Positions 1 to 64,000 of a stretch of 64,000 nt of DNA are shown here, one piece after another. Below the pieces are notes generated by a model. That model did no database searches. It was not told the origin of the DNA and saw only the letters and a list, made by a program, of their open reading frames with translations. A program made the translations under genes and the position numbers. The number at the start of each line of letters is the position of its first letter. Within the stretch, counting starts at the first letter, position 1. The stretch is from the NCBI RefSeq assembly GCF_030718085.1, contig NZ_JAVAJF010000004.1, forward strand, positions 62,001-126,000, in the 5' to 3' direction. The stretch is from Marinobacter sp. MDS2. Lineage in GTDB: Bacteria > Pseudomonadota > Gammaproteobacteria > Pseudomonadales > Oleiphilaceae.

Positions 1-1960
1 TGTCGCCCAGGAACGGCGTCTTGGTTGTTTGAGTAGCAACTTCTGACTGGAAGATACCACCAAGCACCACGGTTTCACCGTTCGCGACCAGAACCTGGGT
101 CGTGACTTCGTTGGTATTGATCGACGGAATACCTGCCGTCACCTCACCACGAGAATCCTGATTCACGATCAGATCCATAATGATCTTGTCATCCGGCGTA
201 ATCTGCGGCGTTACTTCCAAAGAAAGCACGGCTTCCTTGAACGACACAGACGTAGCACCACTTGAAGAGGCTTCCTGATAAGGAATTTCTTCACCGGACT
301 TGATCGATGCGCTCTGGCGATCAGCCGTCACAACGCGCGGCTGTGAAACCACTTCGGCACGACCATCACTTTCGAGCGCTGAAAGCTCAAGATCCACCAG
401 GAAGTCATCACTACCCCAGCCGATGGCGAAAGAAGAGGCGCCCTCTCCGGTGACACCCAGATCCACACCCAAAGCACCCGGGAACGAAATCGTGTTACTG
501 CCGCCACTTGCGGCATCACGCGCTTCGCTGAGCGTTCCCAATGAGCCACCAACGGTCACTACATCGTTGCCACTCACATCATAGGCTGCGCCACCCCAAC
601 GAACGCCCAGGTCTTCAGCTACGTTGGTCTGCGCGCGGACAATTCGAGCCTCAATAGAAACCTGACGCACCGGAACGTCCCAGGTGCTTACCAAGCGACG
701 AATTTCTTCGAGCTTGTCCGCGGTTTCACGAACCGTAATGGTGTTGGTGCGTTTATCCGAGGACACGAAGCCTCGCGAGGAAATCAATTCTGCGTCAGCC
801 TGGATGAGACTCACAATTTCATCAGCCTTCGCGTAGTTGACCTGAATAATATCCAGTCGAACCGGCGCCAGCTCAGCAATCTGCTTATTGGTTTCCAGTT
901 CCAGCTTCTCACGAGCCGCGATTTCTTCAGCGGGCGCGACCAACAGCACGTTACCAATCTGACGCTTATCCAGACCTTTAGTCTTCAAAATCAGATCCAG
1001 CGCCTGATCCCAGGGCACGTTCTGCAGGCGCAGCGTAATGCTACCGCCCACGGTGTCACTGGCCACCAGGTTCAAGCCTGTGAAGTCAGCGATCAGCTGC
1101 AGCACCGAACGAACCTCGATGTCCTGGAAGTTGAGCGACAGTTTCTCGCCAGAATACGGGAACTTCTCTTCGCGACGCGTTTCTGCTTCTTCCTGAGAAA
1201 TCTCTTCCACGCTAACCGTGAACTCGCGGCCAGACTGGTAGGCGATGTAGTCGTAATCCCCTTCCGGGCGAATTTCGACAACTGCATTACCATCTTCCAT
1301 AAAGGTATCGATGCGAGTGACCGGCGTTGCAAAATCCGTCACGTCCAGACGGCGGCGCAAATCAACGGGAACATCAAGACCCGGCATGGTCAGGCGAATA
1401 CGGCCACCCAGCTCGGTCAGGTTGACGGCCGAGGAACTGCTGCCCAGATCGACAATCACACGCCCTTCGCCAGCCTTGCCTCGACGAAAATCTATACCGG
1501 CCAGAGCGTTTGCTCCTGACGGTGCAGAAACACTCGTTTGTTGCGTGCTGGGTGCCGACGCTACCGATGACGATGACACTGCGCCACCACCGATGGTCAT
1601 CACCAGCGAGTTGTTGTTACGAGTCGTCTCGTGTGGAACCAACTCAATCAAATTGAAGATCAAACGGGTGCGATCCTTGGTTTCCACAACGGTCACACTC
1701 TGGGCATTGCCCGACCCCAACGGAATGCTGCGTTTATTGATCGCACTCGTCGTATCTTTCAGGTCAACGGTAATACGTGCCGGCCGCTCGATGGTGTAGC
1801 CGGTCGGCTCCGGTGGTGTACCGTCGAATTCCATGGTCACTTCCAAGCGCTCACCCGGCAGCGACGAAAACGTGACGTCCTGCAGCGTGACCGCGCTGGC
1901 CAGGCTGCTCCATAACCCCACGGCGATAATACCTACGGAGACATTTAGTTTTTTGAACAT
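1..1960 (-). CDS. pilQ: Type IV pilus secretin PilQ (3' end outside window)
   Basis: This is the outer-membrane secretin through which the type IV pilus fibre passes. About 653 codons lie in the window and the reading frame runs off the left edge. The last residues seen, TPFLGD, belong to the conserved secretin-core motif, so probably only about 50 residues are missing. The start at 1960 is chosen because a GAGG ribosome site lies about 9 nt upstream and the protein begins with a signal peptide (MFKKLNVSVG... ending near ASA). An in-frame ATG at 1996 has no good ribosome site. Order seen: signal peptide, an AMIN-type beta domain (roughly 25-110), a second AMIN-like region, an STN-like segment (LNFQDIEVRSVLQLIADFTG), NolW-type repeats, and the secretin core. 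It is the last gene of pilMNOPQ. Confidence 0.93.
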   Translation of the reverse strand, partial: MFKKLNVSVGIIAVGLWSSLASAVTLQDVTFSSLPGERLEVTMEFDGTPPEPTGYTIERPARITVDLKDTTSAINKRSIPLGSGNAQSVTVVETKDRTRLIFNLIELVPHETTRNNNSLVMTIGGGAVSSSSVASAPSTQQTSVSAPSGANALAGIDFRRGKAGEGRVIVDLGSSSSAVNLTELGGRIRLTMPGLDVPVDLRRRLDVTDFATPVTRIDTFMEDGNAVVEIRPEGDYDYIAYQSGREFTVSVEEISQEEAETRREEKFPYSGEKLSLNFQDIEVRSVLQLIADFTGLNLVASDTVGGSITLRLQNVPWDQALDLILKTKGLDKRQIGNVLLVAPAEEIAAREKLELETNKQIAELAPVRLDIIQVNYAKADEIVSLIQADAELISSRGFVSSDKRTNTITVRETADKLEEIRRLVSTWDVPVRQVSIEARIVRAQTNVAEDLGVRWGGAAYDVSGNDVVTVGGSLGTLSEARDAASGGSNTISFPGALGVDLGVTGEGASSFAIGWGSDDFLVDLELSALESDGRAEVVSQPRVVTADRQSASIKSGEEIPYQEASSSGATSVSFKEAVLSLEVTPQITPDDKIIMDLIVNQDSRGEVTAGIPSINTNEVTTQVLVANGETVVLGGIFQSEVATQTTKTPFLGD

Positions 1961-2010
1961 CGCTAGCCTCGACCCTAAACCTGTTTGTTCTTGCATGTTT
2001 CTTGTCGTCA

Positions 2011-2568
2011 TCATCCTGCCGCTCCCGAGCCCTCATCCAAAGACAAGGAGCGGGGGCGTTCAACCCATCCACCCCGGCCATTCGGAACGATTTCAATCAA
2101 TTCGATGCGCGTTTCACTGACACCTACGATGCGGCCATAGTTTTGCCCCATGTAGTTACCAACCCGCACTCGATGAATGCCAGATGCACCATCCCGCACT
2201 AAGGCATATAGGGTACCACCGGCGCCTTCCAAGGTTCCCACCATGCTCAGCGATTTCAGATCGAAGTTTTCAAGCACCTCTCTTGGGCGATCAAGATCCG
2301 GCTCCACATCGGTGATCGGCTTTTCATCCACCATAGTGAGCTGAACATCGACGGGCGGTTCAAACGGCGCTCGACGATCTGCCGCCGAATAACTGAAGGC
2401 CTCGTAGGCCTTGAACTCTGGCAAGGGCTCTACGTGCCCCCGGGGTTTCGCCCGGGTATCCGCCATAAACTTGTCCAAATCCGAGAAGCCGTTTCCCTGG
2501 GAACAAGCCGTCAGTAACGACGCCAGACACACACCCAGCCAGGCTTTTCCTGCATGCTTCTTTGCCAT
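2011..2568 (-). CDS. pilP: Type IV pilus inner-membrane lipoprotein PilP
   Basis: PilP links the PilMNO inner-membrane complex to the PilQ secretin. The 185-residue protein starts with a lipoprotein signal peptide whose lipobox is LTAC, so Cys22 is the expected lipidation site. A flexible stretch follows, then the C-terminal beta domain (about 95-175, with KSLSMVGTLEGAGGTLYALV and VRVGNYMGQNYGRIVGV) typical of PilP. It lies 2 nt downstream of pilO and about 50 nt upstream of the pilQ start, in the usual operon order. Length and organisation are normal for the family. Confidence 0.95.
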   Translation of the reverse strand: MAKKHAGKAWLGVCLASLLTACSQGNGFSDLDKFMADTRAKPRGHVEPLPEFKAYEAFSYSAADRRAPFEPPVDVQLTMVDEKPITDVEPDLDRPREVLENFDLKSLSMVGTLEGAGGTLYALVRDGASGIHRVRVGNYMGQNYGRIVGVSETRIELIEIVPNGRGGWVERPRSLSLDEGSGAAG

Positions 2569-2570
2569 GC

Positions 2571-3182
2571 TTACTCTCCAGCCCGGTAACGGTAGGTACG
2601 AGCGACAACCTGCATATCAAGTTGTTCACCGTTTCCACCGATTGGTTTGATAGTCAAATCGTGCAGCGTAACGATGCGCGGCAAACTTGCCACGCTGCTG
2701 ACGAACGAGGCCAGCTCGTGATACGAACCTGAAACCCGCACATTAATAGGAAGTTCAGAGTAAAAATCTCTTTGGCGCTCGGGTTGCAGTTTCACTTCCT
2801 GCAAGCTCAGACCACTGCCCAGAGCGGTATTGGTGATATCTTCCAACAAGCCCGGCACCTCGGTTTCACTTGGCAGCTGGCGCACCAGTGCTCCAAAGGT
2901 CTCTTCCATTTCGACCATCTGAGCTTTAAAGACCTCCAGGTTCGCTACCCGATAGGCTTTCTGCTCGTATGTTTGCTTCAGCTCTTGTTCTTTTCTCTCA
3001 ACCCGGTCCAGTTGGGCATACTGATCTTTGATGAAGAACCAATACCCACCGCCCAGAATCAAGCCAAACACCAAGAGGAATACGATCGCCTTGATCGGTG
3101 CCGGCCAAATGCCTGCATTGTTGACATCCAGATCATTGATATCGAATTCATTAAGACTTTTCAGTGAGTCCGCGAGGCTCAT
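2571..3182 (-). CDS. pilO: Type IV pilus assembly protein PilO
   Basis: PilO is a bitopic inner-membrane protein that pairs with PilN to form the alignment complex of the type IV pilus. Of 203 residues, the N-terminal 25 or so are cytoplasmic. One membrane segment follows (about 30-50, AIVFLLVFGLILGGGYWFF), then a coiled-coil stretch (about 55-95) and a periplasmic ferredoxin-like domain containing the GSYHELASFVSSVASLPRIV motif common in PilO. Its ATG overlaps the pilN stop codon by one base, which indicates translational coupling. Confidence 0.95.
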   Translation of the reverse strand: MSLADSLKSLNEFDINDLDVNNAGIWPAPIKAIVFLLVFGLILGGGYWFFIKDQYAQLDRVERKEQELKQTYEQKAYRVANLEVFKAQMVEMEETFGALVRQLPSETEVPGLLEDITNTALGSGLSLQEVKLQPERQRDFYSELPINVRVSGSYHELASFVSSVASLPRIVTLHDLTIKPIGGNGEQLDMQVVARTYRYRAGE

Positions 3183-3744
3183 TATTTATCCTCCCCTTCG
3201 GGCTCTGGCGTTTTCTGCTGAACCGATAGATTGAACTGACTGTAGCCAGCACGGCGATTGTCTGCAGCAGCAACGTTGGTCAGGTTTGGCCCCGTAAACC
3301 ACTCGGATTCGTCGAACTGACGCATCAGGTTAGAAATGCGGCTGTTGGACTCTGCCATGCCAACGATATCCAGGCGTTCACCGGTCTTCTTAAGGTCGGT
3401 GAAGAACAACCCATCGGGAAGCGTGCGAACCAACTCGTCAAACACCCGAACAATGACCGGGCGCTTACCCTGCAAATCTTGAATGACCTTCATCCGGGCG
3501 AGCAATTCGTCGCGCTGTCGCTTGAGGTTCTCAATTTCTTTAATCTGCTTATCCAGCTGCTTCGTTGCAGTTTCGATGTAAGCGTTGCGAGATTGCTGGT
3601 AAGCGATTCGGTTGTCCGTATCGGTTTTCCACAAGAACACTAAACCCGCCGCAATAATCACCGCGCCCAACATCATCACCACAAACTGTTTCTGCTTTTC
3701 TGCGCGCAGCTCTTCGCGCCAGGGCCTGAGGTTAATTTTTGCCA

Positions 3745-3745
<1 letters not shown>
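3182..3745 (-). CDS. pilN: Type IV pilus assembly protein PilN
   Basis: PilN is an inner-membrane protein that binds cytoplasmic PilM through its short N-terminus and PilO through its periplasmic part. The conserved N-terminal PilM-binding motif is present (MAKINLRPWREELR). It is followed by a membrane segment (about 22-40), a coiled coil (about 50-90, rich in K/E/L) and a small periplasmic domain. It has 187 residues, normal for the family. It overlaps pilM by one base at its start and pilO by one base at its end, so the operon is tightly coupled. Confidence 0.95.
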
Positions 3746-5078
<1,333 letters not shown>

Positions 5079-7583
5079 ATGTCTCATTTGATGCGTACAT
5101 CTCGTGTTTTCGCCTGGATCATTCTTACCGGCCTGAGTGTCGCTGTCATTTTGTCTGCAAGCTTGTACCTGTATTTACGACCAAGCCTGCCTCCGGTCGA
5201 ACAACTTCTCGACGTCAAACTGCAAACGCCTCTGCGGGTGTACAGCCATGACAACAAATTAATAGCAGAATTCGGCGAAAAGAGAAGGACGCCGGTCACA
5301 ATCGAACAGATCCCTACACTTCAGTTACAAGCCTTTCTGGCTGCGGAAGACGCTCGTTTTTACGAACACTTCGGGGTGGACATCAAAGGCCTGACACGGG
5401 CTGCGATCGAACTGGTCTCCACCGGATCGATTCAATCCGGGGGCAGCACCATCACCATGCAGGTTGCAAAAAATTACTTTTTGTCACGCGACCGGACCTT
5501 CATTCGCAAGTTCAGCGAAATACTTCTGGCCATTCAAATCGAGCGCGAACTGAGCAAAGAGAAAATTTTCGAGCTGTACCTGAACAAGATCTATCTGGGC
5601 AACCGCGCATACGGCATAGCGGCCGCCGCCCAGGTGTATTACGACAAACCGGTTAATGAACTCTCTCTGGCCCAAATGGCCATGCTGGCCGGTCTGCCAA
5701 AGGCTCCATCCGCCTACAACCCGATCGCCGACCCGGAACGCGCACTCGTGCGCCGCAACTGGATACTCGGACGCATGGAAGACCTGGGATTCATAACCAG
5801 AGACGCTCGCGAACTGGCCTCTGGCGCGCCCATTACGGCCAGCTACAACGCCCGAGATACAGACGTCGATGCTGACTATGTTGCCGAAATGGCCCGCTCT
5901 GAAATGGTTCGCAGATTCGGCGACACGGCCTACACCGACGGCTACAGCGTCACTCTGACCGTTGACAGCCTGAAGCAGCAGACCGCCACCGACACGTTAC
6001 GAGCCGGGCTCGAAAATTACGATCGCCGCCACGGCTTCCGCGGCGCCATCGCGCAGGTCGACATTGACGGCCTCACACCCGCCGAACTATCAGGAGAGCT
6101 TGCCAACTACCCCAGTGTGGAAAGCTTGCTACCAGCGATTGTGACGGCAATTGACGACAAGAGCGGAGAGGTTCAAACCCACACCCGTGCGCTGGGCCCC
6201 ACCACCATGGCATTTGAAACCATGAAGTGGGCACGCAAACACCGCACCCAAAGCCTGACCGGCCCGGAACCCAAGAAACCTTCGGATGTTGTAAGCGTTG
6301 GCGATGTCATATATGTCAAAGCACTCGAATCGGCGCAAACCTCCGAAGACACGATATCTGTCGCACAAAACGTTGCTCTGGCACAGGTGCCCGATGTTGA
6401 AGGCGCCCTGATTTCCCTGAACGCAAAAACCGGTGCTATTGAAGCCCTTACCGGCGGTTACAGCTTCGGGCAAAGCAAATACAACCGCGCGACTCAGGCA
6501 AAGCGGCAGCCGGGCTCCACGTTCAAGCCGTTTTTGTATCTGGCAGCACTGGAGAACGGGCGCACCCCCGCCACCATCTACAATGACGCACCGATTGTAC
6601 TCAACAACGCAGACCTGGAGGGTTCATGGCGCCCTCAGAACGCGTCCGGCCAGTTCTACGGGCCAACAACCTTGCGCAAAGGCCTGTACCGCTCGCGCAA
6701 CCTGGTATCCATTCGGTTATTACGCGATTTGGGCATCCGCACCACGCTGGACTACTTGGAACAGCTCAAAATCCCTACTGACAACATGCCTGCAAACTTG
6801 TCATTGTCGTTGGGAAGCGGCCTGCTTACCCCCATGGAACTCGCGCGCGGCTTTGCGATCATCGCCAACGGCGGTTATGACGTTCAACCCTATTTGATCG
6901 AAAGCATTCGTGAATCCAATGGCACGGTGATTTACCAAGCACCTGAAACCATTCTCTGCGACCATAATTGCGACGCACTTGAGGCGCAAAACAGCCCGGC
7001 GAAAGCAGATAACACTGTAGCCGACGAAGTAGCACCGGAAACCGACGGCATCACCCTCCCTGCGTCCCGAAATTCCGAAAGCCCCCGCATCATGCGCAAA
7101 CTGGCAGATACCCGCTCGATTTACATCATGCATTCCATCATGCAAGACGTAATTCAACAGGGCACAGGGCGTCGCGCCAGAGCGCTGGGGCGAAGCGATC
7201 TAGCCGGCAAAACCGGCACCACCAACGAGCAGAAAGATACCTGGTTCGCCGGTTACAACCACAGCATGGCGACAACGGTTTATGTCGGTTTTGATCAGCC
7301 GGCACCACTGGGGCGCGGAGAATACGGCGCCAGCACCGCACTGCCCATCTGGGTTGATTATATGAAGGTTGCGCTGGCGGACACGCCAGCTTCAGTGATG
7401 CCCCGCCCCAATGGCCTGGCCAACATTCGCATCAACCCGGAAACCGGCGAGCGTGCTCACCCCAATGAGGAAGGGGTATTTGAGCTCTTCAAAGAAGAGA
7501 ATGTTCCCGCGCCGTTAACCGCTGACGAGCTTGGCAACCCATCCGGCAGCGCGCCGGAAAGCTTCTCCCGGCAGATTTTCTGA
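5079..7583 (+). CDS. mrcA: Penicillin-binding protein 1A (peptidoglycan glycosyltransferase / transpeptidase)
   Basis: This bifunctional class A PBP polymerises glycan strands and cross-links peptides at the inner membrane. The 834-residue protein has an N-terminal membrane anchor (about 8-30). The GT51 glycosyltransferase domain shows EDARFYEHFGVD (about 90) and GGSTITMQVAKNYF. The transpeptidase domain shows the SxxK motif in PGSTFKPF (about 480), SRN (about 545) and KTGTTNEQKDTWF (about 710). A PBP1a-type insertion (OB-like, about 300-430) separates the two domains. The annotated ATG has a weak ribosome site, and the in-frame ATG at 5091 is an alternative start. Location beside pilM is typical of pseudomonads and relatives. 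Confidence 0.95.
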   Translation: MSHLMRTSRVFAWIILTGLSVAVILSASLYLYLRPSLPPVEQLLDVKLQTPLRVYSHDNKLIAEFGEKRRTPVTIEQIPTLQLQAFLAAEDARFYEHFGVDIKGLTRAAIELVSTGSIQSGGSTITMQVAKNYFLSRDRTFIRKFSEILLAIQIERELSKEKIFELYLNKIYLGNRAYGIAAAAQVYYDKPVNELSLAQMAMLAGLPKAPSAYNPIADPERALVRRNWILGRMEDLGFITRDARELASGAPITASYNARDTDVDADYVAEMARSEMVRRFGDTAYTDGYSVTLTVDSLKQQTATDTLRAGLENYDRRHGFRGAIAQVDIDGLTPAELSGELANYPSVESLLPAIVTAIDDKSGEVQTHTRALGPTTMAFETMKWARKHRTQSLTGPEPKKPSDVVSVGDVIYVKALESAQTSEDTISVAQNVALAQVPDVEGALISLNAKTGAIEALTGGYSFGQSKYNRATQAKRQPGSTFKPFLYLAALENGRTPATIYNDAPIVLNNADLEGSWRPQNASGQFYGPTTLRKGLYRSRNLVSIRLLRDLGIRTTLDYLEQLKIPTDNMPANLSLSLGSGLLTPMELARGFAIIANGGYDVQPYLIESIRESNGTVIYQAPETILCDHNCDALEAQNSPAKADNTVADEVAPETDGITLPASRNSESPRIMRKLADTRSIYIMHSIMQDVIQQGTGRRARALGRSDLAGKTGTTNEQKDTWFAGYNHSMATTVYVGFDQPAPLGRGEYGASTALPIWVDYMKVALADTPASVMPRPNGLANIRINPETGERAHPNEEGVFELFKEENVPAPLTADELGNPSGSAPESFSRQIF

Positions 7584-7616
7584 GCCGGGAACAAGGCAAC
7601 CCCAACAATCAACCAC

Positions 7617-7648
7617 AAAAAAACCGGCGGGATCACCGCCGGTTTTCT
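7617..7648 (+). terminator. Rho-independent terminator after mrcA
   Basis: AAAACCGGCGG, a GATCA loop, then CCGCCGGTTTT followed by C-T-T form a strong GC-rich hairpin with A and T flanks. It lies 34 nt after the mrcA stop and just before the convergent maeB stop, so it probably works in both directions. Confidence 0.85.
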
Positions 7649-7675
7649 TGTGCGTGAAGCTGAACTACATCAGAG

Positions 7676-8941
7676 TTAGATGATGTCGTCCATAGACTTC
7701 AGCGGGTAGTGCGCAGGGTATGGTTGGCCTGCTACACCAGAATCCACAGCAGCGCGTGCCACCGCAGCGGGTACCACTTCCAGCAAACGAACATCCATCG
7801 GCTTCGGAATGATGTAATCCTTGCCGAATTCCAGGCTGTCTACGCCGTAGGCTTCACAGATTTCCTGGGGAACCGACTCTTTTGCCAGTTCACGGATAGC
7901 GTTTACCGCCGCCACTTTCATTTCTTCGTTGATGCAGGTCGCGCGAACGTCCAAAGCACCACGGAAAATGAACGGGAAGCCCAACACGTTGTTCACCTGG
8001 TTCGGGTAGTCTGAACGGCCAGTAGCCATGATCAGATCATCACGGGTAGCCATAGCCAGCTCGTGATTGATTTCCGGATCCGGGTTAGAGCAAGCAAACA
8101 CAATTGGGTTCGCTGCCATCTTCTTCAGCTGTTCAGCTGTCAGAAGATCAGGACCGGACAGACCCAGGAATACGTCTGCGCCATCGATAGCGTCATCCAG
8201 CGTGCGCTTGTCTGTGTCGTTCGCAAACATTGCTTTGTACTGGTTCAGATCATCACGACCAGAGTGGATCACACCCTTACGGTCGAGCATGAAGATGTTC
8301 TCAGAGCGAGCACCACAGCTGATCAGCAACTTGGTGCAGGCAATGGCGGCTGCGCCAGCGCCCAAGCAAACAACTTTCGCGTCTTCAATGTTTTTGCCCT
8401 GCAGCTCAAGGGCATTGATCATGCCAGCTGCAGTTACGATCGCAGTACCATGCTGGTCATCGTGGAAGATGGGCACGTTGCACTTTTCAATCAGTGCGCG
8501 CTCAATTTCAAAGCACTCAGGTGCCTTGATGTCTTCCAGGTTGATGCCGCCAAAGGTGTCGGCGATGCGCTCAACAGTTTCAATAAACGCTTGCGGGCTT
8601 TCGGAATTAACTTCGATATCGAATACGTCAATTCCAGCAAAGCGCTTGAACAGTACGCCTTTGCCTTCCATTACCGGCTTACTCGCCAGAGGACCGAGGT
8701 TACCCAGGCCCAGGATAGCGGTACCGTCAGAAATAACGGCTACCAGGTTACCCTTGGCGGTATATTTGTATGCGTTCTCGGGGTCCTTCGCGATCTCGCG
8801 GACCGGCTCGGCAACTCCAGGACTGTACGCCAGAGATAGATCGCGAGCTGTTTGAGTAGGCTTAGTGACTTCTACACTCAGCTTACCCGGCCGCGGTTTG
8901 GCGTGATATTCAAGGGCTGCTTCTTTCAGATCTTGAGACAT
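7676..8941 (-). CDS. maeB: Malic enzyme (oxaloacetate-decarboxylating, NADP-type short form)
   Basis: Malic enzyme oxidatively decarboxylates malate to pyruvate with NAD(P)+, linking the TCA cycle to pyruvate and NADPH supply. About 421 residues are present, with the malic N domain (SLAYSPGVAEP, DGTAILGLGNLGP, GKGVLFKRFAGIDVFDIEV) and the NAD-binding domain (VVCLGAGAAAIACTKLL; FACSNPDPEI). The phosphotransacetylase-like C-terminal extension of E. coli MaeB is absent, so this is the short form. I prefer the ATG at 8941 because GGA lies about 9 nt upstream. A GTG at 8962 would add seven residues. It is convergent with mrcA. Confidence 0.93.
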   Translation of the reverse strand: MSQDLKEAALEYHAKPRPGKLSVEVTKPTQTARDLSLAYSPGVAEPVREIAKDPENAYKYTAKGNLVAVISDGTAILGLGNLGPLASKPVMEGKGVLFKRFAGIDVFDIEVNSESPQAFIETVERIADTFGGINLEDIKAPECFEIERALIEKCNVPIFHDDQHGTAIVTAAGMINALELQGKNIEDAKVVCLGAGAAAIACTKLLISCGARSENIFMLDRKGVIHSGRDDLNQYKAMFANDTDKRTLDDAIDGADVFLGLSGPDLLTAEQLKKMAANPIVFACSNPDPEINHELAMATRDDLIMATGRSDYPNQVNNVLGFPFIFRGALDVRATCINEEMKVAAVNAIRELAKESVPQEICEAYGVDSLEFGKDYIIPKPMDVRLLEVVPAAVARAAVDSGVAGQPYPAHYPLKSMDDII

Positions 8942-9113
8942 TGCCACTGTTCCGTTTGTCACGTTTAAAAGTAAAAGCCGCCTGACCTCAGGTCGACGGA
9001 GCGCGACATTATGGCGCGCTCGCCCAAAAACGACAAGCTAAACCCGAATATTTTATAGCCAGTCAATAGGGCATTTTGCGTATAACGATTCTTATTGCCT
9101 GAATTCCAGGCAC

Positions 9114-9142
9114 AAAAAAAGCGCCCGTAGGCGCTTTTTTTT
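9114..9142 (-). terminator. Rho-independent terminator after rpmE
   Basis: A run of seven A, then GCGCC-CGTA-GGCGC, then eight T form a compact hairpin with U-tracts in either direction. It lies 15 nt beyond the rpmE stop and separates rpmE from maeB, which is transcribed the same way. Confidence 0.88.
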
Positions 9143-9157
9143 ACATTCCGGCTAAGC

Positions 9158-9379
9158 TCAGTCTTTCTTAGCACCGATACGACCGCCGAAACGCTTGTTG
9201 AACTTATCGATACGACCACCGGTGTCCATAACCTTCTGCTTACCAGTGTAGAACGGGTGGCACTGGGAGCATACGTCCAGCTGCAGGTCGTGACCAACAG
9301 TAGAGCGGGTCTTGATCACGTTACCGCAAGAACAGGTAGCAGTGATGTCTTCGTACTTAGGATGAATACCTTCTTTCAT
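9158..9379 (-). CDS. rpmE: 50S ribosomal protein L31 (zinc-binding form)
   Basis: L31 is a small protein of the large ribosomal subunit that bridges to the 30S head. It has 73 residues and starts [20 protein letters not shown]. Four cysteines (C16, C18, C37, C40, in CSCG and CSQCH) mark the zinc-binding (C+) type rather than the zinc-independent paralogue. It is a single-gene unit closed by a strong terminator, divergent from priA across a 232-bp gap. Confidence 0.97.
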
Positions 9380-9611
9380 GGCGAACCTCTTTCGGGCATG
9401 CCGCTACCTGATCACCGCCGGAGAAACCGGTTTTGGGTCAGGCACCGCAATTTTGAATCAATTGAAAGACCGCGCACTACCACGCCCGGCCAGAAACAGA
9501 CCGCGAATCTTACTGGCAAAGCTGGCCACAGGCAAGTATCTTCCGCAGAGTCTATTACCTCAAAAGCATTAGCCGGCGCCATATCACCGATTTTCAGGAT
9601 ACGCAGATACC

Positions 9612-11783
9612 GTGACACATCCCAAAACCGCACGCATCGCCTTGAACCGCCCCCTGCGCCGGCTGTTCGATTACCGTATCCCGGACAACCTGCAACTCAC
9701 GCCCGGCCAACGGGTTAACGTACCTTTCGGCCGGCAGACACTGACCGGCCTCGTGGTTGAAACCGGCGTGCAGCCGCCGAAAGGCATCACCCTAAAACCC
9801 ATACAAGCGGCGCTCGAGCCGTGGCCTGCGCTTCCGGACAACACCTTTCGCCTGCTCACTTGGGCCAGCGACTATTACCAGCACCCACTGGGGGAATGCC
9901 TGTTTACCGCCCTGCCCCCGGCGCTTCGGCGCGGAAGACCCGCAGCTCTGAAACCCGACGAGCAATGGCAAACCACCACAACCGAAGCAGCACTGCCAGC
10001 GAACGCCCATCGGCAAGTCGCACTCTTCAACGCCATCAAAACAGCGCCCGGCATCACCTCCAGCGCACTGGTGCAGTCTGGCTATAGCCGAGCCCAAATT
10101 CGCTCGCTGGAACAAAAAGAACTAATCCAGCAAAGTGTCGCCTCAAATGTACAGCCGGAGATCCCGGAAGCAGCTCTCCCCGCTCCCGTATTATCCAACG
10201 CCCAACAAAAGGCCGCTGAAGAGCTACCAGAAGACACCAGGCAGTTCTCCGCAAGCTTGCTGTTCGGCATCACCGGTAGCGGCAAAACCGAGCTGTACCT
10301 GCACTATCTAAAAACGCGCCTTCTGCATAACGAACAAGCGTTGGTACTGGTGCCGGAAATCAATCTGACACCGCAAACCGTCGCCCGATTCCGCCGTTAC
10401 TTCGGCAACCGCATTCAGGTATGGCACTCTGCCCTGAACGATAGTGACCGCCTTAGCACCTGGCTAAAGATTCGCAACGGCGAGCCAATCATTCTAATAG
10501 GCACCCGGTCGGCCGTCCTGCTCCCTTTTATCAATCTTCGCACCATCATCGTGGACGAAGAGCACGACAGCTCCTACAAACAAGGCGAAGGCTTCCGCTA
10601 CTCCGGCCGCGATGTCGCCGTTTACCGCGCCCATTTGAACCAATGTCCGGTTATTCTGGGTTCGGCAACGCCTTCTCTGGAATCCTGGCACAACGCCAGC
10701 CAAGGTAAATACAACCTTGCCCGCCTGGAACAAAGGGCCGGTAACGCCAAACCACCCGAGCTTACCCTCTTGGATATTCGCAGCCGCCCACTGGAAGCCG
10801 GGCTGGCCCGCCCTACCCTGACGGCTATAAAGGAAACACTGGATAGAGGTGAACAGGCGCTGGTATTCGTGAATCGCCGCGGCTTTGCCCCCATCATGAT
10901 GTGCTTTGACTGTGGCCACATGGAAGAGTGCCCCCGCTGCGATACCCGCCTGACTTACCACCGGCGAGACCGGGCCATGCGCTGCCACCACTGCGACTAC
11001 CAGGCCGCTGCAAGCCACACCTGCCCGAAATGCAAAAGCGAAAACTTCAAACCGGTGGGCCAAGGCACCGAGCGCACGGAGGAAACACTGGCGGAACAGT
11101 TCCCCGACATCCCGATCGTTCGGGTAGACCGGGACAGCACACAGCGCAAAGGCAGCATTCAAGCGATACTGAAACAGGTCAACAGTGGCGAGCCCTGTAT
11201 TCTGGTGGGCACTCAAATGCTCGCGAAAGGCCACGACTTCCCCAACGTCACCTTAGCCGCCGTAGTCAACGCCGATGGCGGCTTGTTCAGCGTGGACTTC
11301 CGTGCGCCGGAACAAATGATTCAAACCCTGCTGCAAGTCAGCGGCCGGGCCGGCCGTGGCGACAAACCGGGCAAGGTGCTCATACAAACTTGCCACAGCG
11401 ACCACCCCCTGCTGAATGCTTTATGCCAAGGCAATTACCCCGCCATCGCGGATCAACTTCTGGCCGAACGGGAATCCGGTTTACTGCCCCCATTCCGCGC
11501 GATGGCCATCCTGCGCGCAGAAGCCGACACCATGCAAAACAGCCTGCAGCTGCTTGACTCGCTGAAGCCCGTGGCCAGCACTCCCGGCGTTGAAGTGTGG
11601 GGGCCACTGCCCGCAGTTATCGCCCGAAAAGCCGACCGCCACCGTGCACAGCTAATATTGGTGAGTGATCACCGCAAACAACTCAACCGATTACTCACCT
11701 ACCTGTGCCAGCATTTGGACCAAACCAAGCTGCCCAGTAACACCAAATGGATGGTGGATGTAGACCCGCAAGAAACCGGTTGA
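9612..11783 (+). CDS. priA: Primosomal protein N' (replication restart helicase PriA)
   Basis: PriA recognises stalled forks and reloads DnaB through the primosome. It is a 723-residue superfamily 2 helicase. Order seen: N-terminal 3'-end-binding domain (RRLFDYRIPDNLQLTPGQRVNVPFG), Walker A GITGSGKTELY (about 221), a DEEH box in IVDEEHDSSYKQ (about 315), and paired zinc fingers (CFDCG, CPRC, CHHC, CPKC, about 435-480). The C-terminal helicase motifs include GTQMLAKGHDFPNVTL and QVSGRAGR. The start is GTG at 9612. The frame is intact and of normal length. Confidence 0.96.
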   Translation: MTHPKTARIALNRPLRRLFDYRIPDNLQLTPGQRVNVPFGRQTLTGLVVETGVQPPKGITLKPIQAALEPWPALPDNTFRLLTWASDYYQHPLGECLFTALPPALRRGRPAALKPDEQWQTTTTEAALPANAHRQVALFNAIKTAPGITSSALVQSGYSRAQIRSLEQKELIQQSVASNVQPEIPEAALPAPVLSNAQQKAAEELPEDTRQFSASLLFGITGSGKTELYLHYLKTRLLHNEQALVLVPEINLTPQTVARFRRYFGNRIQVWHSALNDSDRLSTWLKIRNGEPIILIGTRSAVLLPFINLRTIIVDEEHDSSYKQGEGFRYSGRDVAVYRAHLNQCPVILGSATPSLESWHNASQGKYNLARLEQRAGNAKPPELTLLDIRSRPLEAGLARPTLTAIKETLDRGEQALVFVNRRGFAPIMMCFDCGHMEECPRCDTRLTYHRRDRAMRCHHCDYQAAASHTCPKCKSENFKPVGQGTERTEETLAEQFPDIPIVRVDRDSTQRKGSIQAILKQVNSGEPCILVGTQMLAKGHDFPNVTLAAVVNADGGLFSVDFRAPEQMIQTLLQVSGRAGRGDKPGKVLIQTCHSDHPLLNALCQGNYPAIADQLLAERESGLLPPFRAMAILRAEADTMQNSLQLLDSLKPVASTPGVEVWGPLPAVIARKADRHRAQLILVSDHRKQLNRLLTYLCQHLDQTKLPSNTKWMVDVDPQETG

Positions 11784-11876
11784 AGCAAGCAAAAACGCGA
11801 ATCAGCGCAAGCCGTGCAAAACGTTACAATCTTTTTCACAATTTTGACCGAGCGAGCATTCCATTTCTGTTGGCTG

Positions 11877-11885
11877 TGCTATGAT
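11877..11885 (+). promoter_or_regulatory. Extended -10 promoter element upstream of the lipoprotein gene
   Basis: TGCTATGAT is a good extended -10 (TGn plus TATGAT) about 107 nt upstream of the start at 11993. No strong -35 is visible at 17 nt, as expected for extended -10 promoters. The rest of the 209-bp gap after priA shows no clear gene. Confidence 0.45.
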
Positions 11886-11992
11886 TTTCAGCAATCTAAC
11901 CGATAAAGCTGAATAACAACTGAGGTTGCGGTTCTCTCGCAGGGAATGCGCAGCGAAAAGGCTTTTGCTGTAACGAACACTGGAGATAAATA

Positions 11993-13996
11993 ATGTCAGG
12001 GAAAATCCTTGCGCGCATGTCAGCGTTGTCGCTGGCCGTAATGCTGGCCGCTTGCGGGGGGGACGAAAGTTCCACACCTATTGTTAACGTAAACACCGGT
12101 CAAGACGACCCTTCCACCCAAGAAGACAACACTGGATCAAGCGAAAACGAAGGTGACACTGGATCAGGCGACACAGCGGTTCCTGGAGACACTCCCGACA
12201 CCGGCGGAGACAATACTACTGAAAAAGTCGCCTTGCTCGGCACAGGAACAGGGGGCAACTTCACAGAAGGCCAGCTATTTGCTGCACCACCTGCCATTGA
12301 AGCCCAAGGATCACACAGCTTTGACTTAACGCTTGCGGACCCTGAAACAAAAGAACCATGGCTGAAGTCTGGCCAGAGCGTCAGCTACGCCTCTCCCTGT
12401 ATTGACGCAGGTATCGCAAGTATCGAAGGCCCTACATCCGCTGACTCTGGCATCATCAAAGCCAGCTATAAGAGTTCCGGTTGTTACGGCACTGACTTGG
12501 TCCATGCTTTTGTTGGAGACTCAACAACCCCGGCCGCTTCGGGTTCGGTCACAATTACCCCTCCCGCAACGCAAGAATTGGCGTTAGCAGACTACAACCC
12601 TCAAACCGACTCAATAACAGCGACTGGCTCCATACATAGCTCCTCTACCAACGTATCCAAGTATGGACAAGCCAGGCTATCCGTAGGCATTGTCGATATT
12701 AATGATGGCAATAAACTGCAAGAAGGCATCCCCTACACTGTCAATTTTAAGGCGTTCTGTGCCGGGGGCGAGAACGGTTCTTTGCTCGAGCCGGCATCTA
12801 TTTCGACCGAAAACGGCATCGCTGAGACAATCTTTACTGCAGGCGCATGTAATCAGAACCCACAGGAAATAAAAGCAACCATTGAAGGAGCCGACGGCAG
12901 CATCGCTCCAGCCAGTATTGCAATTACCGTTGATGAGTCTCAGGCTTTCCAGCTTATTGCTGCATTACCTGAACCTATGTCAATCGCACCTTCATTTTTA
13001 TCTACCGAAGGTCGTGAAACAGTTTCAAAACTCAAGTTCACACTAAAAGATCAAGCTGGCAGCGGAGATGGCCTGCCATTTGAAGATGTGACATTCACTA
13101 TCGATAGCCCATCAACCGCTGAATTTGTTGAGCAGGGAACTGGAAACGCAGTCAATTCAATTACTGTAACAACGGACAACGACGGTGTCGCTATCGCACA
13201 GGTACGTGCAAAAGAAGGCGTTGACCATGAAGAGTTTCGAGTTATTGCTACCTTTGGCAGCCTGACGACTTACTCAATGCCAATTGTTGTTAATTCGATG
13301 CTCCCCTACGAGCCAAAGTTTTCACTAAGCACTGAAAACTTCGCTCCCAATACATGGGGAATAAATGGTGTTCAATCATCTCTAACTATTTACGTGGCAG
13401 ACAAAAATGGAAACCGTATACGCGGCAACACTTATGTAAATTTCCAAACTGATGAGGGCTCCATTGATCCAGACTGCGTAGTATCGGATGGGCGATGCAC
13501 AGTTACATGGGAAAGCCTCAGAACATCTCAGCCTTATGCTACGATCACTGCCTCTACACACGGGCGTACAGCTGCTGGAGGCACCGGCACTATAGAGTCA
13601 TCAACTCAGATTCTTATGTCGACTAATCAAAATGTCTTTCTAACCTTAAACAGACAAGGTGCGGTTGATACTGCAGGCACTCAGTATTGCGCCACTGCTT
13701 GGGTTCAGCTACCTGGGGAGGGGGCAACTATGTTCTCACCGCCGGTCGGAACCGAAATTTCGTTTGAAATATCTACAGGCGAGCTGGCCCCCGGAGCAGT
13801 TGCATCCAAGACAATCCCGTCCGTTGGCAGTTTGGTTCTAGACAGCGACGGTTACGAGGTGTGCACCACAGTTAAACCAGAAGTAGATGACACTGTGACG
13901 CCCAATGCCTACGCAATTGAAGTCGTTGCTACAGTCCAAACTCCCGACAACGGAGACGCGGCCACGAAAATCACCTCTGATAATTGGACAGATTAA
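11993..13996 (+). CDS. Large Ig-like-repeat lipoprotein, function unknown
   Basis: This 667-residue secreted lipoprotein has the lipobox LAAC followed by GGDESS (lipidated Cys about residue 21). An acidic Ser/Thr/Gly/Asp-rich linker (about 25-80) probably spaces it from the membrane. The rest reads as tandem beta-sandwich modules of the bacterial Ig-like (Big_1/invasin-like) kind, with phrases such as DQAGSGDGLPFEDVTFTID, TTDNDGVAIAQVRA and DKNGNRIRGNTYVNFQT. Several Cys pairs suggest disulphides. A GGAG ribosome site precedes the ATG. I do not recognise a named family and assign no function. Its terminator was split by the adjacent mobile element. Confidence 0.75.
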   Translation: MSGKILARMSALSLAVMLAACGGDESSTPIVNVNTGQDDPSTQEDNTGSSENEGDTGSGDTAVPGDTPDTGGDNTTEKVALLGTGTGGNFTEGQLFAAPPAIEAQGSHSFDLTLADPETKEPWLKSGQSVSYASPCIDAGIASIEGPTSADSGIIKASYKSSGCYGTDLVHAFVGDSTTPAASGSVTITPPATQELALADYNPQTDSITATGSIHSSSTNVSKYGQARLSVGIVDINDGNKLQEGIPYTVNFKAFCAGGENGSLLEPASISTENGIAETIFTAGACNQNPQEIKATIEGADGSIAPASIAITVDESQAFQLIAALPEPMSIAPSFLSTEGRETVSKLKFTLKDQAGSGDGLPFEDVTFTIDSPSTAEFVEQGTGNAVNSITVTTDNDGVAIAQVRAKEGVDHEEFRVIATFGSLTTYSMPIVVNSMLPYEPKFSLSTENFAPNTWGINGVQSSLTIYVADKNGNRIRGNTYVNFQTDEGSIDPDCVVSDGRCTVTWESLRTSQPYATITASTHGRTAAGGTGTIESSTQILMSTNQNVFLTLNRQGAVDTAGTQYCATAWVQLPGEGATMFSPPVGTEISFEISTGELAPGAVASKTIPSVGSLVLDSDGYEVCTTVKPEVDDTVTPNAYAIEVVATVQTPDNGDAATKITSDNWTD

Positions 13997-14012
13997 AATC
14001 AACAAAAAGCCC

Positions 14013-14023
14013 GGCCTAACCGC
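14013..14023. repeat. Left 11-bp target-site duplication of the mobile element
   Basis: GGCCTAACCGC here is repeated exactly and in the same orientation at 23433-23443. The left flank ends AAAAAGCCC and the right flank begins CGGGCTTTTT. Joining left flank, one copy and right flank gives a perfect 12-bp-stem terminator hairpin with a 6-nt loop. The duplication is therefore the insertion scar in the terminator of the lipoprotein gene. Confidence 0.9.
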
Positions 14024-14046
14024 AAGCCGTTTACCTTATGTGTGGA
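14024..14046 (+). repeat. Left terminal inverted repeat
   Basis: The repeat begins AAGCCGTTTACC and ends TGTGTGGA. All 23 bases match the reverse complement of 23410-23432. Similarity continues imperfectly inward: GCTTGGCTGAC (14050-14060) pairs with GCTTAGCTGAC read on the other strand at 23397-23407, with a one-base offset. Confidence 0.92.
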
Positions 14047-14073
14047 TGAGCTTGGCTGACTCGGGCAACAATG

Positions 14074-14105
14074 AAAAACCAGCGACCAAAAATCGCTGGT
14101 TTTTC
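14074..14105. terminator. Hairpin terminator just inside the left end of the element
   Basis: AAAAACCAGCGA, a 7-nt loop, then TCGCTGGTTTTT form a perfect 12-bp stem with A/T tracts on both sides. It can stop transcripts entering from the upstream lipoprotein gene, whose own terminator was split by the insertion, and transcripts leaving the element leftwards. Confidence 0.85.
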
Positions 14106-14178
14106 TTATTCAAAATAACTGAATAACTGCATTTTTACGCTTCTATTTTGGCATGGCAAATTTTCTGATCGACCTCTA

Positions 14179-14203
14179 CCATCGAACTATGATCCCTCGA
14201 TGG
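14179..14203 (+). promoter_or_regulatory. Promoter with flanking inverted repeat before the DUF2384 gene
   Basis: CCATCGA, 11 nt, TCGATGG is a perfect 7-bp inverted repeat. Its centre contains the -10-like TATGAT (14188-14193), with the start codon about 20 nt beyond it. A repressor bound here would block the promoter, so autoregulation by the DUF2384 protein or another element-encoded regulator is plausible. The -35 is weak (CTGATC at 17 nt). Confidence 0.45.
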
Positions 14204-14213
14204 AGTCCCTGCC

Positions 14214-14555
14214 ATGACCTCAGAAACACTTCGCAGTACATCACCCCAAGAGATGGCAGAGGTGGGTCTTCGGATTTGTCGCCGAATAGCAAGAGCCTGG
14301 GATCTTAACGAGTCAGAGCAGATAGGCCTTCTTGGGATAGCCCCGCAGAGCAATGAGGTACACCCCGAATCCCTGGAGCGGTTTTCCTATATTCTTGGAA
14401 TCTATAAGAATTTGAGGATTTTGTATCCCACCGAGGAGCGGGCAAACCAGTGGGTGAAAAGGCCCAATAGGGCTTTTGGCGGCAAGTCGGCCTTAGAGAT
14501 CATGATCGAAGATCCCGCTCCCGTGCGGCGGTATCTTGATGCTCAGTTGGTTTAA
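14214..14555 (+). CDS. DUF2384 (Xre/MbcA/ParS antitoxin-type) protein, no toxin partner
   Basis: This 113-residue protein has a C-terminal half matching the toxin-binding domain of Xre/MbcA/ParS antitoxins. The pattern is YPTEERANQWVKRPNRAFGGKS followed by ALEIMIEDPAPVRRYLDAQL (about 78-112). The N-terminal half is helical and may be a degenerate Xre-type HTH. Family members are normally followed by a RES-domain toxin. None is present here: the next gene is a small opposite-strand RHH-like gene, then hsdM. A GGAG ribosome site lies 8 nt before the ATG. It is either an orphan antitoxin remnant or a regulator for the element. The family call is from pattern recognition; the role is inference. 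Confidence 0.72.
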   Translation: MTSETLRSTSPQEMAEVGLRICRRIARAWDLNESEQIGLLGIAPQSNEVHPESLERFSYILGIYKNLRILYPTEERANQWVKRPNRAFGGKSALEIMIEDPAPVRRYLDAQLV

Positions 14556-14589
14556 TTCGCTTGCCCGGTCCGGGTGCAGGCATTTTCCC

Positions 14590-14757
14590 TTAACCCTTCT
14601 TTTTCTTCTTTTTGGCTAGTTCTGGAAAGTCCTGCTCAACCTTTTCTAGAAACCATTCTTTCATCGTCAGTCCGCGCTTCTTAATCTCACGATGAAGCGC
14701 TTCTTTGTCTTCTGCATCTATCTCTAAAACAATCCTTCCGGACTTACCTATGGCCAT
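14590..14757 (-). CDS. 55-residue ribbon-helix-helix-like regulator
   Basis: This short frame begins MAIGKSGRIVLEIDAEDKEA, continues with a helix (HREIKKRGLTMKEWFLEKVEQDF) and ends in a lysine-rich tail (about 49-54). A beta strand (RIVLEI, 8-13) followed by two amphipathic helices is the layout of MetJ/Arc DNA-binding proteins. A G-rich ribosome site (GGGGG) lies just upstream. It is divergent from hsdM and shares its upstream region with two inverted repeats, one of them over the hsdM -35 box, so control of the restriction genes is the natural guess. A toxin-free antitoxin is the alternative. The fold is inferred from sequence pattern only. Confidence 0.62.
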   Translation of the reverse strand: MAIGKSGRIVLEIDAEDKEALHREIKKRGLTMKEWFLEKVEQDFPELAKKKKKKG

Positions 14758-14775
14758 ACTGCCCCCATTAATGTC

Positions 14776-14789
14776 ACGTCACATGACGT
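14776..14789. promoter_or_regulatory. Inverted repeat near the start of the RHH-like gene (possible operator)
   Basis: ACGTCA-CA-TGACGT is a perfect 6-bp inverted repeat 19-32 nt upstream of the ATG at 14757. A possible leftward promoter (TTTTTG, 18 nt, TACAAT on the minus strand) lies just upstream, so the repeat would sit near the transcription start. Confidence 0.4.
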
Positions 14790-14855
14790 AATATTGTTAA
14801 TTGTAGTTTGAAATTGCAACAAACAAAAACCCTTTAATTTGCCGTATTTAAATAC

Positions 14856-14904
14856 GTTATGTGACATCATATCACTTGACATAACATTGATAAAGCATTA
14901 CACT
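14856..14904 (+). promoter_or_regulatory. hsdM promoter with overlapping inverted repeat
   Basis: TTGACA (14876-14881), a 17-nt spacer and TACACT (14899-14904) make a strong sigma-70 promoter 40 nt upstream of hsdM. The inverted repeat GTTATGT (14856-14862) / ACATAAC (14879-14885) overlaps the -35 box, and GTGACAT-C-ATATCAC nested inside it is a near-palindrome. This fits an operator that represses hsdMSR, perhaps through the divergent RHH-like protein. The promoter call is firmer than the operator call. Confidence 0.65.
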
Positions 14905-14943
14905 GTCGGTAATTATTGAAAATCCAAAACTAAAGGTAGCTTC

Positions 14944-16926
14944 ATGGATCCAGTGCAAAATACTCAGGCAGCATCTCTTTCCTCATTTGTATGGGAGGCG
15001 GCTAACGAGCTGTGGGGCGATTTCAAGCACACAGACTTTGCTAGGATCATCATTCCGCTTTTGCTGCTTCGGCGAATGGAGTGTGTTTTGGAGCCAACGA
15101 AAGAGGATGTCCTGGAAGCGTATGAGTCCGAGAAAGGAAGCGGCATCGATCTGAGCATCTACCTTCCTAACATCTCGAAGCTGCCCTTTTACAACACCAG
15201 TCAGTACACCATGGGAACCGTTGGTTCCACACACACCCGATCAAACCTGGAACAATACGTCAGTCACTTCTCACCGAATGTCCGTCTGGTTTTCGAGGAG
15301 TTTGGGTTCAATAACACCGTTGAAGAGCTGGATAAGGCCAAGCTCCTGTACCGAATGGTCAGCCGCTTCTCCAATATCGACCTTCACCCGGATGTTGTTT
15401 CAAATCGTGTTCTTTCGAATGCCTATGAGGATCTGATCCGCAAGTTTGCGGCGTCGATCAATGAGAAGGCCGGGGAATTTATGACCCCGAAAGACGTTGT
15501 CCGCTTGACTACAAAGCTGGTTCTGAGTGCCGACGAAGAGATCTTCACGGAAAGCGGCGTTATCCGGTCAGTCTACGATCCTTCATGCGGTCTTCTGGGT
15601 TTTATCACTGACGCGATGGACCAGATCGAAGAGATGGGGTCTACCGCCAAAATCATTCCCTACGGACAGGAGCTTGATCCAAAAACTCACGCGATGGCAC
15701 TGACCTCGATGCTGATTCTCGGATGGGATGGCAAGAATATCGTTCAGGGCAGCACCCTGTCCAACGACAAGTTGAGTGATAAGCGATTCCACTACGGCCT
15801 TGCGAATCCTCCCTTTGGGATCAAATGGGATAAGGATAAGTCGGTTGTTGAGGCCGAGCACAAAAACCTCGGCTATGCCGGTCGTTTTGGCCCCGGACTT
15901 CCACGTGTCAGTGACGGCTCTATGCTTTTCTTGATGCACCTGATTTCTCGGATGGAAGACCCTGAAAACGGCGGTGGCCGTGTTGGTATCGTGCTTTCAG
16001 GGTCGCCTCTGTTTACCGGTGATGCGGGCTCTGGTGAGTCTGAGATTCGTCGCTGGCTTCTTGAACAAGATTATGTGGAAGGCATCATTGCTCTACCGAA
16101 CGACATGTTCTTCAACACTGGCATTGGCACCTACGTCTGGATTCTTTCCAATAAGAAGGCTGATCAACGGAAGGGCAAGGTTCAGCTCATTAACTTGGCT
16201 AATGTCTGGACGCTCATGAGGAAGTCTGAGGGCACCAAGCGTCGATACCTCACCGATGATCAGATTGACGATGTGGTTCGTCTGTATGACAGCTTCACTG
16301 AATCCGAGAACTCAAAAGTCTTTGACACCACTGACTTCGCCTTCCGCAAGGTTGCGATTAAGCGCCCTCTTCGTGGCAAGCTCATCGTCAATGAAGAAAG
16401 CATTTCCTTACTCCGTGAAGGGAAGCAATTCCAAAAGCTTTCGAAAGAACAGCAGGAGGCTTGGCTCGACTACTTTGATGAGCAACATGGCGAACATGAA
16501 TACGACTGGGCGCACGGTCTGGTCAGCCGCCTGAAGAATACAGGCAAAATTGGCAAGACCACCAAGGCACTCGGAACCGAGTTCGCCAACACGCTGTTTC
16601 AGCAAGACCCTGACGGCGACATTGTCACCGACTCCAAGGGTAACCCTATTCCTGACACCTCTCTGAACGATACAGAGAATGTTCCGTTCAAGCAGGACGT
16701 AGAGGCCTATTTTGAAGAGGAGGTTCTACCCCATCTTCCAGATGCGTTCATTGATCACAGTGTCCGCGATGAGAAGGACGGTGACGTTGGCATTGTTGGC
16801 TACGAAATTAACTTCAATCGCTATTTCTATAAGTACGTTCCGCCGCGTTCATTGCACGATATAGATACTGATCTGAAGGCTTCTGAGGCTCGGATTCAAG
16901 CGCTGCTTGATGAGGTGGCTGAATGA
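14944..16926 (+). CDS. hsdM: Type I restriction-modification system DNA methyltransferase subunit HsdM
   Basis: HsdM is the N6-adenine methyltransferase subunit that, with HsdS, methylates the recognition site and forms the core of the HsdR2M2S complex. It has 660 residues: an N-terminal helical domain (about 10-135), then the methyltransferase domain. Motif IV, NPPF, is at about 287. The AdoMet-binding motif I reads YDPSCGLLGF (about 210-219), where the family usually has DPxCGTGGF. The two Leu are a real deviation in the DNA given. GKAGEFMTPKDVVRL-type text precedes motif I as usual. It overlaps hsdS by 4 nt (ATGA). Expression is driven by the promoter at 14876-14904. Confidence 0.93.
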   Translation: MDPVQNTQAASLSSFVWEAANELWGDFKHTDFARIIIPLLLLRRMECVLEPTKEDVLEAYESEKGSGIDLSIYLPNISKLPFYNTSQYTMGTVGSTHTRSNLEQYVSHFSPNVRLVFEEFGFNNTVEELDKAKLLYRMVSRFSNIDLHPDVVSNRVLSNAYEDLIRKFAASINEKAGEFMTPKDVVRLTTKLVLSADEEIFTESGVIRSVYDPSCGLLGFITDAMDQIEEMGSTAKIIPYGQELDPKTHAMALTSMLILGWDGKNIVQGSTLSNDKLSDKRFHYGLANPPFGIKWDKDKSVVEAEHKNLGYAGRFGPGLPRVSDGSMLFLMHLISRMEDPENGGGRVGIVLSGSPLFTGDAGSGESEIRRWLLEQDYVEGIIALPNDMFFNTGIGTYVWILSNKKADQRKGKVQLINLANVWTLMRKSEGTKRRYLTDDQIDDVVRLYDSFTESENSKVFDTTDFAFRKVAIKRPLRGKLIVNEESISLLREGKQFQKLSKEQQEAWLDYFDEQHGEHEYDWAHGLVSRLKNTGKIGKTTKALGTEFANTLFQQDPDGDIVTDSKGNPIPDTSLNDTENVPFKQDVEAYFEEEVLPHLPDAFIDHSVRDEKDGDVGIVGYEINFNRYFYKYVPPRSLHDIDTDLKASEARIQALLDEVAE

Positions 16927-18260
16927 AAAGCTACCCCCTATACAAGAACACCGGCCTATCTTGGATCGATGAGGTTCCCCAGGAATGGAAAAAGGTTGCT
17001 ATCAAATTCTTAGCATCAGATAAGAATTCAATATTTATTGATGGCGATTGGATTGAAAGCAACGATATTACCGACAGTGACAGTATTCGCTACATTACTA
17101 CAGGAAACGTTGGGGTCGGTAGATATATCGAGAAAGGCAATTCTTTCATTAGCGAGGAAACTTTCTCTAAGTTGAGATGTAAAGGTGTTGAGTCTGGCGA
17201 TATTTTGATAAGCAGGCTCAACCTTCCTATAGGTCGATCATGCATAGCTCCAAATCTCGGGCAGCGAGTTGTTACATCTGTAGACAACGTTATTTTGCGG
17301 AGTGATGATGCGTATGACCGAAGATTTCTAGTCTATCTGTTCTCTAACCCAGATTATCTTAATAACGCAGAAAACCTCGCCCGTGGCACGACCATGCAGA
17401 GAATTAGTCGCACTCAGCTTGGGAATATACGGATTTTTGTTCCTGAAAGTCTGAGCGAGCAAAAGTCAATTGCTGACTTTTTGGACCGTACACTTGCACC
17501 TGTGGATAGTTTGATTTTTGAGAAGCAAAAATTCATCAGCCTTCTCAAAGAAAAGCGCCAAGCCCTGATCTCACACGTTGTGACCAAAGGTTTGGATGCA
17601 GATGTGGTGATGAAGGATAGTGGGGTTGAGTGGATTGGTGAGATTCCGAAGCATTGGACAACATCAAAGCTTAAACATGTATCAACGTGCAACGATGAGG
17701 CTCTGGCCGAATCTACAGATGGAAATTTTGAAATTGAATATGTTGATATTGGCTCTGTTAAATCCGATAAAGGCATAGTTAAAAGTGAGACCCTTAAATT
17801 TTCGGATGCACCATCAAGAGCGCGAAGAATTGTCCGAGATCAAGATATTATAATTTCGACAGTTCGAACCTATTTGAAGGCTATCGCACCGATTGACGAT
17901 CCTTCATCGAACTTAATTGTGTCAACTGGATTTGCAGTAATTAGACCTAAATTGGTTGATTCTAGGTATGCAAAATATTTTTTGATGTCAAGCCAATTTA
18001 TACATGAGGTAATTGTTCGGTCAACAGGAGTTGGGTATCCAGCCATCACAGCAACTAATCTGATGAATATTGATCTGACTATTCCTGACCAGCGCGTTCA
18101 AGTTGAAATATCTGATTTTTTGGATCAACGAATCCATAAAATCAATAGTCTAATAGATGAAACATCAAAATCAATTGAGTTGCTTAAGGAGCACCGGACT
18201 GCTCTGATAAGTGCTGCTGTAACTGGAAAAATCGACCTAAGAAAGAAGGAGGTAGCGTAA
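16923..18260 (+). CDS. hsdS: Type I restriction-modification specificity subunit HsdS
   Basis: HsdS gives sequence specificity and holds the methylase and nuclease subunits together. Of 445 residues, two target recognition domains are seen. The first begins after SWIDEVPQEWKKV (about 15), the second after EWIGEIPKHWTTSKLKH (about 235). Each is followed by a conserved coiled-coil spacer: EQKSIADFLDRTLAPVDSLI...LLKEKRQALISHVVTKGL (about 180-225) and VQVEISDFLDQRIHKINSLI...LLKEHRTALISAAVTGKIDL (about 392-440). The recognition domains are AT-rich compared with hsdM, as is usual for exchangeable domains. It overlaps hsdM by 4 nt and hsdR by 1 nt. The target sequence cannot be read from the protein. 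Confidence 0.93.
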   Translation: MKSYPLYKNTGLSWIDEVPQEWKKVAIKFLASDKNSIFIDGDWIESNDITDSDSIRYITTGNVGVGRYIEKGNSFISEETFSKLRCKGVESGDILISRLNLPIGRSCIAPNLGQRVVTSVDNVILRSDDAYDRRFLVYLFSNPDYLNNAENLARGTTMQRISRTQLGNIRIFVPESLSEQKSIADFLDRTLAPVDSLIFEKQKFISLLKEKRQALISHVVTKGLDADVVMKDSGVEWIGEIPKHWTTSKLKHVSTCNDEALAESTDGNFEIEYVDIGSVKSDKGIVKSETLKFSDAPSRARRIVRDQDIIISTVRTYLKAIAPIDDPSSNLIVSTGFAVIRPKLVDSRYAKYFLMSSQFIHEVIVRSTGVGYPAITATNLMNIDLTIPDQRVQVEISDFLDQRIHKINSLIDETSKSIELLKEHRTALISAAVTGKIDLRKKEVA

Positions 18261-21200
18261 TGCCACAAGCCCATCACGAGATTAACTTGGAGGCCTACGT
18301 TACCAAGAAACTGGTCGCTAACGGCTGGCTGGAAGGCAATCCCGAGAAGTACGACCGTCATCTGGCCATGTACCCGGATGATGTCGTTGACTGGGTGAAA
18401 GCCTCTCAGCCTGAGAAGTGGGACAAGCTTTACGCCATCAATGGTGAGGATACCCGAAATGTCCTTCTTAGCCGTCTGGAGAAAGAACTGAATTCCAAGA
18501 ACGGCGGCACGATCAACGTCATTCGTCACGGTCTTTCCATTGCGGGTGCTGGTCGCATTGATATGAGCCAGTGCGCTCCGGAAGACAAGAACAACGAAAT
18601 CCTGATTGATAAATACAAAGCTAACCGCCTGAGGGTCGTCCGCCAGGTCAAGTTTAATACGACTCGTGAGTGGTCGATTGACCTCGTGTTCTTCATTAAC
18701 GGCATACCAACAGCAACAGTGGAGCTTAAAACAGACTTCACTCAGTCCATCGAAGATGCGATTACTCAGTACAAGCAAGATCGCCTCCCGAAATACAAGC
18801 TGAACGGCAAGTCCGTTTCAGAGCCCTTGCTTACCTTCAAACGGGGAGCTGTGGTCCACTTCGCGATGTCCGATTCAGAAATCTCGATGACGACGGAACT
18901 GAAAGGCGACAGCACCTACTTCCTGCCCTTCAATAAGGGCAATAACGGTCATGCAGGCAACGCGCCAAGAGATGATGGTGAATACCCAGTGGCTTACTTC
19001 TGGGAATCTGTGTGTACCTGGGAAAGCTGGCTCCGGATTTTCCATAGCTTTGTTTATGTTGAGACCAAAGAAAAGGTCGATAAGCACGGAAAGCCCTTCA
19101 AGGCTGAGACCCTGATCTTCCCGCGCTATCATCAGTTCGAAGCTGTAAACAAGATGATTCAGGACGTGAAGAAAAACGGGCCTGGTAAGCAGTATCTAAA
19201 CGAGCACAGTGCCGGTTCCGGTAAAACCAGTACCATTGCCTGGACAGCTCACGATCTAATCAAGATCCGCCACGATGACGGTACACCGTACTTCAACTCG
19301 GTCATCATTGTGACTGATAGAACGGTCTTGGATTCCCAGTTGCAAGACGCTGTGAAGCAGCTTGACCATCAGTTCGGTGTTATTGAGGCAATTGACTCTC
19401 AACAGTTCGGTGACTCAAAGAGTAAGCGCCTGGCGCAGGCCCTGAAAGAAGGGGTGCCCATTATTGTTGTGACGATCCAGACCTTCCCGTTTGCAATGGA
19501 AACGATTCTTACCGACAGAACGCTAAAAGATCGAAACTTCGCAGTCATTATCGACGAGGCTCACACCAGTCAGACCGGCAGCACCGCCCAAGGCCTTCGT
19601 GCGGCCCTGTCCATGGACTCCAAGAAGAAAATGGATCAGATGGACATTGAAGAGGTGCTGCTTGAGATCCAGAAATCCCGTGTACAGCCTTTGAATGTCT
19701 CTCATTTTGCGTTTACGGCCACACCCAAGCATACGACCATGACATTGTTCGGACGTCGTCCTGACCCTTCTCAGCCGCCTTCTGATATCAATAAGCCGGA
19801 ATCCTTCCATAGGTATACCCAGAGGCAGGCCATTGAGGAAGGATTTATCCTGGATGTGCTTCAGAACTATATTCCCTATCGCGAAGCCTATCGATTGGGT
19901 GTTCAGGGCGTTGAGGATAAACGTGTCGATAAAAAGTTGGCTAACAGAGCACTGGCCCGCTGGAAATCTTTGCACCCAACCAACGTGACCCAGAAGGTTG
20001 AGTTCATCGCAAACCACTTCATGAACTCCGTTGCGAATCTTCTCGATGGTGAAGCCAAGGCTATGGTGGTTACCAGTGGTCGAGCCCAGGCTGTGAAGTA
20101 CAAAATGGCCTTCGACAAATACATCAAGAAGCATGACCTTCATGGGATCAAGGCCCTAGTGGCCTTTTCTGGCAAGGTGCCAGGCCAAGATCTTGGCGAG
20201 GATGATCCTAAAGACCCTCTCGGATTCGATCCTGAATCTGATTACACCGAATACAACCTGAACCCCGACGCAGAAGGTAAAGATCTCCGTAACGCGTTTG
20301 ATGAGGCTCAGTTCAACGTCATGATTGTGGCCAATAAGTTTCAGACTGGTTTCAACCAGCCGAAGCTGGTGGCCATGTACTTGGATAAGAAAATTAGTGG
20401 TGTCGAAGCTGTACAGACACTCTCCCGATTAAACCGAACTTATCCAGGCAAAGAAGAAACTTACGTCATCGACTTTGTGAACGATCCTGAAGCCATTCTG
20501 AATGCTTTTAAATCCTACGATGAAGGCGCGGAGATGGCAGAGGTTCAGGACCTCAATGTCGTCTATGAGATCAAATCAGAGCTGGATAACGCTGGGATCT
20601 ACAACCAGTCAGACCTTGAGCATTTCAAAACGGCTCGTGGAAGATTCTTGGTCGGCAAAGATGTCCCTGAAAATGTTCATAAGCGCCTTTACTCTGCAAC
20701 CCAGCGGCCCACGGATATTTACAACTCAAAGCTCAATGAACTGTCTGACGCCATCAAGGAGTGGGATAAGGCCTTTGAAAAGGCCTTTGAAGCGAAGGAC
20801 GAAAAAGGCATGTCCCATGCTGAGGCTAAGCGCAGTGAACTCAGCAAGGAGCGGGAAGAATACAAGCAATTCAAAACGGTTCTTGCCCGATTTGTTCGTG
20901 TCTACAACTACATTGCCCAGCTTGTTGAATTGAGTGATGCAGAGCTTGAGAACTTTGCAGCGTTCTCCAAGCTTTTGAGTCGCAGGCTTGAAGGCGTGAC
21001 TCCTGAGAATGTAGATCTTTCTGGTATCATTTTGACCCACTACGCAATCAAAAAGGTGGACGGTGATACTGAAGGAGAGGCTGAGCCGGTTCGCCCTATT
21101 ACCGGTGGTGGTGGAGAACCTATTGATCGTGAAAAGGAATTCCTGACACAGATTATCGGCCACCTTAACGACATCTTTGGTGATGTGTCTGACCAAGATA

Positions 21201-21454
21201 CCCGAGAGAACTTTTTTGAAGGGTCCTACAAATCCCTTTTCAACGACTCAAAGGTTGCCGAGCAGGTTGATAAAAACACCAAAGAGCAGGCCTTACAGGG
21301 CGATCTGATGAAGGTACTGGTGAATAAGGTCTTTGGTTTGAGAAATGACTACAAGGACTTGTCTGACGTTGTCTTTAAAGATGAGGACGCGTTGGCTGCA
21401 TTTGCCTCACTTCTCATCGACAAGCGGAAGCATGATCTCGAAAACAAAAACTGA
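18260..21454 (+). CDS. hsdR: Type I restriction endonuclease subunit HsdR
   Basis: HsdR is the translocating helicase-nuclease of the type I complex and cuts unmodified DNA at a distance. It has 1,064 residues. The N-terminal PD-(D/E)xK nuclease is visible as D141 in IDLVFF and E155-x-K157 in TVELK. The motor follows, with Walker A SAGSGKTS (about 316), DEAH box IIDEAHTSQTG (about 430), motif III FTATPKHTTM (about 480), and later helicase motifs FQTGFNQPKLVAMYLDK and QTLSRLNRTYPG (about 695-735). The C-terminal region is the HsdM-binding helical part. The ATG shares one base with the hsdS stop. All catalytic motifs are intact, so the nuclease is probably active. Confidence 0.94.
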   Translation: MPQAHHEINLEAYVTKKLVANGWLEGNPEKYDRHLAMYPDDVVDWVKASQPEKWDKLYAINGEDTRNVLLSRLEKELNSKNGGTINVIRHGLSIAGAGRIDMSQCAPEDKNNEILIDKYKANRLRVVRQVKFNTTREWSIDLVFFINGIPTATVELKTDFTQSIEDAITQYKQDRLPKYKLNGKSVSEPLLTFKRGAVVHFAMSDSEISMTTELKGDSTYFLPFNKGNNGHAGNAPRDDGEYPVAYFWESVCTWESWLRIFHSFVYVETKEKVDKHGKPFKAETLIFPRYHQFEAVNKMIQDVKKNGPGKQYLNEHSAGSGKTSTIAWTAHDLIKIRHDDGTPYFNSVIIVTDRTVLDSQLQDAVKQLDHQFGVIEAIDSQQFGDSKSKRLAQALKEGVPIIVVTIQTFPFAMETILTDRTLKDRNFAVIIDEAHTSQTGSTAQGLRAALSMDSKKKMDQMDIEEVLLEIQKSRVQPLNVSHFAFTATPKHTTMTLFGRRPDPSQPPSDINKPESFHRYTQRQAIEEGFILDVLQNYIPYREAYRLGVQGVEDKRVDKKLANRALARWKSLHPTNVTQKVEFIANHFMNSVANLLDGEAKAMVVTSGRAQAVKYKMAFDKYIKKHDLHGIKALVAFSGKVPGQDLGEDDPKDPLGFDPESDYTEYNLNPDAEGKDLRNAFDEAQFNVMIVANKFQTGFNQPKLVAMYLDKKISGVEAVQTLSRLNRTYPGKEETYVIDFVNDPEAILNAFKSYDEGAEMAEVQDLNVVYEIKSELDNAGIYNQSDLEHFKTARGRFLVGKDVPENVHKRLYSATQRPTDIYNSKLNELSDAIKEWDKAFEKAFEAKDEKGMSHAEAKRSELSKEREEYKQFKTVLARFVRVYNYIAQLVELSDAELENFAAFSKLLSRRLEGVTPENVDLSGIILTHYAIKKVDGDTEGEAEPVRPITGGGGEPIDREKEFLTQIIGHLNDIFGDVSDQDTRENFFEGSYKSLFNDSKVAEQVDKNTKEQALQGDLMKVLVNKVFGLRNDYKDLSDVVFKDEDALAAFASLLIDKRKHDLENKN

Positions 21455-21464
21455 ATGAGACTAT

Positions 21465-21498
21465 ACTATACGTAAGGTTAAAAAACTTTGCGTATAGT
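21465..21498. terminator. Long hairpin between convergent hsdR and transposase-like gene
   Basis: A 15-bp stem (21465-21479 with 21484-21498, ACTATACG... / ...CGTATAGT, two G-U pairs as RNA) closes a 4-nt A loop. It sits in the 57-nt gap between convergent stops. It lacks a clear U-tract on the + side, so it may be a bidirectional terminator of modest strength or protect the hsdR 3' end. Confidence 0.5.
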
Positions 21499-21511
21499 CG
21501 CTCCACCGATT

Positions 21512-23338
21512 CTATTGGTATTTCCTGTAATACAGAATTTTCTCCTCCGGAATTGGTGTCTTGGCGAGTCCCAGCTTCATCGCTGGCGTAATTTTCCGAG
21601 TTGATCGACTGCAATAGTTGTAATGAATCCTGAATATGTCGCCAACGATGGTGTACATCTCAGGGTTGTATGCTGAATAGCCATGCCAGATTCTTCCCAT
21701 TCCTGTTCCAGACTGAAACGGTCTCTCGAAATACATGGACATCCTACGGATATTCATAAAGAACCTGTCTACAGGGGCGAGAGTGACCATCCGGTACAGG
21801 TTCGCCTGGTGCATCGTGTCGTACTTGGAAAGATCCGTGACAGCGGCCACCATCTTCTCTGGCTCAGCTTTTGAAACCCATGGGTGCTCTATCCACCACT
21901 CAGGTGAGTTCGGGATTTTAATAGGCTTCTTGAGGCGCTCAGCGATGATGTTGTTCGTCACCTCCATCAGATCCTTGAAGGTCAGCTGCCTCACAGGGAT
22001 CCCTGAGATAACCGAGACCATTTTGCGGAACTGCGCAACAAGCTTTTCTTTCTCATCATTGGTTTTATTCTTTGATGTCCGGACTAGAAACCCATCAGAG
22101 CGATCTTCGGCAATTTCCTCACGGAAAGCTGAGATATAGGCGGTCTTCATACCGCTATCCAAATCCAAGAAGAAGCGAGTTTTTTCAGTACTTGCGAAAA
22201 GGCGCTTGAGCAAGAAAAAGTGGGCCATCATCGTATATTCGTTATGGACTAAGGCCCCACGGACAGGAAGCTGTTTGGTAGCGTCGATGTTTTCCGATGA
22301 GTCTGAGAGATTGAATTTTTGGTCGATGAAAGACTTTATTTTGATTTCGTCCCTGAGATTTCCCGCAAAAGGCAGTTTCTCTTTCGGAGGTCGATTCTTA
22401 ACGGCTTCATCAAACTCTCTGGCAAGCCAAATTCTGGCATGCTTGCGGTGATGTTTCGCTCTATCGTAGTCACCAGACTCAATAGCATCTCTTTCGGCCT
22501 CATATGCGTCTACAGAGCCGTCGTAGTTGAAGTTGAAAGCAAACACATAGCTGGAATTCAGGCAGGCTGTAGCAATCCCATAAAGATCTGAGTTTCGCTT
22601 GTCGTCACGGTGAGACCAGTTAGTCATCAGGATCTGTCTGTCCGTAGATAGGTAAAGGCGCTTGAAATTCATCCTCTCAAGCTTCCTCTCCCGGCTTCTT
22701 GCAAAATCCAGGCATTGTCTGTGGATGAACCGAATTTTCCCGTAAACAGCCTTTTCAGAAAGATCCAGAAGCTCGGCTATGCGTCGAATGGGTTCCTTGT
22801 TGACCAAAAGCTTGAATAGGAGCTTGTTGAGATGGGGCTTCTCCTGCCGTCTTGATTTTGGCTTTGCTGAGAAATTTTTCCCGCAATGGTTGCATTGGTA
22901 GCGCTGATTTCCGCTGCTTGTCCTGCCATTTTTATTGACTGATATTGGCTTTTTGCCTATGTTGCTATCACAAGCCTGATTTGGGCATTTAAGCGGGTTC
23001 TCATTCAGATAGCCGGAGATCCTCGAAAGCTCTTCATAAACAGCTTGATTGCTTTTCAGAGTCGTGGAGACAACGGTGATGTCCTCACCTTGCTTTTTTC
23101 GCTCTGTGCAGATTTCACAAACGAGAGAGGCAGTATTTTTACCGGTTCCTGAGATCCGATAGGAGCCTCCACCACGCTGAAATGCCTCTTCCAACCCTTC
23201 GCCAGATCCATCAGAATTTTTGATAGAACTGAGCGTCAAAAAGTTTTCACACGTCGGATTTCGGCATCCATTAGCCTGGATATCTTCAACAGGGAAGGGA
23301 ATTCTGGGCGGTCGATTTTGGAAAGATTTCTTTCCCAT
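21512..23338 (-). CDS. Zinc-ribbon / DDE-like transposase-type protein, likely transposase of the element
   Basis: This 608-residue protein has two IS1-like zinc ribbons: C25/C30 with C74/C77 and C118/C123 with C149/C152 (the second runs CPNQAC...YQCNHCGKNFS). An HTH follows (about 168-207, PIRRIAELLDLSEKAVYGKI). An RNase H-like region follows: STDRQ (D233), FFLDLDSGMKTAY (D392/D394) and a C-terminal VDRFFMNIRRMSMYFERP (D524), which resembles the last acidic position of IS1/IS1595-type transposases with Asp instead of Glu. It is much longer than those transposases. It starts 59 nt inside the right inverted-repeat boundary, is the only mobility-type gene in the element, and lies under a LexA box. 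The transposase role is inferred. A domesticated transposase acting in defence is the alternative. Confidence 0.7.
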   Translation of the reverse strand: MGKKSFQNRPPRIPFPVEDIQANGCRNPTCENFLTLSSIKNSDGSGEGLEEAFQRGGGSYRISGTGKNTASLVCEICTERKKQGEDITVVSTTLKSNQAVYEELSRISGYLNENPLKCPNQACDSNIGKKPISVNKNGRTSSGNQRYQCNHCGKNFSAKPKSRRQEKPHLNKLLFKLLVNKEPIRRIAELLDLSEKAVYGKIRFIHRQCLDFARSRERKLERMNFKRLYLSTDRQILMTNWSHRDDKRNSDLYGIATACLNSSYVFAFNFNYDGSVDAYEAERDAIESGDYDRAKHHRKHARIWLAREFDEAVKNRPPKEKLPFAGNLRDEIKIKSFIDQKFNLSDSSENIDATKQLPVRGALVHNEYTMMAHFFLLKRLFASTEKTRFFLDLDSGMKTAYISAFREEIAEDRSDGFLVRTSKNKTNDEKEKLVAQFRKMVSVISGIPVRQLTFKDLMEVTNNIIAERLKKPIKIPNSPEWWIEHPWVSKAEPEKMVAAVTDLSKYDTMHQANLYRMVTLAPVDRFFMNIRRMSMYFERPFQSGTGMGRIWHGYSAYNPEMYTIVGDIFRIHYNYCSRSTRKITPAMKLGLAKTPIPEEKILYYRKYQ

Positions 23339-23353
23339 TTTTGGAAGCGCCTA

Positions 23354-23373
23354 TACTGTCTGGATGTACAGTA
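23354..23373 (-). promoter_or_regulatory. LexA (SOS) box upstream of the transposase-like gene
   Basis: TACTGT-N8-ACAGTA matches all twelve arm positions of the enterobacterial LexA consensus (core CTG-N10-CAG). It ends 16 nt before the ATG at 23338 and abuts the -10 element, the geometry of a LexA-repressed promoter. Confidence 0.85.
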
Positions 23374-23401
23374 TTATAGGCCCTTCCAGAGGGATTGTCA
23401 G
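23373..23401 (-). promoter_or_regulatory. Sigma-70 promoter of the transposase-like gene, partly within the right inverted repeat
   Basis: Read leftward on the minus strand: CTGACA (23396-23401), a 17-nt spacer, TATAAT (23373-23378). The -35 lies in the imperfect inner extension of the right terminal repeat, and the -10 touches the LexA box. This is a strong promoter that SOS induction should release. Confidence 0.8.
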
Positions 23402-23409
23402 CTAAGCCG

Positions 23410-23432
23410 TCCACACATAAGGTAAACGGCTT
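23410..23432 (-). repeat. Right terminal inverted repeat
   Basis: The repeat reads TCCACACATAAGG...CGGCTT and is the exact 23-bp reverse complement of the left terminal repeat at 14024-14046. Its inner extension overlaps the -35 box of the transposase-like gene. Confidence 0.92.
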
Positions 23433-23443
23433 GGCCTAACCGC
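23433..23443. repeat. Right 11-bp target-site duplication
   Basis: GGCCTAACCGC is identical to 14013-14023. It is followed by CGGGCTTTTT, the second half of the terminator that the element interrupted. Confidence 0.9.
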
Positions 23444-23451
23444 CGGGCTTT

Positions 23452-23480
23452 TTGCTTACACTCCAACTTTCCGCGATAAT
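23452..23480 (+). promoter_or_regulatory. argS promoter
   Basis: TTGCTT (23452-23457), exactly 17 nt, GATAAT (23475-23480) form a good sigma-70 promoter 70 nt upstream of argS. The mobile element inserted only 20 bp upstream of the -35 and left it intact. Confidence 0.65.
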
Positions 23481-23550
23481 ACGCCTCTTCTATTTTCAAC
23501 GGGCGCCCTGCCCTGACACCCACTCTTCTGAAAACCGAGTCGTCTGACGC

Positions 23551-25236
23551 ATGAAAGAGACCGTATCCGAGCTTCTCCAGTCTGCACTGGCCACCCTTCA
23601 ATCCGAAGGCACGTTGCCGGCTGATCAAACCTTCACTCCGCAAGTTGGCAATACCAAGGACAAATCCCACGGGGATTACGCCTGTAATATTGCTTTGGTG
23701 GCTTCCAAAGCCGCTGGCTGCCCTCCGCGAAAACTGGCTGAAGCGTTGATCGCTGCGCTGCCGGAAAGCGATGCGGTTGCCAAGGTAGAGATTGCCGGGC
23801 CCGGGTTTATCAACTTTTTCATGAGCACCGCCAGCGCGTTCGGGATTGTGAACACGATTCTGGATGAAGCGGAGCAGTTTGGCCGTAATAACAACGGCAA
23901 GGGTGAAAAGGTTCAGGTGGAGTTTGTTTCCGCCAACCCCACCGGCCCGCTGCACGTGGGTCACGGCCGTGGCGCGGCGATCGGAGACTGCCTGTGCCGT
24001 CTGTTGGAAGCCAACGGTTACGATGTTACCCGCGAGTTTTATTACAACGATGCCGGTGCTCAGATCAACAACCTGGCACTGTCGGTTCAGTCCCGGGTGA
24101 AGGGCCTGACACCCGAGCACGAAAGCTGGCCAGAAGACGGTTACCGGGGTGATTACATTGTTGATGTGGCCAATGCCTACCTGGCCGGTGAAACCGTGAT
24201 CGCGGACGACCGTGAAGTTACGGCTAAAGCGGACCCCGATGACCAGGCGGCGATTCGCGAATTTGCCGTTGCCTACCTGCGCCGGGAACAGGATCTGGAC
24301 CTGAAAGCCTTCGGCGTTCAGTTCGATGTGTATTTCCTGGAATCCTCCCTGTACGACGATGGCAAAGTAGAAGCCACCGTTGAGCGCCTCAAAGCCAACG
24401 GCTACACCTATGAGCACGAAGGTGCCATGTGGCTGAAAACCACCGAGTTCGGCGACGATAAAGACCGGGTGATGCGCAAGAAAGACGGTGGCTACACCTA
24501 CTTCCTGCCAGACGTGGCCTATCACCTGGACAAGTGGCAGCGTGGCTTTACCACCGTGATCAATGAGCAAGGTGCGGATCACCACTCCACCGTGACGCGG
24601 GTTCGCGCGGGTTTGCAGGCACTGAAAGCCGACATCCCTCAGGGCTGGCCGGATTACGTTCTGCACCAGATGGTGATGGTTACCCGTTCCGGGCAGGAAG
24701 TGAAAATATCCAAACGTGCCGGTAGCTACGTCACCGTGCGTGATTTGATCGACGAAGTGGGCCGCGATGCCACCCGCTTCTTCCTGGCGGCGCGCCGGGT
24801 AGACTCCCAGTTGACCTTCGATATTGACCTGGCCCGCTCTCAGACCAATGAAAACCCGGTGTATTACATTCAGTATGCCCACGCTCGGATCTGCAGCGTG
24901 TTGCGCAAGCTGGAAGCCGAAGGCGTTCAGCGCGGTCGCACCGAATGCGTGGGTGACTTGAGCCTGCTGAAGCTGGATGAAGAAAAAGAGCTGGCAAACC
25001 AGTTGGCGAAATACCCGGAACTAATTGCCAACTCCGCGGCTCAGCGTGAACCGCATCATTTGACGCACTATTTGCGCGACCTGGCCGGCCAGTTCCACAC
25101 CTACTACAACGCGCACAAAGTGCTGATTGAAGACACCGCACTGCGTGATGCACGAGTGAGCTTATACCTGGCCGTGCGCCAGGTGATCGAGAACGGCTTA
25201 GGCCTGCTGGGCGTAAGCGCCCCTGAGGAGATGTAA
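23551..25236 (+). CDS. argS: Arginyl-tRNA synthetase
   Basis: ArgS charges tRNA-Arg with arginine in the cytoplasm. It has 561 residues, a standard length. Order seen: N-terminal Add-1 domain (about 1-95), class I catalytic core with the HIGH-type motif HVGHGRGA (about 135) after [11 protein letters not shown], the KMSKS-like region [12 protein letters not shown] (about 385), and the C-terminal anticodon-binding DALR domain ([14 protein letters not shown] onwards, about 445-561). It is followed 7 nt later by the SPOR-protein gene and then hslVU, the order known in pseudomonads. Confidence 0.97.
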
Positions 25237-25243
25237 GCAGCTC

Positions 25244-25891
25244 ATGGCCAGAGATTATGCCAAGAAAGACCGCCCTTCCGGCAAAGGTGCTGCTGCGCCC
25301 CGAAAGCGCAATGCCCAGTCAGGCAATAAGTCTGCGGCCAAGCCGAAACGCAGTGCACCTTCGCACTCCCAACAGGGTGGCTTATCTGTGAAGTGGATTT
25401 TATCTCTGGCCGCTGTGGGCGGCTTTATGGGCTTCATTGTGTACTTGAACACCCTGCCTACGGGGCAGGAGGTTCAACAGTCGTCGCCCTCGCAGGCACA
25501 ACAGACACAACCCCAAGCGCCTCAGAAGCAGCCACCGACGCAAACCGCCCGCAAGGAGCGCGACTTCCGGTTCTACGAAATGTTGCCAGAATCCGAAGTG
25601 GTTCCGCCCAAGGTTGAAGAATACACCCCCGGCCCTGCCAAACAGGCCTACGATTACGTGGTTCAGTCTGGCTCGTTCCGCAGCAAGCAAGATGCCGAGC
25701 GCCAGCGCGCCCAAATCGCCTTCCAAGGCCTACGCGCGCACGTGCAGCACGTGGTTCAGGACAACGGCAGCGAGTGGTACCGCGTGAACGTGGGCCCCTT
25801 CACCTCACGAAGCCAGATGAACTCCGCTGTGGATAAGCTGGTGGCCATAAATATTCAGCCTCTGGTTCGAAAGATTCCCAAGAAAGGTTGA
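25244..25891 (+). CDS. FtsN-like SPOR-domain cell division protein
   Basis: This bitopic inner-membrane protein has a periplasmic peptidoglycan-binding SPOR domain. Of 215 residues, the first 48 or so are cytoplasmic and rich in Lys/Arg/Ala. One membrane segment follows (about 50-68, WILSLAAVGGFMGFIVYL), then a Gln/Pro-rich linker (about 70-105). The SPOR domain is about 138-212 (YDYVVQSGSFRSKQDAERQRAQIAFQGLRAHVQ, then GSEWYRVNVGPF). Location between argS and hslV matches the FtsN-like gene of pseudomonads. SPOR domains bind denuded glycan at division sites. The exact equivalence to FtsN is inferred from context and architecture. Confidence 0.85.
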   Translation: MARDYAKKDRPSGKGAAAPRKRNAQSGNKSAAKPKRSAPSHSQQGGLSVKWILSLAAVGGFMGFIVYLNTLPTGQEVQQSSPSQAQQTQPQAPQKQPPTQTARKERDFRFYEMLPESEVVPPKVEEYTPGPAKQAYDYVVQSGSFRSKQDAERQRAQIAFQGLRAHVQHVVQDNGSEWYRVNVGPFTSRSQMNSAVDKLVAINIQPLVRKIPKKG

Positions 25892-25912
25892 ATTCACTTC
25901 AAGCGCCTCCAT
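25887..25912 (+). promoter_or_regulatory. Heat-shock (sigma-32-like) promoter before hslV
   Basis: GTTGAA (25887-25892), 14 nt, CTCCAT (25907-25912) resembles the sigma-32 consensus (CTTGAA, 13-14 nt, CCCCAT) with one mismatch in each hexamer. It overlaps the SPOR-gene stop and lies about 40 nt before hslV. Known hslVU operons are sigma-32 controlled. Confidence 0.55.
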
Positions 25913-25953
25913 AACGTCTGAATACCAATCTTCATCAGGCAACTGGAGCCAAA

Positions 25954-26484
25954 ATGACTACGATTGTTTCCGTCCGCCGTGACGACGAAGTCGCCATGGG
26001 AGGTGATGGCCAGGTTTCACTGGGCAACACCGTCATGAAAGGCAATGCCCGCAAAGTACGCACGCTGTATAACGGCCAGGTGATTGCTGGATTCGCCGGT
26101 GGCACCGCCGATGCCTTCACCCTTTTCGAGCGCTTCGAAGCCCAGCTGGAAAAGCATCAGGGCAACCTGACCCGAGCGGCCGTGGAGCTCGCCAAAGACT
26201 GGCGTTCCGACCGTGCCCTGCGCAAGCTGGAAGCCCTACTGGCCGTAGCCGACAAAACCGCCTCTTTAATCATTACCGGTAATGGCGATGTGATTGAGCC
26301 GGAGCAAGGCTTGATTGCCATCGGTTCCGGCGGCCCTTTTGCTCAGGCTTCTGCCCGCGCGTTGCTTGAAAACACCGATCTGAGTGCGCACGAAATTGCC
26401 GAGAAGGCTCTGGAAATTGCAGGAGACATCTGCATCTACACCAACCAGAACCGCACTCTGGAAGTGCTGCCCATCAAAGACTGA
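25954..26484 (+). CDS. hslV: ATP-dependent protease peptidase subunit HslV
   Basis: HslV is the proteolytic double-hexamer core of the HslVU (ClpQY) protease, an N-terminal-threonine hydrolase related to the proteasome beta subunit. It has 176 residues. It begins [20 protein letters not shown], so the catalytic Thr is exposed after Met removal. [33 protein letters not shown] and the [18 protein letters not shown] region are conserved. A GGAG ribosome site lies 5 nt before the ATG. HslU follows after 11 nt. Confidence 0.97.
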
Positions 26485-26495
26485 CCGGAGCGACC

Positions 26496-27824
26496 ATGTC
26501 TGCAATGACTCCCCGTGAAATCGTTCACGAACTGAACAAACACATCGTGGGCCAGCAAGAGGCCAAGCGCGCCGTCGCCATCGCCTTGCGTAATCGTTGG
26601 CGCCGGATGCAGCTGGACAGCAGCCTGCGCGATGAGATCACCCCGAAGAACATTTTGATGATCGGCCCCACCGGTGTCGGTAAAACCGAAATCGCTCGCC
26701 GCTTGGCGAAGCTGGCCGACGCGCCCTTCCTGAAGGTAGAAGCCACCAAGTTTACCGAAGTGGGTTATGTGGGCCGCGACGTGGAATCCATCATCCGTGA
26801 TCTGGCGGATATGGCCGTTAAGATGCTCCGAGAGAAGGAGATGAAGCGCCACGAGAATCAGGCACTGGATGCCGCCGAAGATCGCATTCTGGATGCCCTG
26901 CTGCCGCCTGCGCGCGATTTCAACGAAGACAGCGCCCGCGACAACGATTCCGCCAGCCGCCAGATGTTCCGCAAGAAACTTCGCGAAGGCGATCTGGACG
27001 ACAAGGAAATCGACATTGATCTGAGCAGCAGCGGCGCCGGCGTTGAAATCATGGCGCCGCCGGGCATGGAAGAAATGACCAACCAGCTGCAAAGCATGTT
27101 CTCGAACATGGCCTCGGACAAGCGCAAAACCCGCAAGATGAAAGTGGCCGACGCCATGAAGCGGGTGAAGGAAGAAGAAGCTGCCAAGCTGGTGAACGAG
27201 GAAGAGATCAAACAAAAGGCTCTGCTGGCCGTTGAGCAGAACGGCATCGTGTTCCTGGACGAGATCGACAAAGTGGCCAAGCGGTCCGAAAACACCTCGT
27301 CAGACGTTTCCCGTGAAGGCGTTCAGCGTGACCTGCTGCCCCTCATTGAAGGCAGCACCGTGAGCACCAAATACGGCGCGGTACGGACCGATCACATTCT
27401 GTTCATCGCCTCGGGTGCCTTCCACCTGTCCAAGCCGTCTGATTTGATCCCCGAGCTTCAGGGACGTTTGCCGATTCGGGTTGAGCTGCAGGCGCTGACG
27501 CCGGATGACTTCAAGCGGATTCTGACTGAGCCGGATGCCTCTCTGGTGCAACAGTACGAAGCACTGATGGGTACCGAAGGCGTGAAGCTGAACTTTGCAG
27601 AAGATGCCATCGCCCGAATTGCAGAAATTGCCTGCAAGGTGAACGAAACCACCGAAAACATTGGTGCCCGCCGCCTGCACACCGTACTCGAGCGTTTGCT
27701 GGAAAGCTTGTCGTTCGAAGCCGGCGATCAGGTGACTGACGGTTTTGAAGTAACGGCTGCGTACGTTAATGAAAAACTGGGCGAGCTCGCCGAAGATGAG
27801 GATTTGAGCCGGTTCATCCTGTAA
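26496..27824 (+). CDS. hslU: ATP-dependent protease ATPase subunit HslU
   Basis: HslU is the AAA+ unfoldase that feeds substrates to HslV. It has 442 residues. Walker A is [13 protein letters not shown] (about 57-69). The pore-loop region reads [16 protein letters not shown] (about 88-103). The helical I-domain follows (about 110-240, charged), then Walker [14 protein letters not shown] (about 250) and the C-terminal lid with [18 protein letters not shown]. The C-terminal residues RFIL match the tail that docks into HslV. A strong terminator follows directly. Confidence 0.97.
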
Positions 27825-27842
27825 CCGCCTAAGCCTTAAAGC

Positions 27843-27880
27843 AAAAAGCCCGGATGACAGTTGTTATCCGGGCTTTTTTT
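27843..27880. terminator. Rho-independent terminator after hslVU
   Basis: AAAAAGCCCGGAT, a 10-nt loop, then ATCCGGGCTTTTT followed by more T form a 13-bp stem. It lies between the convergent hslU and patatin-gene stops and probably serves both. Confidence 0.9.
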
Positions 27881-27906
27881 ATCGGCTAGCTCGTCGGCTT
27901 ATCGCA

Positions 27907-29151
27907 TTACTGCGCCTTGGAGAACAGGTGCGTCACGTTACTCAACCCACTGGCCAAGCGACCTTTCTGCGCCTGTTTTTTCCGGCCTTTGGCCACATAC
28001 AGCGGCAGCAGTTCACCGTACAGACTGGTGCTGATGGTACGTTGTTCGTCTTCCAGCCGGTCCCGGCGCAGCTTGATGCCGTATTGCGCCAGCTTCGGCT
28101 CCAGCTCATCCGCACGATTCAGAAGATCGCGACGGGTCATCTGGTAGGCGTGCTCGCATACCATACGGCGACTCTGGAAGCTGAACACGTTGGAGAAGAA
28201 CAGTTTGGCGTCGTCCCGCGTGGGCTCAAACAGCAGAATGTCTTTATCCGGATAGTCTCTGGCGTATTGGGCAATCCCCGACTGCATTCTTGAATACACC
28301 ATGGTGCGGAAGGTCTGGGACAACATATTCGGCATACCGGAATGCGTCAGATCACCGGCTTTCAACGACCCGGCACGCACGGCCGCACTGGCATCAATGG
28401 GCACCTGCGGGTTAACGGCAAAGACCAGATCCGCCCCATCCTCAAACGCAACAGACGCATGCAAGCCCTTCCGAAGCGTGCCGTCCACATAATAGCGGCC
28501 ATCAATCTCGACCGGCACATACAAACCCGGGGAGGAGGTGCTGGCCTGAACCGCCTTCGAAATGGGTACGTGGTCAAAGCCGGGTGCACCAAAGCATACG
28601 GCGTCGGAGCTTTCCACATCCGCTGCTACAACGTACAAACTGCGCTTGAGTTGCCGGAAATCGTTGGTGCGGCCGAGCATGGTAAACGCGCGGCGCAGGT
28701 AATCGTGCAGCCCTTCGTTATCAAACAACCCGGCCGGTGCGGCCTGAGCCAGAATGGTCAGGGCTTCCAGCAAGCTTTGATCGTAGGGGTTGTTGATAAA
28801 CCGGCTGACCGCCGTACTTAGCAGTTTGGGCACCGCCAGCAAACGACTGCCAATCTCGCGAAACGCAGGGCGGTAGAACACATCGGGGTGGAAAGGGTGC
28901 ACCTCGGCCTCGTTGCGCACAAAAATCCGGCACAACTGCGCGGTGGTTACCTGGTTGGCCAAGTGGGAGGCCACAAACGAGCCGGAGCTTACACCAACGT
29001 AGACGTTCAGCTCATTGAAGTTGAGACCATCAAGCGCCTCGTCGAGCGCCCGCAATGCGCCGATCTCATAAATACCACCCAACGGCCCTCCGCCGCCCAG
29101 GGCAAGGCCTATTTTTGGTGTTGGCTTGAGTTCGGTCGCGTCTGTCATCAA
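27907..29151 (-). CDS. Patatin-like phospholipase family protein
   Basis: This is a probable cytoplasmic or membrane-associated lipid acyl hydrolase with a Ser-Asp dyad. Of 414 residues, the oxyanion-hole glycine run GGGGPLGG is at about 19-26. The nucleophile elbow GVSSG is near 54. The dyad aspartate motif VDGTLRKGL is about 228. The C-terminal third is basic and has no recognised domain. Patatin proteins in this group may act in lipid or polyhydroxyalkanoate turnover, but no substrate can be read from the sequence. It is transcribed alone, between the hslVU terminator and ptsP. Confidence 0.85.
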   Translation of the reverse strand: MMTDATELKPTPKIGLALGGGGPLGGIYEIGALRALDEALDGLNFNELNVYVGVSSGSFVASHLANQVTTAQLCRIFVRNEAEVHPFHPDVFYRPAFREIGSRLLAVPKLLSTAVSRFINNPYDQSLLEALTILAQAAPAGLFDNEGLHDYLRRAFTMLGRTNDFRQLKRSLYVVAADVESSDAVCFGAPGFDHVPISKAVQASTSSPGLYVPVEIDGRYYVDGTLRKGLHASVAFEDGADLVFAVNPQVPIDASAAVRAGSLKAGDLTHSGMPNMLSQTFRTMVYSRMQSGIAQYARDYPDKDILLFEPTRDDAKLFFSNVFSFQSRRMVCEHAYQMTRRDLLNRADELEPKLAQYGIKLRRDRLEDEQRTISTSLYGELLPLYVAKGRKKQAQKGRLASGLSNVTHLFSKAQ

Positions 29152-29239
29152 CTATCCTTTGTAGGTACTACAGGTCAGATTAACAGCACTAAGCTACCAA
29201 TTGATTTTAGAGTAAACACACTAACCACGAAAACACGGC

Positions 29240-31537
29240 TTAAAGCGCGGCCGGCTCGCACACCGGTGTCTTAACGGGGCGAAGGTATCGGCCGAAACCT
29301 GCGTTTCTCAGTGCCAGATCCACACAACTCTTGATCACGTGAGGCGAATCCAGCAACAGAACGTCTTGCAGCAACTGAACCGCCCACTCACGATCCACGC
29401 TGCGGATCACCGATTTCACTTTCGGCAAGCTGGCCGCGTTCATCGACAGCGAGTCATACCCCATGGCCATCAGCAACAAGGCTCCGCCCGGATCACCGGC
29501 CAGCTCGCCGCAGATACCGACCGGTTTGCCCACGGCATGGGTGTCTTGTGCAATACGCACCAAGGCCTGCAGAACCGCTGGATGATAAGAATGATACAAC
29601 TGGGCAACCCGCGGGTTATTTCGATCGACCGCCAGCAGGTATTGCGTGAGATCGTTGGAGCCCACCGACACGAAATCCACACGATCGGCCAGCTCACGAA
29701 TCTGATACACCGCCCCCGGCACTTCGATCATCACGCCCACTTTGGGCATGTGGACATCGTAGCCTTCTTCGCGGACCTCGTGATAAACCCGGTAGATCAG
29801 GTGCAGCGATTCCTCCACCTCGGAGACGTTACTGATCATCGGCAACATGATTTGCAGGTTATTCAAGCCTTCGCTGGCCTTGAGCATCGCCCGAACCTGC
29901 AACAAGAAGATTTCCGGGTGATCCAGCGTCACCCGAATGCCGCGCCAACCCAGAAACGGGTTTTCTTCCTGGATCGGGAAATACGTCAGTGCTTTGTCAC
30001 CGCCGATATCCAAAGTTCGCATCGTCACAGGATTCGGAGCAAAGGCTTCCAGCTGCTCGCGATAGTATTCCCGCTGCTCTTGCTCGGAGGGGAAGCGGTC
30101 TTTGATCATGAACGGCACTTCGGTGCGGTACAGACCGATGCCTTCGGCGCCGTGGGACAGAGAACGCACGACATCGGTCATCAGCCCGGTATTCACCAGT
30201 AAAGGCACCCGGTGGCCATCCAGGGTTTCACAGGGCTTATCCCGTAGCTCTTCCAGCCCGCGGAACAACTCGTCTTCTTCTTCGCAAATTGCCTGATAAA
30301 ACGCCCGAAGGTCGGCAGAGGGCGAGGCGAAGATTTGCCCTTCGAAACCGTCGACCACCAGCTCACGACCACCCAGCTGGTTGACGGGGATATCCACCAA
30401 CCCCATAACGGTCGGCACGCCCATCGCCCGCGCCAAGATGGCAACGTGGGAGTTACTGGAGCCTTTGACCGACACCAGGCCCACTAATTGCCCTTTCGGC
30501 ACTTCGCCCAGCATCGCAGGGGTCAGCTCTTCGCTCACCAATACGGTGCGTTCGGGGTATTCCAGATGTTTTTGTTCGCCTTCCTGCATGTGCGACAACA
30601 AACGGCGCCCCAGATCGCGGATATCCACCACCCGTTCCTGCAGGTACAAATCATCCATCATTTCAAAATGACGGATGTACTGCTGGATCACTTGCTTCAG
30701 GGCACCCTGCGCCCAAATGCCTTCCTGAATTTTGCTGACCACTTCGCCGGGAAGTGCGCTTTCATCCAGCATGCGCAAGTAAACATCAAACAGTGCCTGC
30801 TCTTCGGGCCGAAGCTGCGAAGCCAACCGGTTGGCCACACGCTGGATATCTTCTTTGACCGCTTGAACCGCGCTCCAGAACAATTCCAGCTCACGATCAA
30901 TATCCTCGGCGGGCTTCTCGGGAACCACATCCAGATCGGCTGAGGGGTATACCACCGTGCCCGTACCGATTGCGACACCCGGCGCACCGGGCACCCCGTT
31001 AAAGCACACGTCGTGGGCTTCTTCACCGGTTAACGACAGGCCGCTGATGGCGCCTGTGGCTTCGCTGTGGGCGATAACCCCGGCCAACTGAGCCGAGATC
31101 GTTACCAGAAAGGCTTCTTCGCCTTCATCAAAGCAGCGGGAGTTTTCCCGCTGCTGAACCACCAGAACGCCCAATACCGCGCGGTGGTGAATGATGGGCA
31201 CCCCGAGAAACGAGCTGAAGCGTTCTTCGCCGGTTTCCGGGAAGTAACGATAACGCGGGTGGGAAGGTGCATCTTCGAGGTTGATGGGCTCCTCGCGGGA
31301 GCCGACAAGCCCGACAAGACCTTCGGAATGAGCCAGGCTGACATGGCCCACCGCATCTTTATAGAGACCTTCGGTGGCCATGAGTATGTAGCGGTTTGAG
31401 GCGGGATCCAGCAGGTACACCGAACAGACTTCGGTTCCCATGGCTTTCTGCACTCGCGAGACAATGATATCGAGTGCCTCGTTCAGATCACGGGCGCTGT
31501 TTACCTCTTGTACAATACTTCGCAAGATGCCGAGCAT
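29240..31537 (-). CDS. ptsP: Phosphoenolpyruvate-protein phosphotransferase PtsP (enzyme I-Ntr)
   Basis: PtsP phosphorylates NPr from PEP in the nitrogen-related PTS, a regulatory phosphorelay. It has 765 residues. The N-terminal GAF domain (about 5-150, starting MLGILRSIVQEVNSARDLNEALDII) is the sensory part. The EI region follows, with the phospho-His motif SSNSHVAILARAMGVPTVMG (about 365) and the PEP-binding barrel (GIGLYRTEVPFM, RTLDIGGDKALTYFP, LPMISNVSEVEE, GSNDLTQYLLAVDRNN, GICGELAGDP). It begins 12 nt after rppH, the widespread rppH-ptsP pairing. Confidence 0.95.
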   Translation of the reverse strand: MLGILRSIVQEVNSARDLNEALDIIVSRVQKAMGTEVCSVYLLDPASNRYILMATEGLYKDAVGHVSLAHSEGLVGLVGSREEPINLEDAPSHPRYRYFPETGEERFSSFLGVPIIHHRAVLGVLVVQQRENSRCFDEGEEAFLVTISAQLAGVIAHSEATGAISGLSLTGEEAHDVCFNGVPGAPGVAIGTGTVVYPSADLDVVPEKPAEDIDRELELFWSAVQAVKEDIQRVANRLASQLRPEEQALFDVYLRMLDESALPGEVVSKIQEGIWAQGALKQVIQQYIRHFEMMDDLYLQERVVDIRDLGRRLLSHMQEGEQKHLEYPERTVLVSEELTPAMLGEVPKGQLVGLVSVKGSSNSHVAILARAMGVPTVMGLVDIPVNQLGGRELVVDGFEGQIFASPSADLRAFYQAICEEEDELFRGLEELRDKPCETLDGHRVPLLVNTGLMTDVVRSLSHGAEGIGLYRTEVPFMIKDRFPSEQEQREYYREQLEAFAPNPVTMRTLDIGGDKALTYFPIQEENPFLGWRGIRVTLDHPEIFLLQVRAMLKASEGLNNLQIMLPMISNVSEVEESLHLIYRVYHEVREEGYDVHMPKVGVMIEVPGAVYQIRELADRVDFVSVGSNDLTQYLLAVDRNNPRVAQLYHSYHPAVLQALVRIAQDTHAVGKPVGICGELAGDPGGALLLMAMGYDSLSMNAASLPKVKSVIRSVDREWAVQLLQDVLLLDSPHVIKSCVDLALRNAGFGRYLRPVKTPVCEPAAL

Positions 31538-31549
31538 GGGGCTAATCCA

Positions 31550-32080
31550 TCATTTTTGGTGTTCCTTCAAACGCCGGTTTGACTCTCCTTTTTGCCACTG
31601 TTCCATGTTGTGAAACAGTCTGGGGGCCAGTTCTCTCAGCGCGCGCCTGTACACTTCTCGTTTAAACGATATCACTTGTCCTAACGGATACCAGTAGCTC
31701 ACCCACTGCCAACCGTCGAATTCAGGTGAATCTGTACCATCCACGCGAACATGCGCATCTGGTGACAACATCCGCAGCAGGAACCATTTCTGTTTTTGCC
31801 CCACACATACGGGGTGCGAGTTGTGGCGTACCATCCTCCTGGGCAGCCGGTATCTTAGCCACCCTCGTGTGCATGTGATGATCTCCACATCATTGGCACT
31901 CAGGCCAATTTCCTCTTCCAGCTCCCGGTACAAGGCCTCTTCAGGAGACTCATTCGGGTTAATACCGCCTTGCGGAAATTGCCAGGAGTCCTGCCCTATT
32001 CGCCTTGCCCAGAGTACTTCGCCCCTGTGGTTGGCCAGAATGATTCCGACGTTGGGTCTGAAACCGTCTGAGTCGATCAC
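31550..32080 (-). CDS. rppH: RNA pyrophosphohydrolase RppH
   Basis: RppH removes pyrophosphate from the 5' end of mRNA and so starts RNase E-dependent decay. It has 176 residues, beginning [27 protein letters not shown]. The Nudix box runs [23 protein letters not shown] (about 38-60), with the REL..EE catalytic glutamates present. The C-terminus ends in a charged tail. It is the first gene of the rppH-ptsP unit, divergent from the HAD phosphatase gene across a gap of about 180 bp in which I see no further gene. Confidence 0.95.
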
Positions 32081-32262
32081 GGCACAGTCCTCGTAAAGTC
32101 GGTGGTCGGTTGCTTTTCCAACCGACGAAATTTGTCCAAGTTGCTCTCATTCTTACAGAAACCCAATGGTTCAGCAAACGCTGCTGCGAGCAGTACAGCT
32201 TGTCAGAGCCGTGCTAGACTGTCAGCTTCGCTTAAAAGCCTGTGACAATGGGAGGACGCGGC

Positions 32263-32919
32263 TTGACGCTCGCAATTTTTGATTTGGACAACACTCTGCT
32301 GGCCGGCGACAGCGACCACGCGTGGGGCGAGTTTCTGGTGGAGGAAGGGTTGGTAGACCCAGAGGTATACCGCCAGGCAAACGATCGCTTCTATCAGGAG
32401 TACCTGAATGGCGAGCTGGACGTTTTCGAATACCAGCGCTTTGCTCTGCAACCGCTGTCCACCCACAGCATGGAAGAGCTCGAATCCTGGCGCGAAACGT
32501 TTATGGCGAAGAAAGTGCAGCCGATGATGCTGGAGAAAGCCGCCAAGTTGTTGGCCGATCACCGCGCTCAGGGGCACACGCTGATGATCATTACTGCCAC
32601 CAACCGATTTATCACCGAGCCGATTGCGGAGCTTTTGGGGGTGGATTACCTGATTGCGACCGAACCGGAGTTGGTGAACGGGCGGTTTACCGGCGAAGTG
32701 GCAGGAACACCGAGCTTTCAGGACGGCAAAGTGGTGCGCCTGAACGACTGGCTAGAGGCCTTCAATGAAACGTTGGACGGCGCGTGGTTTTACAGCGACT
32801 CCCACAATGATGTGCCGTTGCTGAAACTGGTGCAGAACCCAGTGGCTGTGGACCCAGACCCTACATTGGAGAAACTGGCTGTTGAGAGTGGCTGGCCGGT
32901 GATGTCGCTTCGGGACTGA
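32263..32919 (+). CDS. HAD-IB family (SerB-like) phosphatase
   Basis: This haloacid dehalogenase-type phosphomonoesterase has 218 residues from the chosen start. Motif I is IFDLDNTLL with the nucleophile Asp near residue 5. Motif II is in LMIITATN (about 115). Motif IV includes YSDSHNDVPLL (about 184). The alpha-helical cap lies between motifs I and II. I choose TTG at 32263 because GGGAGG lies 7 nt upstream and the protein then begins directly with motif I. GTG at 32242 and ATG at 32248 lack a good ribosome site. Family members include phosphoserine phosphatase-like enzymes; the substrate here is not clear. Confidence 0.85.
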   Translation: MTLAIFDLDNTLLAGDSDHAWGEFLVEEGLVDPEVYRQANDRFYQEYLNGELDVFEYQRFALQPLSTHSMEELESWRETFMAKKVQPMMLEKAAKLLADHRAQGHTLMIITATNRFITEPIAELLGVDYLIATEPELVNGRFTGEVAGTPSFQDGKVVRLNDWLEAFNETLDGAWFYSDSHNDVPLLKLVQNPVAVDPDPTLEKLAVESGWPVMSLRD

Positions 32920-32939
32920 TACTCCGGCATCTGTTCGCC

Positions 32940-33047
32940 GGTCATCGATGGGACACCCTTCCGGGATACGCTGTGAATACATCCATGTAAGCTCGACAAA
33001 ATCATCCCTGATTTTGTCGATCCCGGAAGGGTGTCCCACCGATGACC
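32940..33047. repeat. Long intergenic palindrome, copy A
   Basis: Arms of 27 bp (32940-32966 and 33021-33047, one mismatch) enclose a nested hairpin: a 12-bp stem with a TCCC loop, 32993-33020. On the minus strand the centre contains AGGGATG and TACATGGATGTATTCACAG, shared in part with copy B. It lies between convergent genes and may act as a bidirectional terminator. See copies B, C and D. Confidence 0.85.
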
Positions 33048-33072
33048 TACTTTGTGCAGTAGCTGACTACCT

Positions 33073-34269
33073 TTACAGAAAACCGGTCAGTGACCGCACG
33101 AAGCAAGATTTGATGTAATCCGTTTCAGGAATACCGGGCACAACCGGATGATCCGGCGCCTGATGACCTTGCTCCAGCAACTGAACGAAACGGTCAATCT
33201 TACGGCCGCTGCCGCGGATGATGTCGATCAGCTTTTCCTGCGACAAATGCATGGAACAAGACGCAGACACCAGCAGCCCATCCCGCTCAAGTAATCGCAA
33301 CCCCAGCTGATTCAACCGGGCATAAGCCTGTTCACCGGCTTTTTGATCACGACGGCGCGGAATCAGCGCGGGTGGATCCAGTACCACGATGTCGAACTTC
33401 TCTTTCTCGTCCGCCAGCGCTTTCAAGGCGTCAAAGGCATCGCCTTCAATGGTATCCACATTATCCAGCCCGTTCAGCTTGGCATTGTGATGCACTGAAT
33501 CCACCGCGGACGATGACGCATCCACACAAGTTACTTGAGAAGCACCGGCAACTGCGGCCTGAATACCCCAGCCCCCCACGTAACTAAACACATCCAACAC
33601 CCGCTTACCCGGCGCATAGGCCTGCAGCCGCTGACGATTCATCCGGTGATCGTAAAACCATCCCGTCTTCTGTCCGCCAGCCAACGGTACCTCAAACTGC
33701 GCGCCGTTCTCTTCCACCCGCAGAACGTCTGTCTCGGGGCCATGAGCAAATTCCACATAGCTGGAAAGCCCTTCCACCTTGCGCATCTTGCCATCGTTCT
33801 TCAGCACCACCACACGAGGATGCGCCAAACGCTGAACCGCACGCACAATAGCGTCTTTCATCAGCTCCATGCCCGCCGTGGAAATCTGCACCACCACAAC
33901 GTCATCAAAACGATCCACCACCAAACCAGATAGGCCATCGCTGTCACCAAACACCCAGCGGTAAAACGGCTTATCAAACAACCGATCCCTCAACGAAAGC
34001 GCCGCCTCCATCCGGTCCGTCAAGCGCTTGGGGGTCATACCGTGAGCAGGCTCCCGACTGATCAAACGCCCACAAATCAACGCATGGGGGTTCACAAATA
34101 CCGTACCCAGCGGCTTGTCGTTCGATGCCCGCAACTGAGCCTGAGCCCCGGCTTCGAATTCCGTTAACGGGCTGCGCTTGATGTCCACCTCGTTACTGTA
34201 AACCCACAAGTGGCCAGCACGGAGACGGCGTTCTGCGCCTTTGCGCAGGTACAGAATCGGGAAATCCAT
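33073..34269 (-). CDS. rlmI: Class I SAM-dependent rRNA methyltransferase (RlmI type)
   Basis: RlmI-type enzymes make 5-methylcytosine in 23S rRNA (C1962 in E. coli). It has 398 residues. An N-terminal PUA domain (about 1-75, LRKGAERRLRAGHLWVYSNEV) is followed by an EEHEE-type linker and a Rossmann methyltransferase: VLDVFSYVGGWGIQAA (AdoMet motif, about 222), DAFDALKAL, VVLDPPALIP (about 293) and SASCSMHLSQEKL (about 355). Both palindromes A and B flank it. No partner gene lies alongside. Confidence 0.9.
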   Translation of the reverse strand: MDFPILYLRKGAERRLRAGHLWVYSNEVDIKRSPLTEFEAGAQAQLRASNDKPLGTVFVNPHALICGRLISREPAHGMTPKRLTDRMEAALSLRDRLFDKPFYRWVFGDSDGLSGLVVDRFDDVVVVQISTAGMELMKDAIVRAVQRLAHPRVVVLKNDGKMRKVEGLSSYVEFAHGPETDVLRVEENGAQFEVPLAGGQKTGWFYDHRMNRQRLQAYAPGKRVLDVFSYVGGWGIQAAVAGASQVTCVDASSSAVDSVHHNAKLNGLDNVDTIEGDAFDALKALADEKEKFDIVVLDPPALIPRRRDQKAGEQAYARLNQLGLRLLERDGLLVSASCSMHLSQEKLIDIIRGSGRKIDRFVQLLEQGHQAPDHPVVPGIPETDYIKSCFVRSLTGFL

Positions 34270-34331
34270 TAATTAGTCACCTGAAAAATTGGGGCGAGGG
34301 AATTTTGTGCGGCCAGCACACGGTCCGAGCG

Positions 34332-34434
34332 TGGCGCCGGGGAAGGTTTCCAAAACCTTGCGGAGCCATGGATGGCGGAGCAGAGCGTACAGGGAAGTAT
34401 TCACAGCGTGTTTTGGAAACCTTCCCCGGCGCCA
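34332..34434. repeat. Long intergenic palindrome, copy B
   Basis: Perfect 25-bp arms (34332-34356 and 34410-34434, beginning TGGCGCCGGGGAAGG) enclose a 53-nt centre reading GCGGAGCCATGGATGGCG, then CAGAGCGTACAGGGAAG and TATTCACAGCGT. The first half of the centre matches copies C and D, the last part matches copy A. It lies downstream of gcvH and upstream of rlmI. Confidence 0.87.
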
Positions 34435-34455
34435 TGCCCGCACTAGGCAAGCAAC

Positions 34456-34848
34456 TTAGCCTTCTGAAGCCACGTGCTCAGCGTAAGCCTCAGGATCCAT
34501 CAAGCCATCGAGCTCGCCTTCATCCGCCAGCTTAACCTTGAACATCCAGCCTTCACCATAAGGATCATCGTTGACAATCTCGGGCTCGTCCTCAAGCTTC
34601 TCATTCACCTCAAGAACCTCACCAGTCACCGGGCTAAACACATCCGAAGCCGACTTCACCGACTCCGCAACACCCGCTTCCTCACCACCGTTAACCGTAG
34701 CACCCACTTCCGGCACTTCGATAAAAACCACATCACCCAACTGCTCCTGGGCGAAATCCGTGATACCAACAGTCGCCGTACCATCAGCCTCAACCCGCAC
34801 CCACTGGTGCGTATCGATATACTTAAGATCCGCAGGGATATTGCTCAT
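34456..34848 (-). CDS. gcvH: Glycine cleavage system H protein
   Basis: GcvH is the lipoyl carrier that shuttles the aminomethyl group between GcvP, GcvT and GcvL. It has 130 residues. The lipoylated lysine lies in [20 protein letters not shown] (about residue 66), with the typical beginning [33 protein letters not shown]. No gcvP or gcvT lies nearby, so it is detached from the rest of the pathway in this window. Palindrome B directly follows the stop and could terminate it. Confidence 0.96.
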
Positions 34849-34895
34849 AATTTGTGTGTCCTGTTGAAATTTTTTGCGCAGTTTAACCGAAGAGC

Positions 34896-35786
34896 TTAGT
34901 TCCAGCGAATGCTACGGGCCAGCTTCATAAATGCAACCAGATAATCCACCTCCTGATCCCGCTCGCGAAAGCCCAGAAAAATCTGTTTCGGCATACCTTC
35001 CTTGCCCAACGACAATGCCTTAATCGGCATTTTCTGCGCGTATTCATCCACCAACCAGCGCGGCAGTGCCGACACACCGCGGCCCGCAGCGACCATCTGC
35101 AACATGATATCGGTTGTTTCGATCGTTTTATGGAACGCCGGTGCGGCGTGGGCCGGCAAAAAGAAGCGAGTAAAGATATCCAGTCGCTCCGGCGCTACCG
35201 GATAGGTGATCAGTATTTCGCTCGCCAGCTGCTCTGGTTCTACCCAGTCACTTTGTGCCAGCGGATGATCGCTCGCCACCACCAACACTTGTTCATAATC
35301 GAACACCGGCTCAAAGCACACGCCGGGGCGATGCAGAGGATCAGGTGTCACCAGCAAGTCGATATCATGGCCGAACAGCGCGCCCATTCCACCAAACTGA
35401 AATTCTTGTTTCACGTCTACATCCACATCCGGCCACTGCTGCAGATAAGGGCCGACTACCTTCAATAACCACTGGTAACAAGGGTGACATTCCATCCCCA
35501 CGCGCAAGCTGCCACGCTGCCCCTTGGCCACTTGCCCGACCAGCATCTCGGCGTGTTCAAATTGCGGCAGAAGCCGGTTGGCGAGCGACAGCAGTTGCTC
35601 ACCCGCTTGGGTAAACCGCAACTGCCGCCCTTCCCTGAGCCATACCGGCGTTCCCAATTGCTGCTCCAGCTTCCGAATCGCGTGGCTCAACGCGGATTGC
35701 GTCAAATGCAGCTGCTCGGCCGCAGCGGTGAGCGAACCCTGCCGTTCAACCGCTCGAAATATTTCCAAATGACTTCGTTCAATCAT
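34896..35786 (-). CDS. metR: LysR-family transcriptional regulator MetR
   Basis: MetR activates metE and other methionine genes with homocysteine as co-inducer. It has 296 residues: an N-terminal winged HTH (about 1-60, [39 protein letters not shown]) and a periplasmic-binding-type effector domain. Divergent arrangement with metE across a 114-bp gap is the classical MetR layout, and the C-terminal sequence is of MetR type. The functional assignment leans on that context. Confidence 0.92.
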
Positions 35787-35796
35787 GCCCTAACCG

Positions 35797-35826
35797 TGAA
35801 TTCTGCTCATGAATTGTTGAGATAAT
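35797..35826 (+). promoter_or_regulatory. Probable MetR site and -10 of metE
   Basis: TGAATTCTGCTCA (35797-35809) differs by one base from the MetR half-site pattern TGAA-N5-TTCA. A GATAAT -10 lies at 35821-35826 with no good -35, as expected of an activator-dependent promoter. The site sits at the -35 position. Confidence 0.42.
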
Positions 35827-35900
35827 ACCATTTTTATTCATCACAAAAACTTTCTAATCTAGCTCACCTACTTACAGCAGAAACCACTAAGGACAGCATC

Positions 35901-38171
35901 ATGGTGACAACACACAATCTCGGCTTTCCGCGCATTGGCGGTCAACGAGAACTGAAATTCGAACTGGAACAGTACTGGGCCGGACGTAAAACTGAACAAG
36001 ATTTGGCCGCAACCGCCGCGGAGCTTCGCCAGACTCACTGGCAACAGCAATCTGGCCTCGACTTTGTGCCCGTGGGCGATTTTTCCCTCTACGATCAAGT
36101 GCTCGACATGTCTGTCACGCTCGGCAATTTACCGGCTCGCGCGGCAGACAAAGAAGGAAACGAGCTCGACGTCTACTTCCGCGCCGCCCGTGGCCGAGGT
36201 GCCAACGACAGTCCTTGCTGTGCCATCGCGGCCGGCGAAATGACCAAATGGTTCGACACCAACTATCACTACATTGTGCCGGAGTTCACCGCTGACACTG
36301 AGTTCAAGCTGAACCCTGAGCGACTCATCAATCAGTTGGCGGAAGCACAACAGCAAGGCGTATCAGCGAAACCGGTGATTATTGGCCCGGTTTCTTACCT
36401 GTGGCTTGGCAAAACCTCCGACGGCAGCAATCGCCTTGATCTATTGGAGCGCCTGCTGCCTGCTTATTCACAATTGCTGGAAATTCTCGCTGATGCCGGA
36501 GCCGAATGGGTTCAAATCGACGAACCCGCACTCGTAACAGAGCTAGACGCCAACTGGCGTTACGCCTTTAATCTGGCCTATCACCAACTGAAAGCGAATC
36601 GCCCGAAGTTGCTGCTGGCCACCTACTTTGGTGAACTGCGTAACAACCTGCAACTGGCTTGCGAGCTGCCCGTAGCCGGGGTTCATCTGGACGCCATCAG
36701 CGCACCGGATGAGGTTAACCGCATTGCCGATTGGCTGCCGACGCACAAAGTGCTGTCGCTGGGGGTTATCAGCGGTCGAAACATCTGGAAAACCGATCTG
36801 AATAAAACGCTGGACTGGCTAGAGCCAGTGCACGAAAAACTTGGCGACCGCCTGTGGCTGGCACCATCCTGTTCACTACTACACGTACCTGTTGACCTGG
36901 CACAAGAAACCGGATTGGATCCTGAAATCCGTAACTGGCTGGCCTTTGCTCTGCAGAAGCTGGACGAGCTTCAGGTGCTGACCCGCGCTCTCAACGAAGG
37001 CCGCGAATCGGTACAACAGCAACTGACACAAAATCAGGAAGCCATCGACAGCCGCCGCCATTCGACTCGCGTTACTAACCCGAGCGTTCGTGCAGCGGTC
37101 GCGGAGATAACAACGGAACTGGGCAATCGCCAGAGTCCGTATGCCCAGCGCATTCTGCTTCAGCAGCAGAAACTTCAGCTACCCGCATTTCCGACCACCA
37201 CCATCGGCTCGTTTCCACAAACCCCGGAAATCCGCCAGGCCCGTTTGCAGTTCCGAAAAGGCGATTTAGCTGCGGCCGACTATGAAGCCCATATGAAGGC
37301 CGAGATCGAACGCTGCATTCGTAATCAGGAAGCCTTGGGCTTGGACGTTCTAGTGCACGGTGAAGCTGAACGCAACGACATGGTGGAATACTTCGGTGAA
37401 CAGCTGGAAGGCTACGCGTTTACCCGCTTCGGCTGGGTGCAATCATACGGTTCGCGCTGCGTTAAACCACCCATCCTGTTCGGCGACATCTGCCGCCCGA
37501 AAGCCATGACCGTAGACTGGATTCGCTACGCTCAGTCACTGACTGACAAGCCCGTAAAAGGCATGCTGACCGGCCCGGTGACCATCTTGAACTGGTCGTT
37601 CGTGCGGGACGACCAACCCCGCAAGCACTCATGCCTGCAACTGGCACTGGCCATTCGCGAGGAAGTCCAGGATCTGGAAAAAGCCGGCGTGGGCATCATT
37701 CAGATCGACGAAGCAGCCCTGAGAGAAGGCTTACCGCTGCGTCAGTCGGATTGGGAAGGTTATCTCGATTGGGCCATCAACAGCTTCCGCATCGCTGCCA
37801 ACGGCGTAGAGGACAGCACACAGATTCACACGCACATGTGTTATTCGGAGTTCAACGACATCATCGAAGCCATCGCTCGTATGGATGCCGACGTAATTAC
37901 CATCGAAACGTCACGGTCTGACATGGAGCTGCTGGACGCATTCAAGAGCTTCGAGTACCCGAACGACATCGGGCCCGGGGTGTATGACATTCACTCCCCT
38001 AACGTTCCCGACAAAGAGCAAATCATCAACCTGATGAAGCTCGCCGCAGAGCGGATTCCGGCGGAACGGCTGTGGATTAACCCGGACTGCGGGCTGAAAA
38101 CGCGAAAGTGGGAGGAAGTGACACCCGCGTTGGAGACCATGGTGGCCGCCGCGCAGGCGTTGCGGGCATAA
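35901..38171 (+). CDS. metE: Cobalamin-independent methionine synthase MetE
   Basis: MetE transfers a methyl group from 5-methyltetrahydropteroyl-triglutamate to homocysteine, the last step of methionine synthesis. It has 756 residues and two barrels. The N-terminal barrel starts [22 protein letters not shown]. The C-terminal catalytic barrel starts at [14 protein letters not shown] (about 434). Zinc ligands are visible as HTHMC (His and Cys, about 640) and NPDCGLKTR (Cys, about 725). An AAGGA ribosome site precedes the ATG. It is divergent from metR and followed by a strong terminator. Confidence 0.97.
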
Positions 38172-38182
38172 GGTAAACGTAG

Positions 38183-38213
38183 AAAGGGTGTGCCAAATGG
38201 CACACCCTTTTTT
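38183..38213 (+). terminator. Rho-independent terminator after metE
   Basis: AAAGGGTGTGCCA-AA-TGGCACACCCTTT followed by further T is a 13-bp stem with a very short loop, 12 nt after the metE stop. Confidence 0.9.
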
Positions 38214-38241
38214 GCTTTCAACCGATATGCACGGTAATGAT

Positions 38242-38844
38242 TTACCAACCTTCTAACGGTACGCCGTGTTCCTTGAGGTAGGCGCCGTGTTCTTCGAGAT
38301 AGCTTTTCGTTAAACCGGCAAAGTCTGCAGGGTCCCCTGGCACTTCCTTCGCAGTAACTCGCAGTACCTCCACCGCATTCGACAACTGGCTCATTATCCA
38401 CACAACAACCTCCCCACCGGGGGCTAATCCCAGAACCAAGTTATATCTTGGGAGATAGCGGGCATCACCTTTTGGAGTATATGTAAGCGCTGGTTCGCTC
38501 ATACGCTTTTCCAAATCCAGAGGCACTCGAATCAATGCGGTGTAGTACTTCTGCTCAGCAAATGAAAACCAATGCAGTGCGATTAAGTTAGGAAACGGAT
38601 CCATACTTCCACCCGACCCAAAAGGGCCATTGTCCCCCTTCCAACAACATTCCACCCCTCCCCCTACGGGTCCACGCCAACTCCTTACTCCCGACTTTTC
38701 TAAATGCGCATCAATTAACCACATGTGATAGTGTTCAGGCGCAGCAACGGTAATATCCCAGTGCACCTTTTCATCACCCCAGGAAGCACAACCTGTCAAA
38801 AGACTTGTGATCACGCACATCAGGATCGCTATCAAAATTCGCAT
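38242..38844 (-). CDS. DUF2931-type lipoprotein, likely immunity protein to the adjacent lipase effector
   Basis: This 200-residue lipoprotein has the lipobox LTGC (lipidated Cys about 19) after a short signal peptide (MRILIAILMCVITSL). The mature part fits the DUF2931 pattern, with KVHWDITVAAPEHYHMWLIDAHLEK near the start and IALHWFSFAEQKYYTALIRVPLDL in the middle. It begins 9 nt after the DUF2235 lipase gene and shares its operon. Periplasmic or outer-membrane-anchored lipoproteins are the usual immunity partners of Tle1 effectors, because the toxin acts from the periplasm. The DUF name is from recognition; the immunity role is inferred from pairing. Confidence 0.72.
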   Translation of the reverse strand: MRILIAILMCVITSLLTGCASWGDEKVHWDITVAAPEHYHMWLIDAHLEKSGVRSWRGPVGGGVECCWKGDNGPFGSGGSMDPFPNLIALHWFSFAEQKYYTALIRVPLDLEKRMSEPALTYTPKGDARYLPRYNLVLGLAPGGEVVVWIMSQLSNAVEVLRVTAKEVPGDPADFAGLTKSYLEEHGAYLKEHGVPLEGW

Positions 38845-38853
38845 AAGCCATTC

Positions 38854-40935
38854 TCAACGATTGGGATGGATAATTCGCTCACCAGAACTCACCGGAGCGT
38901 TTGGACTAAAATTTCGGCCTAGACGTAATTGAAATAGTGCGCTCTTTAGCAAAAATTTAAGCGGGTCATAATTGGCTGAATGATGCGTGTATCGCTGCCG
39001 GATCATTTTTCCCTGATCTGCTCTTAATTGGATTTTGTCCTCTCCCGCGACGACTTGTTCCATCATCTCCCCCGAAATAGCTATTAAGTCATCAGGCAGT
39101 CGACCAACAGCGCTATCGAAGTCCAAATCCTGGAACGGAACACCCATCTGAACAGCCAATGTTCGCATGAGATGGAGCGCTATTCGCGAGTATTCCCCCC
39201 GGATGTTGCGCACCATCCTCAACGCCAACTCTATGCGTCCTCGCGGGGCCGGATGCTCAGATTCGATCTTATAAATACTTAAACTAGCATCCCCAAATGG
39301 ACCAAGGTCTTCCGGGTTCGGATCATGATATTCAGATGACCTGACAGGTAAACTGAAATCACCTATCCATCCTTCCGATGTTTTTACGCGCCGTAGCTCT
39401 TCGAGGTTATCCCATTGCATCGTTTGGTCAGGCCAATCAATTCGATCATTATCGATTTTATGATATTTACTGATAATCAAATCTTCTCGAAGAATATCTG
39501 GGTATCCTCCACCAACATCGGAATGCGCTCCGGGCAAAACGATTTCCCTAAAGTTCTTCGGGATCTCTCCATTCGCATTTCGCAAACTGTTCAATGCAAA
39601 ATTTTCCCTAAATTCATCGGCAGCAACTAGATGAACCGCATACTTGACGCTCTCTGGTGCGAGATAAACGTCTACGGGGTCGTTTCGGTCGTTACTGGGC
39701 GACAGATCCAATTCAGCTGGATTGATAACGGCCGAGACAGTATCAAACAATCCGACGAAACGAATCACCACACGCTTCGGCCAACCAATCCCGTTCTTCA
39801 ACAATACCCGACCGAGCGCACCATCTAATCCCCGATTTATCTCATATGCCGCATGGCGTGCTGAAGCAGCACCGCGGCTAAATCCAAACAAGTCGATAGT
39901 TAGACTCGCAATGTCATCTGACACCCCGAATGCGTATATTCTTCGAGCGACCTGTAAAAACGCATCTTCTACCTGGCTGATAATTCCGGTTTCTCCCATT
40001 CCTGAGATCGCCCCCACGGTTGAGTCCTCCCCTCCCGTTTTAGTGCCAATACCCGGAGCGTATACCCAAAACCTCCGGATGATCCCAATGTCATCAACTT
40101 TATTGGACTCCTCATATAGATCTCTGAGTTTGGCCACATTACTCGGGGCGTTCCTATAGCTCCCACCACCCGACAACCCCAACCAATATTGACACTCCTC
40201 CTCCGATATCTCCCCTCGTTCAAAGGACTGAACACACTCCTTAGCCACGCGCTCCTCTAGCTCCCGAGAATTCTCGGCGTTATTCAAGGTGCCATCGGTA
40301 AAGATGCCGATTTCGAGGTGGATTTCCTGAGAGGCTTTTTTCTTTTCGGATTCGTTATTTCGCACGGTGGATAAGGCAAGCGGTGCCACTGCCTTCGCAG
40401 GAAGGCTCGTGCTTGAGGTTTGGGGTGTCGATCGTTGTTGCCGAGCCTCTTCTTGCTGTCTCTCGCGATACTCTGCATCAAACTGGCTGGCACCTAAGTG
40501 CCCTATGCCTCCAACGCCATGGGAGGCTAGTTGCTGCGGTGTAATGCCGTGTCGGTTTAGTGCATCCACGCTGCTGCGTATTTCGGAGTTAGCTAAACCG
40601 TCACCTAAAGCCCACTGCTCCTGCCCATCGCCGGAGCTGCGCCAATACACCACCGGAGCTGAGGGCTCACCATCGACAACCTCATGGACTAACCAGAGTT
40701 CGCCGTCATCAATTCGACGCACGACCTCCTCAACTAACGCGGCACGGTAGTTTCTTGCGGCACGGCCACCACCGGGAGACGCACGGGATCTTCCAAGCAT
40801 GCGCTCAAGATCACTGCTGTTGGCATTGTGTGCGTGATCAAGGATAAGGCTTTTAGCTTTGAAAGCTGCAAAAAAAGGAGATTCCAACCGGGGCAAATCT
40901 GCCGCACGCAGATCCCAGGTGCTTACAATTTTCAT
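38854..40935 (-). CDS. Tle1-like (DUF2235) phospholipase, probable type VI secretion effector
   Basis: This 693-residue alpha/beta-hydrolase-fold lipase belongs to the Tle1/DUF2235 group. After an N-terminal region of about 200 residues without a recognised domain, the catalytic part begins IFTDGTLNNAENS. Nucleophile motif: GFSRGAASARHAA (Ser about 350). Aspartate motif: VGLFDTVSAV (about 398). Histidine motif: PGAHSDVGGGYPD (about 470). All three catalytic residues are present. Such enzymes are delivered by the type VI system and hydrolyse phospholipids of rival cells. No VgrG, PAAR or secretion structural gene lies in this window, so it is an orphan effector locus. It is followed by the DUF2931 lipoprotein gene. 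Confidence 0.82.
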   Translation of the reverse strand: MKIVSTWDLRAADLPRLESPFFAAFKAKSLILDHAHNANSSDLERMLGRSRASPGGGRAARNYRAALVEEVVRRIDDGELWLVHEVVDGEPSAPVVYWRSSGDGQEQWALGDGLANSEIRSSVDALNRHGITPQQLASHGVGGIGHLGASQFDAEYRERQQEEARQQRSTPQTSSTSLPAKAVAPLALSTVRNNESEKKKASQEIHLEIGIFTDGTLNNAENSRELEERVAKECVQSFERGEISEEECQYWLGLSGGGSYRNAPSNVAKLRDLYEESNKVDDIGIIRRFWVYAPGIGTKTGGEDSTVGAISGMGETGIISQVEDAFLQVARRIYAFGVSDDIASLTIDLFGFSRGAASARHAAYEINRGLDGALGRVLLKNGIGWPKRVVIRFVGLFDTVSAVINPAELDLSPSNDRNDPVDVYLAPESVKYAVHLVAADEFRENFALNSLRNANGEIPKNFREIVLPGAHSDVGGGYPDILREDLIISKYHKIDNDRIDWPDQTMQWDNLEELRRVKTSEGWIGDFSLPVRSSEYHDPNPEDLGPFGDASLSIYKIESEHPAPRGRIELALRMVRNIRGEYSRIALHLMRTLAVQMGVPFQDLDFDSAVGRLPDDLIAISGEMMEQVVAGEDKIQLRADQGKMIRQRYTHHSANYDPLKFLLKSALFQLRLGRNFSPNAPVSSGERIIHPNR

Positions 40936-41080
40936 GGCTCGTCATCCGTTGACTGAGGGTATTCGTCCTTGTGAAGCGGTGCTCACATCATTGCAATAGT
41001 AACAAACTGACTATCCCGGTCAGTGAACTGCCTTCCATTGGCACACTGACGGTTACCGGCAAGAGATATGCAGGTTTTGC

Positions 41081-41887
41081 TCAATACCCTGAGCTGTTTT
41101 CGTCCAGTTCGAACTTGAACCGGGCTGCTCTGCGAACTTCGGTAGAAACGCTCCCGGAAGGATCTAGCTCGATCCACCGATAGCCCGGTGGGCGGGGCTC
41201 TACGGAGAAGTCACTGGCTCCGGCAGTAAACTGGATACAGGTGGAGGGAGTGGCGAGCAGTTGAACGCCATTCCGTTGCCGTTGTAGCTCTTGATGAATA
41301 TGCCCCCACAGCACGACTTTCACCTGGGAATGCCTATCGATAATCCGCCAAAAGGCCTCGCGAGTTTTAAGGCCAATCTTTTCCATCCAGTCGGAACCAA
41401 TGTCCACTGGGTGGTGGTGCAAGCAAACCATTGTAGGTAGTTCGGGCTGTTCAGAGAGCGCGCTGTCGAGATGAGCCAGCTCTTCGTCTGACAGCTCACC
41501 AAACACTTTTCCATGAACGGAAGAATCGAGCATGACGAAGTGCCAGCCGCCCTGCACCCTTTGGCGCTGATCGGCTTGAAACTCGGCCGCTATCGAGTTC
41601 ATCAACGGCGTATCGTCGTGGTTGCCGGCAATCCAGAGGGACGGGCAGTCAAACGTTTTCAACTGCTCGCCGAAATAGCGGTAGGCTGCCGCCGAGGCGT
41701 CTTGAGAGATATCGCCTGTGGCCAGGACCAAGTCGGGTTGCCCGTGAACCTTGAGCACTTCAGCAATAACGGCAGCTAGACTGTCTCGGGTGTTCACGCC
41801 CAGCAAGGCTCCGTCTGACTGCGCGGTCAGGTGGGGGTCCGTCAACTGCAGCACCCGTAACGGGCGGTTGGGTTCAGATTGGGTCAT
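41081..41887 (-). CDS. cpdA: 3',5'-cyclic-AMP phosphodiesterase CpdA
   Basis: CpdA hydrolyses cAMP to 5'-AMP and lowers CRP signalling. It has 268 residues of the calcineurin-like metallophosphoesterase fold. Metal ligands are seen in LTDPHL (about 16), ATGDISQD (about 56), AGNHDD (about 88), CLHHHPVD (about 160) and LWGHIHQE (about 199). The start at ATG 41887 gives a normal length. It is followed by Tle1 on the same strand after 145 bp with no evident gene, and it follows yqiB after 174 bp that shows nothing clear. Confidence 0.9.
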   Translation of the reverse strand: MTQSEPNRPLRVLQLTDPHLTAQSDGALLGVNTRDSLAAVIAEVLKVHGQPDLVLATGDISQDASAAAYRYFGEQLKTFDCPSLWIAGNHDDTPLMNSIAAEFQADQRQRVQGGWHFVMLDSSVHGKVFGELSDEELAHLDSALSEQPELPTMVCLHHHPVDIGSDWMEKIGLKTREAFWRIIDRHSQVKVVLWGHIHQELQRQRNGVQLLATPSTCIQFTAGASDFSVEPRPPGYRWIELDPSGSVSTEVRRAARFKFELDENSSGY

Positions 41888-42061
41888 GCAAGCCCTGCTG
41901 TTGTCTCTGCAACTGGTTATTTGTTCTTAGTTTACGATGACTGGCGCTCGTTGCATTAGCTACGAATTAAGGATATGTCACATTCTCGCCAATCGCGCCT
42001 GATATTTTGCAGTATTTGACAACCATGACACAGGCTAAGGTGCCTGCAATAGGATTTCGGC

Positions 42062-42547
42062 TCAGTCTCCGCCCTGTCCCGCCGTCCAAACAGCATGTTC
42101 CAACGGTAGGTGACCAAAGCGCAGGCAATAATCCAACCAGTCAGCAAGAAAGCCGTTGATCTGAACTTTCTCATCCGGGTGGTGCATAAACCGGTTCGGG
42201 TAATCGTTCACAGGGGCGATATGGCGGTGACGGTAACAGCTGATCACTTCTGCCATTGTTGCATCGTGATAAACGCGAACGGTCATCTTAGGGTTGTTCA
42301 GCCAACGACCACTGTTGTGCACTTGTTCAAGCAACAACGTTTCCGTAAATCGTGCCGTTTGCAGGCGTTCGATCCGAACCCGGCCTAGATACTGATCTTC
42401 CCGATGTAACTCGATTTCGCACACCGCCTCATTTTCAGCATCAAGCTGTCTCAGCTTCCGAAGCCGATGATAGTTGCCATCACACAGCGCACCGAGCTGT
42501 CGTAAATCGGGGACGTATCGCTTTGGTCTCTTAACCCATTCGGTCAT
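42062..42547 (-). CDS. yqiB: DUF1249 family protein (YqiB)
   Basis: This protein of about 161 residues is of the conserved YqiB/DUF1249 family, of unknown function and typically found between nudF and cpdA, as here. Characteristic text: RYVPDLRQLGALCDGNYHRLRKL, VRVYHDATMAEVISCYRHRHI and YPNRFMHHPDEKVQINGFLADWL. I take the ATG at 42547, which overlaps the nudF stop in ATGA. A longer frame reaching 42592 would run inside nudF. Translational coupling to nudF is likely. Confidence 0.88.
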   Translation of the reverse strand: MTEWVKRPKRYVPDLRQLGALCDGNYHRLRKLRQLDAENEAVCEIELHREDQYLGRVRIERLQTARFTETLLLEQVHNSGRWLNNPKMTVRVYHDATMAEVISCYRHRHIAPVNDYPNRFMHHPDEKVQINGFLADWLDYCLRFGHLPLEHAVWTAGQGGD

Positions 42548-43164
42548 GCCCGCCACTCCTCTCGCAACCGGTCCCGGTTCAGCTGCAGCCACTGGATGGC
42601 AATGATGGCGGCGGCGTTGTTGATGCGCCCATCGGCAATCATGGCGAAGGTTTCTTCAGCTGAAACCACATGAGAGAGAATGTCTTCATGCTCCTGTTCA
42701 ACACCAAAAACACCTCCAGCACCGGCTGTGCTGATTTGCCCGCAGTAGAGGTGGATCATTTCGGTGGTTCCCCCGGGGGATACCATGTAATCACAGATTT
42801 TATCCAAACGGCTGAAGCTCAGCCCGGCTTCTTCCTGACCTTCGCGCTGCGCAACGTCTTCCGGGCTTTCGCCCTCTTCGTTCATACCAGCAACGAGTTC
42901 AAGCAGCCACGGCGATTGATTGCGCCCGAGCGCACCGAGGCGGAATTGTTCAAGTAATACGACTTCGTCCCGTTCCGGGTCATACGGCAGTACGCAGGTG
43001 GCGTCGCCGCGGATGAAGAGCTCGCGGGTGAAGGTGGGCATTTCACGGCCATCGAAACGCGGGTGGGTCAGCCAGAGCTTGTCCATGCGGAAGAAGCCCT
43101 GGAAGACGGTTTCGCGTTTTTCGATTTTGACGTCGTTGGCTGTGAACTGGAACGGTTGTGGCAT
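42544..43164 (-). CDS. nudF: ADP-ribose pyrophosphatase NudF
   Basis: NudF hydrolyses ADP-ribose to AMP and ribose-5-phosphate. The Nudix box is GMNEEGESPEDVAQREGQEEAGL, with the E-x-x-E-E glutamates intact. Before it lies the ADP-ribose-family segment NDVKIEKRETVFQGFFRMDKLWLTHPRFDG. I choose ATG 43164 because GGAAG lies 5 nt upstream. ATG 43185 and TTG 43224 are in-frame alternatives adding 7 and 20 residues. It is the first gene of nudF-yqiB, with cpdA downstream. Confidence 0.9.
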   Translation of the reverse strand: MPQPFQFTANDVKIEKRETVFQGFFRMDKLWLTHPRFDGREMPTFTRELFIRGDATCVLPYDPERDEVVLLEQFRLGALGRNQSPWLLELVAGMNEEGESPEDVAQREGQEEAGLSFSRLDKICDYMVSPGGTTEMIHLYCGQISTAGAGGVFGVEQEHEDILSHVVSAEETFAMIADGRINNAAAIIAIQWLQLNRDRLREEWRA

Positions 43165-43255
43165 CGGTTCTTCCGGTTTAGTCATCGGTTTTGAACGATA
43201 GCCGTTATTGTGGGGGGGCTGCAAGTTACAGCCTTAGCCTGCGTGCTTGGTGTTA

Positions 43256-43370
43256 GGCAGACCTTGGGATAGGCATTCCAAAAACCGCTCCTTCGGCACA
43301 TCCATGTGGCGCTTCTGCTCCGCCATCCATGGCTGCGCACATTTTTGGAATGCCTATCCCAAGGTCCGCC
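43256..43370. repeat. Long intergenic palindrome, copy C
   Basis: Arms of 29 bp (43256-43284 and 43342-43370, one mismatch; ACCTTGGGATAGGC...) enclose a 57-nt centre. On the minus strand the centre reads GCAGCCATGGATGGCGGAGC, then AGAAGCGCCACATGGATG. The centre matches copies B and D; the arms do not. It lies in the 420-bp thiC-nudF gap. Confidence 0.87.
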
Positions 43371-43436
43371 CCTGACTCTGCGCAGCTCGCAACCCTCAAG
43401 AGCCTGTTTACGATAACACTGCAGAAGTTTAATAGG

Positions 43437-43540
43437 GCCGGGGTGGTGGGGCGGTTCAGAAATTTGCGGAGCCAGGGATGGCGGAGCAGAAGCGCCCACG
43501 GATGGCTCGAGCGTTTTCTGAACCGCCCCGCCACCCCGGC
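43437..43540. repeat. Long intergenic palindrome, copy D
   Basis: Arms of 26 bp (43437-43462 and 43515-43540, one mismatch; GCCGGGGTGG...CAGAAA) enclose a 52-nt centre, GCGGAGCCAGGGATGGCG then CAGAAGCGCCCACGGATGG. It lies 66 nt after copy C and 45 nt beyond the thiC stop. Nothing else is seen in this gene-free gap. Confidence 0.87.
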
Positions 43541-43584
43541 TCACATCTCCCAACCAACAGGCTAGGAGACGTAAAGCACCAAAG

Positions 43585-45656
<2,072 letters not shown>

Positions 45657-45708
45657 AGATAGAATTCGTTGCTCCCACAAAGTGTGAGCATCTCAAGTGT
45701 AGAGACGG

Positions 45709-45733
45709 GGCACATTATTGTCCATAATGTGCC
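45709..45733. promoter_or_regulatory. Perfect 10-bp inverted repeat between thiC and tolC
   Basis: GGCACATTAT-TGTCC-ATAATGTGCC is a perfect 10-bp inverted repeat with a 5-nt centre in the divergent region. It has no U-tract, so a protein-binding site is more likely than a terminator. A weaker repeat (GCTCCCAC-AAA-GTGTGAGC, 45671-45689) lies nearby. Which gene they serve is unknown. Confidence 0.4.
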
Positions 45734-45838
45734 ACCGATACTTTTGGCCCATACTGTCGCATTAATATTCGGCACGATGGCCTTACGATCCTTGTATCCA
45801 GATTACGGATGCCCGGAGACAGTTTGTCAGGAGATACA

Positions 45839-47203
45839 ATGAAAAAACGCTTACTTCCAGGACTGATCACCCTGCTTGCAGCACAGCCTGCATTTTCTCT
45901 GGATTTGATGGAGACTTACGAAAAGGCGCTGTCTTACGACTCGGGCATTGCGTCGGCCAACGCGCGCTTTCAATCTCAGCAAGCGGCCAGTGACGTAAGC
46001 AAAAGCACACTGCTGCCTCAGATCGGCGCTTATGCCGAAGCCAACCACATCGACTTCGAGGCGGACAATGGTCAAGGCAGTGACAGTTACAAGTCTCTGA
46101 ATTACGGCGTGCAACTCACCCAGCCTATTTTCCGGGCCGATAACTGGTTCCGCTACGACGCCAGTAAATTCCAGACCGAAGCCGCGCAAGCCCAGTATAA
46201 CCTGGCACAGCAGCAGCTCATTCTTGATGTGGCAACGGCTTACTTCAACGTGTTGCGCGCCCAGGATACCGTAACCACCGCGCAAGCCACCGAAGCGGCC
46301 ATTCAGCGCCAGTTCGAACAAGCACAGGAACGCTACGATGTGGGCCTGATTGCCATTACCGAGGTGTATGAAGCGCGCGCCAGCTACGATGACAGCAAGA
46401 GCCTGCGCATCGCCGCTGAAAACCAGTTGAACGTAGCCCGGGAACAGCTGGCCCGCCTGACCGGCGAATATGCCGCCGATCTGGAAAATCTGCGGGAAAA
46501 CTTTCCGCTAGGTCGCCCAAATCCGATGGACCCGGCATCCTGGGAAGCTACGGCACTCGATCAGAACTGGTCTATCCAGGCAGCCATATACCAGCTGAAC
46601 GCCAGCGAAGCCAATCTGAAAGTGGCCAAATCCGGCCACATGCCAACGCTTGATCTGGTGGCGTCCTACGGTGAAACTGAGCTTGAAAACGCCAAAATGC
46701 CGCAGCAGGAAGGTACGCAAGGCGTTATCGGGCTAAAGTTGAATGTGCCGCTGTATATGGGCGGTGGTACCCAAGCCGGTGTTCGCCAGCAACGCTCTCT
46801 GGTAACGGTTGCTGAGCAGGACCTGAACACGGTTCGCCGGGATGTGCAGGTGAATACTCGCAGCCTGTTCCTGACCGTCAACAACAACGTGGAAACCGCT
46901 TCTGCGCTTGAACAGACGATCATCTCACGCCGCAGTGCTCTGGATGCAACACGCGCTGGATACGATGTAGGAACACGGAACATTGTGGAAGTGCTGGATG
47001 CCGAGCGGGCGTTCTACGTGGCACTTCGCGATTACGCCAACGCCCGTTACGACTACGTGATCAACTCTCTGCAATTGAAGCAGGCTGCCGGAACGCTCAG
47101 CCCTCAGGACCTGATCGAGCTGAACAACTGGCTCAGCGAAGGTGCCCGCGGTATTGAAGCGATGGCCAACGACGGTAAAACTCTGGAAGATCCTACCGAG
47201 TAA
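45839..47203 (+). CDS. tolC: TolC-family outer-membrane efflux protein
   Basis: TolC forms the outer-membrane/periplasmic tunnel for tripartite efflux pumps and type I secretion. It has 454 residues from ATG 45839, which has a strong AGGAG site; a longer frame from 45809 is unlikely. Signal peptide MKKRLLPGLITLLAAQPAFS, then two OEP repeats (about 20-210 and 230-430) with typical text: YEKALSYDSGIASANARFQSQQ, YFNVLRAQDTVTTAQATEAAIQRQFEQAQERYDVGL and TRAGYDVGTRNIVEVLDAERAFY. No pump partner lies alongside. It is convergent with waaA. Confidence 0.93.
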   Translation: MKKRLLPGLITLLAAQPAFSLDLMETYEKALSYDSGIASANARFQSQQAASDVSKSTLLPQIGAYAEANHIDFEADNGQGSDSYKSLNYGVQLTQPIFRADNWFRYDASKFQTEAAQAQYNLAQQQLILDVATAYFNVLRAQDTVTTAQATEAAIQRQFEQAQERYDVGLIAITEVYEARASYDDSKSLRIAAENQLNVAREQLARLTGEYAADLENLRENFPLGRPNPMDPASWEATALDQNWSIQAAIYQLNASEANLKVAKSGHMPTLDLVASYGETELENAKMPQQEGTQGVIGLKLNVPLYMGGGTQAGVRQQRSLVTVAEQDLNTVRRDVQVNTRSLFLTVNNNVETASALEQTIISRRSALDATRAGYDVGTRNIVEVLDAERAFYVALRDYANARYDYVINSLQLKQAAGTLSPQDLIELNNWLSEGARGIEAMANDGKTLEDPTE

Positions 47204-47226
47204 GTCCCGCCGGTTTTGCCAGCAAC

Positions 47227-47248
47227 CCCGGGCCAATTAAGGCCCGGG
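47227..47248. terminator. GC-rich hairpin between tolC and waaA
   Basis: CCCGGGCC-AATTAA-GGCCCGGG is a perfect 8-bp hairpin between the convergent stops. It lacks a clear U-tract, so termination strength is uncertain. Confidence 0.45.
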
Positions 47249-47250
47249 CG

Positions 47251-48504
47251 TTACACTCTTTCGATGATCCCTTCGACGACTTTATCCAGCGCGCCCCGAT
47301 TATTATTGACTACGGCCAGCGCCCTTTGCCCGTATGCTTTGCACTCCTGAGCATCCGACATTAATCGACTGATGGCTTGCGCGAGATCCTGACAGCCCTC
47401 AACCATCTGCACGCCCTGATCTGCAATCAGACGATCAAAAATGGTTTCAAAATTGAAAACATGAGGCCCGGAAAACACCGGCATCCCCCAAGCAGCAGGC
47501 TCCAATGGATTGTGTCCGCCGCGCTCAATCAACGAACCACCGACAAAGGCAATATCACTGGCTCCGTACAACATCATCAGCTCACCCATGGTATCCCCGA
47601 GATACACCTGAGCCTGGCCTGGATTCTCATTGCGGGACCGGCGGGCCACCCGAAAGCCCTTTTCTTCAGCCATGGCTGCAACCGTGTCGAAGCGCTCCGG
47701 GTGCCGGGGCACGATAACCAACAACGCGCCGCTGTGCTGTTCGAGAATACTTTGATGCGCGCTCAACAATTGTTCGTCTTCACCGCTGTGGGTACTGCCG
47801 GCAATCCAGACATTGCGGCCCTCAAGCGATTTTCGAACCTCTTCGGAGGCCTTTCGGACATCATCGGGAATATCCACATCAAACTTTACGCTGCCCGTCA
47901 CTTCGACCCTATCCGCAGCGACGCCAATGCGCCGGAACCGTTCTGCATCGGGCTCAGCCTGGGCCGCCACCCAGCTGATGCTCTTCATGACCGGGGCTGC
48001 CAGCCCTTTCACCTTCTCGTAGCCTTGCGCTGAACGTTCAGACAAACGAGCATTAATCAGGAACACCGGGACTGTGCGACGCCGGCACTGACGGATCATA
48101 TTAGGCCAGATTTCGGTTTCCATAATAACGAGGATGCCAGGATTGACGCGATTCAGAAATCGGCGAATCGCTCCCGGTGTGTCGTAGGGCGCATAGGCGT
48201 AGGCTACCCTGTCACCAAACATCTTCCGAGCTTGAGCCAGCCCGGTATCGGTCATGGCGGTCATCAAGATTGTTGCGCCCAGCTCCTTTGCCAATAGCCG
48301 CCGAACCAACGGACCCGCCGCAATGGTTTCACCCACCGATACGGCGTGAACCCAGATGACCGGCCCGGACATTTCCGGCACGAGGCCGAGGCGGTGCTGC
48401 CAATCTCTTCGCAAAGCAGGCGCTTTTCGACCCTGCCACCAAAGCCGAAGCAGGATAAAGGGCAGAACCAACCGGATCAGCTGGGAATAGATAAAATGAA
48501 ACAC
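47251..48504 (-). CDS. waaA: 3-deoxy-D-manno-octulosonic acid (Kdo) transferase WaaA
   Basis: WaaA adds Kdo to lipid IVA at the inner membrane, joining lipid A to the LPS core. It has 417 residues, a normal length. An N-terminal membrane anchor (about 3-20, YSQLIRLVLPFILLRLWW) is followed by the GT30 N-domain (WVHAVSVGETIAAGPLVRRLL) and the C-domain (VWIAGSTHSGEDEQLLSAH, IVPRHPERF, FVGGSLIERGGHNPLEPAAWGMPVFSGPHVFNF). It is divergent from the lpxL-like gene. Confidence 0.95.
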   Translation of the reverse strand: MFHFIYSQLIRLVLPFILLRLWWQGRKAPALRRDWQHRLGLVPEMSGPVIWVHAVSVGETIAAGPLVRRLLAKELGATILMTAMTDTGLAQARKMFGDRVAYAYAPYDTPGAIRRFLNRVNPGILVIMETEIWPNMIRQCRRRTVPVFLINARLSERSAQGYEKVKGLAAPVMKSISWVAAQAEPDAERFRRIGVAADRVEVTGSVKFDVDIPDDVRKASEEVRKSLEGRNVWIAGSTHSGEDEQLLSAHQSILEQHSGALLVIVPRHPERFDTVAAMAEEKGFRVARRSRNENPGQAQVYLGDTMGELMMLYGASDIAFVGGSLIERGGHNPLEPAAWGMPVFSGPHVFNFETIFDRLIADQGVQMVEGCQDLAQAISRLMSDAQECKAYGQRALAVVNNNRGALDKVVEGIIERV

Positions 48505-48606
48505 GCAGGACTCCCGGCAAAACAGTGCGTTATCATAGGGCGAAATTTGTCGAGTGGCTGCATCTTGCCCTCGGGCGTCACGTTTGTCGATTCAGGATTC
48601 ACGATT

Positions 48607-49566
48607 TTGAACAAGAAGTACCGCAAACAACCGAGAAACACCGATTACTCAGCTTACCGCCATCCCCGTTGGTGGCCAACTTGGCTGGGCATATCGATTA
48701 TGTGGCTGTTTGCCCAACTACCCATTCGTTTTCAGTGGTGGCTGGGCAAGATCGCCGGCTTGCTGGCATGGAAACTGGCCAAGAGCCGCCGGCATATTAC
48801 CGAGGTCAACATTCGACTGTGCTTTCCCGAGCTTTCGGATATTGAACAAGCAGAACTTGTCCGAAAAGCCTTTATCGCCAACGGTATCGGCTTGATGGAG
48901 CTGGGTATTGCTTGGTTCCGTGACCCGAAGAAGCTCACCGGTATCACCCAAGTGCATGGCCTCGAACACTTTGAAAAGGCGATGGAAGATGGCCATGGCG
49001 TTCTGCTTCTGGGCGGCCACTACAGCACGCTGGACCTCGGCGGCAGTCTGGTCACAGAGTTTATCGATGCCGACGTGATGCAGCGAGACCACAACAACCC
49101 GCTGACCAACGCGGTGATGACCCGAGCGCGGGGCCGCCGGTACGGAACGGTTTTATCCTCCAAAGATCTGCGAGGCCTATTTCGCAGCCTGAAGAAAAAC
49201 CATGCGGTCTGGTACGCAACCGATCAGGACTATGGCCGGAAAGACATCGTCTTCGCGCCTTTCTTTGGCATCGCCACCGGCACCATCACTGCCACGTCCC
49301 GAATTGCAGACCGCAGCAAATGTCGGGTTGTTCCGTTCAGTCATTTCCGCCGCGAAGATAAACCCGGTTACGACATCTACTTCCACCCGGCTCTGGAAAA
49401 CTTCCCCAGCGGCAACGATCTGGATGATGCCACCCGCACTAATGCCATCATAGAACAGGAAATCCGAAAGGCTCCGGACCAATATCTGTGGATGCATCGC
49501 CGGTTTAAAACCCGCCCCTCAAAAGATGATCCGGGCTTCTACAAAAAACGGAAGAAAAAGAGGTAA
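48607..49566 (+). CDS. LpxL/HtrB-family lipid A acyltransferase
   Basis: This inner-membrane enzyme adds a secondary acyl chain to Kdo-lipid A. From TTG 48607 it has 319 residues, the family's usual length. Longer frames overlap waaA on the other strand, and an AGGA site lies about 9 nt before the TTG. Features are RHPRWWPTWLGISIMWLFAQLP (membrane anchor), LLLGGHYSTLDLGG with the HxxxxD catalytic motif (about 130), and WYATDQDYGRKDIVFAPFFGI. It starts a co-directional group with the ELM1-like and glycosyltransferase genes. Which position it acylates cannot be told. Confidence 0.85.
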   Translation: MNKKYRKQPRNTDYSAYRHPRWWPTWLGISIMWLFAQLPIRFQWWLGKIAGLLAWKLAKSRRHITEVNIRLCFPELSDIEQAELVRKAFIANGIGLMELGIAWFRDPKKLTGITQVHGLEHFEKAMEDGHGVLLLGGHYSTLDLGGSLVTEFIDADVMQRDHNNPLTNAVMTRARGRRYGTVLSSKDLRGLFRSLKKNHAVWYATDQDYGRKDIVFAPFFGIATGTITATSRIADRSKCRVVPFSHFRREDKPGYDIYFHPALENFPSGNDLDDATRTNAIIEQEIRKAPDQYLWMHRRFKTRPSKDDPGFYKKRKKKR

Positions 49567-49569
49567 CGC

Positions 49570-50526
49570 GTGAATCCTGAATCGCGGGCGCCGGCAATCT
49601 GGTTGATTACCGATAACAAACCCGGGCACAAAAACCAGCTGAAAGGGCTGGGCAACCGCTTGCGGGTGCTCACCGGCGCCAGTATTCATTGGGTTGACGC
49701 GGCCGACTATTCAGTGCCGCTCTGGCGCGCGCTCCTGGGCGTGGCACCCGCGTTGGACACTTCGCTGCCTGCGCCCGTTATGATTGTTGCTGCGGGTTCG
49801 GGTACGCACCGGTTGCAGCTTACCTTACGACGAAAAGCTCACACGGTAGTTTTGATGAAGCCGGCGTTCCCGCTCGCCTGGGTAGATGCCGCTATTATTC
49901 CCGCCCACGACAAGACAAAAGCATCGCGCAGGACACTGGTTACCGAGGGCGTCATCAACGCCGTCACTCCAATGGCCCAGTTGACCAGCAAACCCGAGGC
50001 CCTTATTTTGATTGGCGGCCCGTCCCCTCACTTCGACTGGGACGACGATGCCGTTTTCGCCCAGATTACAGACCTGATCAACCGATACCCTGAATGGCGA
50101 TGGACCATCAGCGATTCTCGCAGGACTCCTGCGGCCCTCACAAGCAAGCTAAACGATCTTCAGACGACAAAGGTAACCTTCCTGAGCCACGCACAAGCCC
50201 ATGAAAACTGGCTAAATCACCAACTGGCCAAATCCAGAGCTGTCTGGGTGACTCCTGACAGCGTCTCTATGGTTTGTGAGGCCGCCACTTCCGGTGTTCC
50301 AACCGGCTTGTTGAACCTACCTGCCCGAACGAACAGTCGAGTCGTCAACGGCATTCATCGACTCGCCGAACAAGGTTGGGTTTACTTTTGGCAAGATCAT
50401 AGCCGTGTCATGACGGAACATCCCGAGCATCACGCACGGCTTTGGGAGGCGGACCGTGCCGCGCGTTGGCTGATCCAACGATTCAAAAGCCTATCTCAGG
50501 TCGCCAACAAGGAGGCGTTGCATTGA
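49570..50526 (+). CDS. ELM1-family (GT-B-like) protein of the LPS cluster
   Basis: This 318-residue protein of the 'mitochondrial fission ELM1' family has a glycosyltransferase-B-like fold and an uncertain bacterial role. It begins IWLITDNKPGHKNQLKGLGNRL. It contains MIVAAGSGTHRLQLTLRRK, LILIGGPSPHFDWDD and VWVTPDSVSMVCEAATSGVPTGLLNLP, the last resembling the donor-binding end of GT-B enzymes. The start is GTG at 49570, 3 nt after the lpxL-like stop. It overlaps the next glycosyltransferase gene by 4 nt. A role in LPS core sugar transfer is inferred from position. Confidence 0.8.
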   Translation: MNPESRAPAIWLITDNKPGHKNQLKGLGNRLRVLTGASIHWVDAADYSVPLWRALLGVAPALDTSLPAPVMIVAAGSGTHRLQLTLRRKAHTVVLMKPAFPLAWVDAAIIPAHDKTKASRRTLVTEGVINAVTPMAQLTSKPEALILIGGPSPHFDWDDDAVFAQITDLINRYPEWRWTISDSRRTPAALTSKLNDLQTTKVTFLSHAQAHENWLNHQLAKSRAVWVTPDSVSMVCEAATSGVPTGLLNLPARTNSRVVNGIHRLAEQGWVYFWQDHSRVMTEHPEHHARLWEADRAARWLIQRFKSLSQVANKEALH

Positions 50527-51632
50527 GAATACTTCAGGCACTTCCCGCCCTATACAGCGGCGGAGTTGAGCGGGGCACCGTGGAATTTGCTGCGGAACTG
50601 GTCAAACGTGGCCACGAATCCTTTGTCGTTTCAAACGGTGGCCCGATGGCCGAACAAGTGCGAGGTCAGGGTTCCACCCATCTTTACATGCCCATTCACC
50701 GCAAGACACCCGCCTCGTTTGGCCAGATTTTGCCTATGCGGCAGCTGCTTAAAAGCCTCAAGCCCGATATCGTGCACGTTCGCTCCCGCATGCCTGCATG
50801 GATCATTCATCTGGCGCTGAAATCGTTACCGGAGCGAGACCGCCCTGCCGTTGTTTCAACATTTCACGGCATGTACTCGGTCAACCCCTACAGCGCGGTC
50901 ATGGCGAAAGCGGATCACGTCATTGCCGTCTCCAACTGCGTGAATGACTACGTCCTGAACAACTTCCAGGTACCAGAAGACAAGTTGACCGTGATTCAAC
51001 GCGGAGTAGATATTGATGCCTTCCGCCAGCGCGCGATTAACGAACAATGGCGTGAGATTTTACTGTCACGATACCCACAGCTTGAAAATAAAAAGATCAT
51101 CATGATGCCAGGTCGAATTTCCCGCTGGAAAGGTCAGCTGGATTTTCTGAAAGCCATGGAAACGATCGTGCGCAACCGCCCCGATTGCCACGGCATCATT
51201 GTGGGCGGGGCGGAGCCCGGGAAGGAACGTTTTTTACAAGAGCTGGAAACCGAACGAAGCCGGCTAAACCTGACCAATCAGGTTTCATTTCTTGGTCAAC
51301 GCAACGACATGACCAACCTGTACTTGTTCGCGGATGTGGTTTGTCACATGTCGACCAAGCCAGAACCCTTCGGCCGTACAGTCACAGAAGCCTTGGCTTC
51401 AGGTACCCCGGTTGTCGCCTACAATCGCGGCGGTGCGGCAGAAACGCTCCAGGCCTGCTTCCAAGAGGGATTGGTCATACCGGATGATACGGATGCCTTC
51501 GCCAACAGTGTCTTAGGGCTACTCGACCGACCGAAACAAGACGTTGAGCTACCAGAGCGGTTTTTATTGCGGGCGCAGACGGAGGGGACATTGGCTATAT
51601 ACGAGCGCGTACTCAGCAGGAGGCAGCGTTGA
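50523..51632 (+). CDS. Glycosyltransferase family 4, LPS core
   Basis: This retaining GT-B glycosyltransferase has 369 residues from TTG 50523. GGAGG lies 7 nt upstream, and TTG overlaps the preceding TGA, so coupling is tight. The N-domain starts RILQALPALYSGGVERGTVEFAAELVKRGHE. The C-domain shows MMPGRISRWKGQLDFLKAM and the E(x7)E region EPFGRTVTEALASGTPVVAYNRGG. A longer frame beginning at 50442 lies inside the ELM1-like gene and is rejected. The sugar donor cannot be assigned. Confidence 0.9.
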   Translation: MRILQALPALYSGGVERGTVEFAAELVKRGHESFVVSNGGPMAEQVRGQGSTHLYMPIHRKTPASFGQILPMRQLLKSLKPDIVHVRSRMPAWIIHLALKSLPERDRPAVVSTFHGMYSVNPYSAVMAKADHVIAVSNCVNDYVLNNFQVPEDKLTVIQRGVDIDAFRQRAINEQWREILLSRYPQLENKKIIMMPGRISRWKGQLDFLKAMETIVRNRPDCHGIIVGGAEPGKERFLQELETERSRLNLTNQVSFLGQRNDMTNLYLFADVVCHMSTKPEPFGRTVTEALASGTPVVAYNRGGAAETLQACFQEGLVIPDDTDAFANSVLGLLDRPKQDVELPERFLLRAQTEGTLAIYERVLSRRQR

Positions 51633-52633
51633 GAATAGCACTGCTCCTAGGCACTCCGGGAGGTAACTGGGGCGGCATGGAAAAGCACGTCTCAGACCTG
51701 GCAGAATCGCTCGCACGCCTGGGGCATGAGATCCATATTCTAGCCCACCCAGATTATCAGAAGCGCTTTTCGAATATCCATTTTCATCCCTGCCCGATGA
51801 GCTTAGGCCGCCGAAACCCATGGCTGCTCTGGAAAATAAAAAAAAGCCTCAAGCGAATTGATCCAGACGTTGCGCATGCTCATGGCAATAAAGCTGCAGC
51901 CTTGTTAGGCAGCATGAAAACTGGGGCCTGGCAATCAGTTGGCACTGTCCATGGCAGCAAGTCAAACACGCGCCCTTTCGCAGCGCTGGACAAAGCAATC
52001 GCGGTGAGCCGCTCAATCTATACGCAGCTTAACCACCCACATCGGTTTTTGGTATACAACGGTGCGGCGAAAACACCGGAGAAAACGCTTTCAGCCCCCC
52101 CTCATCGCCCGCAGGGACTAAACGTAATTGCTGCCGGCAGACTAGAGCCAGTCAAAGGGTTCGACAGGCTCATCCAGTCCTGGCCCACGGTGCTGGCAGC
52201 GCGCCCTGACGCCCGCCTCACAATCTTTGGGGATGGCTCGGAAATGAAGCGCCTCAAACAGATAGCAAAAGCCCCCGAGAATAATAGCTCTATTACGATC
52301 GCAGGCTATCAGAGTGACCTCAAGACCTACCTGGAGAGCAGTGATCTGCTGGTAATCAGCTCGCTACGCGAAGGGTTTCCCTATGTATTGGTAGAAGCTT
52401 TGCTGGCAGAGTGCCCGGTGGTATCTACTCCAGTATCGGGCTGCTTGGAATTACTACCAGAACGGGCATTGTCACCAGACTTCTCAGCCAGTGCGATTAG
52501 CGAAACGATTAGCAAGGCATTGACTGACCTTGAAGGGCTGCGTGAGAGTGAGCAAAAGGCTTTCAACTTCGCAAAGGAAAGTCTCACGCTGGAAGGGATG
52601 GCAAGGGCTACGGTTGTGGTCTATACAGCATGA
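51629..52633 (+). CDS. Glycosyltransferase family 4, LPS core
   Basis: This second GT-B enzyme in tandem has 334 residues. It starts at TTG 51629, again overlapping the preceding stop, with AGGAGG upstream. The N-domain begins RIALLLGTPGGNWGGMEKHVSDLAESLARLGHEIHILAHP. The C-domain has VIAAGRLEPVKGFDRLI and SLREGFPYVLVEALLAECPVVSTPVSG. Its 3' end overlaps the convergent SGNH-hydrolase gene by 13 nt. Acceptor and donor are unknown. Confidence 0.9.
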   Translation: MRIALLLGTPGGNWGGMEKHVSDLAESLARLGHEIHILAHPDYQKRFSNIHFHPCPMSLGRRNPWLLWKIKKSLKRIDPDVAHAHGNKAAALLGSMKTGAWQSVGTVHGSKSNTRPFAALDKAIAVSRSIYTQLNHPHRFLVYNGAAKTPEKTLSAPPHRPQGLNVIAAGRLEPVKGFDRLIQSWPTVLAARPDARLTIFGDGSEMKRLKQIAKAPENNSSITIAGYQSDLKTYLESSDLLVISSLREGFPYVLVEALLAECPVVSTPVSGCLELLPERALSPDFSASAISETISKALTDLEGLRESEQKAFNFAKESLTLEGMARATVVVYTA

Positions 52634-53286
52634 GCTTCTTCAAGAACAGCCTTAACACTAGCCGCCACAAGCTGATGGCCGATGGCCGTAAGGTGCGTTC
52701 CATCATCCATTAAAGTCTGTCGACGCTCTCCCCAAATTTTATCGTATGTGTCGACGTACACCACTCGTTCAAATTCATCGGCAATCCGCGCAAGAGCCTG
52801 ATTGTAGTTTTTGATTCTACCGTTGCGGCTTTCATCGAGGTTGGGGGCCGTTGCAACCAAGACAAATTGTGTCTCTGGCGCAGACGCAATGACAGACCGA
52901 ATATTGTCCCTATACTCTTCCAATGGCACCTGCTCGACAGCGCCCAGTCGTTTTTGCAGCTGCCAGATCCGGGCAAGCTTTTTTATCTTCTTAACGAATT
53001 TTCGTGCTAACTTGCGGCTCAGGCTATCAGGGTAATAGAGCACATAGGGGGCACGGCGGAACGTCAGCCAAGAATCAACCAACCCATACTGGATGAATGC
53101 GAAGGAGAAGTGTGCCGCTGGGTATGAACGATTATACTGAAGCAATTCACGGGTGGTGCTCATAGTGTGGCCACAGTTAGTCAGCTCCAGCGTCAGAGAT
53201 TCACTAACTATTTCGGGCCACAAAGGGAACAGCTCACCCTTAAGCCCTTCCGTATTGCAGTCGCCATAGGCTATTGATCGATTCAC
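52621..53286 (-). CDS. SGNH-hydrolase-like protein with Cys at the nucleophile position
   Basis: This 221-residue protein has the layout of SGNH hydrolases. Block I is AYGDCNTEG (about 7-15), where Ser is normally found but Cys is encoded (TGC). A middle block reads FIQYGLVDSWL. Block V is MDDGTHLTAIGH, carrying Asp and His (about 195-206). The start is GTG at 53286 with GGAG 8 nt upstream. It has no signal peptide. It lies alone on the minus strand inside the LPS cluster, so polysaccharide or lipid deacylation is a guess. Cys may act as nucleophile or the enzyme may be altered. Confidence 0.7.
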   Translation of the reverse strand: MNRSIAYGDCNTEGLKGELFPLWPEIVSESLTLELTNCGHTMSTTRELLQYNRSYPAAHFSFAFIQYGLVDSWLTFRRAPYVLYYPDSLSRKLARKFVKKIKKLARIWQLQKRLGAVEQVPLEEYRDNIRSVIASAPETQFVLVATAPNLDESRNGRIKNYNQALARIADEFERVVYVDTYDKIWGERRQTLMDDGTHLTAIGHQLVAASVKAVLEEAHAV

Positions 53287-53312
53287 CTTCTACGCTCCGT
53301 AACCGTATATTT

Positions 53313-53984
53313 ATGTTAGACCTTTCCAGCAAAGAGCCCTTCGCACAAGGCTATAACCGAAAATGCTACGAGCACCCCCTAGCTCCGGACCGGTGCCTGA
53401 AAATCCTTCGCCCCGAAAACATGACCTCAAGATTTCAACGGGCCTCACTTGCCAAAAAGCTGCTTGGTAAAAGCAGGCTCAACGATAATACTCAAGAGAC
53501 CCTTGCACACAAACAGCGGGCGATAAAACACCTCGTCGCAAAAGGGCAAGAAGAGCTTGTCTGGGTACATCTGCCCAAATTCTATGGCAGCGTTGAAACC
53601 TCATTGGGCAAAGCCAATGAAAGCGAGCTCATACGCTGCGCTGACGGCAGCGTTGCGCCGACGCTGGAGCGGCTAATTAAAGAACAAGGTCTTACCCCCG
53701 AGCTGCGCCAAGGCATCGAAGAGTTTCTGTCGTGGATGCGGAAAACCAAGATTCTGACCCGAAATCTGCTCCCGCATAACTTGGTGGTTTCAGATCGATT
53801 CGATCATCCTCGCCTATTTCTGGTTGACGGGCTGGGGGCACCAACCATCCCGCAAGCATTGGATTTCGTGCCCGGCTGGAGTTCACGTTACATTACTCGA
53901 AAAATCGAACGATTCAGGAAAAGGCTGGCCTGGGAACAAAGCAATGAGGGCCTATCGTGGGAAGATTTCCAAGCCTTAAGATAA
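53313..53984 (+). CDS. YrbL family protein (PhoP-regulated kinase-like)
   Basis: This protein of about 223 residues resembles YrbL, a kinase-fold family first noted in the PhoP regulon. Text such as EPFAQGYNRKCYEHPLAPDRCLKIL at the start and TKILTRNLLPHNLVV, then FLVDGLG, towards the end fits an ATP-binding lobe and a degenerate catalytic loop (N..H-N-L and V-D-G). ATG 53313 avoids overlap with the divergent SGNH gene. A TTG at 53274 would add 13 residues. No classical ribosome site is seen. The substrate is unknown; the cluster suggests LPS. Confidence 0.7.
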   Translation: MLDLSSKEPFAQGYNRKCYEHPLAPDRCLKILRPENMTSRFQRASLAKKLLGKSRLNDNTQETLAHKQRAIKHLVAKGQEELVWVHLPKFYGSVETSLGKANESELIRCADGSVAPTLERLIKEQGLTPELRQGIEEFLSWMRKTKILTRNLLPHNLVVSDRFDHPRLFLVDGLGAPTIPQALDFVPGWSSRYITRKIERFRKRLAWEQSNEGLSWEDFQALR

Positions 53985-54068
53985 ACCGCACTAGGCCAGC
54001 ATGTTAGTATATTGCCCACTTTGAATATAAACGAAACTGCTCAACAGTTAATCGCGCGGAGTGCACAC

Positions 54069-55490
54069 ATGATTCATCCCGTCATCATGGCCGGCGGCAC
54101 CGGCTCTCGCCTATGGCCCTTGTCCAGGCAATTGAATCCGAAGCAGTTCCTCAAACTGACGGATGATCATTTGTCGATGTTGCAGCTCACTGTGGCCCGT
54201 TTGGACGGTATGGAGTCGGCAGACCCACTTCTGATCTGCAACGAAGACCACCGGTTTCTGGCGGCCGAGCAGATGCGCCAGGCGGGTTATAACGATGCAC
54301 GCATTATCCTGGAGCCTTGCGGTCGCAATACCGCACCCGCGATTGCACTGGCAGCCCTGCAACTGGCGAAGGCTACCGATGACAGTGCCGACGATCCACT
54401 GATGCTGGTGCTGGCCGCAGATCACTTGATTCAGGATGTTGCAGCTTTTCAGCAAGGTATCCAGAAAGCGATCCCTCTGGCACGACAGGGAAAACTTGTC
54501 ACTTTCGGCATTGTTCCCAGCCATCCTGAAACCGGCTACGGATATATCGAACAAGGCAAAGAGCTTGAAGACAGCTGTTACAGTGTCGACCGGTTTGTGG
54601 AAAAGCCGGACTTGGCAACAGCACAAGACTACTTGGCTTCCGGTGACTACCTCTGGAACAGCGGCATGTTTATGTTTGGCGCGCGCCAGTACCTCAACGA
54701 GCTTGAGAAGCACCGGCCGGAGATTCTGTCGATCTGCCAGGCTGCCGTTGAAGATGCCAACGAAGATCTTCATTTCACGCGCATTAACGAAGCAGTATTC
54801 GCCGAGTGCCCTGAAGATTCCATCGATTATGCAGTAATGGAGAAAACCCAAAACGCGGCGGTCGTTGCATTGGATGCCGGCTGGAGCGACATCGGTTCCT
54901 GGTCGGCCCTTTGGGATGTCTCCGAGAAAGACGCAAACGACAACAGTTTCATCGGCGATGTGATTGCCCACGACACTGCCAGCACCTTGGCCCGGTCAGA
55001 AAACCGTTTGATCGCCACCGTCGGCGTTAGTGATTTGGTGATTATCGAGACCAAAGATGCCCTGCTCGTTGCCCATAAAGACAAGGTGCAAGACGTTAAA
55101 AAGATCGTCGAGCAACTCAAGAGCGACGGTCGAAACGAGCACATCAATCACCGGGAAGTTTACCGGCCTTGGGGCGTTTACGACTCCATCGACAGCGGTG
55201 AGCGATACCAGGTCAAACGCATTACTGTAAAACCCGGCGCAAAGCTGTCCGTTCAGATGCATCATCACCGCGCGGAACACTGGATTGTGGTGAGCGGCAC
55301 GGCCAAGGTGACCAATGGCGAAAAGACATACTTAGTGACGGAAAACCAATCCACGTTCATTCCGGTTGGCCAAGTTCACTCGCTGGAAAACCCGGGGGTC
55401 ATCGATCTCGAACTAATTGAGGTTCAGTCCGGCTCCTATCTGGGTGAAGACGACATCGTACGCTACGAGGATCGGTACGGCAGGTCATGA
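54069..55490 (+). CDS. manC: Mannose-1-phosphate guanylyltransferase / mannose-6-phosphate isomerase
   Basis: This is a bifunctional type II enzyme making GDP-mannose for surface polysaccharide. It has 473 residues from ATG 54069, which has GGAG 7 nt upstream; a longer TTG frame at 54012 is unlikely. The nucleotidyltransferase signature [20 protein letters not shown] is at about 5-24, and [10 protein letters not shown] is near 180. The C-terminal cupin/isomerase domain carries [17 protein letters not shown] (about 400). It overlaps the next acyltransferase gene by 4 nt (ATGA). It suggests mannose or a GDP-mannose-derived sugar in the LPS or capsule. Confidence 0.94.
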
Positions 55491-56395
55491 GTAAACTGAA
55501 GTACTTTCTGATCGCGGGCCTTTTGAGGCTCGTTAGTTTTTTACCTTTGCGGGCCGCCCAATTTATCGGGAAGTGGCTTGGTTTGCTTGGCTGGGCCATG
55601 AATGGCAGGTCACGTAAGACAACCGACACCAACATTCGCATCTGCCTACCCGAATTGTCTTCTGCTGAGCAGCGCCAGCTGTCCAAAGACTCCATGGCAC
55701 ACACCGGCATGACCGCAGCTGAAATTCCGCTGATGTGGGAATGGCCGGTTGAGAAATGCTTAGGGCTGATCAAGGAAACCAGAGGGCTGGAGCTGGTAGA
55801 TAAAGCGATGGCCTCGGACAAAGGTTTGATTCTGCTCGCGCCCCACATTGGCAACTGGGAGCTGATCGGCCTGCTTTTCTCGTCCCGCTACAAAATGGCC
55901 TCACTCTATAGCCCTCCACATATCAAAGAATTCGAGGAATATATGATCCGGGTTCGAAGCCGTGTTGGCTCCGAGCTAGTGCGAGGAGATCGCCGAGGAT
56001 TGCTCCGGCTAATGGGCATTCTCAAGGAAGGCGGCGTTGCCGGCATCCTTCCCGACCAATCCCCACGCGGAAAAACCAACGCCTACGCGCCTTTTTTCGG
56101 AATGGAAGTGCGCACGATGACGTTGGTCAACAAGCTGATGCTGAAAACGGGCGCGAACGTACTGGTGGCCTTCGCCGAACGACTACCTCAAAGCAACGGT
56201 TTCCGCATTATCGTGGAAGAAGCCGCACCCGGAAACGCGGATGCAGACCCAGTTGTCGCGGCAACGGCGTTGAACAAGTCCGTCGAGAAGGTTGTTCGAA
56301 TGGCGCCTGCGCAGTATCAATGGGAGTATAAGCGGCTCCGGCACCGGCCGCCTGGAAACCCGAATCCGTATTACCCTGACAAAATCTGTCGCTGA
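55487..56395 (+). CDS. Second LpxL/HtrB-family acyltransferase
   Basis: This 302-residue lysophospholipid/lipid A acyltransferase shares its ATG with the manC stop. Features are an N-terminal membrane stretch ([20 protein letters not shown]), [14 protein letters not shown] with the HxxxxE catalytic motif (about 125), and [23 protein letters not shown]. It is clearly different from the copy at 48607, so the two probably add different secondary acyl chains. Coupling to manC is unusual and may reflect rearrangement of the LPS cluster. Confidence 0.88.
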
Positions 56396-56501
56396 TTTCC
56401 CGTTGCCCAATATCTGAGCAAGTACAGACAGGCATCTGACCAGCACCCGCGTTATACTAGCCACTTTCTTTTACCCGCTAACATTTGGACACTGGAACTT
56501 T

Positions 56502-57341
56502 ATGGCCCCAACGTCAATTGGTGTGGTTATCACCACCTACAACTCTCCCCTCTGGCTGAGCAAAGTACTGACGGGTTATGAATGCCAGACATTCACTAAG
56601 TTCCGAGTCATCATTGCTGACGATGGTTCTACCGATGAAACCCGCACCCTCATCAATAGCTTTAAAGAGCGCGGCATTTTGGCGATCGACCATGTATGGC
56701 ATGAGGACGAAGGTTTTCGGAAATGCCAGATCCTCAACAAAGCTATCCAAGAAACCAGCTGCGATTACTTGATTTTCACCGATGGCGATTGCATACCGGA
56801 ACCGGATTTCGTAAAAACTCACCACGATCTTGCTAGGCCGGGGCTGTTTTTGTCGGGGGGTTATATCAAACTCACCATGCCGGTGTCCGAAGCCATTGGC
56901 GATGACGACATCCGCTCCGGGGTCATATTCAAGCGGGACTGGCTGGTGGCTCACGGGCAGCCGAAGAATCACAAATTGTGGAAACTTTCCCCTTCAACGG
57001 GATTCCGCAACTTCATGAACCGCATCACGCCTGCCGCTGCAAGCTGGAACGGCATGAACAGTTCCACCTGGACTCAGGATTTGATTGCCGTTAACGGCTT
57101 CAACGAAGACATGCAGTACGGTGGCTTGGATCGAGAACTCGGCGAGCGCCTCTGGAACTACGGCCACAAATCTCAACAGATACGCTACAGCACGGTTTGC
57201 CTCCACCTCGATCACGCTCGTGGCTATTCCAAGCCCGAGATATGGGCAAAAAATCGGGCGATCCGAAAAGCGGTGAAAGACAATAAAACCTTCTGGGCGG
57301 AAAACGGCATCGCAAACGACCGACCAACAGCCCCTAAATAA
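56502..57341 (+). CDS. Glycosyltransferase family 2
   Basis: This inverting GT-A glycosyltransferase has 279 residues. Nucleotide-sugar motifs: IGVVITTYNSPLWLSKVL at the start, IIADDGSTDETRTL (about 38) and the DxD motif FTDGDCIPEPDF (about 92). A C-terminal part (SSTWTQDLIAVNGFNEDMQYGGLDRELGERL) is of the galactosyltransferase-like type often seen in LPS core enzymes. An unremarkable 106-bp gap precedes it. The sugar is not determinable. Confidence 0.88.
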   Translation: MAPTSIGVVITTYNSPLWLSKVLTGYECQTFTKFRVIIADDGSTDETRTLINSFKERGILAIDHVWHEDEGFRKCQILNKAIQETSCDYLIFTDGDCIPEPDFVKTHHDLARPGLFLSGGYIKLTMPVSEAIGDDDIRSGVIFKRDWLVAHGQPKNHKLWKLSPSTGFRNFMNRITPAAASWNGMNSSTWTQDLIAVNGFNEDMQYGGLDRELGERLWNYGHKSQQIRYSTVCLHLDHARGYSKPEIWAKNRAIRKAVKDNKTFWAENGIANDRPTAPK

Positions 57342-57370
57342 GTACAAGCCTCTTATCAAAGGTTCTGAGA

Positions 57371-58201
57371 ATGAAAGTTAAAGAATATCCACCGTCGTTG
57401 TGGCGCACACTTCAGCTGAAATCGTTTCCTGCTACGAAGATTAAAGGTGGGCATTCTCAGACCGCTGCCCAAGATGTTGTCATCTCGTTTACATCGATCG
57501 CATCGAGACTTGAGTACGCGCACTTGGCGGTGCGAAGCATTCTTACTCAGACAGTAACGCCTGAGCGCATTGTTCTCTGGCTTGGAAAAGACTGCGAGCC
57601 TAAAATCCCTCAACAACTGCTCAAATTAACTGGCGACATATTTAGCATTAGATTCTGCGAAGACGTGGGCCCCCATACCAAACTGATTTATAGCCTCTCT
57701 GAATTTCCAGATCACCGTATTGTCACCTGTGACGATGACCTGATGTACCCTAAGGATTGGTTGGAAAATCTCCTGAAAGCTGCCGAAGAGTTTCCGAATG
57801 AGATTATCGGCAATCAGTGTCGACTGATCACGGTGGCGGCTGATGGGGAGCTTTGGCCTTATAAAAAATGGCCATACGAACAACCGGGCGCATCGCATGC
57901 CAACACGCTCCCCCTAGGTTATGCCGGCGTTATCTACCCCCCAAAATCACTCCCCGCGTCAACGCTATCGCGCGAACTGTTCAAACAGCTGTCACCGAAA
58001 GCTGACGACTTGTGGTTTAAGGCTATGAGTGCCGTAAACGGAACGAAATCCAGACGCTCGCCATACCAGACGAGCAAGCCGCTGCCAATTCCATTCTCAC
58101 AGGCCGTATCCCTGAAAAAGACTAATGTCAGGGAAGACGGTAACCGTGAGCAATGGAGCAAGCTTGCGGAGCACTTCGAATTGTCATTAGATAGAGCTTA
58201 G
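57371..58201 (+). CDS. Probable GT-A glycosyltransferase
   Basis: This 276-residue protein with a GT-A-like pattern has VVISFTSIASRLEYAHLAVRSILTQTVTPERIVLWLG near the start (about 36-72) and the putative metal-binding DDD in IVTCDDDLMYPKDWL (about 120). It does not fit standard family 2 text closely, and I do not recognise a named family. The cluster and the DxD-type motif support sugar transfer. It starts 29 nt after the GT2 stop and is followed 8 nt later by the kinase-like gene, so it is probably in the same operon. Confidence 0.75.
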   Translation: MKVKEYPPSLWRTLQLKSFPATKIKGGHSQTAAQDVVISFTSIASRLEYAHLAVRSILTQTVTPERIVLWLGKDCEPKIPQQLLKLTGDIFSIRFCEDVGPHTKLIYSLSEFPDHRIVTCDDDLMYPKDWLENLLKAAEEFPNEIIGNQCRLITVAADGELWPYKKWPYEQPGASHANTLPLGYAGVIYPPKSLPASTLSRELFKQLSPKADDLWFKAMSAVNGTKSRRSPYQTSKPLPIPFSQAVSLKKTNVREDGNREQWSKLAEHFELSLDRA

Positions 58202-58209
58202 ATCAGTAC

Positions 58210-59022
58210 ATGCGATATTTACGGGACACACTGTATCAAGAGGTTGATGCTGGCCACGGCATCACAGCCTTTAAGCGTACTGATTGGCCTAATGAAGACA
58301 CAGGGTGTGTCAGCTGGGAAGAAGCAATCGCAAATATGCTCCATGGAGAACAGCCCAAAGCTAGCGTCCCATGGAGTAACGGTGCTACCACCCCCGTCAT
58401 ACTAAAAGTAAACGCGCTGAAGTACCCAAGTCAGCGAGTAAGAGCTCTACTCGGAATTCAGCGCCATGGCCGATATGAGTGGGCTACCGCCGAAATTCAC
58501 ACTGCTCTGCAGATGCAGGGGAAACCTTACATACCAAAACTGTATGCATACGGGTGGTCAAAAACTCGTTTCGGCATGCCGGACAGAATATTCTCGATTA
58601 CGGAATTTCTGCGCGAAACCAAAAGCGTTGAAGAGATTGCTCGCGACGAGGAGAGTTCCGAAATAGCATTACGCTTGGCTCTCGACACATTCCGCCAGGC
58701 CATCGACGACGGCCTTCTTCACTTAGACCCTTGGGCTGGAAATTGCCTAATTTCTGATGACCAGAAAAAATGCTGGCTGGTCGATCTAGAGTTTTCCAAG
58801 CTAAACAGTAAAGCTCCCATCGAACATACGCTGGGCTTTTGCTGCGGTTTTTTCTACAAGGGAAGTATAACCGAACGCTTCACCCCTCTTGAGTACCAAA
58901 AATTTGTCACAGATTGGTTTTCCCAAGCATTGCCAAGCAGAAACTTGCAATTCTTCATCGAGAAGACGGACTTTTACATGAATAATCATGTGAAAAGGAA
59001 GCGGCGTTTTGCAGCGTTTTAG
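58210..59022 (+). CDS. LPS-core kinase-like protein
   Basis: This 270-residue protein has a eukaryotic-kinase-like fold related to WaaP/RfaP-type LPS kinases. The catalytic loop LLHLDPWAGNCLI (HxDxxxxN, about 175-187) and the metal-binding Asp in CWLVDLEFSK (about 196) are intact. The N-lobe carries TPVILKVNALKYPSQRVRALLG. It probably phosphorylates a core heptose or similar sugar. It is convergent with the following glycosyltransferase; the two stop codons are adjacent. Confidence 0.77.
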   Translation: MRYLRDTLYQEVDAGHGITAFKRTDWPNEDTGCVSWEEAIANMLHGEQPKASVPWSNGATTPVILKVNALKYPSQRVRALLGIQRHGRYEWATAEIHTALQMQGKPYIPKLYAYGWSKTRFGMPDRIFSITEFLRETKSVEEIARDEESSEIALRLALDTFRQAIDDGLLHLDPWAGNCLISDDQKKCWLVDLEFSKLNSKAPIEHTLGFCCGFFYKGSITERFTPLEYQKFVTDWFSQALPSRNLQFFIEKTDFYMNNHVKRKRRFAAF

Positions 59023-59898
59023 TTATAAACGAAACATTGATAGAAGCAGCCGCTTTAAAGCTCGAACATCCAGCGGGTTGACACGCAAAATCCGCACAAG
59101 TGTCCGCCTATAGTCTTTTATTAGCCCCGCATCTTTTTGTCGTCTTGCTAGCAAATTCAAATAACGAGAAGCAAGCGTAGGGTGACGGTCAATAAACTTT
59201 GAATGTCGATCCGCGACCAAAGCGTCACTTTGAGCTTGCTTAAGCAGATTCTCATTGGTGCTCAGCCGAGGCCCCGCATGAACAAAACAGTCAACGAGAG
59301 GCGTTGTTATAGCACCACAGCCGCTCCCGCCACTTAACATTCTAAACGCTAACTCACGATCCTCTGACACCGTAAGCGATTCATCAAACCCTTCAAACTG
59401 GCGTAGGACTTCGGCTCTAAAACACATACCACTAGCTCCTACGTAGGCCACAGCTTCGTAGTCTAGCTCTGAAGAACGAGACTGCCGACGAATCATGCAC
59501 GGCCGCTGACGGGCTACCGTACTTTTTCCGGACGATTCGTCCTGAACGCTTAATGAAGACCACGCAAAATCAATCTCACCTTTATTCGAATCAAAAAATT
59601 CGACCATAGCTTCCGCATAGCCTGGGCGTAGCACATCGTCATCATCCAAGAACGCAATGTACTCTCCGGTCGCTTGCGCTAGCCCCGTATTGCGGGCTGC
59701 GGACACACCACGAGCAGACTCATGACGAAACCCAAAAACCTTGGAGCCCATTTTCTCGCAATTAGCAGCGGGATCACTTCCATCGTCCACCACAATTATT
59801 TCGAGATCCTCATAGGACTGCGTCATTGCCGATTCGACAGCTTTTTTCAGCCTATCAGGTCGGTTATGGGTAGGAATTACGATTGATAGTTTAGGCAT
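59023..59898 (-). CDS. Glycosyltransferase family 2
   Basis: This 291-residue GT-A enzyme has LSIVIPTHNRPDRLKKAVESAM at the N-terminus, IIVVDDGSDPAAN (about 34) and YIAFLDDDDVLRPGY (about 76), the DxD site. The C-terminal third is basic (LNLLARRQKDAGLIKDYRRTLVRILRV). It is encoded opposite to its neighbours, which fits a cluster assembled by insertion and rearrangement. Donor and acceptor are unknown. The 168-bp gap to the O-antigen ligase gene holds no clear gene. Confidence 0.9.
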   Translation of the reverse strand: MPKLSIVIPTHNRPDRLKKAVESAMTQSYEDLEIIVVDDGSDPAANCEKMGSKVFGFRHESARGVSAARNTGLAQATGEYIAFLDDDDVLRPGYAEAMVEFFDSNKGEIDFAWSSLSVQDESSGKSTVARQRPCMIRRQSRSSELDYEAVAYVGASGMCFRAEVLRQFEGFDESLTVSEDRELAFRMLSGGSGCGAITTPLVDCFVHAGPRLSTNENLLKQAQSDALVADRHSKFIDRHPTLASRYLNLLARRQKDAGLIKDYRRTLVRILRVNPLDVRALKRLLLSMFRL

Positions 59899-60066
59899 AG
59901 TTCTCTCGCCAATTGGGTTTACGCGAGTGCAAAAGTATATCTGATTAAGCTTTAGCGTTCAGCGCCTGCATAACGCATTACACAATGAACATAACCGCCT
60001 CTCAAGCCACAAACATGTTACGATACGCACTCTTTACCATGCCGTCAGCTTTCCAAGAAACCATCA

Positions 60067-61287
60067 ATGCTCAAACACGCCCCACAGGCTTTCCGTGCCT
60101 CGGACTGGCCCGACATTGTGAATTTTGCGCCGCTCTTCTACGTCATGACCGTAATGTGGTGGATGCCTGATGGTGACAAATATCCTCCAGCCATAATTCT
60201 TGCCATTCTTGTTTTTTACATCGCGTCACAAGCATGGAAAACCAGCCAAAGCGCTAAAAATTGTGCCAAGCATTATTTTGCGAGTGCCGTAACTGCATCC
60301 GCTCTAATTTGCGGGACTGGCTACTTACTTAACGGTGGCAGCATTTCGGAGTTAAGAACACTTGCAGCGCTATCGATTTTTGCGTGGCTATCAACAGCTT
60401 TCAAGCTCAATTACTGGGTTTGGTTGTCAGTCATTTTAATTGCAGCAGCAGGTTTTATTACCGTAAGCTTCTATCAGCACTTCATAGGAGGAGTGTCTCG
60501 CGCGCACCTTTATTATAACCCTATCCCCTACGCGACCGGGCTCGCGACCGTAATGGTCAGCTCTCTGTTTTTAGCAGTGACATCTCGAAAACTTCCCGTC
60601 ACATTATCCGCTTGGGCCGTAACGCTACTTCTCTTTTCGGCGACTGCAATGACTGGGACTAGGGGAGTTGTTCTTCCAGCCTCGGTGATCCTATGCACAG
60701 TTACAATCTATTACCTTTGCGGCAGCAAAAAGCTCAGAAAAACGGCAATCGCTGCAACTGTGGCCGCACTCACTCTCATCACCGCACTTGGCGCCCACAT
60801 TTTTGAAGACCGAATCAACCACACGGTAACGGAGCTGTCTCTCATTGCATCTGGAAACAAGACCAGCTCAATCGGGCTACGCCTCCAGTTTTGGGAAGCG
60901 GCATCCGTAATGGCGACGATGGAGCCACTTACCGGACTTGGGGAAGGTCACATATCTGTATATCAAGACTTAGCGGCACAGGGGTTGGTTGATCAAGCCG
61001 CAGCAGCCTACGCTCCTTACCACTATCACAACCAGTTTCTGGATACTCTGGTAAAGCGGGGCGTTCCGGGATTACTAGCTTTATTGCTCTTACTCAGCTT
61101 GCCATTGGCGCTCGCGGCAAAATATTATCGCGACACGCCATTGGTACTTGGCAGCATCGGAGGAATGACAATTCTGTATACCGTAGCGTCACTAACGGAT
61201 GTTCCGTTCAACCACCCTGTAACGATCAACCTTTTCGTGTTGTCGTCGTTAGCCCTGTTTAGCCTGAAAACCGAATCACAACGCTAG
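60067..61287 (+). CDS. O-antigen ligase family (WaaL/Wzy-type) membrane protein
   Basis: This polytopic membrane protein of 406 residues has about ten or more hydrophobic segments. It carries the Wzy_C-type motif with TGTRGVVLPASVIL (about 197), the large periplasmic-loop region ending in YHYHNQFLDTLVKRGVPGLLALLLLL (about 318-343), and GLRLQFWEAA before it. Members join O-antigen or other glycans to lipid A-core, or polymerise repeat units. In a core cluster, a ligase role is more likely. The gene stands alone on the + strand. Confidence 0.85.
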   Translation: MLKHAPQAFRASDWPDIVNFAPLFYVMTVMWWMPDGDKYPPAIILAILVFYIASQAWKTSQSAKNCAKHYFASAVTASALICGTGYLLNGGSISELRTLAALSIFAWLSTAFKLNYWVWLSVILIAAAGFITVSFYQHFIGGVSRAHLYYNPIPYATGLATVMVSSLFLAVTSRKLPVTLSAWAVTLLLFSATAMTGTRGVVLPASVILCTVTIYYLCGSKKLRKTAIAATVAALTLITALGAHIFEDRINHTVTELSLIASGNKTSSIGLRLQFWEAASVMATMEPLTGLGEGHISVYQDLAAQGLVDQAAAAYAPYHYHNQFLDTLVKRGVPGLLALLLLLSLPLALAAKYYRDTPLVLGSIGGMTILYTVASLTDVPFNHPVTINLFVLSSLALFSLKTESQR

Positions 61288-61293
61288 CAACGT

Positions 61294-62070
61294 TCACGGC
61301 ACAACCCGCCTGTACCCCGCGAGCTTGCAGAGAGCGGCGCCGAACTTTCGCTTCAGCCTTAACCGCCGCTTCTTTAAATAGTTAGCAAAACCTTTCTCAG
61401 TTTTCTCACTCAGACCAGCCCGACTACTTTCAATATAGCTTTCATTTCGATCTTCGGGGTGCGCCAACCGGTTGCTGAAATGAATGACCCCGTCCGCTTC
61501 CGTAACAAAAAACATCCCCCAAGCATCGGCCAATTTTAACGACTCTCTCTGGGAGGCCAGAATACGTTCCGCGCTTGATCGGGTTATACCGTAACAGCAG
61601 GTCCGAAGTATGTGAGCATTTGAGTACTGGGGCAGCGCATACACATGATCCCGCCCCGTTCCTTTACCGACTATGTACTTCCGGGAAGGCAGACCTTCTT
61701 GCCCACCAAAAATGATCAAACCATCAGCAGGAATGGCCCAAAGGTCTTCGATGGATTCCGTTAAAGATCCGTCGTCTCCGATCACATCATCCTCAAGGAT
61801 AACGGCTCGCTCGGCTTCAGTTTGCAGAAATAACTCAAGTGCTTTTATGTGACTTAAACTGCAGCCCACCTCGGCCGGCGCGAGTATCCGACGATGATTT
61901 ACCATTGCACTTGAGGCGTAGCGAAAATAGCCTTGGGCCCCAAGCTTGCGGCCATCCACTGCCTCTACCAAAGTCATGGACGAGTATAGCTCGGGAAAAC
62001 TTTTCTCTAGGCGCTCGCGACGAGCAGAGTCCCCTTTCATGGAGACCAAAAATATCGGCGTGCTTTCCAT
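61294..62070 (-). CDS. Glycosyltransferase family 25 (LPS biosynthesis)
   Basis: This GT25 enzyme of about 258 residues is of the LPS beta-galactosyltransferase type. Features are IFLVSMKGDSARRERLEKSF at the N-terminus, PAEVGCSLSHIKALE (about 65) and RAVILEDDV, the EDD metal-site motif (about 90). The ATG at 62070 shares one base with the stop of the upstream kinase-like gene. A TTG at 62073 is the alternative. A GT25 next to core kinases suggests completion of the outer core. Confidence 0.9.
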   Translation of the reverse strand: MESTPIFLVSMKGDSARRERLEKSFPELYSSMTLVEAVDGRKLGAQGYFRYASSAMVNHRRILAPAEVGCSLSHIKALELFLQTEAERAVILEDDVIGDDGSLTESIEDLWAIPADGLIIFGGQEGLPSRKYIVGKGTGRDHVYALPQYSNAHILRTCCYGITRSSAERILASQRESLKLADAWGMFFVTEADGVIHFSNRLAHPEDRNESYIESSRAGLSEKTEKGFANYLKKRRLRLKRKFGAALCKLAGYRRVVP

Positions 62071-62768
62071 CAATCAAACTCTCGGTCGGGTGCCGCATCT
62101 CTAGCAGCACGCTTGATGCGTAACATTTGCTTTTTCTCAAAGACCCGGTGTTCAAAACATTCGGGATCAGACCTTAACTCCCCCGGACTTGCTCCCCAAG
62201 CATCCAAGTATGCTTCGTGCAAGATCCGCGGCAGATCTCCAGGTGGAAGCCTCGCCCCCAAATTGGCCAAATTCGTAAGTGCCAGCGATTCATTCAGGCC
62301 TCGCGGGTGCAGCCGCACATCATCCTCGTCCACCATTCGGATAACGTTATCGGCATTTATCAGGTAATTGGTCAAATTGCAGTCGAGTTGCTCAATCCCT
62401 AACTTATGGAGATCAGCTACGCAGCGCCCTAAAAGGTCTAAAAGCTCTAAAACTCGAGCCTGGTCACTTTGCTCGTAGGCTGACCTAAGAACCTCACGCA
62501 TTGATCTATATCCCGAAAGGAATTCAGTGGCAAAACCAAAACACTGAAGTTTCTGAACCCACCCAGCATATACAATACCCGGCACCGGCCCACCTGCTCG
62601 CCGGATTTTCTTTCCACGCCGCAGCGCTCTCAACCAATGAATTAATCCAAACAACGGCTTTCGATAGCATTTGACCGCAACTTCCTGCCCATCAACCAAA
62701 GCACGATAAGTAATTCGGGTGCGCCGAATATTGGAGTGCAGTTCTTCTTTAAACTCGATAGTGGCCAT
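62070..62768 (-). CDS. Kinase-fold LPS protein with altered catalytic loop
   Basis: This 232-residue protein has the layout of Kdo/heptose kinases: an N-lobe with TYRALVDGQEVAVKCYRKP (Lys about 33) and a C-lobe catalytic loop GIEQLDCNLTNYLI (about 132), where the usual His of HxD is Gln, followed by VIRMVDEDDV in place of DFG. The essential Asp and Asn of the loop are kept. It may be a low-activity kinase or a pseudokinase. It lies in a minus-strand run with the Kdo kinase (29-nt gap upstream) and GT25 (1-nt overlap downstream). Confidence 0.68.
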   Translation of the reverse strand: MATIEFKEELHSNIRRTRITYRALVDGQEVAVKCYRKPLFGLIHWLRALRRGKKIRRAGGPVPGIVYAGWVQKLQCFGFATEFLSGYRSMREVLRSAYEQSDQARVLELLDLLGRCVADLHKLGIEQLDCNLTNYLINADNVIRMVDEDDVRLHPRGLNESLALTNLANLGARLPPGDLPRILHEAYLDAWGASPGELRSDPECFEHRVFEKKQMLRIKRAARDAAPDREFD

Positions 62769-62797
62769 CAGTAAAAATTGCGCCTTAAAACATCAAA

Positions 62798-63529
62798 TTA
62801 ACGTTCTTCATACTCATAGGCATGAAGAAGAACGTCCCAGTTCGCTTGCCGTTCTCTATCACTCAGATGCACACATCGTTTCTCAACAGAACGACGTAAG
62901 CGACTTAGATTCTTCTGGCGCCACGGAGAATCTGGCCTTCTGTCGCTCGGCGTCACTAGTCTGCATCGATCGAAATCAATCAGATAAATGCGCTCGCCCG
63001 CCACCAAGATATTGTCACAATTCAAGTCCACATGATCCAAGCCATGATCGTGAAACTGGCGAATCACCCTGCCCAACTTTCTCCATAGATGCTCATGAGT
63101 GATCGACGCACAGTCAGCAAAGGTTACGGCACCGGGTATACGTTTAATCAAAATGGCCGCCTGATACCAAAACCAACGACGCCTCCACACAATCGCGGCA
63201 ACAGGCTCCGGCACGGGCAAGCCCGCAGCATACAAACGTTCGAGTAGTCGATGCTCCGCCACCGATCGCGCTCGCTCAAAACCCGTGAAAAAGTAGGTTA
63301 TCTTAGCAATGCGGGACATAAGCCCGCCCCGCCGATAGTGTCGAAGAACAAGATTGTTTGCATCTCGGCGAATGAACCAAGCCCCTCCTCTACCCCCAGA
63401 GGAGACAGGCTCCGCACTGTCACCCCAGTATTCGGGATAAAACCATGCTTCAGTAACACCGTGACAGGCTTCAGCAACCACCAGCTTCAGCTGGTCAGGA
63501 GGAGTAATTCGGCTCGCGGCAGAGTTCAC
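62798..63529 (-). CDS. 3-deoxy-D-manno-octulosonic acid kinase (KdkA type)
   Basis: This 243-residue kinase probably phosphorylates Kdo of the inner core. Text typical of KdkA: GRGGAWFIRRDANNLVLRHYRRGGLMSRI, ERARSVAEHRLLERLYAAGLPVPEPVAAIVWRRRWFWYQAAILIKRIPG, catalytic loop DHVDLNCDNILV (HxD, Asn, about 162-173) and YLIDFDRC (about 182). All expected catalytic residues are present. It is the first gene of the minus-strand run and divergent from the GT9 gene at the right edge. The 130-bp gap shows no further gene. Confidence 0.87.
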   Translation of the reverse strand: MNSAASRITPPDQLKLVVAEACHGVTEAWFYPEYWGDSAEPVSSGGRGGAWFIRRDANNLVLRHYRRGGLMSRIAKITYFFTGFERARSVAEHRLLERLYAAGLPVPEPVAAIVWRRRWFWYQAAILIKRIPGAVTFADCASITHEHLWRKLGRVIRQFHDHGLDHVDLNCDNILVAGERIYLIDFDRCRLVTPSDRRPDSPWRQKNLSRLRRSVEKRCVHLSDRERQANWDVLLHAYEYEER

Positions 63530-63659
63530 AAACTATTTTCTCCGAGGCTGGCACTGACCGGAGCCAGATAAAGACGTTGATAGCTCATTAGGCTAAACTG
63601 GCGATCAGTTTACCAACGAGCCCTCCCGGGCTCCACATCCTGCTGTGAAAGATTCGTAA

Positions 63660-64000
63660 ATGGCTCTTAAATCGATGAAATCCATCTGCATCCTCCGCCT
63701 ATCCGCCATCGGCGACGTCACTCACGTCATCCCGGTTGTCCTGAGCCTTCAAGAGCAACTGCCCGACGTCAAAATCACCTGGGTCATCGGCAAAATCGAA
63801 GCCAAGCTGATCGGCGACCTGCCAGGCGTCGAATTCATCATCTTCGACAAAAAAGCCGGGCGTCAGGGCTATGCGGAGCTGCGAAAGCACATGAAAGGCC
63901 GTAAGTTCGATGCCTTGTTGCACATGCAGGTCGCGTTGAGAGCAAATCTCGCCGCAGCGTTGATTCCGGCCAAAATCAAAGTCGGTTACGACAAAGCCCG
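63660..64000 (+). CDS. Glycosyltransferase family 9 (heptosyltransferase), 3' part outside window
   Basis: This is the start of an LPS heptosyltransferase-type protein; 113 codons are visible before the right edge. It reads MALKSMKSICILRLSAIGDVTHVIPVV, the standard GT9 start with the LSAIGD motif, then LQEQLPDVKITWVIGKIEAKLI and AALIPAKIKVGYDKA (the GYD/GFD region). ATG 63660 is chosen; ATG 63675 is an alternative. It probably adds heptose to Kdo or to heptose I of the core. Confidence 0.87.
   Translation, partial: MALKSMKSICILRLSAIGDVTHVIPVVLSLQEQLPDVKITWVIGKIEAKLIGDLPGVEFIIFDKKAGRQGYAELRKHMKGRKFDALLHMQVALRANLAAALIPAKIKVGYDKA

Follow-up and report, generated by a model that had tools for sequence, protein, structure and literature searches.

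A type I restriction-modification cargo transposon in Marinobacter and its relatives appear to prefer the tips of terminator-like palindromes

Introduction

In Marinobacter sp. MDS2, predicted genes for a type I restriction-modification (R-M) system lie near argS between perfect inverted repeats that split a host terminator. This raises the question of what brought these genes to the locus, and whether the terminator was struck by accident or chosen. Most DDE transposons insert at many sites, or at one gene-specific site. We analyzed a 64,000-bp stretch of contig NZ_JAVAJF010000004.1 (the window, whose coordinates are used throughout) and compared it with relatives of the strain and of the element. 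A first-pass annotation had described a transposon inserted in a terminator without noting any target preference; the transposon stands, and the landing site appears to reflect a preference of the family.

Boundaries of the element and its empty site

The complete element occupies 14023-23433 (9,411 bp) and ends in perfect 24-bp inverted repeats that start with C, located at 14023-14046 (+ strand; left, transposase-distal) and 23410-23433 (- strand; right, transposase-proximal). It is flanked by a 9-bp target duplication, GCCTAACCG, at 14014-14022 and 23434-23442. The first-pass annotation had read these ends as perfect 23-bp repeats with an 11-bp duplication. The repeats are present and perfect, and identical GGCCTAACCGC copies do flank the element, but family comparison corrects both lengths: the two readings are equivalent at the Marinobacter site alone, whereas across 40 delimited family insertions the duplication is 9 bp in 36 and 10 bp in 4. 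The 11-bp match arises because the inner G...C pair of the terminator falls beside the terminal C...G of the element, and a chance-only account of it was dropped after the relatives were compared. A search tolerating up to 3 mismatches found no further copy of the terminal repeat, either in the window, where shuffled sequence gave an expectation of 0, or in the 3.45-Mb genome, where the element is single-copy.

The host terminator was interrupted precisely within its hairpin loop and survives as a left half that includes the first duplication copy (14004-14022) and a right half that includes the second (23434-23453). Four close relatives (G031, G032, G079, and G096; 92-93% identical across the 1,167 bp that run from the insertion point into argS) have none of the 9.4 kb, and their aligned loci carry one target copy each within an uninterrupted AAAAGCCCGGCCTAACCGCCGGGCTTTTT, the very terminator that excision had been predicted to rebuild. 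The inverted ends, the duplication on either side, and the empty site in relatives bear out the proposal of a complete transposon with exact ends, and the sequence identifies 14023-23433 as a complete, autonomous-looking cargo transposon. Integrase-mediated insertion was rejected, given the 9-bp duplications and, as previously reported, no integrase domain in the scanned ORFs (the scan listed only a sub-threshold phage-integrase N-terminal match, E 0.07). A search of region 13800-23700 against Rfam returned zero matches at gathering scores.

Transposase and cargo

The gene adjoining the proximal end (21512-23338, - strand) encodes a 608-aa protein that is, by fold and conservation, a DDE-type transposase. 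It comprises two Cys-rich (zinc-ribbon-like) modules, a helix-turn-helix (HTH), and an RNase-H-like core, and its nearest fold is ISCth4 (IS256 family). Residues D233/D392/E538 are conserved and form a candidate triad, their catalytic role being proposed from conservation and not from a superposed active site. A promoter-like site (CTGACA-17-TATAAT; 23373-23401, - strand) is a consensus match only, at 11 of 12 positions. Residues 133-209, a zinc ribbon plus HTH, were matched by NF050000 (35.3 bits; cut-off 28, passed) and by the whole-protein IS1 model NF033558, which reached 44.4 bits against a cut-off of 100 and was confined to these residues. The label 'IS1 family transposase' and similar names in databases probably derive from this IS1/IS1595-like module. 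Among other NCBIfam models, the N-terminal 4-Cys domain NF048018 passed (29.8; cut-off 27) and the transposase model NF048019 fell below its threshold (21.9; cut-off 150). Catalytic-domain models of IS1, IS1595, and IS256 gave zero matches; the IS256/mutator models in Pfam likewise matched none of 55 family members at E 0.01, a missed match of this kind being compatible with kinship. When sequences of solved structures were searched, the best 60 of 147 matches were zinc-finger proteins or peptides over the zinc-ribbon region. One scan of viral contigs yielded no relative.

The cargo, as first annotated, includes hsdM (14944-16926, + strand, 660 aa; PF02384, PF12161; PADLOC MTase_I, 812 bits), hsdS (16923-18260, + strand, 445 aa; PF01420; PADLOC Specificity_I), and hsdR (18260-21454, + strand, 1064 aa; PF04313, PF18766, PF22679; PADLOC REase_I). 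Each ORF contains the expected diagnostic domains, by which the three are predicted to be the methyltransferase, specificity, and restriction subunits of a type I R-M system. Two small ORFs encode a 113-aa Xre/MbcA/ParS antitoxin-like protein (14214-14555, + strand; C-terminal domain PF09722, E 2.2e-9) and a 55-aa protein (14590-14757, - strand) with a 53%-identical counterpart inside the Colwellia element L009. Cargo differs among family members: four other elements carry type II/IIG R-M, one has Tmn defence, and one has metal efflux. L010 carries different cargo adjoining the same 24-bp end as the Marinobacter element. The cargo region of L098 holds 15 repeats of 38 nt; an integron origin for its many small ORFs was not supported, the GTTRRRY core-site pattern showing no excess in that locus (23 found, 32.6 expected).

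Family survey and insertion sites

The 40 insertions were delimited by element ends together with their 9- or 10-bp duplications, and L005 was included despite a one-base difference between its two 9-bp copies. The search for other copies that the first-pass annotation had recommended recovered matching ends, duplications of different targets, and different cargo. Identical ends lie at different targets in genomes G109 (L035, L037, L038, L040) and G411 (L098, L099, L100, L118); copies from one genome have a shared ancestry despite these separate targets. Left outside the count were L010 (contig cut, one end) and L041 (contig ends before a second end was found), both adjoined by half a terminator; L042 (same flank as L043, contig beginning at the element end); L107, L114, and L115 (which share the left flank of L110 but differ on the right); L112 (whose left end is missing); L031, L032, L011, L046, L103, and L106 (ends not delimited, those of L011 and L046 having been sought with one set of end patterns only); and L140 and L141 (a 489-aa relative without ends).

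By our strict criterion, 31/40 insertions were located at the tip of a terminator-like hairpin that has an A-tract on one side and a T-tract on the other. Such sites made up 0.14% of controls overall, 0.5% of positions outside long ORFs, and 3/2,480 positions located 10-40 nt from the insertion points. A leave-one-out target matrix placed the centre within 1 nt in 23/28 cases, and in 20/28 the hairpin and duplication centres were no more than 1 nt apart, bearing in mind that the terminator criteria and the matrix were fixed only after the first sites had been seen. The other 9/40 insertions did not qualify (L029, L030, L033, L097, L108, L110, L113, L136, L138): at L030 a strong hairpin is off-centre by 3.5 nt with its T-tract out of place, and at L033, L097, and L138 no terminator was seen at the insertion point. 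These exceptions indicate that the preference is strong and not absolute, and it may be looser in some branches. Judged from sequence comparison, it is strongly supported that family members preferentially insert at the tip of palindromes resembling Rho-independent terminators.

A terminator-like hairpin within the element

The Marinobacter element also contains a bidirectional terminator-like hairpin, GAAAAACCAGCGACCAAAAATCGCTGGTTTTTC, at 14073-14105 (element positions 51-83). Comparable hairpins near the distal end were found in 19/28 elements, with compensatory base changes between elements; this count covers the 28 elements, out of the 40, that were delimited first, and includes near-identical copies (L037, L038, and L040; L098, L099, and L100). 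Control windows were positive in 110/1,120 cases, these being random host DNA and not intergenic DNA, and in 10/28 elements a match also fell within 100 nt of the proximal end. A simple terminator scan returned 11 hits in the region, no excess over the 9.6 seen in shuffled sequence. The 14073-14105 hairpin was not among them, we think owing to the pairing of its T's inside the stem. Lying ~50 nt in from the distal end, this terminator-like hairpin probably takes the place of the host terminator that was split.

Proposed mechanism and alternative explanations

The best explanation of the locus as a whole, to which we assign a probability of roughly 0.88, is a cargo transposon of a family that targets terminator tips, with a transposase reading a symmetric target and the broken terminator being replaced. 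The 608-aa transposase, acting as a dimer or larger assembly, would bind the 24-bp ends together with a target of two-fold symmetry (A-tract, GC-rich palindrome of ~18-20 bp, T-tract), and would join the element ends across 9 bp at the target centre. Such an insertion would leave genes intact, terminators being located where genes end, and the element's own terminator would take over from the split one.

What the transposase reads is less certain. It is quite possible, at a little under even odds, that it recognizes the A- and T-tracts and the GC-rich middle as linear double-stranded DNA, hairpin potential being incidental. Within the target matrix, the A/T positions vary least. The matrix also locates the centre a little more often than the hairpin does (23 vs 20 of 28), and L004 follows the tracts where hairpin and tract midpoints disagree; however, L030 pairs a strong hairpin with a misplaced T-tract, and tracts and hairpin are nearly inseparable in natural terminators. 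A target that is instead a structure, either a DNA cruciform or the terminator hairpin or paused RNA polymerase during transcription, is a tentative reading to which we would give somewhat less than an even chance. It is consistent with the centring of hairpins on the duplications and with stem sequences that vary between sites while pairing is kept, but no targeting protein is evident in the ~2-kb members L029, L030, L033, and L044, in which the transposase is the sole ORF of at least 50 aa in the non-overlapping list.

The enrichment could also reflect survival of intergenic insertions made by an indifferent transposase, and the annotated records of L108, L109, L111, and L116 do place the insertion points in the gaps separating genes, the expected location of terminators. 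We consider this very unlikely, as survival leaves the exact register unexplained, namely the contrast between the tips and positions 10-40 nt away, the rarity of qualifying positions outside long ORFs, and the accuracy of the matrix. That the hsd genes are simply a host defence island beside chance or unrelated repeats has almost no probability left: type I R-M systems are often strain-variable, but the four relatives lack the entire element, ends and duplications recur family-wide, L010 has other cargo beside the same 24-bp end, and none of the aligned relatives' loci has hsd without the ends, the finding named beforehand as refuting a transposon.

Comparison with known systems

Among the open-access titles and abstract openings listed, we found no description of a DDE transposon family aimed at terminators. 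The nearest fold to that of the transposase is ISCth4, of the IS256 family; the Marinobacter element differs in its cargo, its target choice, and the lack of an IS256 catalytic-domain match, and IS256 transposases are about 400 aa long vs 608 aa here. Its likeness to IS1/IS1595 lies in the zinc ribbon and HTH, whereas length, ends (CAAGCCG), and the rest of the protein, which the models do not match, set it apart; some relatives of IS1595 are known to carry passenger genes. IS1397/ISKpn1 and IS621 insert in palindromic REP/PU elements, and class IIC group II introns insert by terminators. These mobile elements likewise choose hairpin-forming extragenic sequences but differ from the Marinobacter family in enzymes and chemistry; moreover, REP elements are genome-specific repeats, whereas this family uses terminators of unrelated sequence in different phyla.

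The first-pass annotation did not recognize a named family, but the family is not wholly unnamed, as Tn7491 is a distant relative. Tn7491 is a dfrG transposon of Bacillota, first seen within Tn6198 (Bertsch 2013, cited in PMC10763498), with terminal repeat TAAGTAGTTCAGTTTTGGAGTACAAAA and a 9-bp duplication (PMC10763498). Our boundary script recovered the published end sequence independently of that paper, in the accessible text of which the word terminator does not occur. The two transposases are homologous over their full length (22.6% identity over 96%, E 2e-21), and both elements are units bounded by inverted repeats with one terminal transposase gene, cargo, and a 9-bp duplication (10 bp at L109). 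Tn7491 differs in its Bacillota hosts, end sequence, extra small upstream ORF, and cargo (dfrG drug resistance vs hsdMSR). Strict terminators were present at 3/6 distinct Tn7491 sites examined.

Significance

That many relatives of the 9.4-kb element are also seated in terminators points to a family that aims at hairpins and is able to carry restriction systems. We lean towards a broader view, as somewhat the better bet, of a cross-phylum DDE transposon family for which terminators (A-tract, GC palindrome, T-tract) serve as a universal, self-repaired safe site, with swappable R-M, anti-phage, drug, or metal cargo. If this is true, the target would be one that occurs many times per bacterial genome and is rarely harmful to hit. 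Terminator targeting would then help to explain how restriction systems are transferred between hosts by small self-mobile units, and it predicts the landing sites of the clinically relevant relative Tn7491. It also raises the testable question of how a transposase reads a terminator.

Boundaries and empty site

Perfect inverted repeats flanked by identical direct copies were found where the first-pass annotation had placed them in the window (G000:C4:62001-126000; genome size 3.45 Mb). With up to 3 mismatches allowed, the terminal repeat occurs only at the two element ends, both across the window (shuffle expectation 0) and across the whole genome. The proposed lengths, a 23-bp repeat and an 11-bp duplication, did not hold: comparison with relatives showed that the element's first base is C, that the inverted repeat is 24 bp (14023-14046 and 23410-23433), and that the target duplication is 9 bp (GCCTAACCG). 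The figure of 11 bp arose because the 9 bp are extended by a G...C pair that on one side is part of the target's stem and on the other part of the element's end. Across 40 delimited insertions of the family, the duplication was 9 bp in 36 and 10 bp in four, and its two copies were identical in 39.

Searching with the segment that starts at the insertion point and extends into argS gave matches in 121 of the 124 genomes of the genus, and 30 matching loci, including the window itself, were fetched. Among these, the four closest relatives retain the same terminator intact with a single copy of the 9 bp, which is the empty site that the first-pass annotation had suggested looking for. More distant relatives whose alignment reaches the site have hairpins there with different loop sequences, and at the remaining distant loci the alignment ends before the insertion site. 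Judged by these comparisons, the window element is a real, complete transposon.

Other copies and their cargo

Family matches were detected in 7/124 genomes of the genus, the window's genome included. Single searches at the order, class, and phylum levels yielded matches in 5/390, 5/369, and 16/398 genomes, each count including the window's own genome and some genomes being common to several searches; eight of the 16 phylum-level matches were to the shorter transposase relative described below. Further copies with matching ends but different targets and cargo, as anticipated, were recovered. Specifically, genome G109 has five loci with ends of this kind in five different targets (two of them, L035 and L037, share 99.5% identity across 2,054 bp), and genome G411 contains four copies that agree in transposase and ends but differ in length (12.0, 9.3, 3.8, and 4.5 kb). 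A contig from a MAG (L010) has a 24-bp end identical to that of the window element, and the tail of its transposase matches at 94% identity across 149 residues, with cargo and target both unlike. Comparison of copies establishes the ends, the duplication, the target, and the exchange of cargo at the sequence level.

Judged by protein matches, restriction cargo is present in at least five family members. Besides hsdMSR in the window element, we found a 622-aa methyltransferase matching type IIG models with a specificity protein (L096), a D12 methyltransferase with a NotI-family endonuclease (L135), an Eco57I-type methyltransferase with a BsuBI/PstI endonuclease (L136), and a DNA methylase with a protein weakly matching type II endonucleases (L137; E 2.5e-5). 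L009, whose transposase is split over two ORFs, encodes a 1277-aa protein matching Tmn. Defence-like cargo was seen in 6/34 elements outside Tn7491, a count for which only part of the ORFs was scanned in the remaining elements. Other cargo included AcrB-type and CusB-type efflux proteins (L104), dfrG (L108 and other Tn7491 sites), and, in several short elements, one ORF of ~200-260 aa that looked membrane-bound or secreted by eye.

In the cargo of a 12-kb element (L098:9821-19768), which consists of many small same-strand ORFs, a 38-nt repeat (like GTCCGCTTTTGGCCCC..AGCTGCC) is scattered in 15 copies; no excess of integron core sites was found there. On Polaromonas JS666 plasmid 2 (L032:14950-23351), the genes that come after a family transposase encode a large protein with an AAA domain and a protein with an HNH motif, possibly further defence cargo; transposon ends were not found at this locus. 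The window cargo includes an antitoxin-like Xre/MbcA/ParS protein (14214-14555), with no toxin partner seen among the ORFs listed, which may regulate the hsd operon.

Transposase variants and nested insertions

The L104 transposase (1993-4374; 793 aa) is fused to an N-terminal exonuclease domain (PF00929), and that of L139 (element 7762-11630; 850 aa) also has an N-terminal exonuclease part. The transposases of L139 and L105 start alike, and these elements share a different end sequence, CGGGCTATTGAG. The 489-aa relative lies directly downstream of what, by eye, is a deoD-like gene at L140:2972-4441 and L141:2785-4254 in genus g411, where no transposon ends were found around it; six further genomes of this genus gave one partial transposase match each. 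It looks like a domesticated transposase.

Nested insertions recur in five G109 copies (L035, L037, L038, L039, and L040). Genes that by eye encode IS1595-like transposases of 318-324 aa separate the family transposase from the proximal end there, in either orientation and at nearly the same place where compared. The family transposase gene of L038 additionally contains an IS3-like pair.

Relation to Tn7491

The family has one named member, the distant Tn7491, which sequence comparison places in its Bacillota branch. This kinship is drawn from full-length tblastn alignments (22.6% identity to the window's transposase, E 2e-21). In the tree, the exonuclease fusion, Rhizobium, and G411 sit on long branches, and a join with the Bacillota pair is possibly false, so the basal branching order should not be relied on. 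The Tn7491 ends and 9-bp duplication from our boundary script agree with those registered in PMC10763498. The same paper describes a second Tn7491 copy lying between convergently oriented genes, a tail-to-tail position that fits terminator targeting; the word "terminator" is absent from the text examined. Of the six distinct Tn7491 sites, three (L109, L111, and L116) passed the strict terminator test described below.

Insertion at terminator tips

To pass the strict test, a rebuilt target had to form a hairpin of ≥5 bp no more than 4 nt off the centre of the duplication, and 10-nt stretches containing ≥5 A and ≥5 T had to lie to its left and right, respectively; two centres were tried at each of the four 10-bp sites. 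The rebuilt target passed at 31/40 insertion points, a fraction that is provisional considering that the first sites were already known when the thresholds were set (the count stood at 26/34 until the final six elements and the four 10-bp corrections came in). Controls passed at 308/213,401 positions of the same loci, 111/22,258 positions outside ORFs of ≥100 codons, and 3/2,480 positions 10-40 nt from true insertion points, a contrast too large to hinge on post hoc thresholds. The test failed at nine sites (L029, L030, L033, L097, L108, L110, L113, L136, and L138). Among 27 sites counted position by position, A occurs in 21-25 at every position from -14 to -10 and T in 21-24 at every position from +10 to +13; the sequence separating the two tracts is GC-rich.

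With regard to uninterrupted sites, all 11 relatives printed for the L040 locus have terminator-like hairpins, and in four (L162, L163, L164, and L166) the 9 bp duplicated at L040 are present precisely once. The relatives printed for the L099 locus bear uninterrupted hairpins with other loops, and at the same place in L154 and L160 the hairpin lacks an A-tract. Taken together, the target sequences point to a strong preference of the family for terminator tips, of which our searches of the open-access literature turned up no description.

Terminator-like hairpins of the element

Of 28 elements scanned, 19, near-identical copies included, have a terminator-like hairpin no farther than 220 nt from the distal end (16 at 45-90 nt and three closer), compared with 110/1,120 random control windows; at the proximal end, 10/28 also give a hairpin match in the outermost 100 nt. 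In an alignment of eleven distal ends, stems vary while pairing is kept (e.g., CCAGCGA/TCGCTGG in the window vs. CCAGTGA/TCACTGG in G109). The window element's own hairpin (14073-14105), which a simple terminator scan of the region did not list, is positioned at the point where transcription from the upstream lipoprotein gene would run into the element, and it would replace the broken host terminator. At both junctions (14012-14029 and 23428-23449), the element end and half of the terminator can together fold into a new hairpin that faces outward and has T's after it, possibly a second way of keeping termination.

Proposed target recognition and benefit to the element

DDE chemistry is likely for the transposase, given its fold and conservation, and a transposase dimer would recognise the symmetric A-tract/GC/T-tract target. 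A symmetric matrix, with the tested site left out of training, placed its best centre no more than 1 nt away from the true one in 23/28 sites, and the best hairpin centre fell equally close in 20/28. The transposase might read the target as linear sequence, to which we give slightly less than an even chance, or, with just the same probability, as an extruded or transcribed hairpin. For the element, the benefit would lie in safe insertion and in replacement of the terminator.
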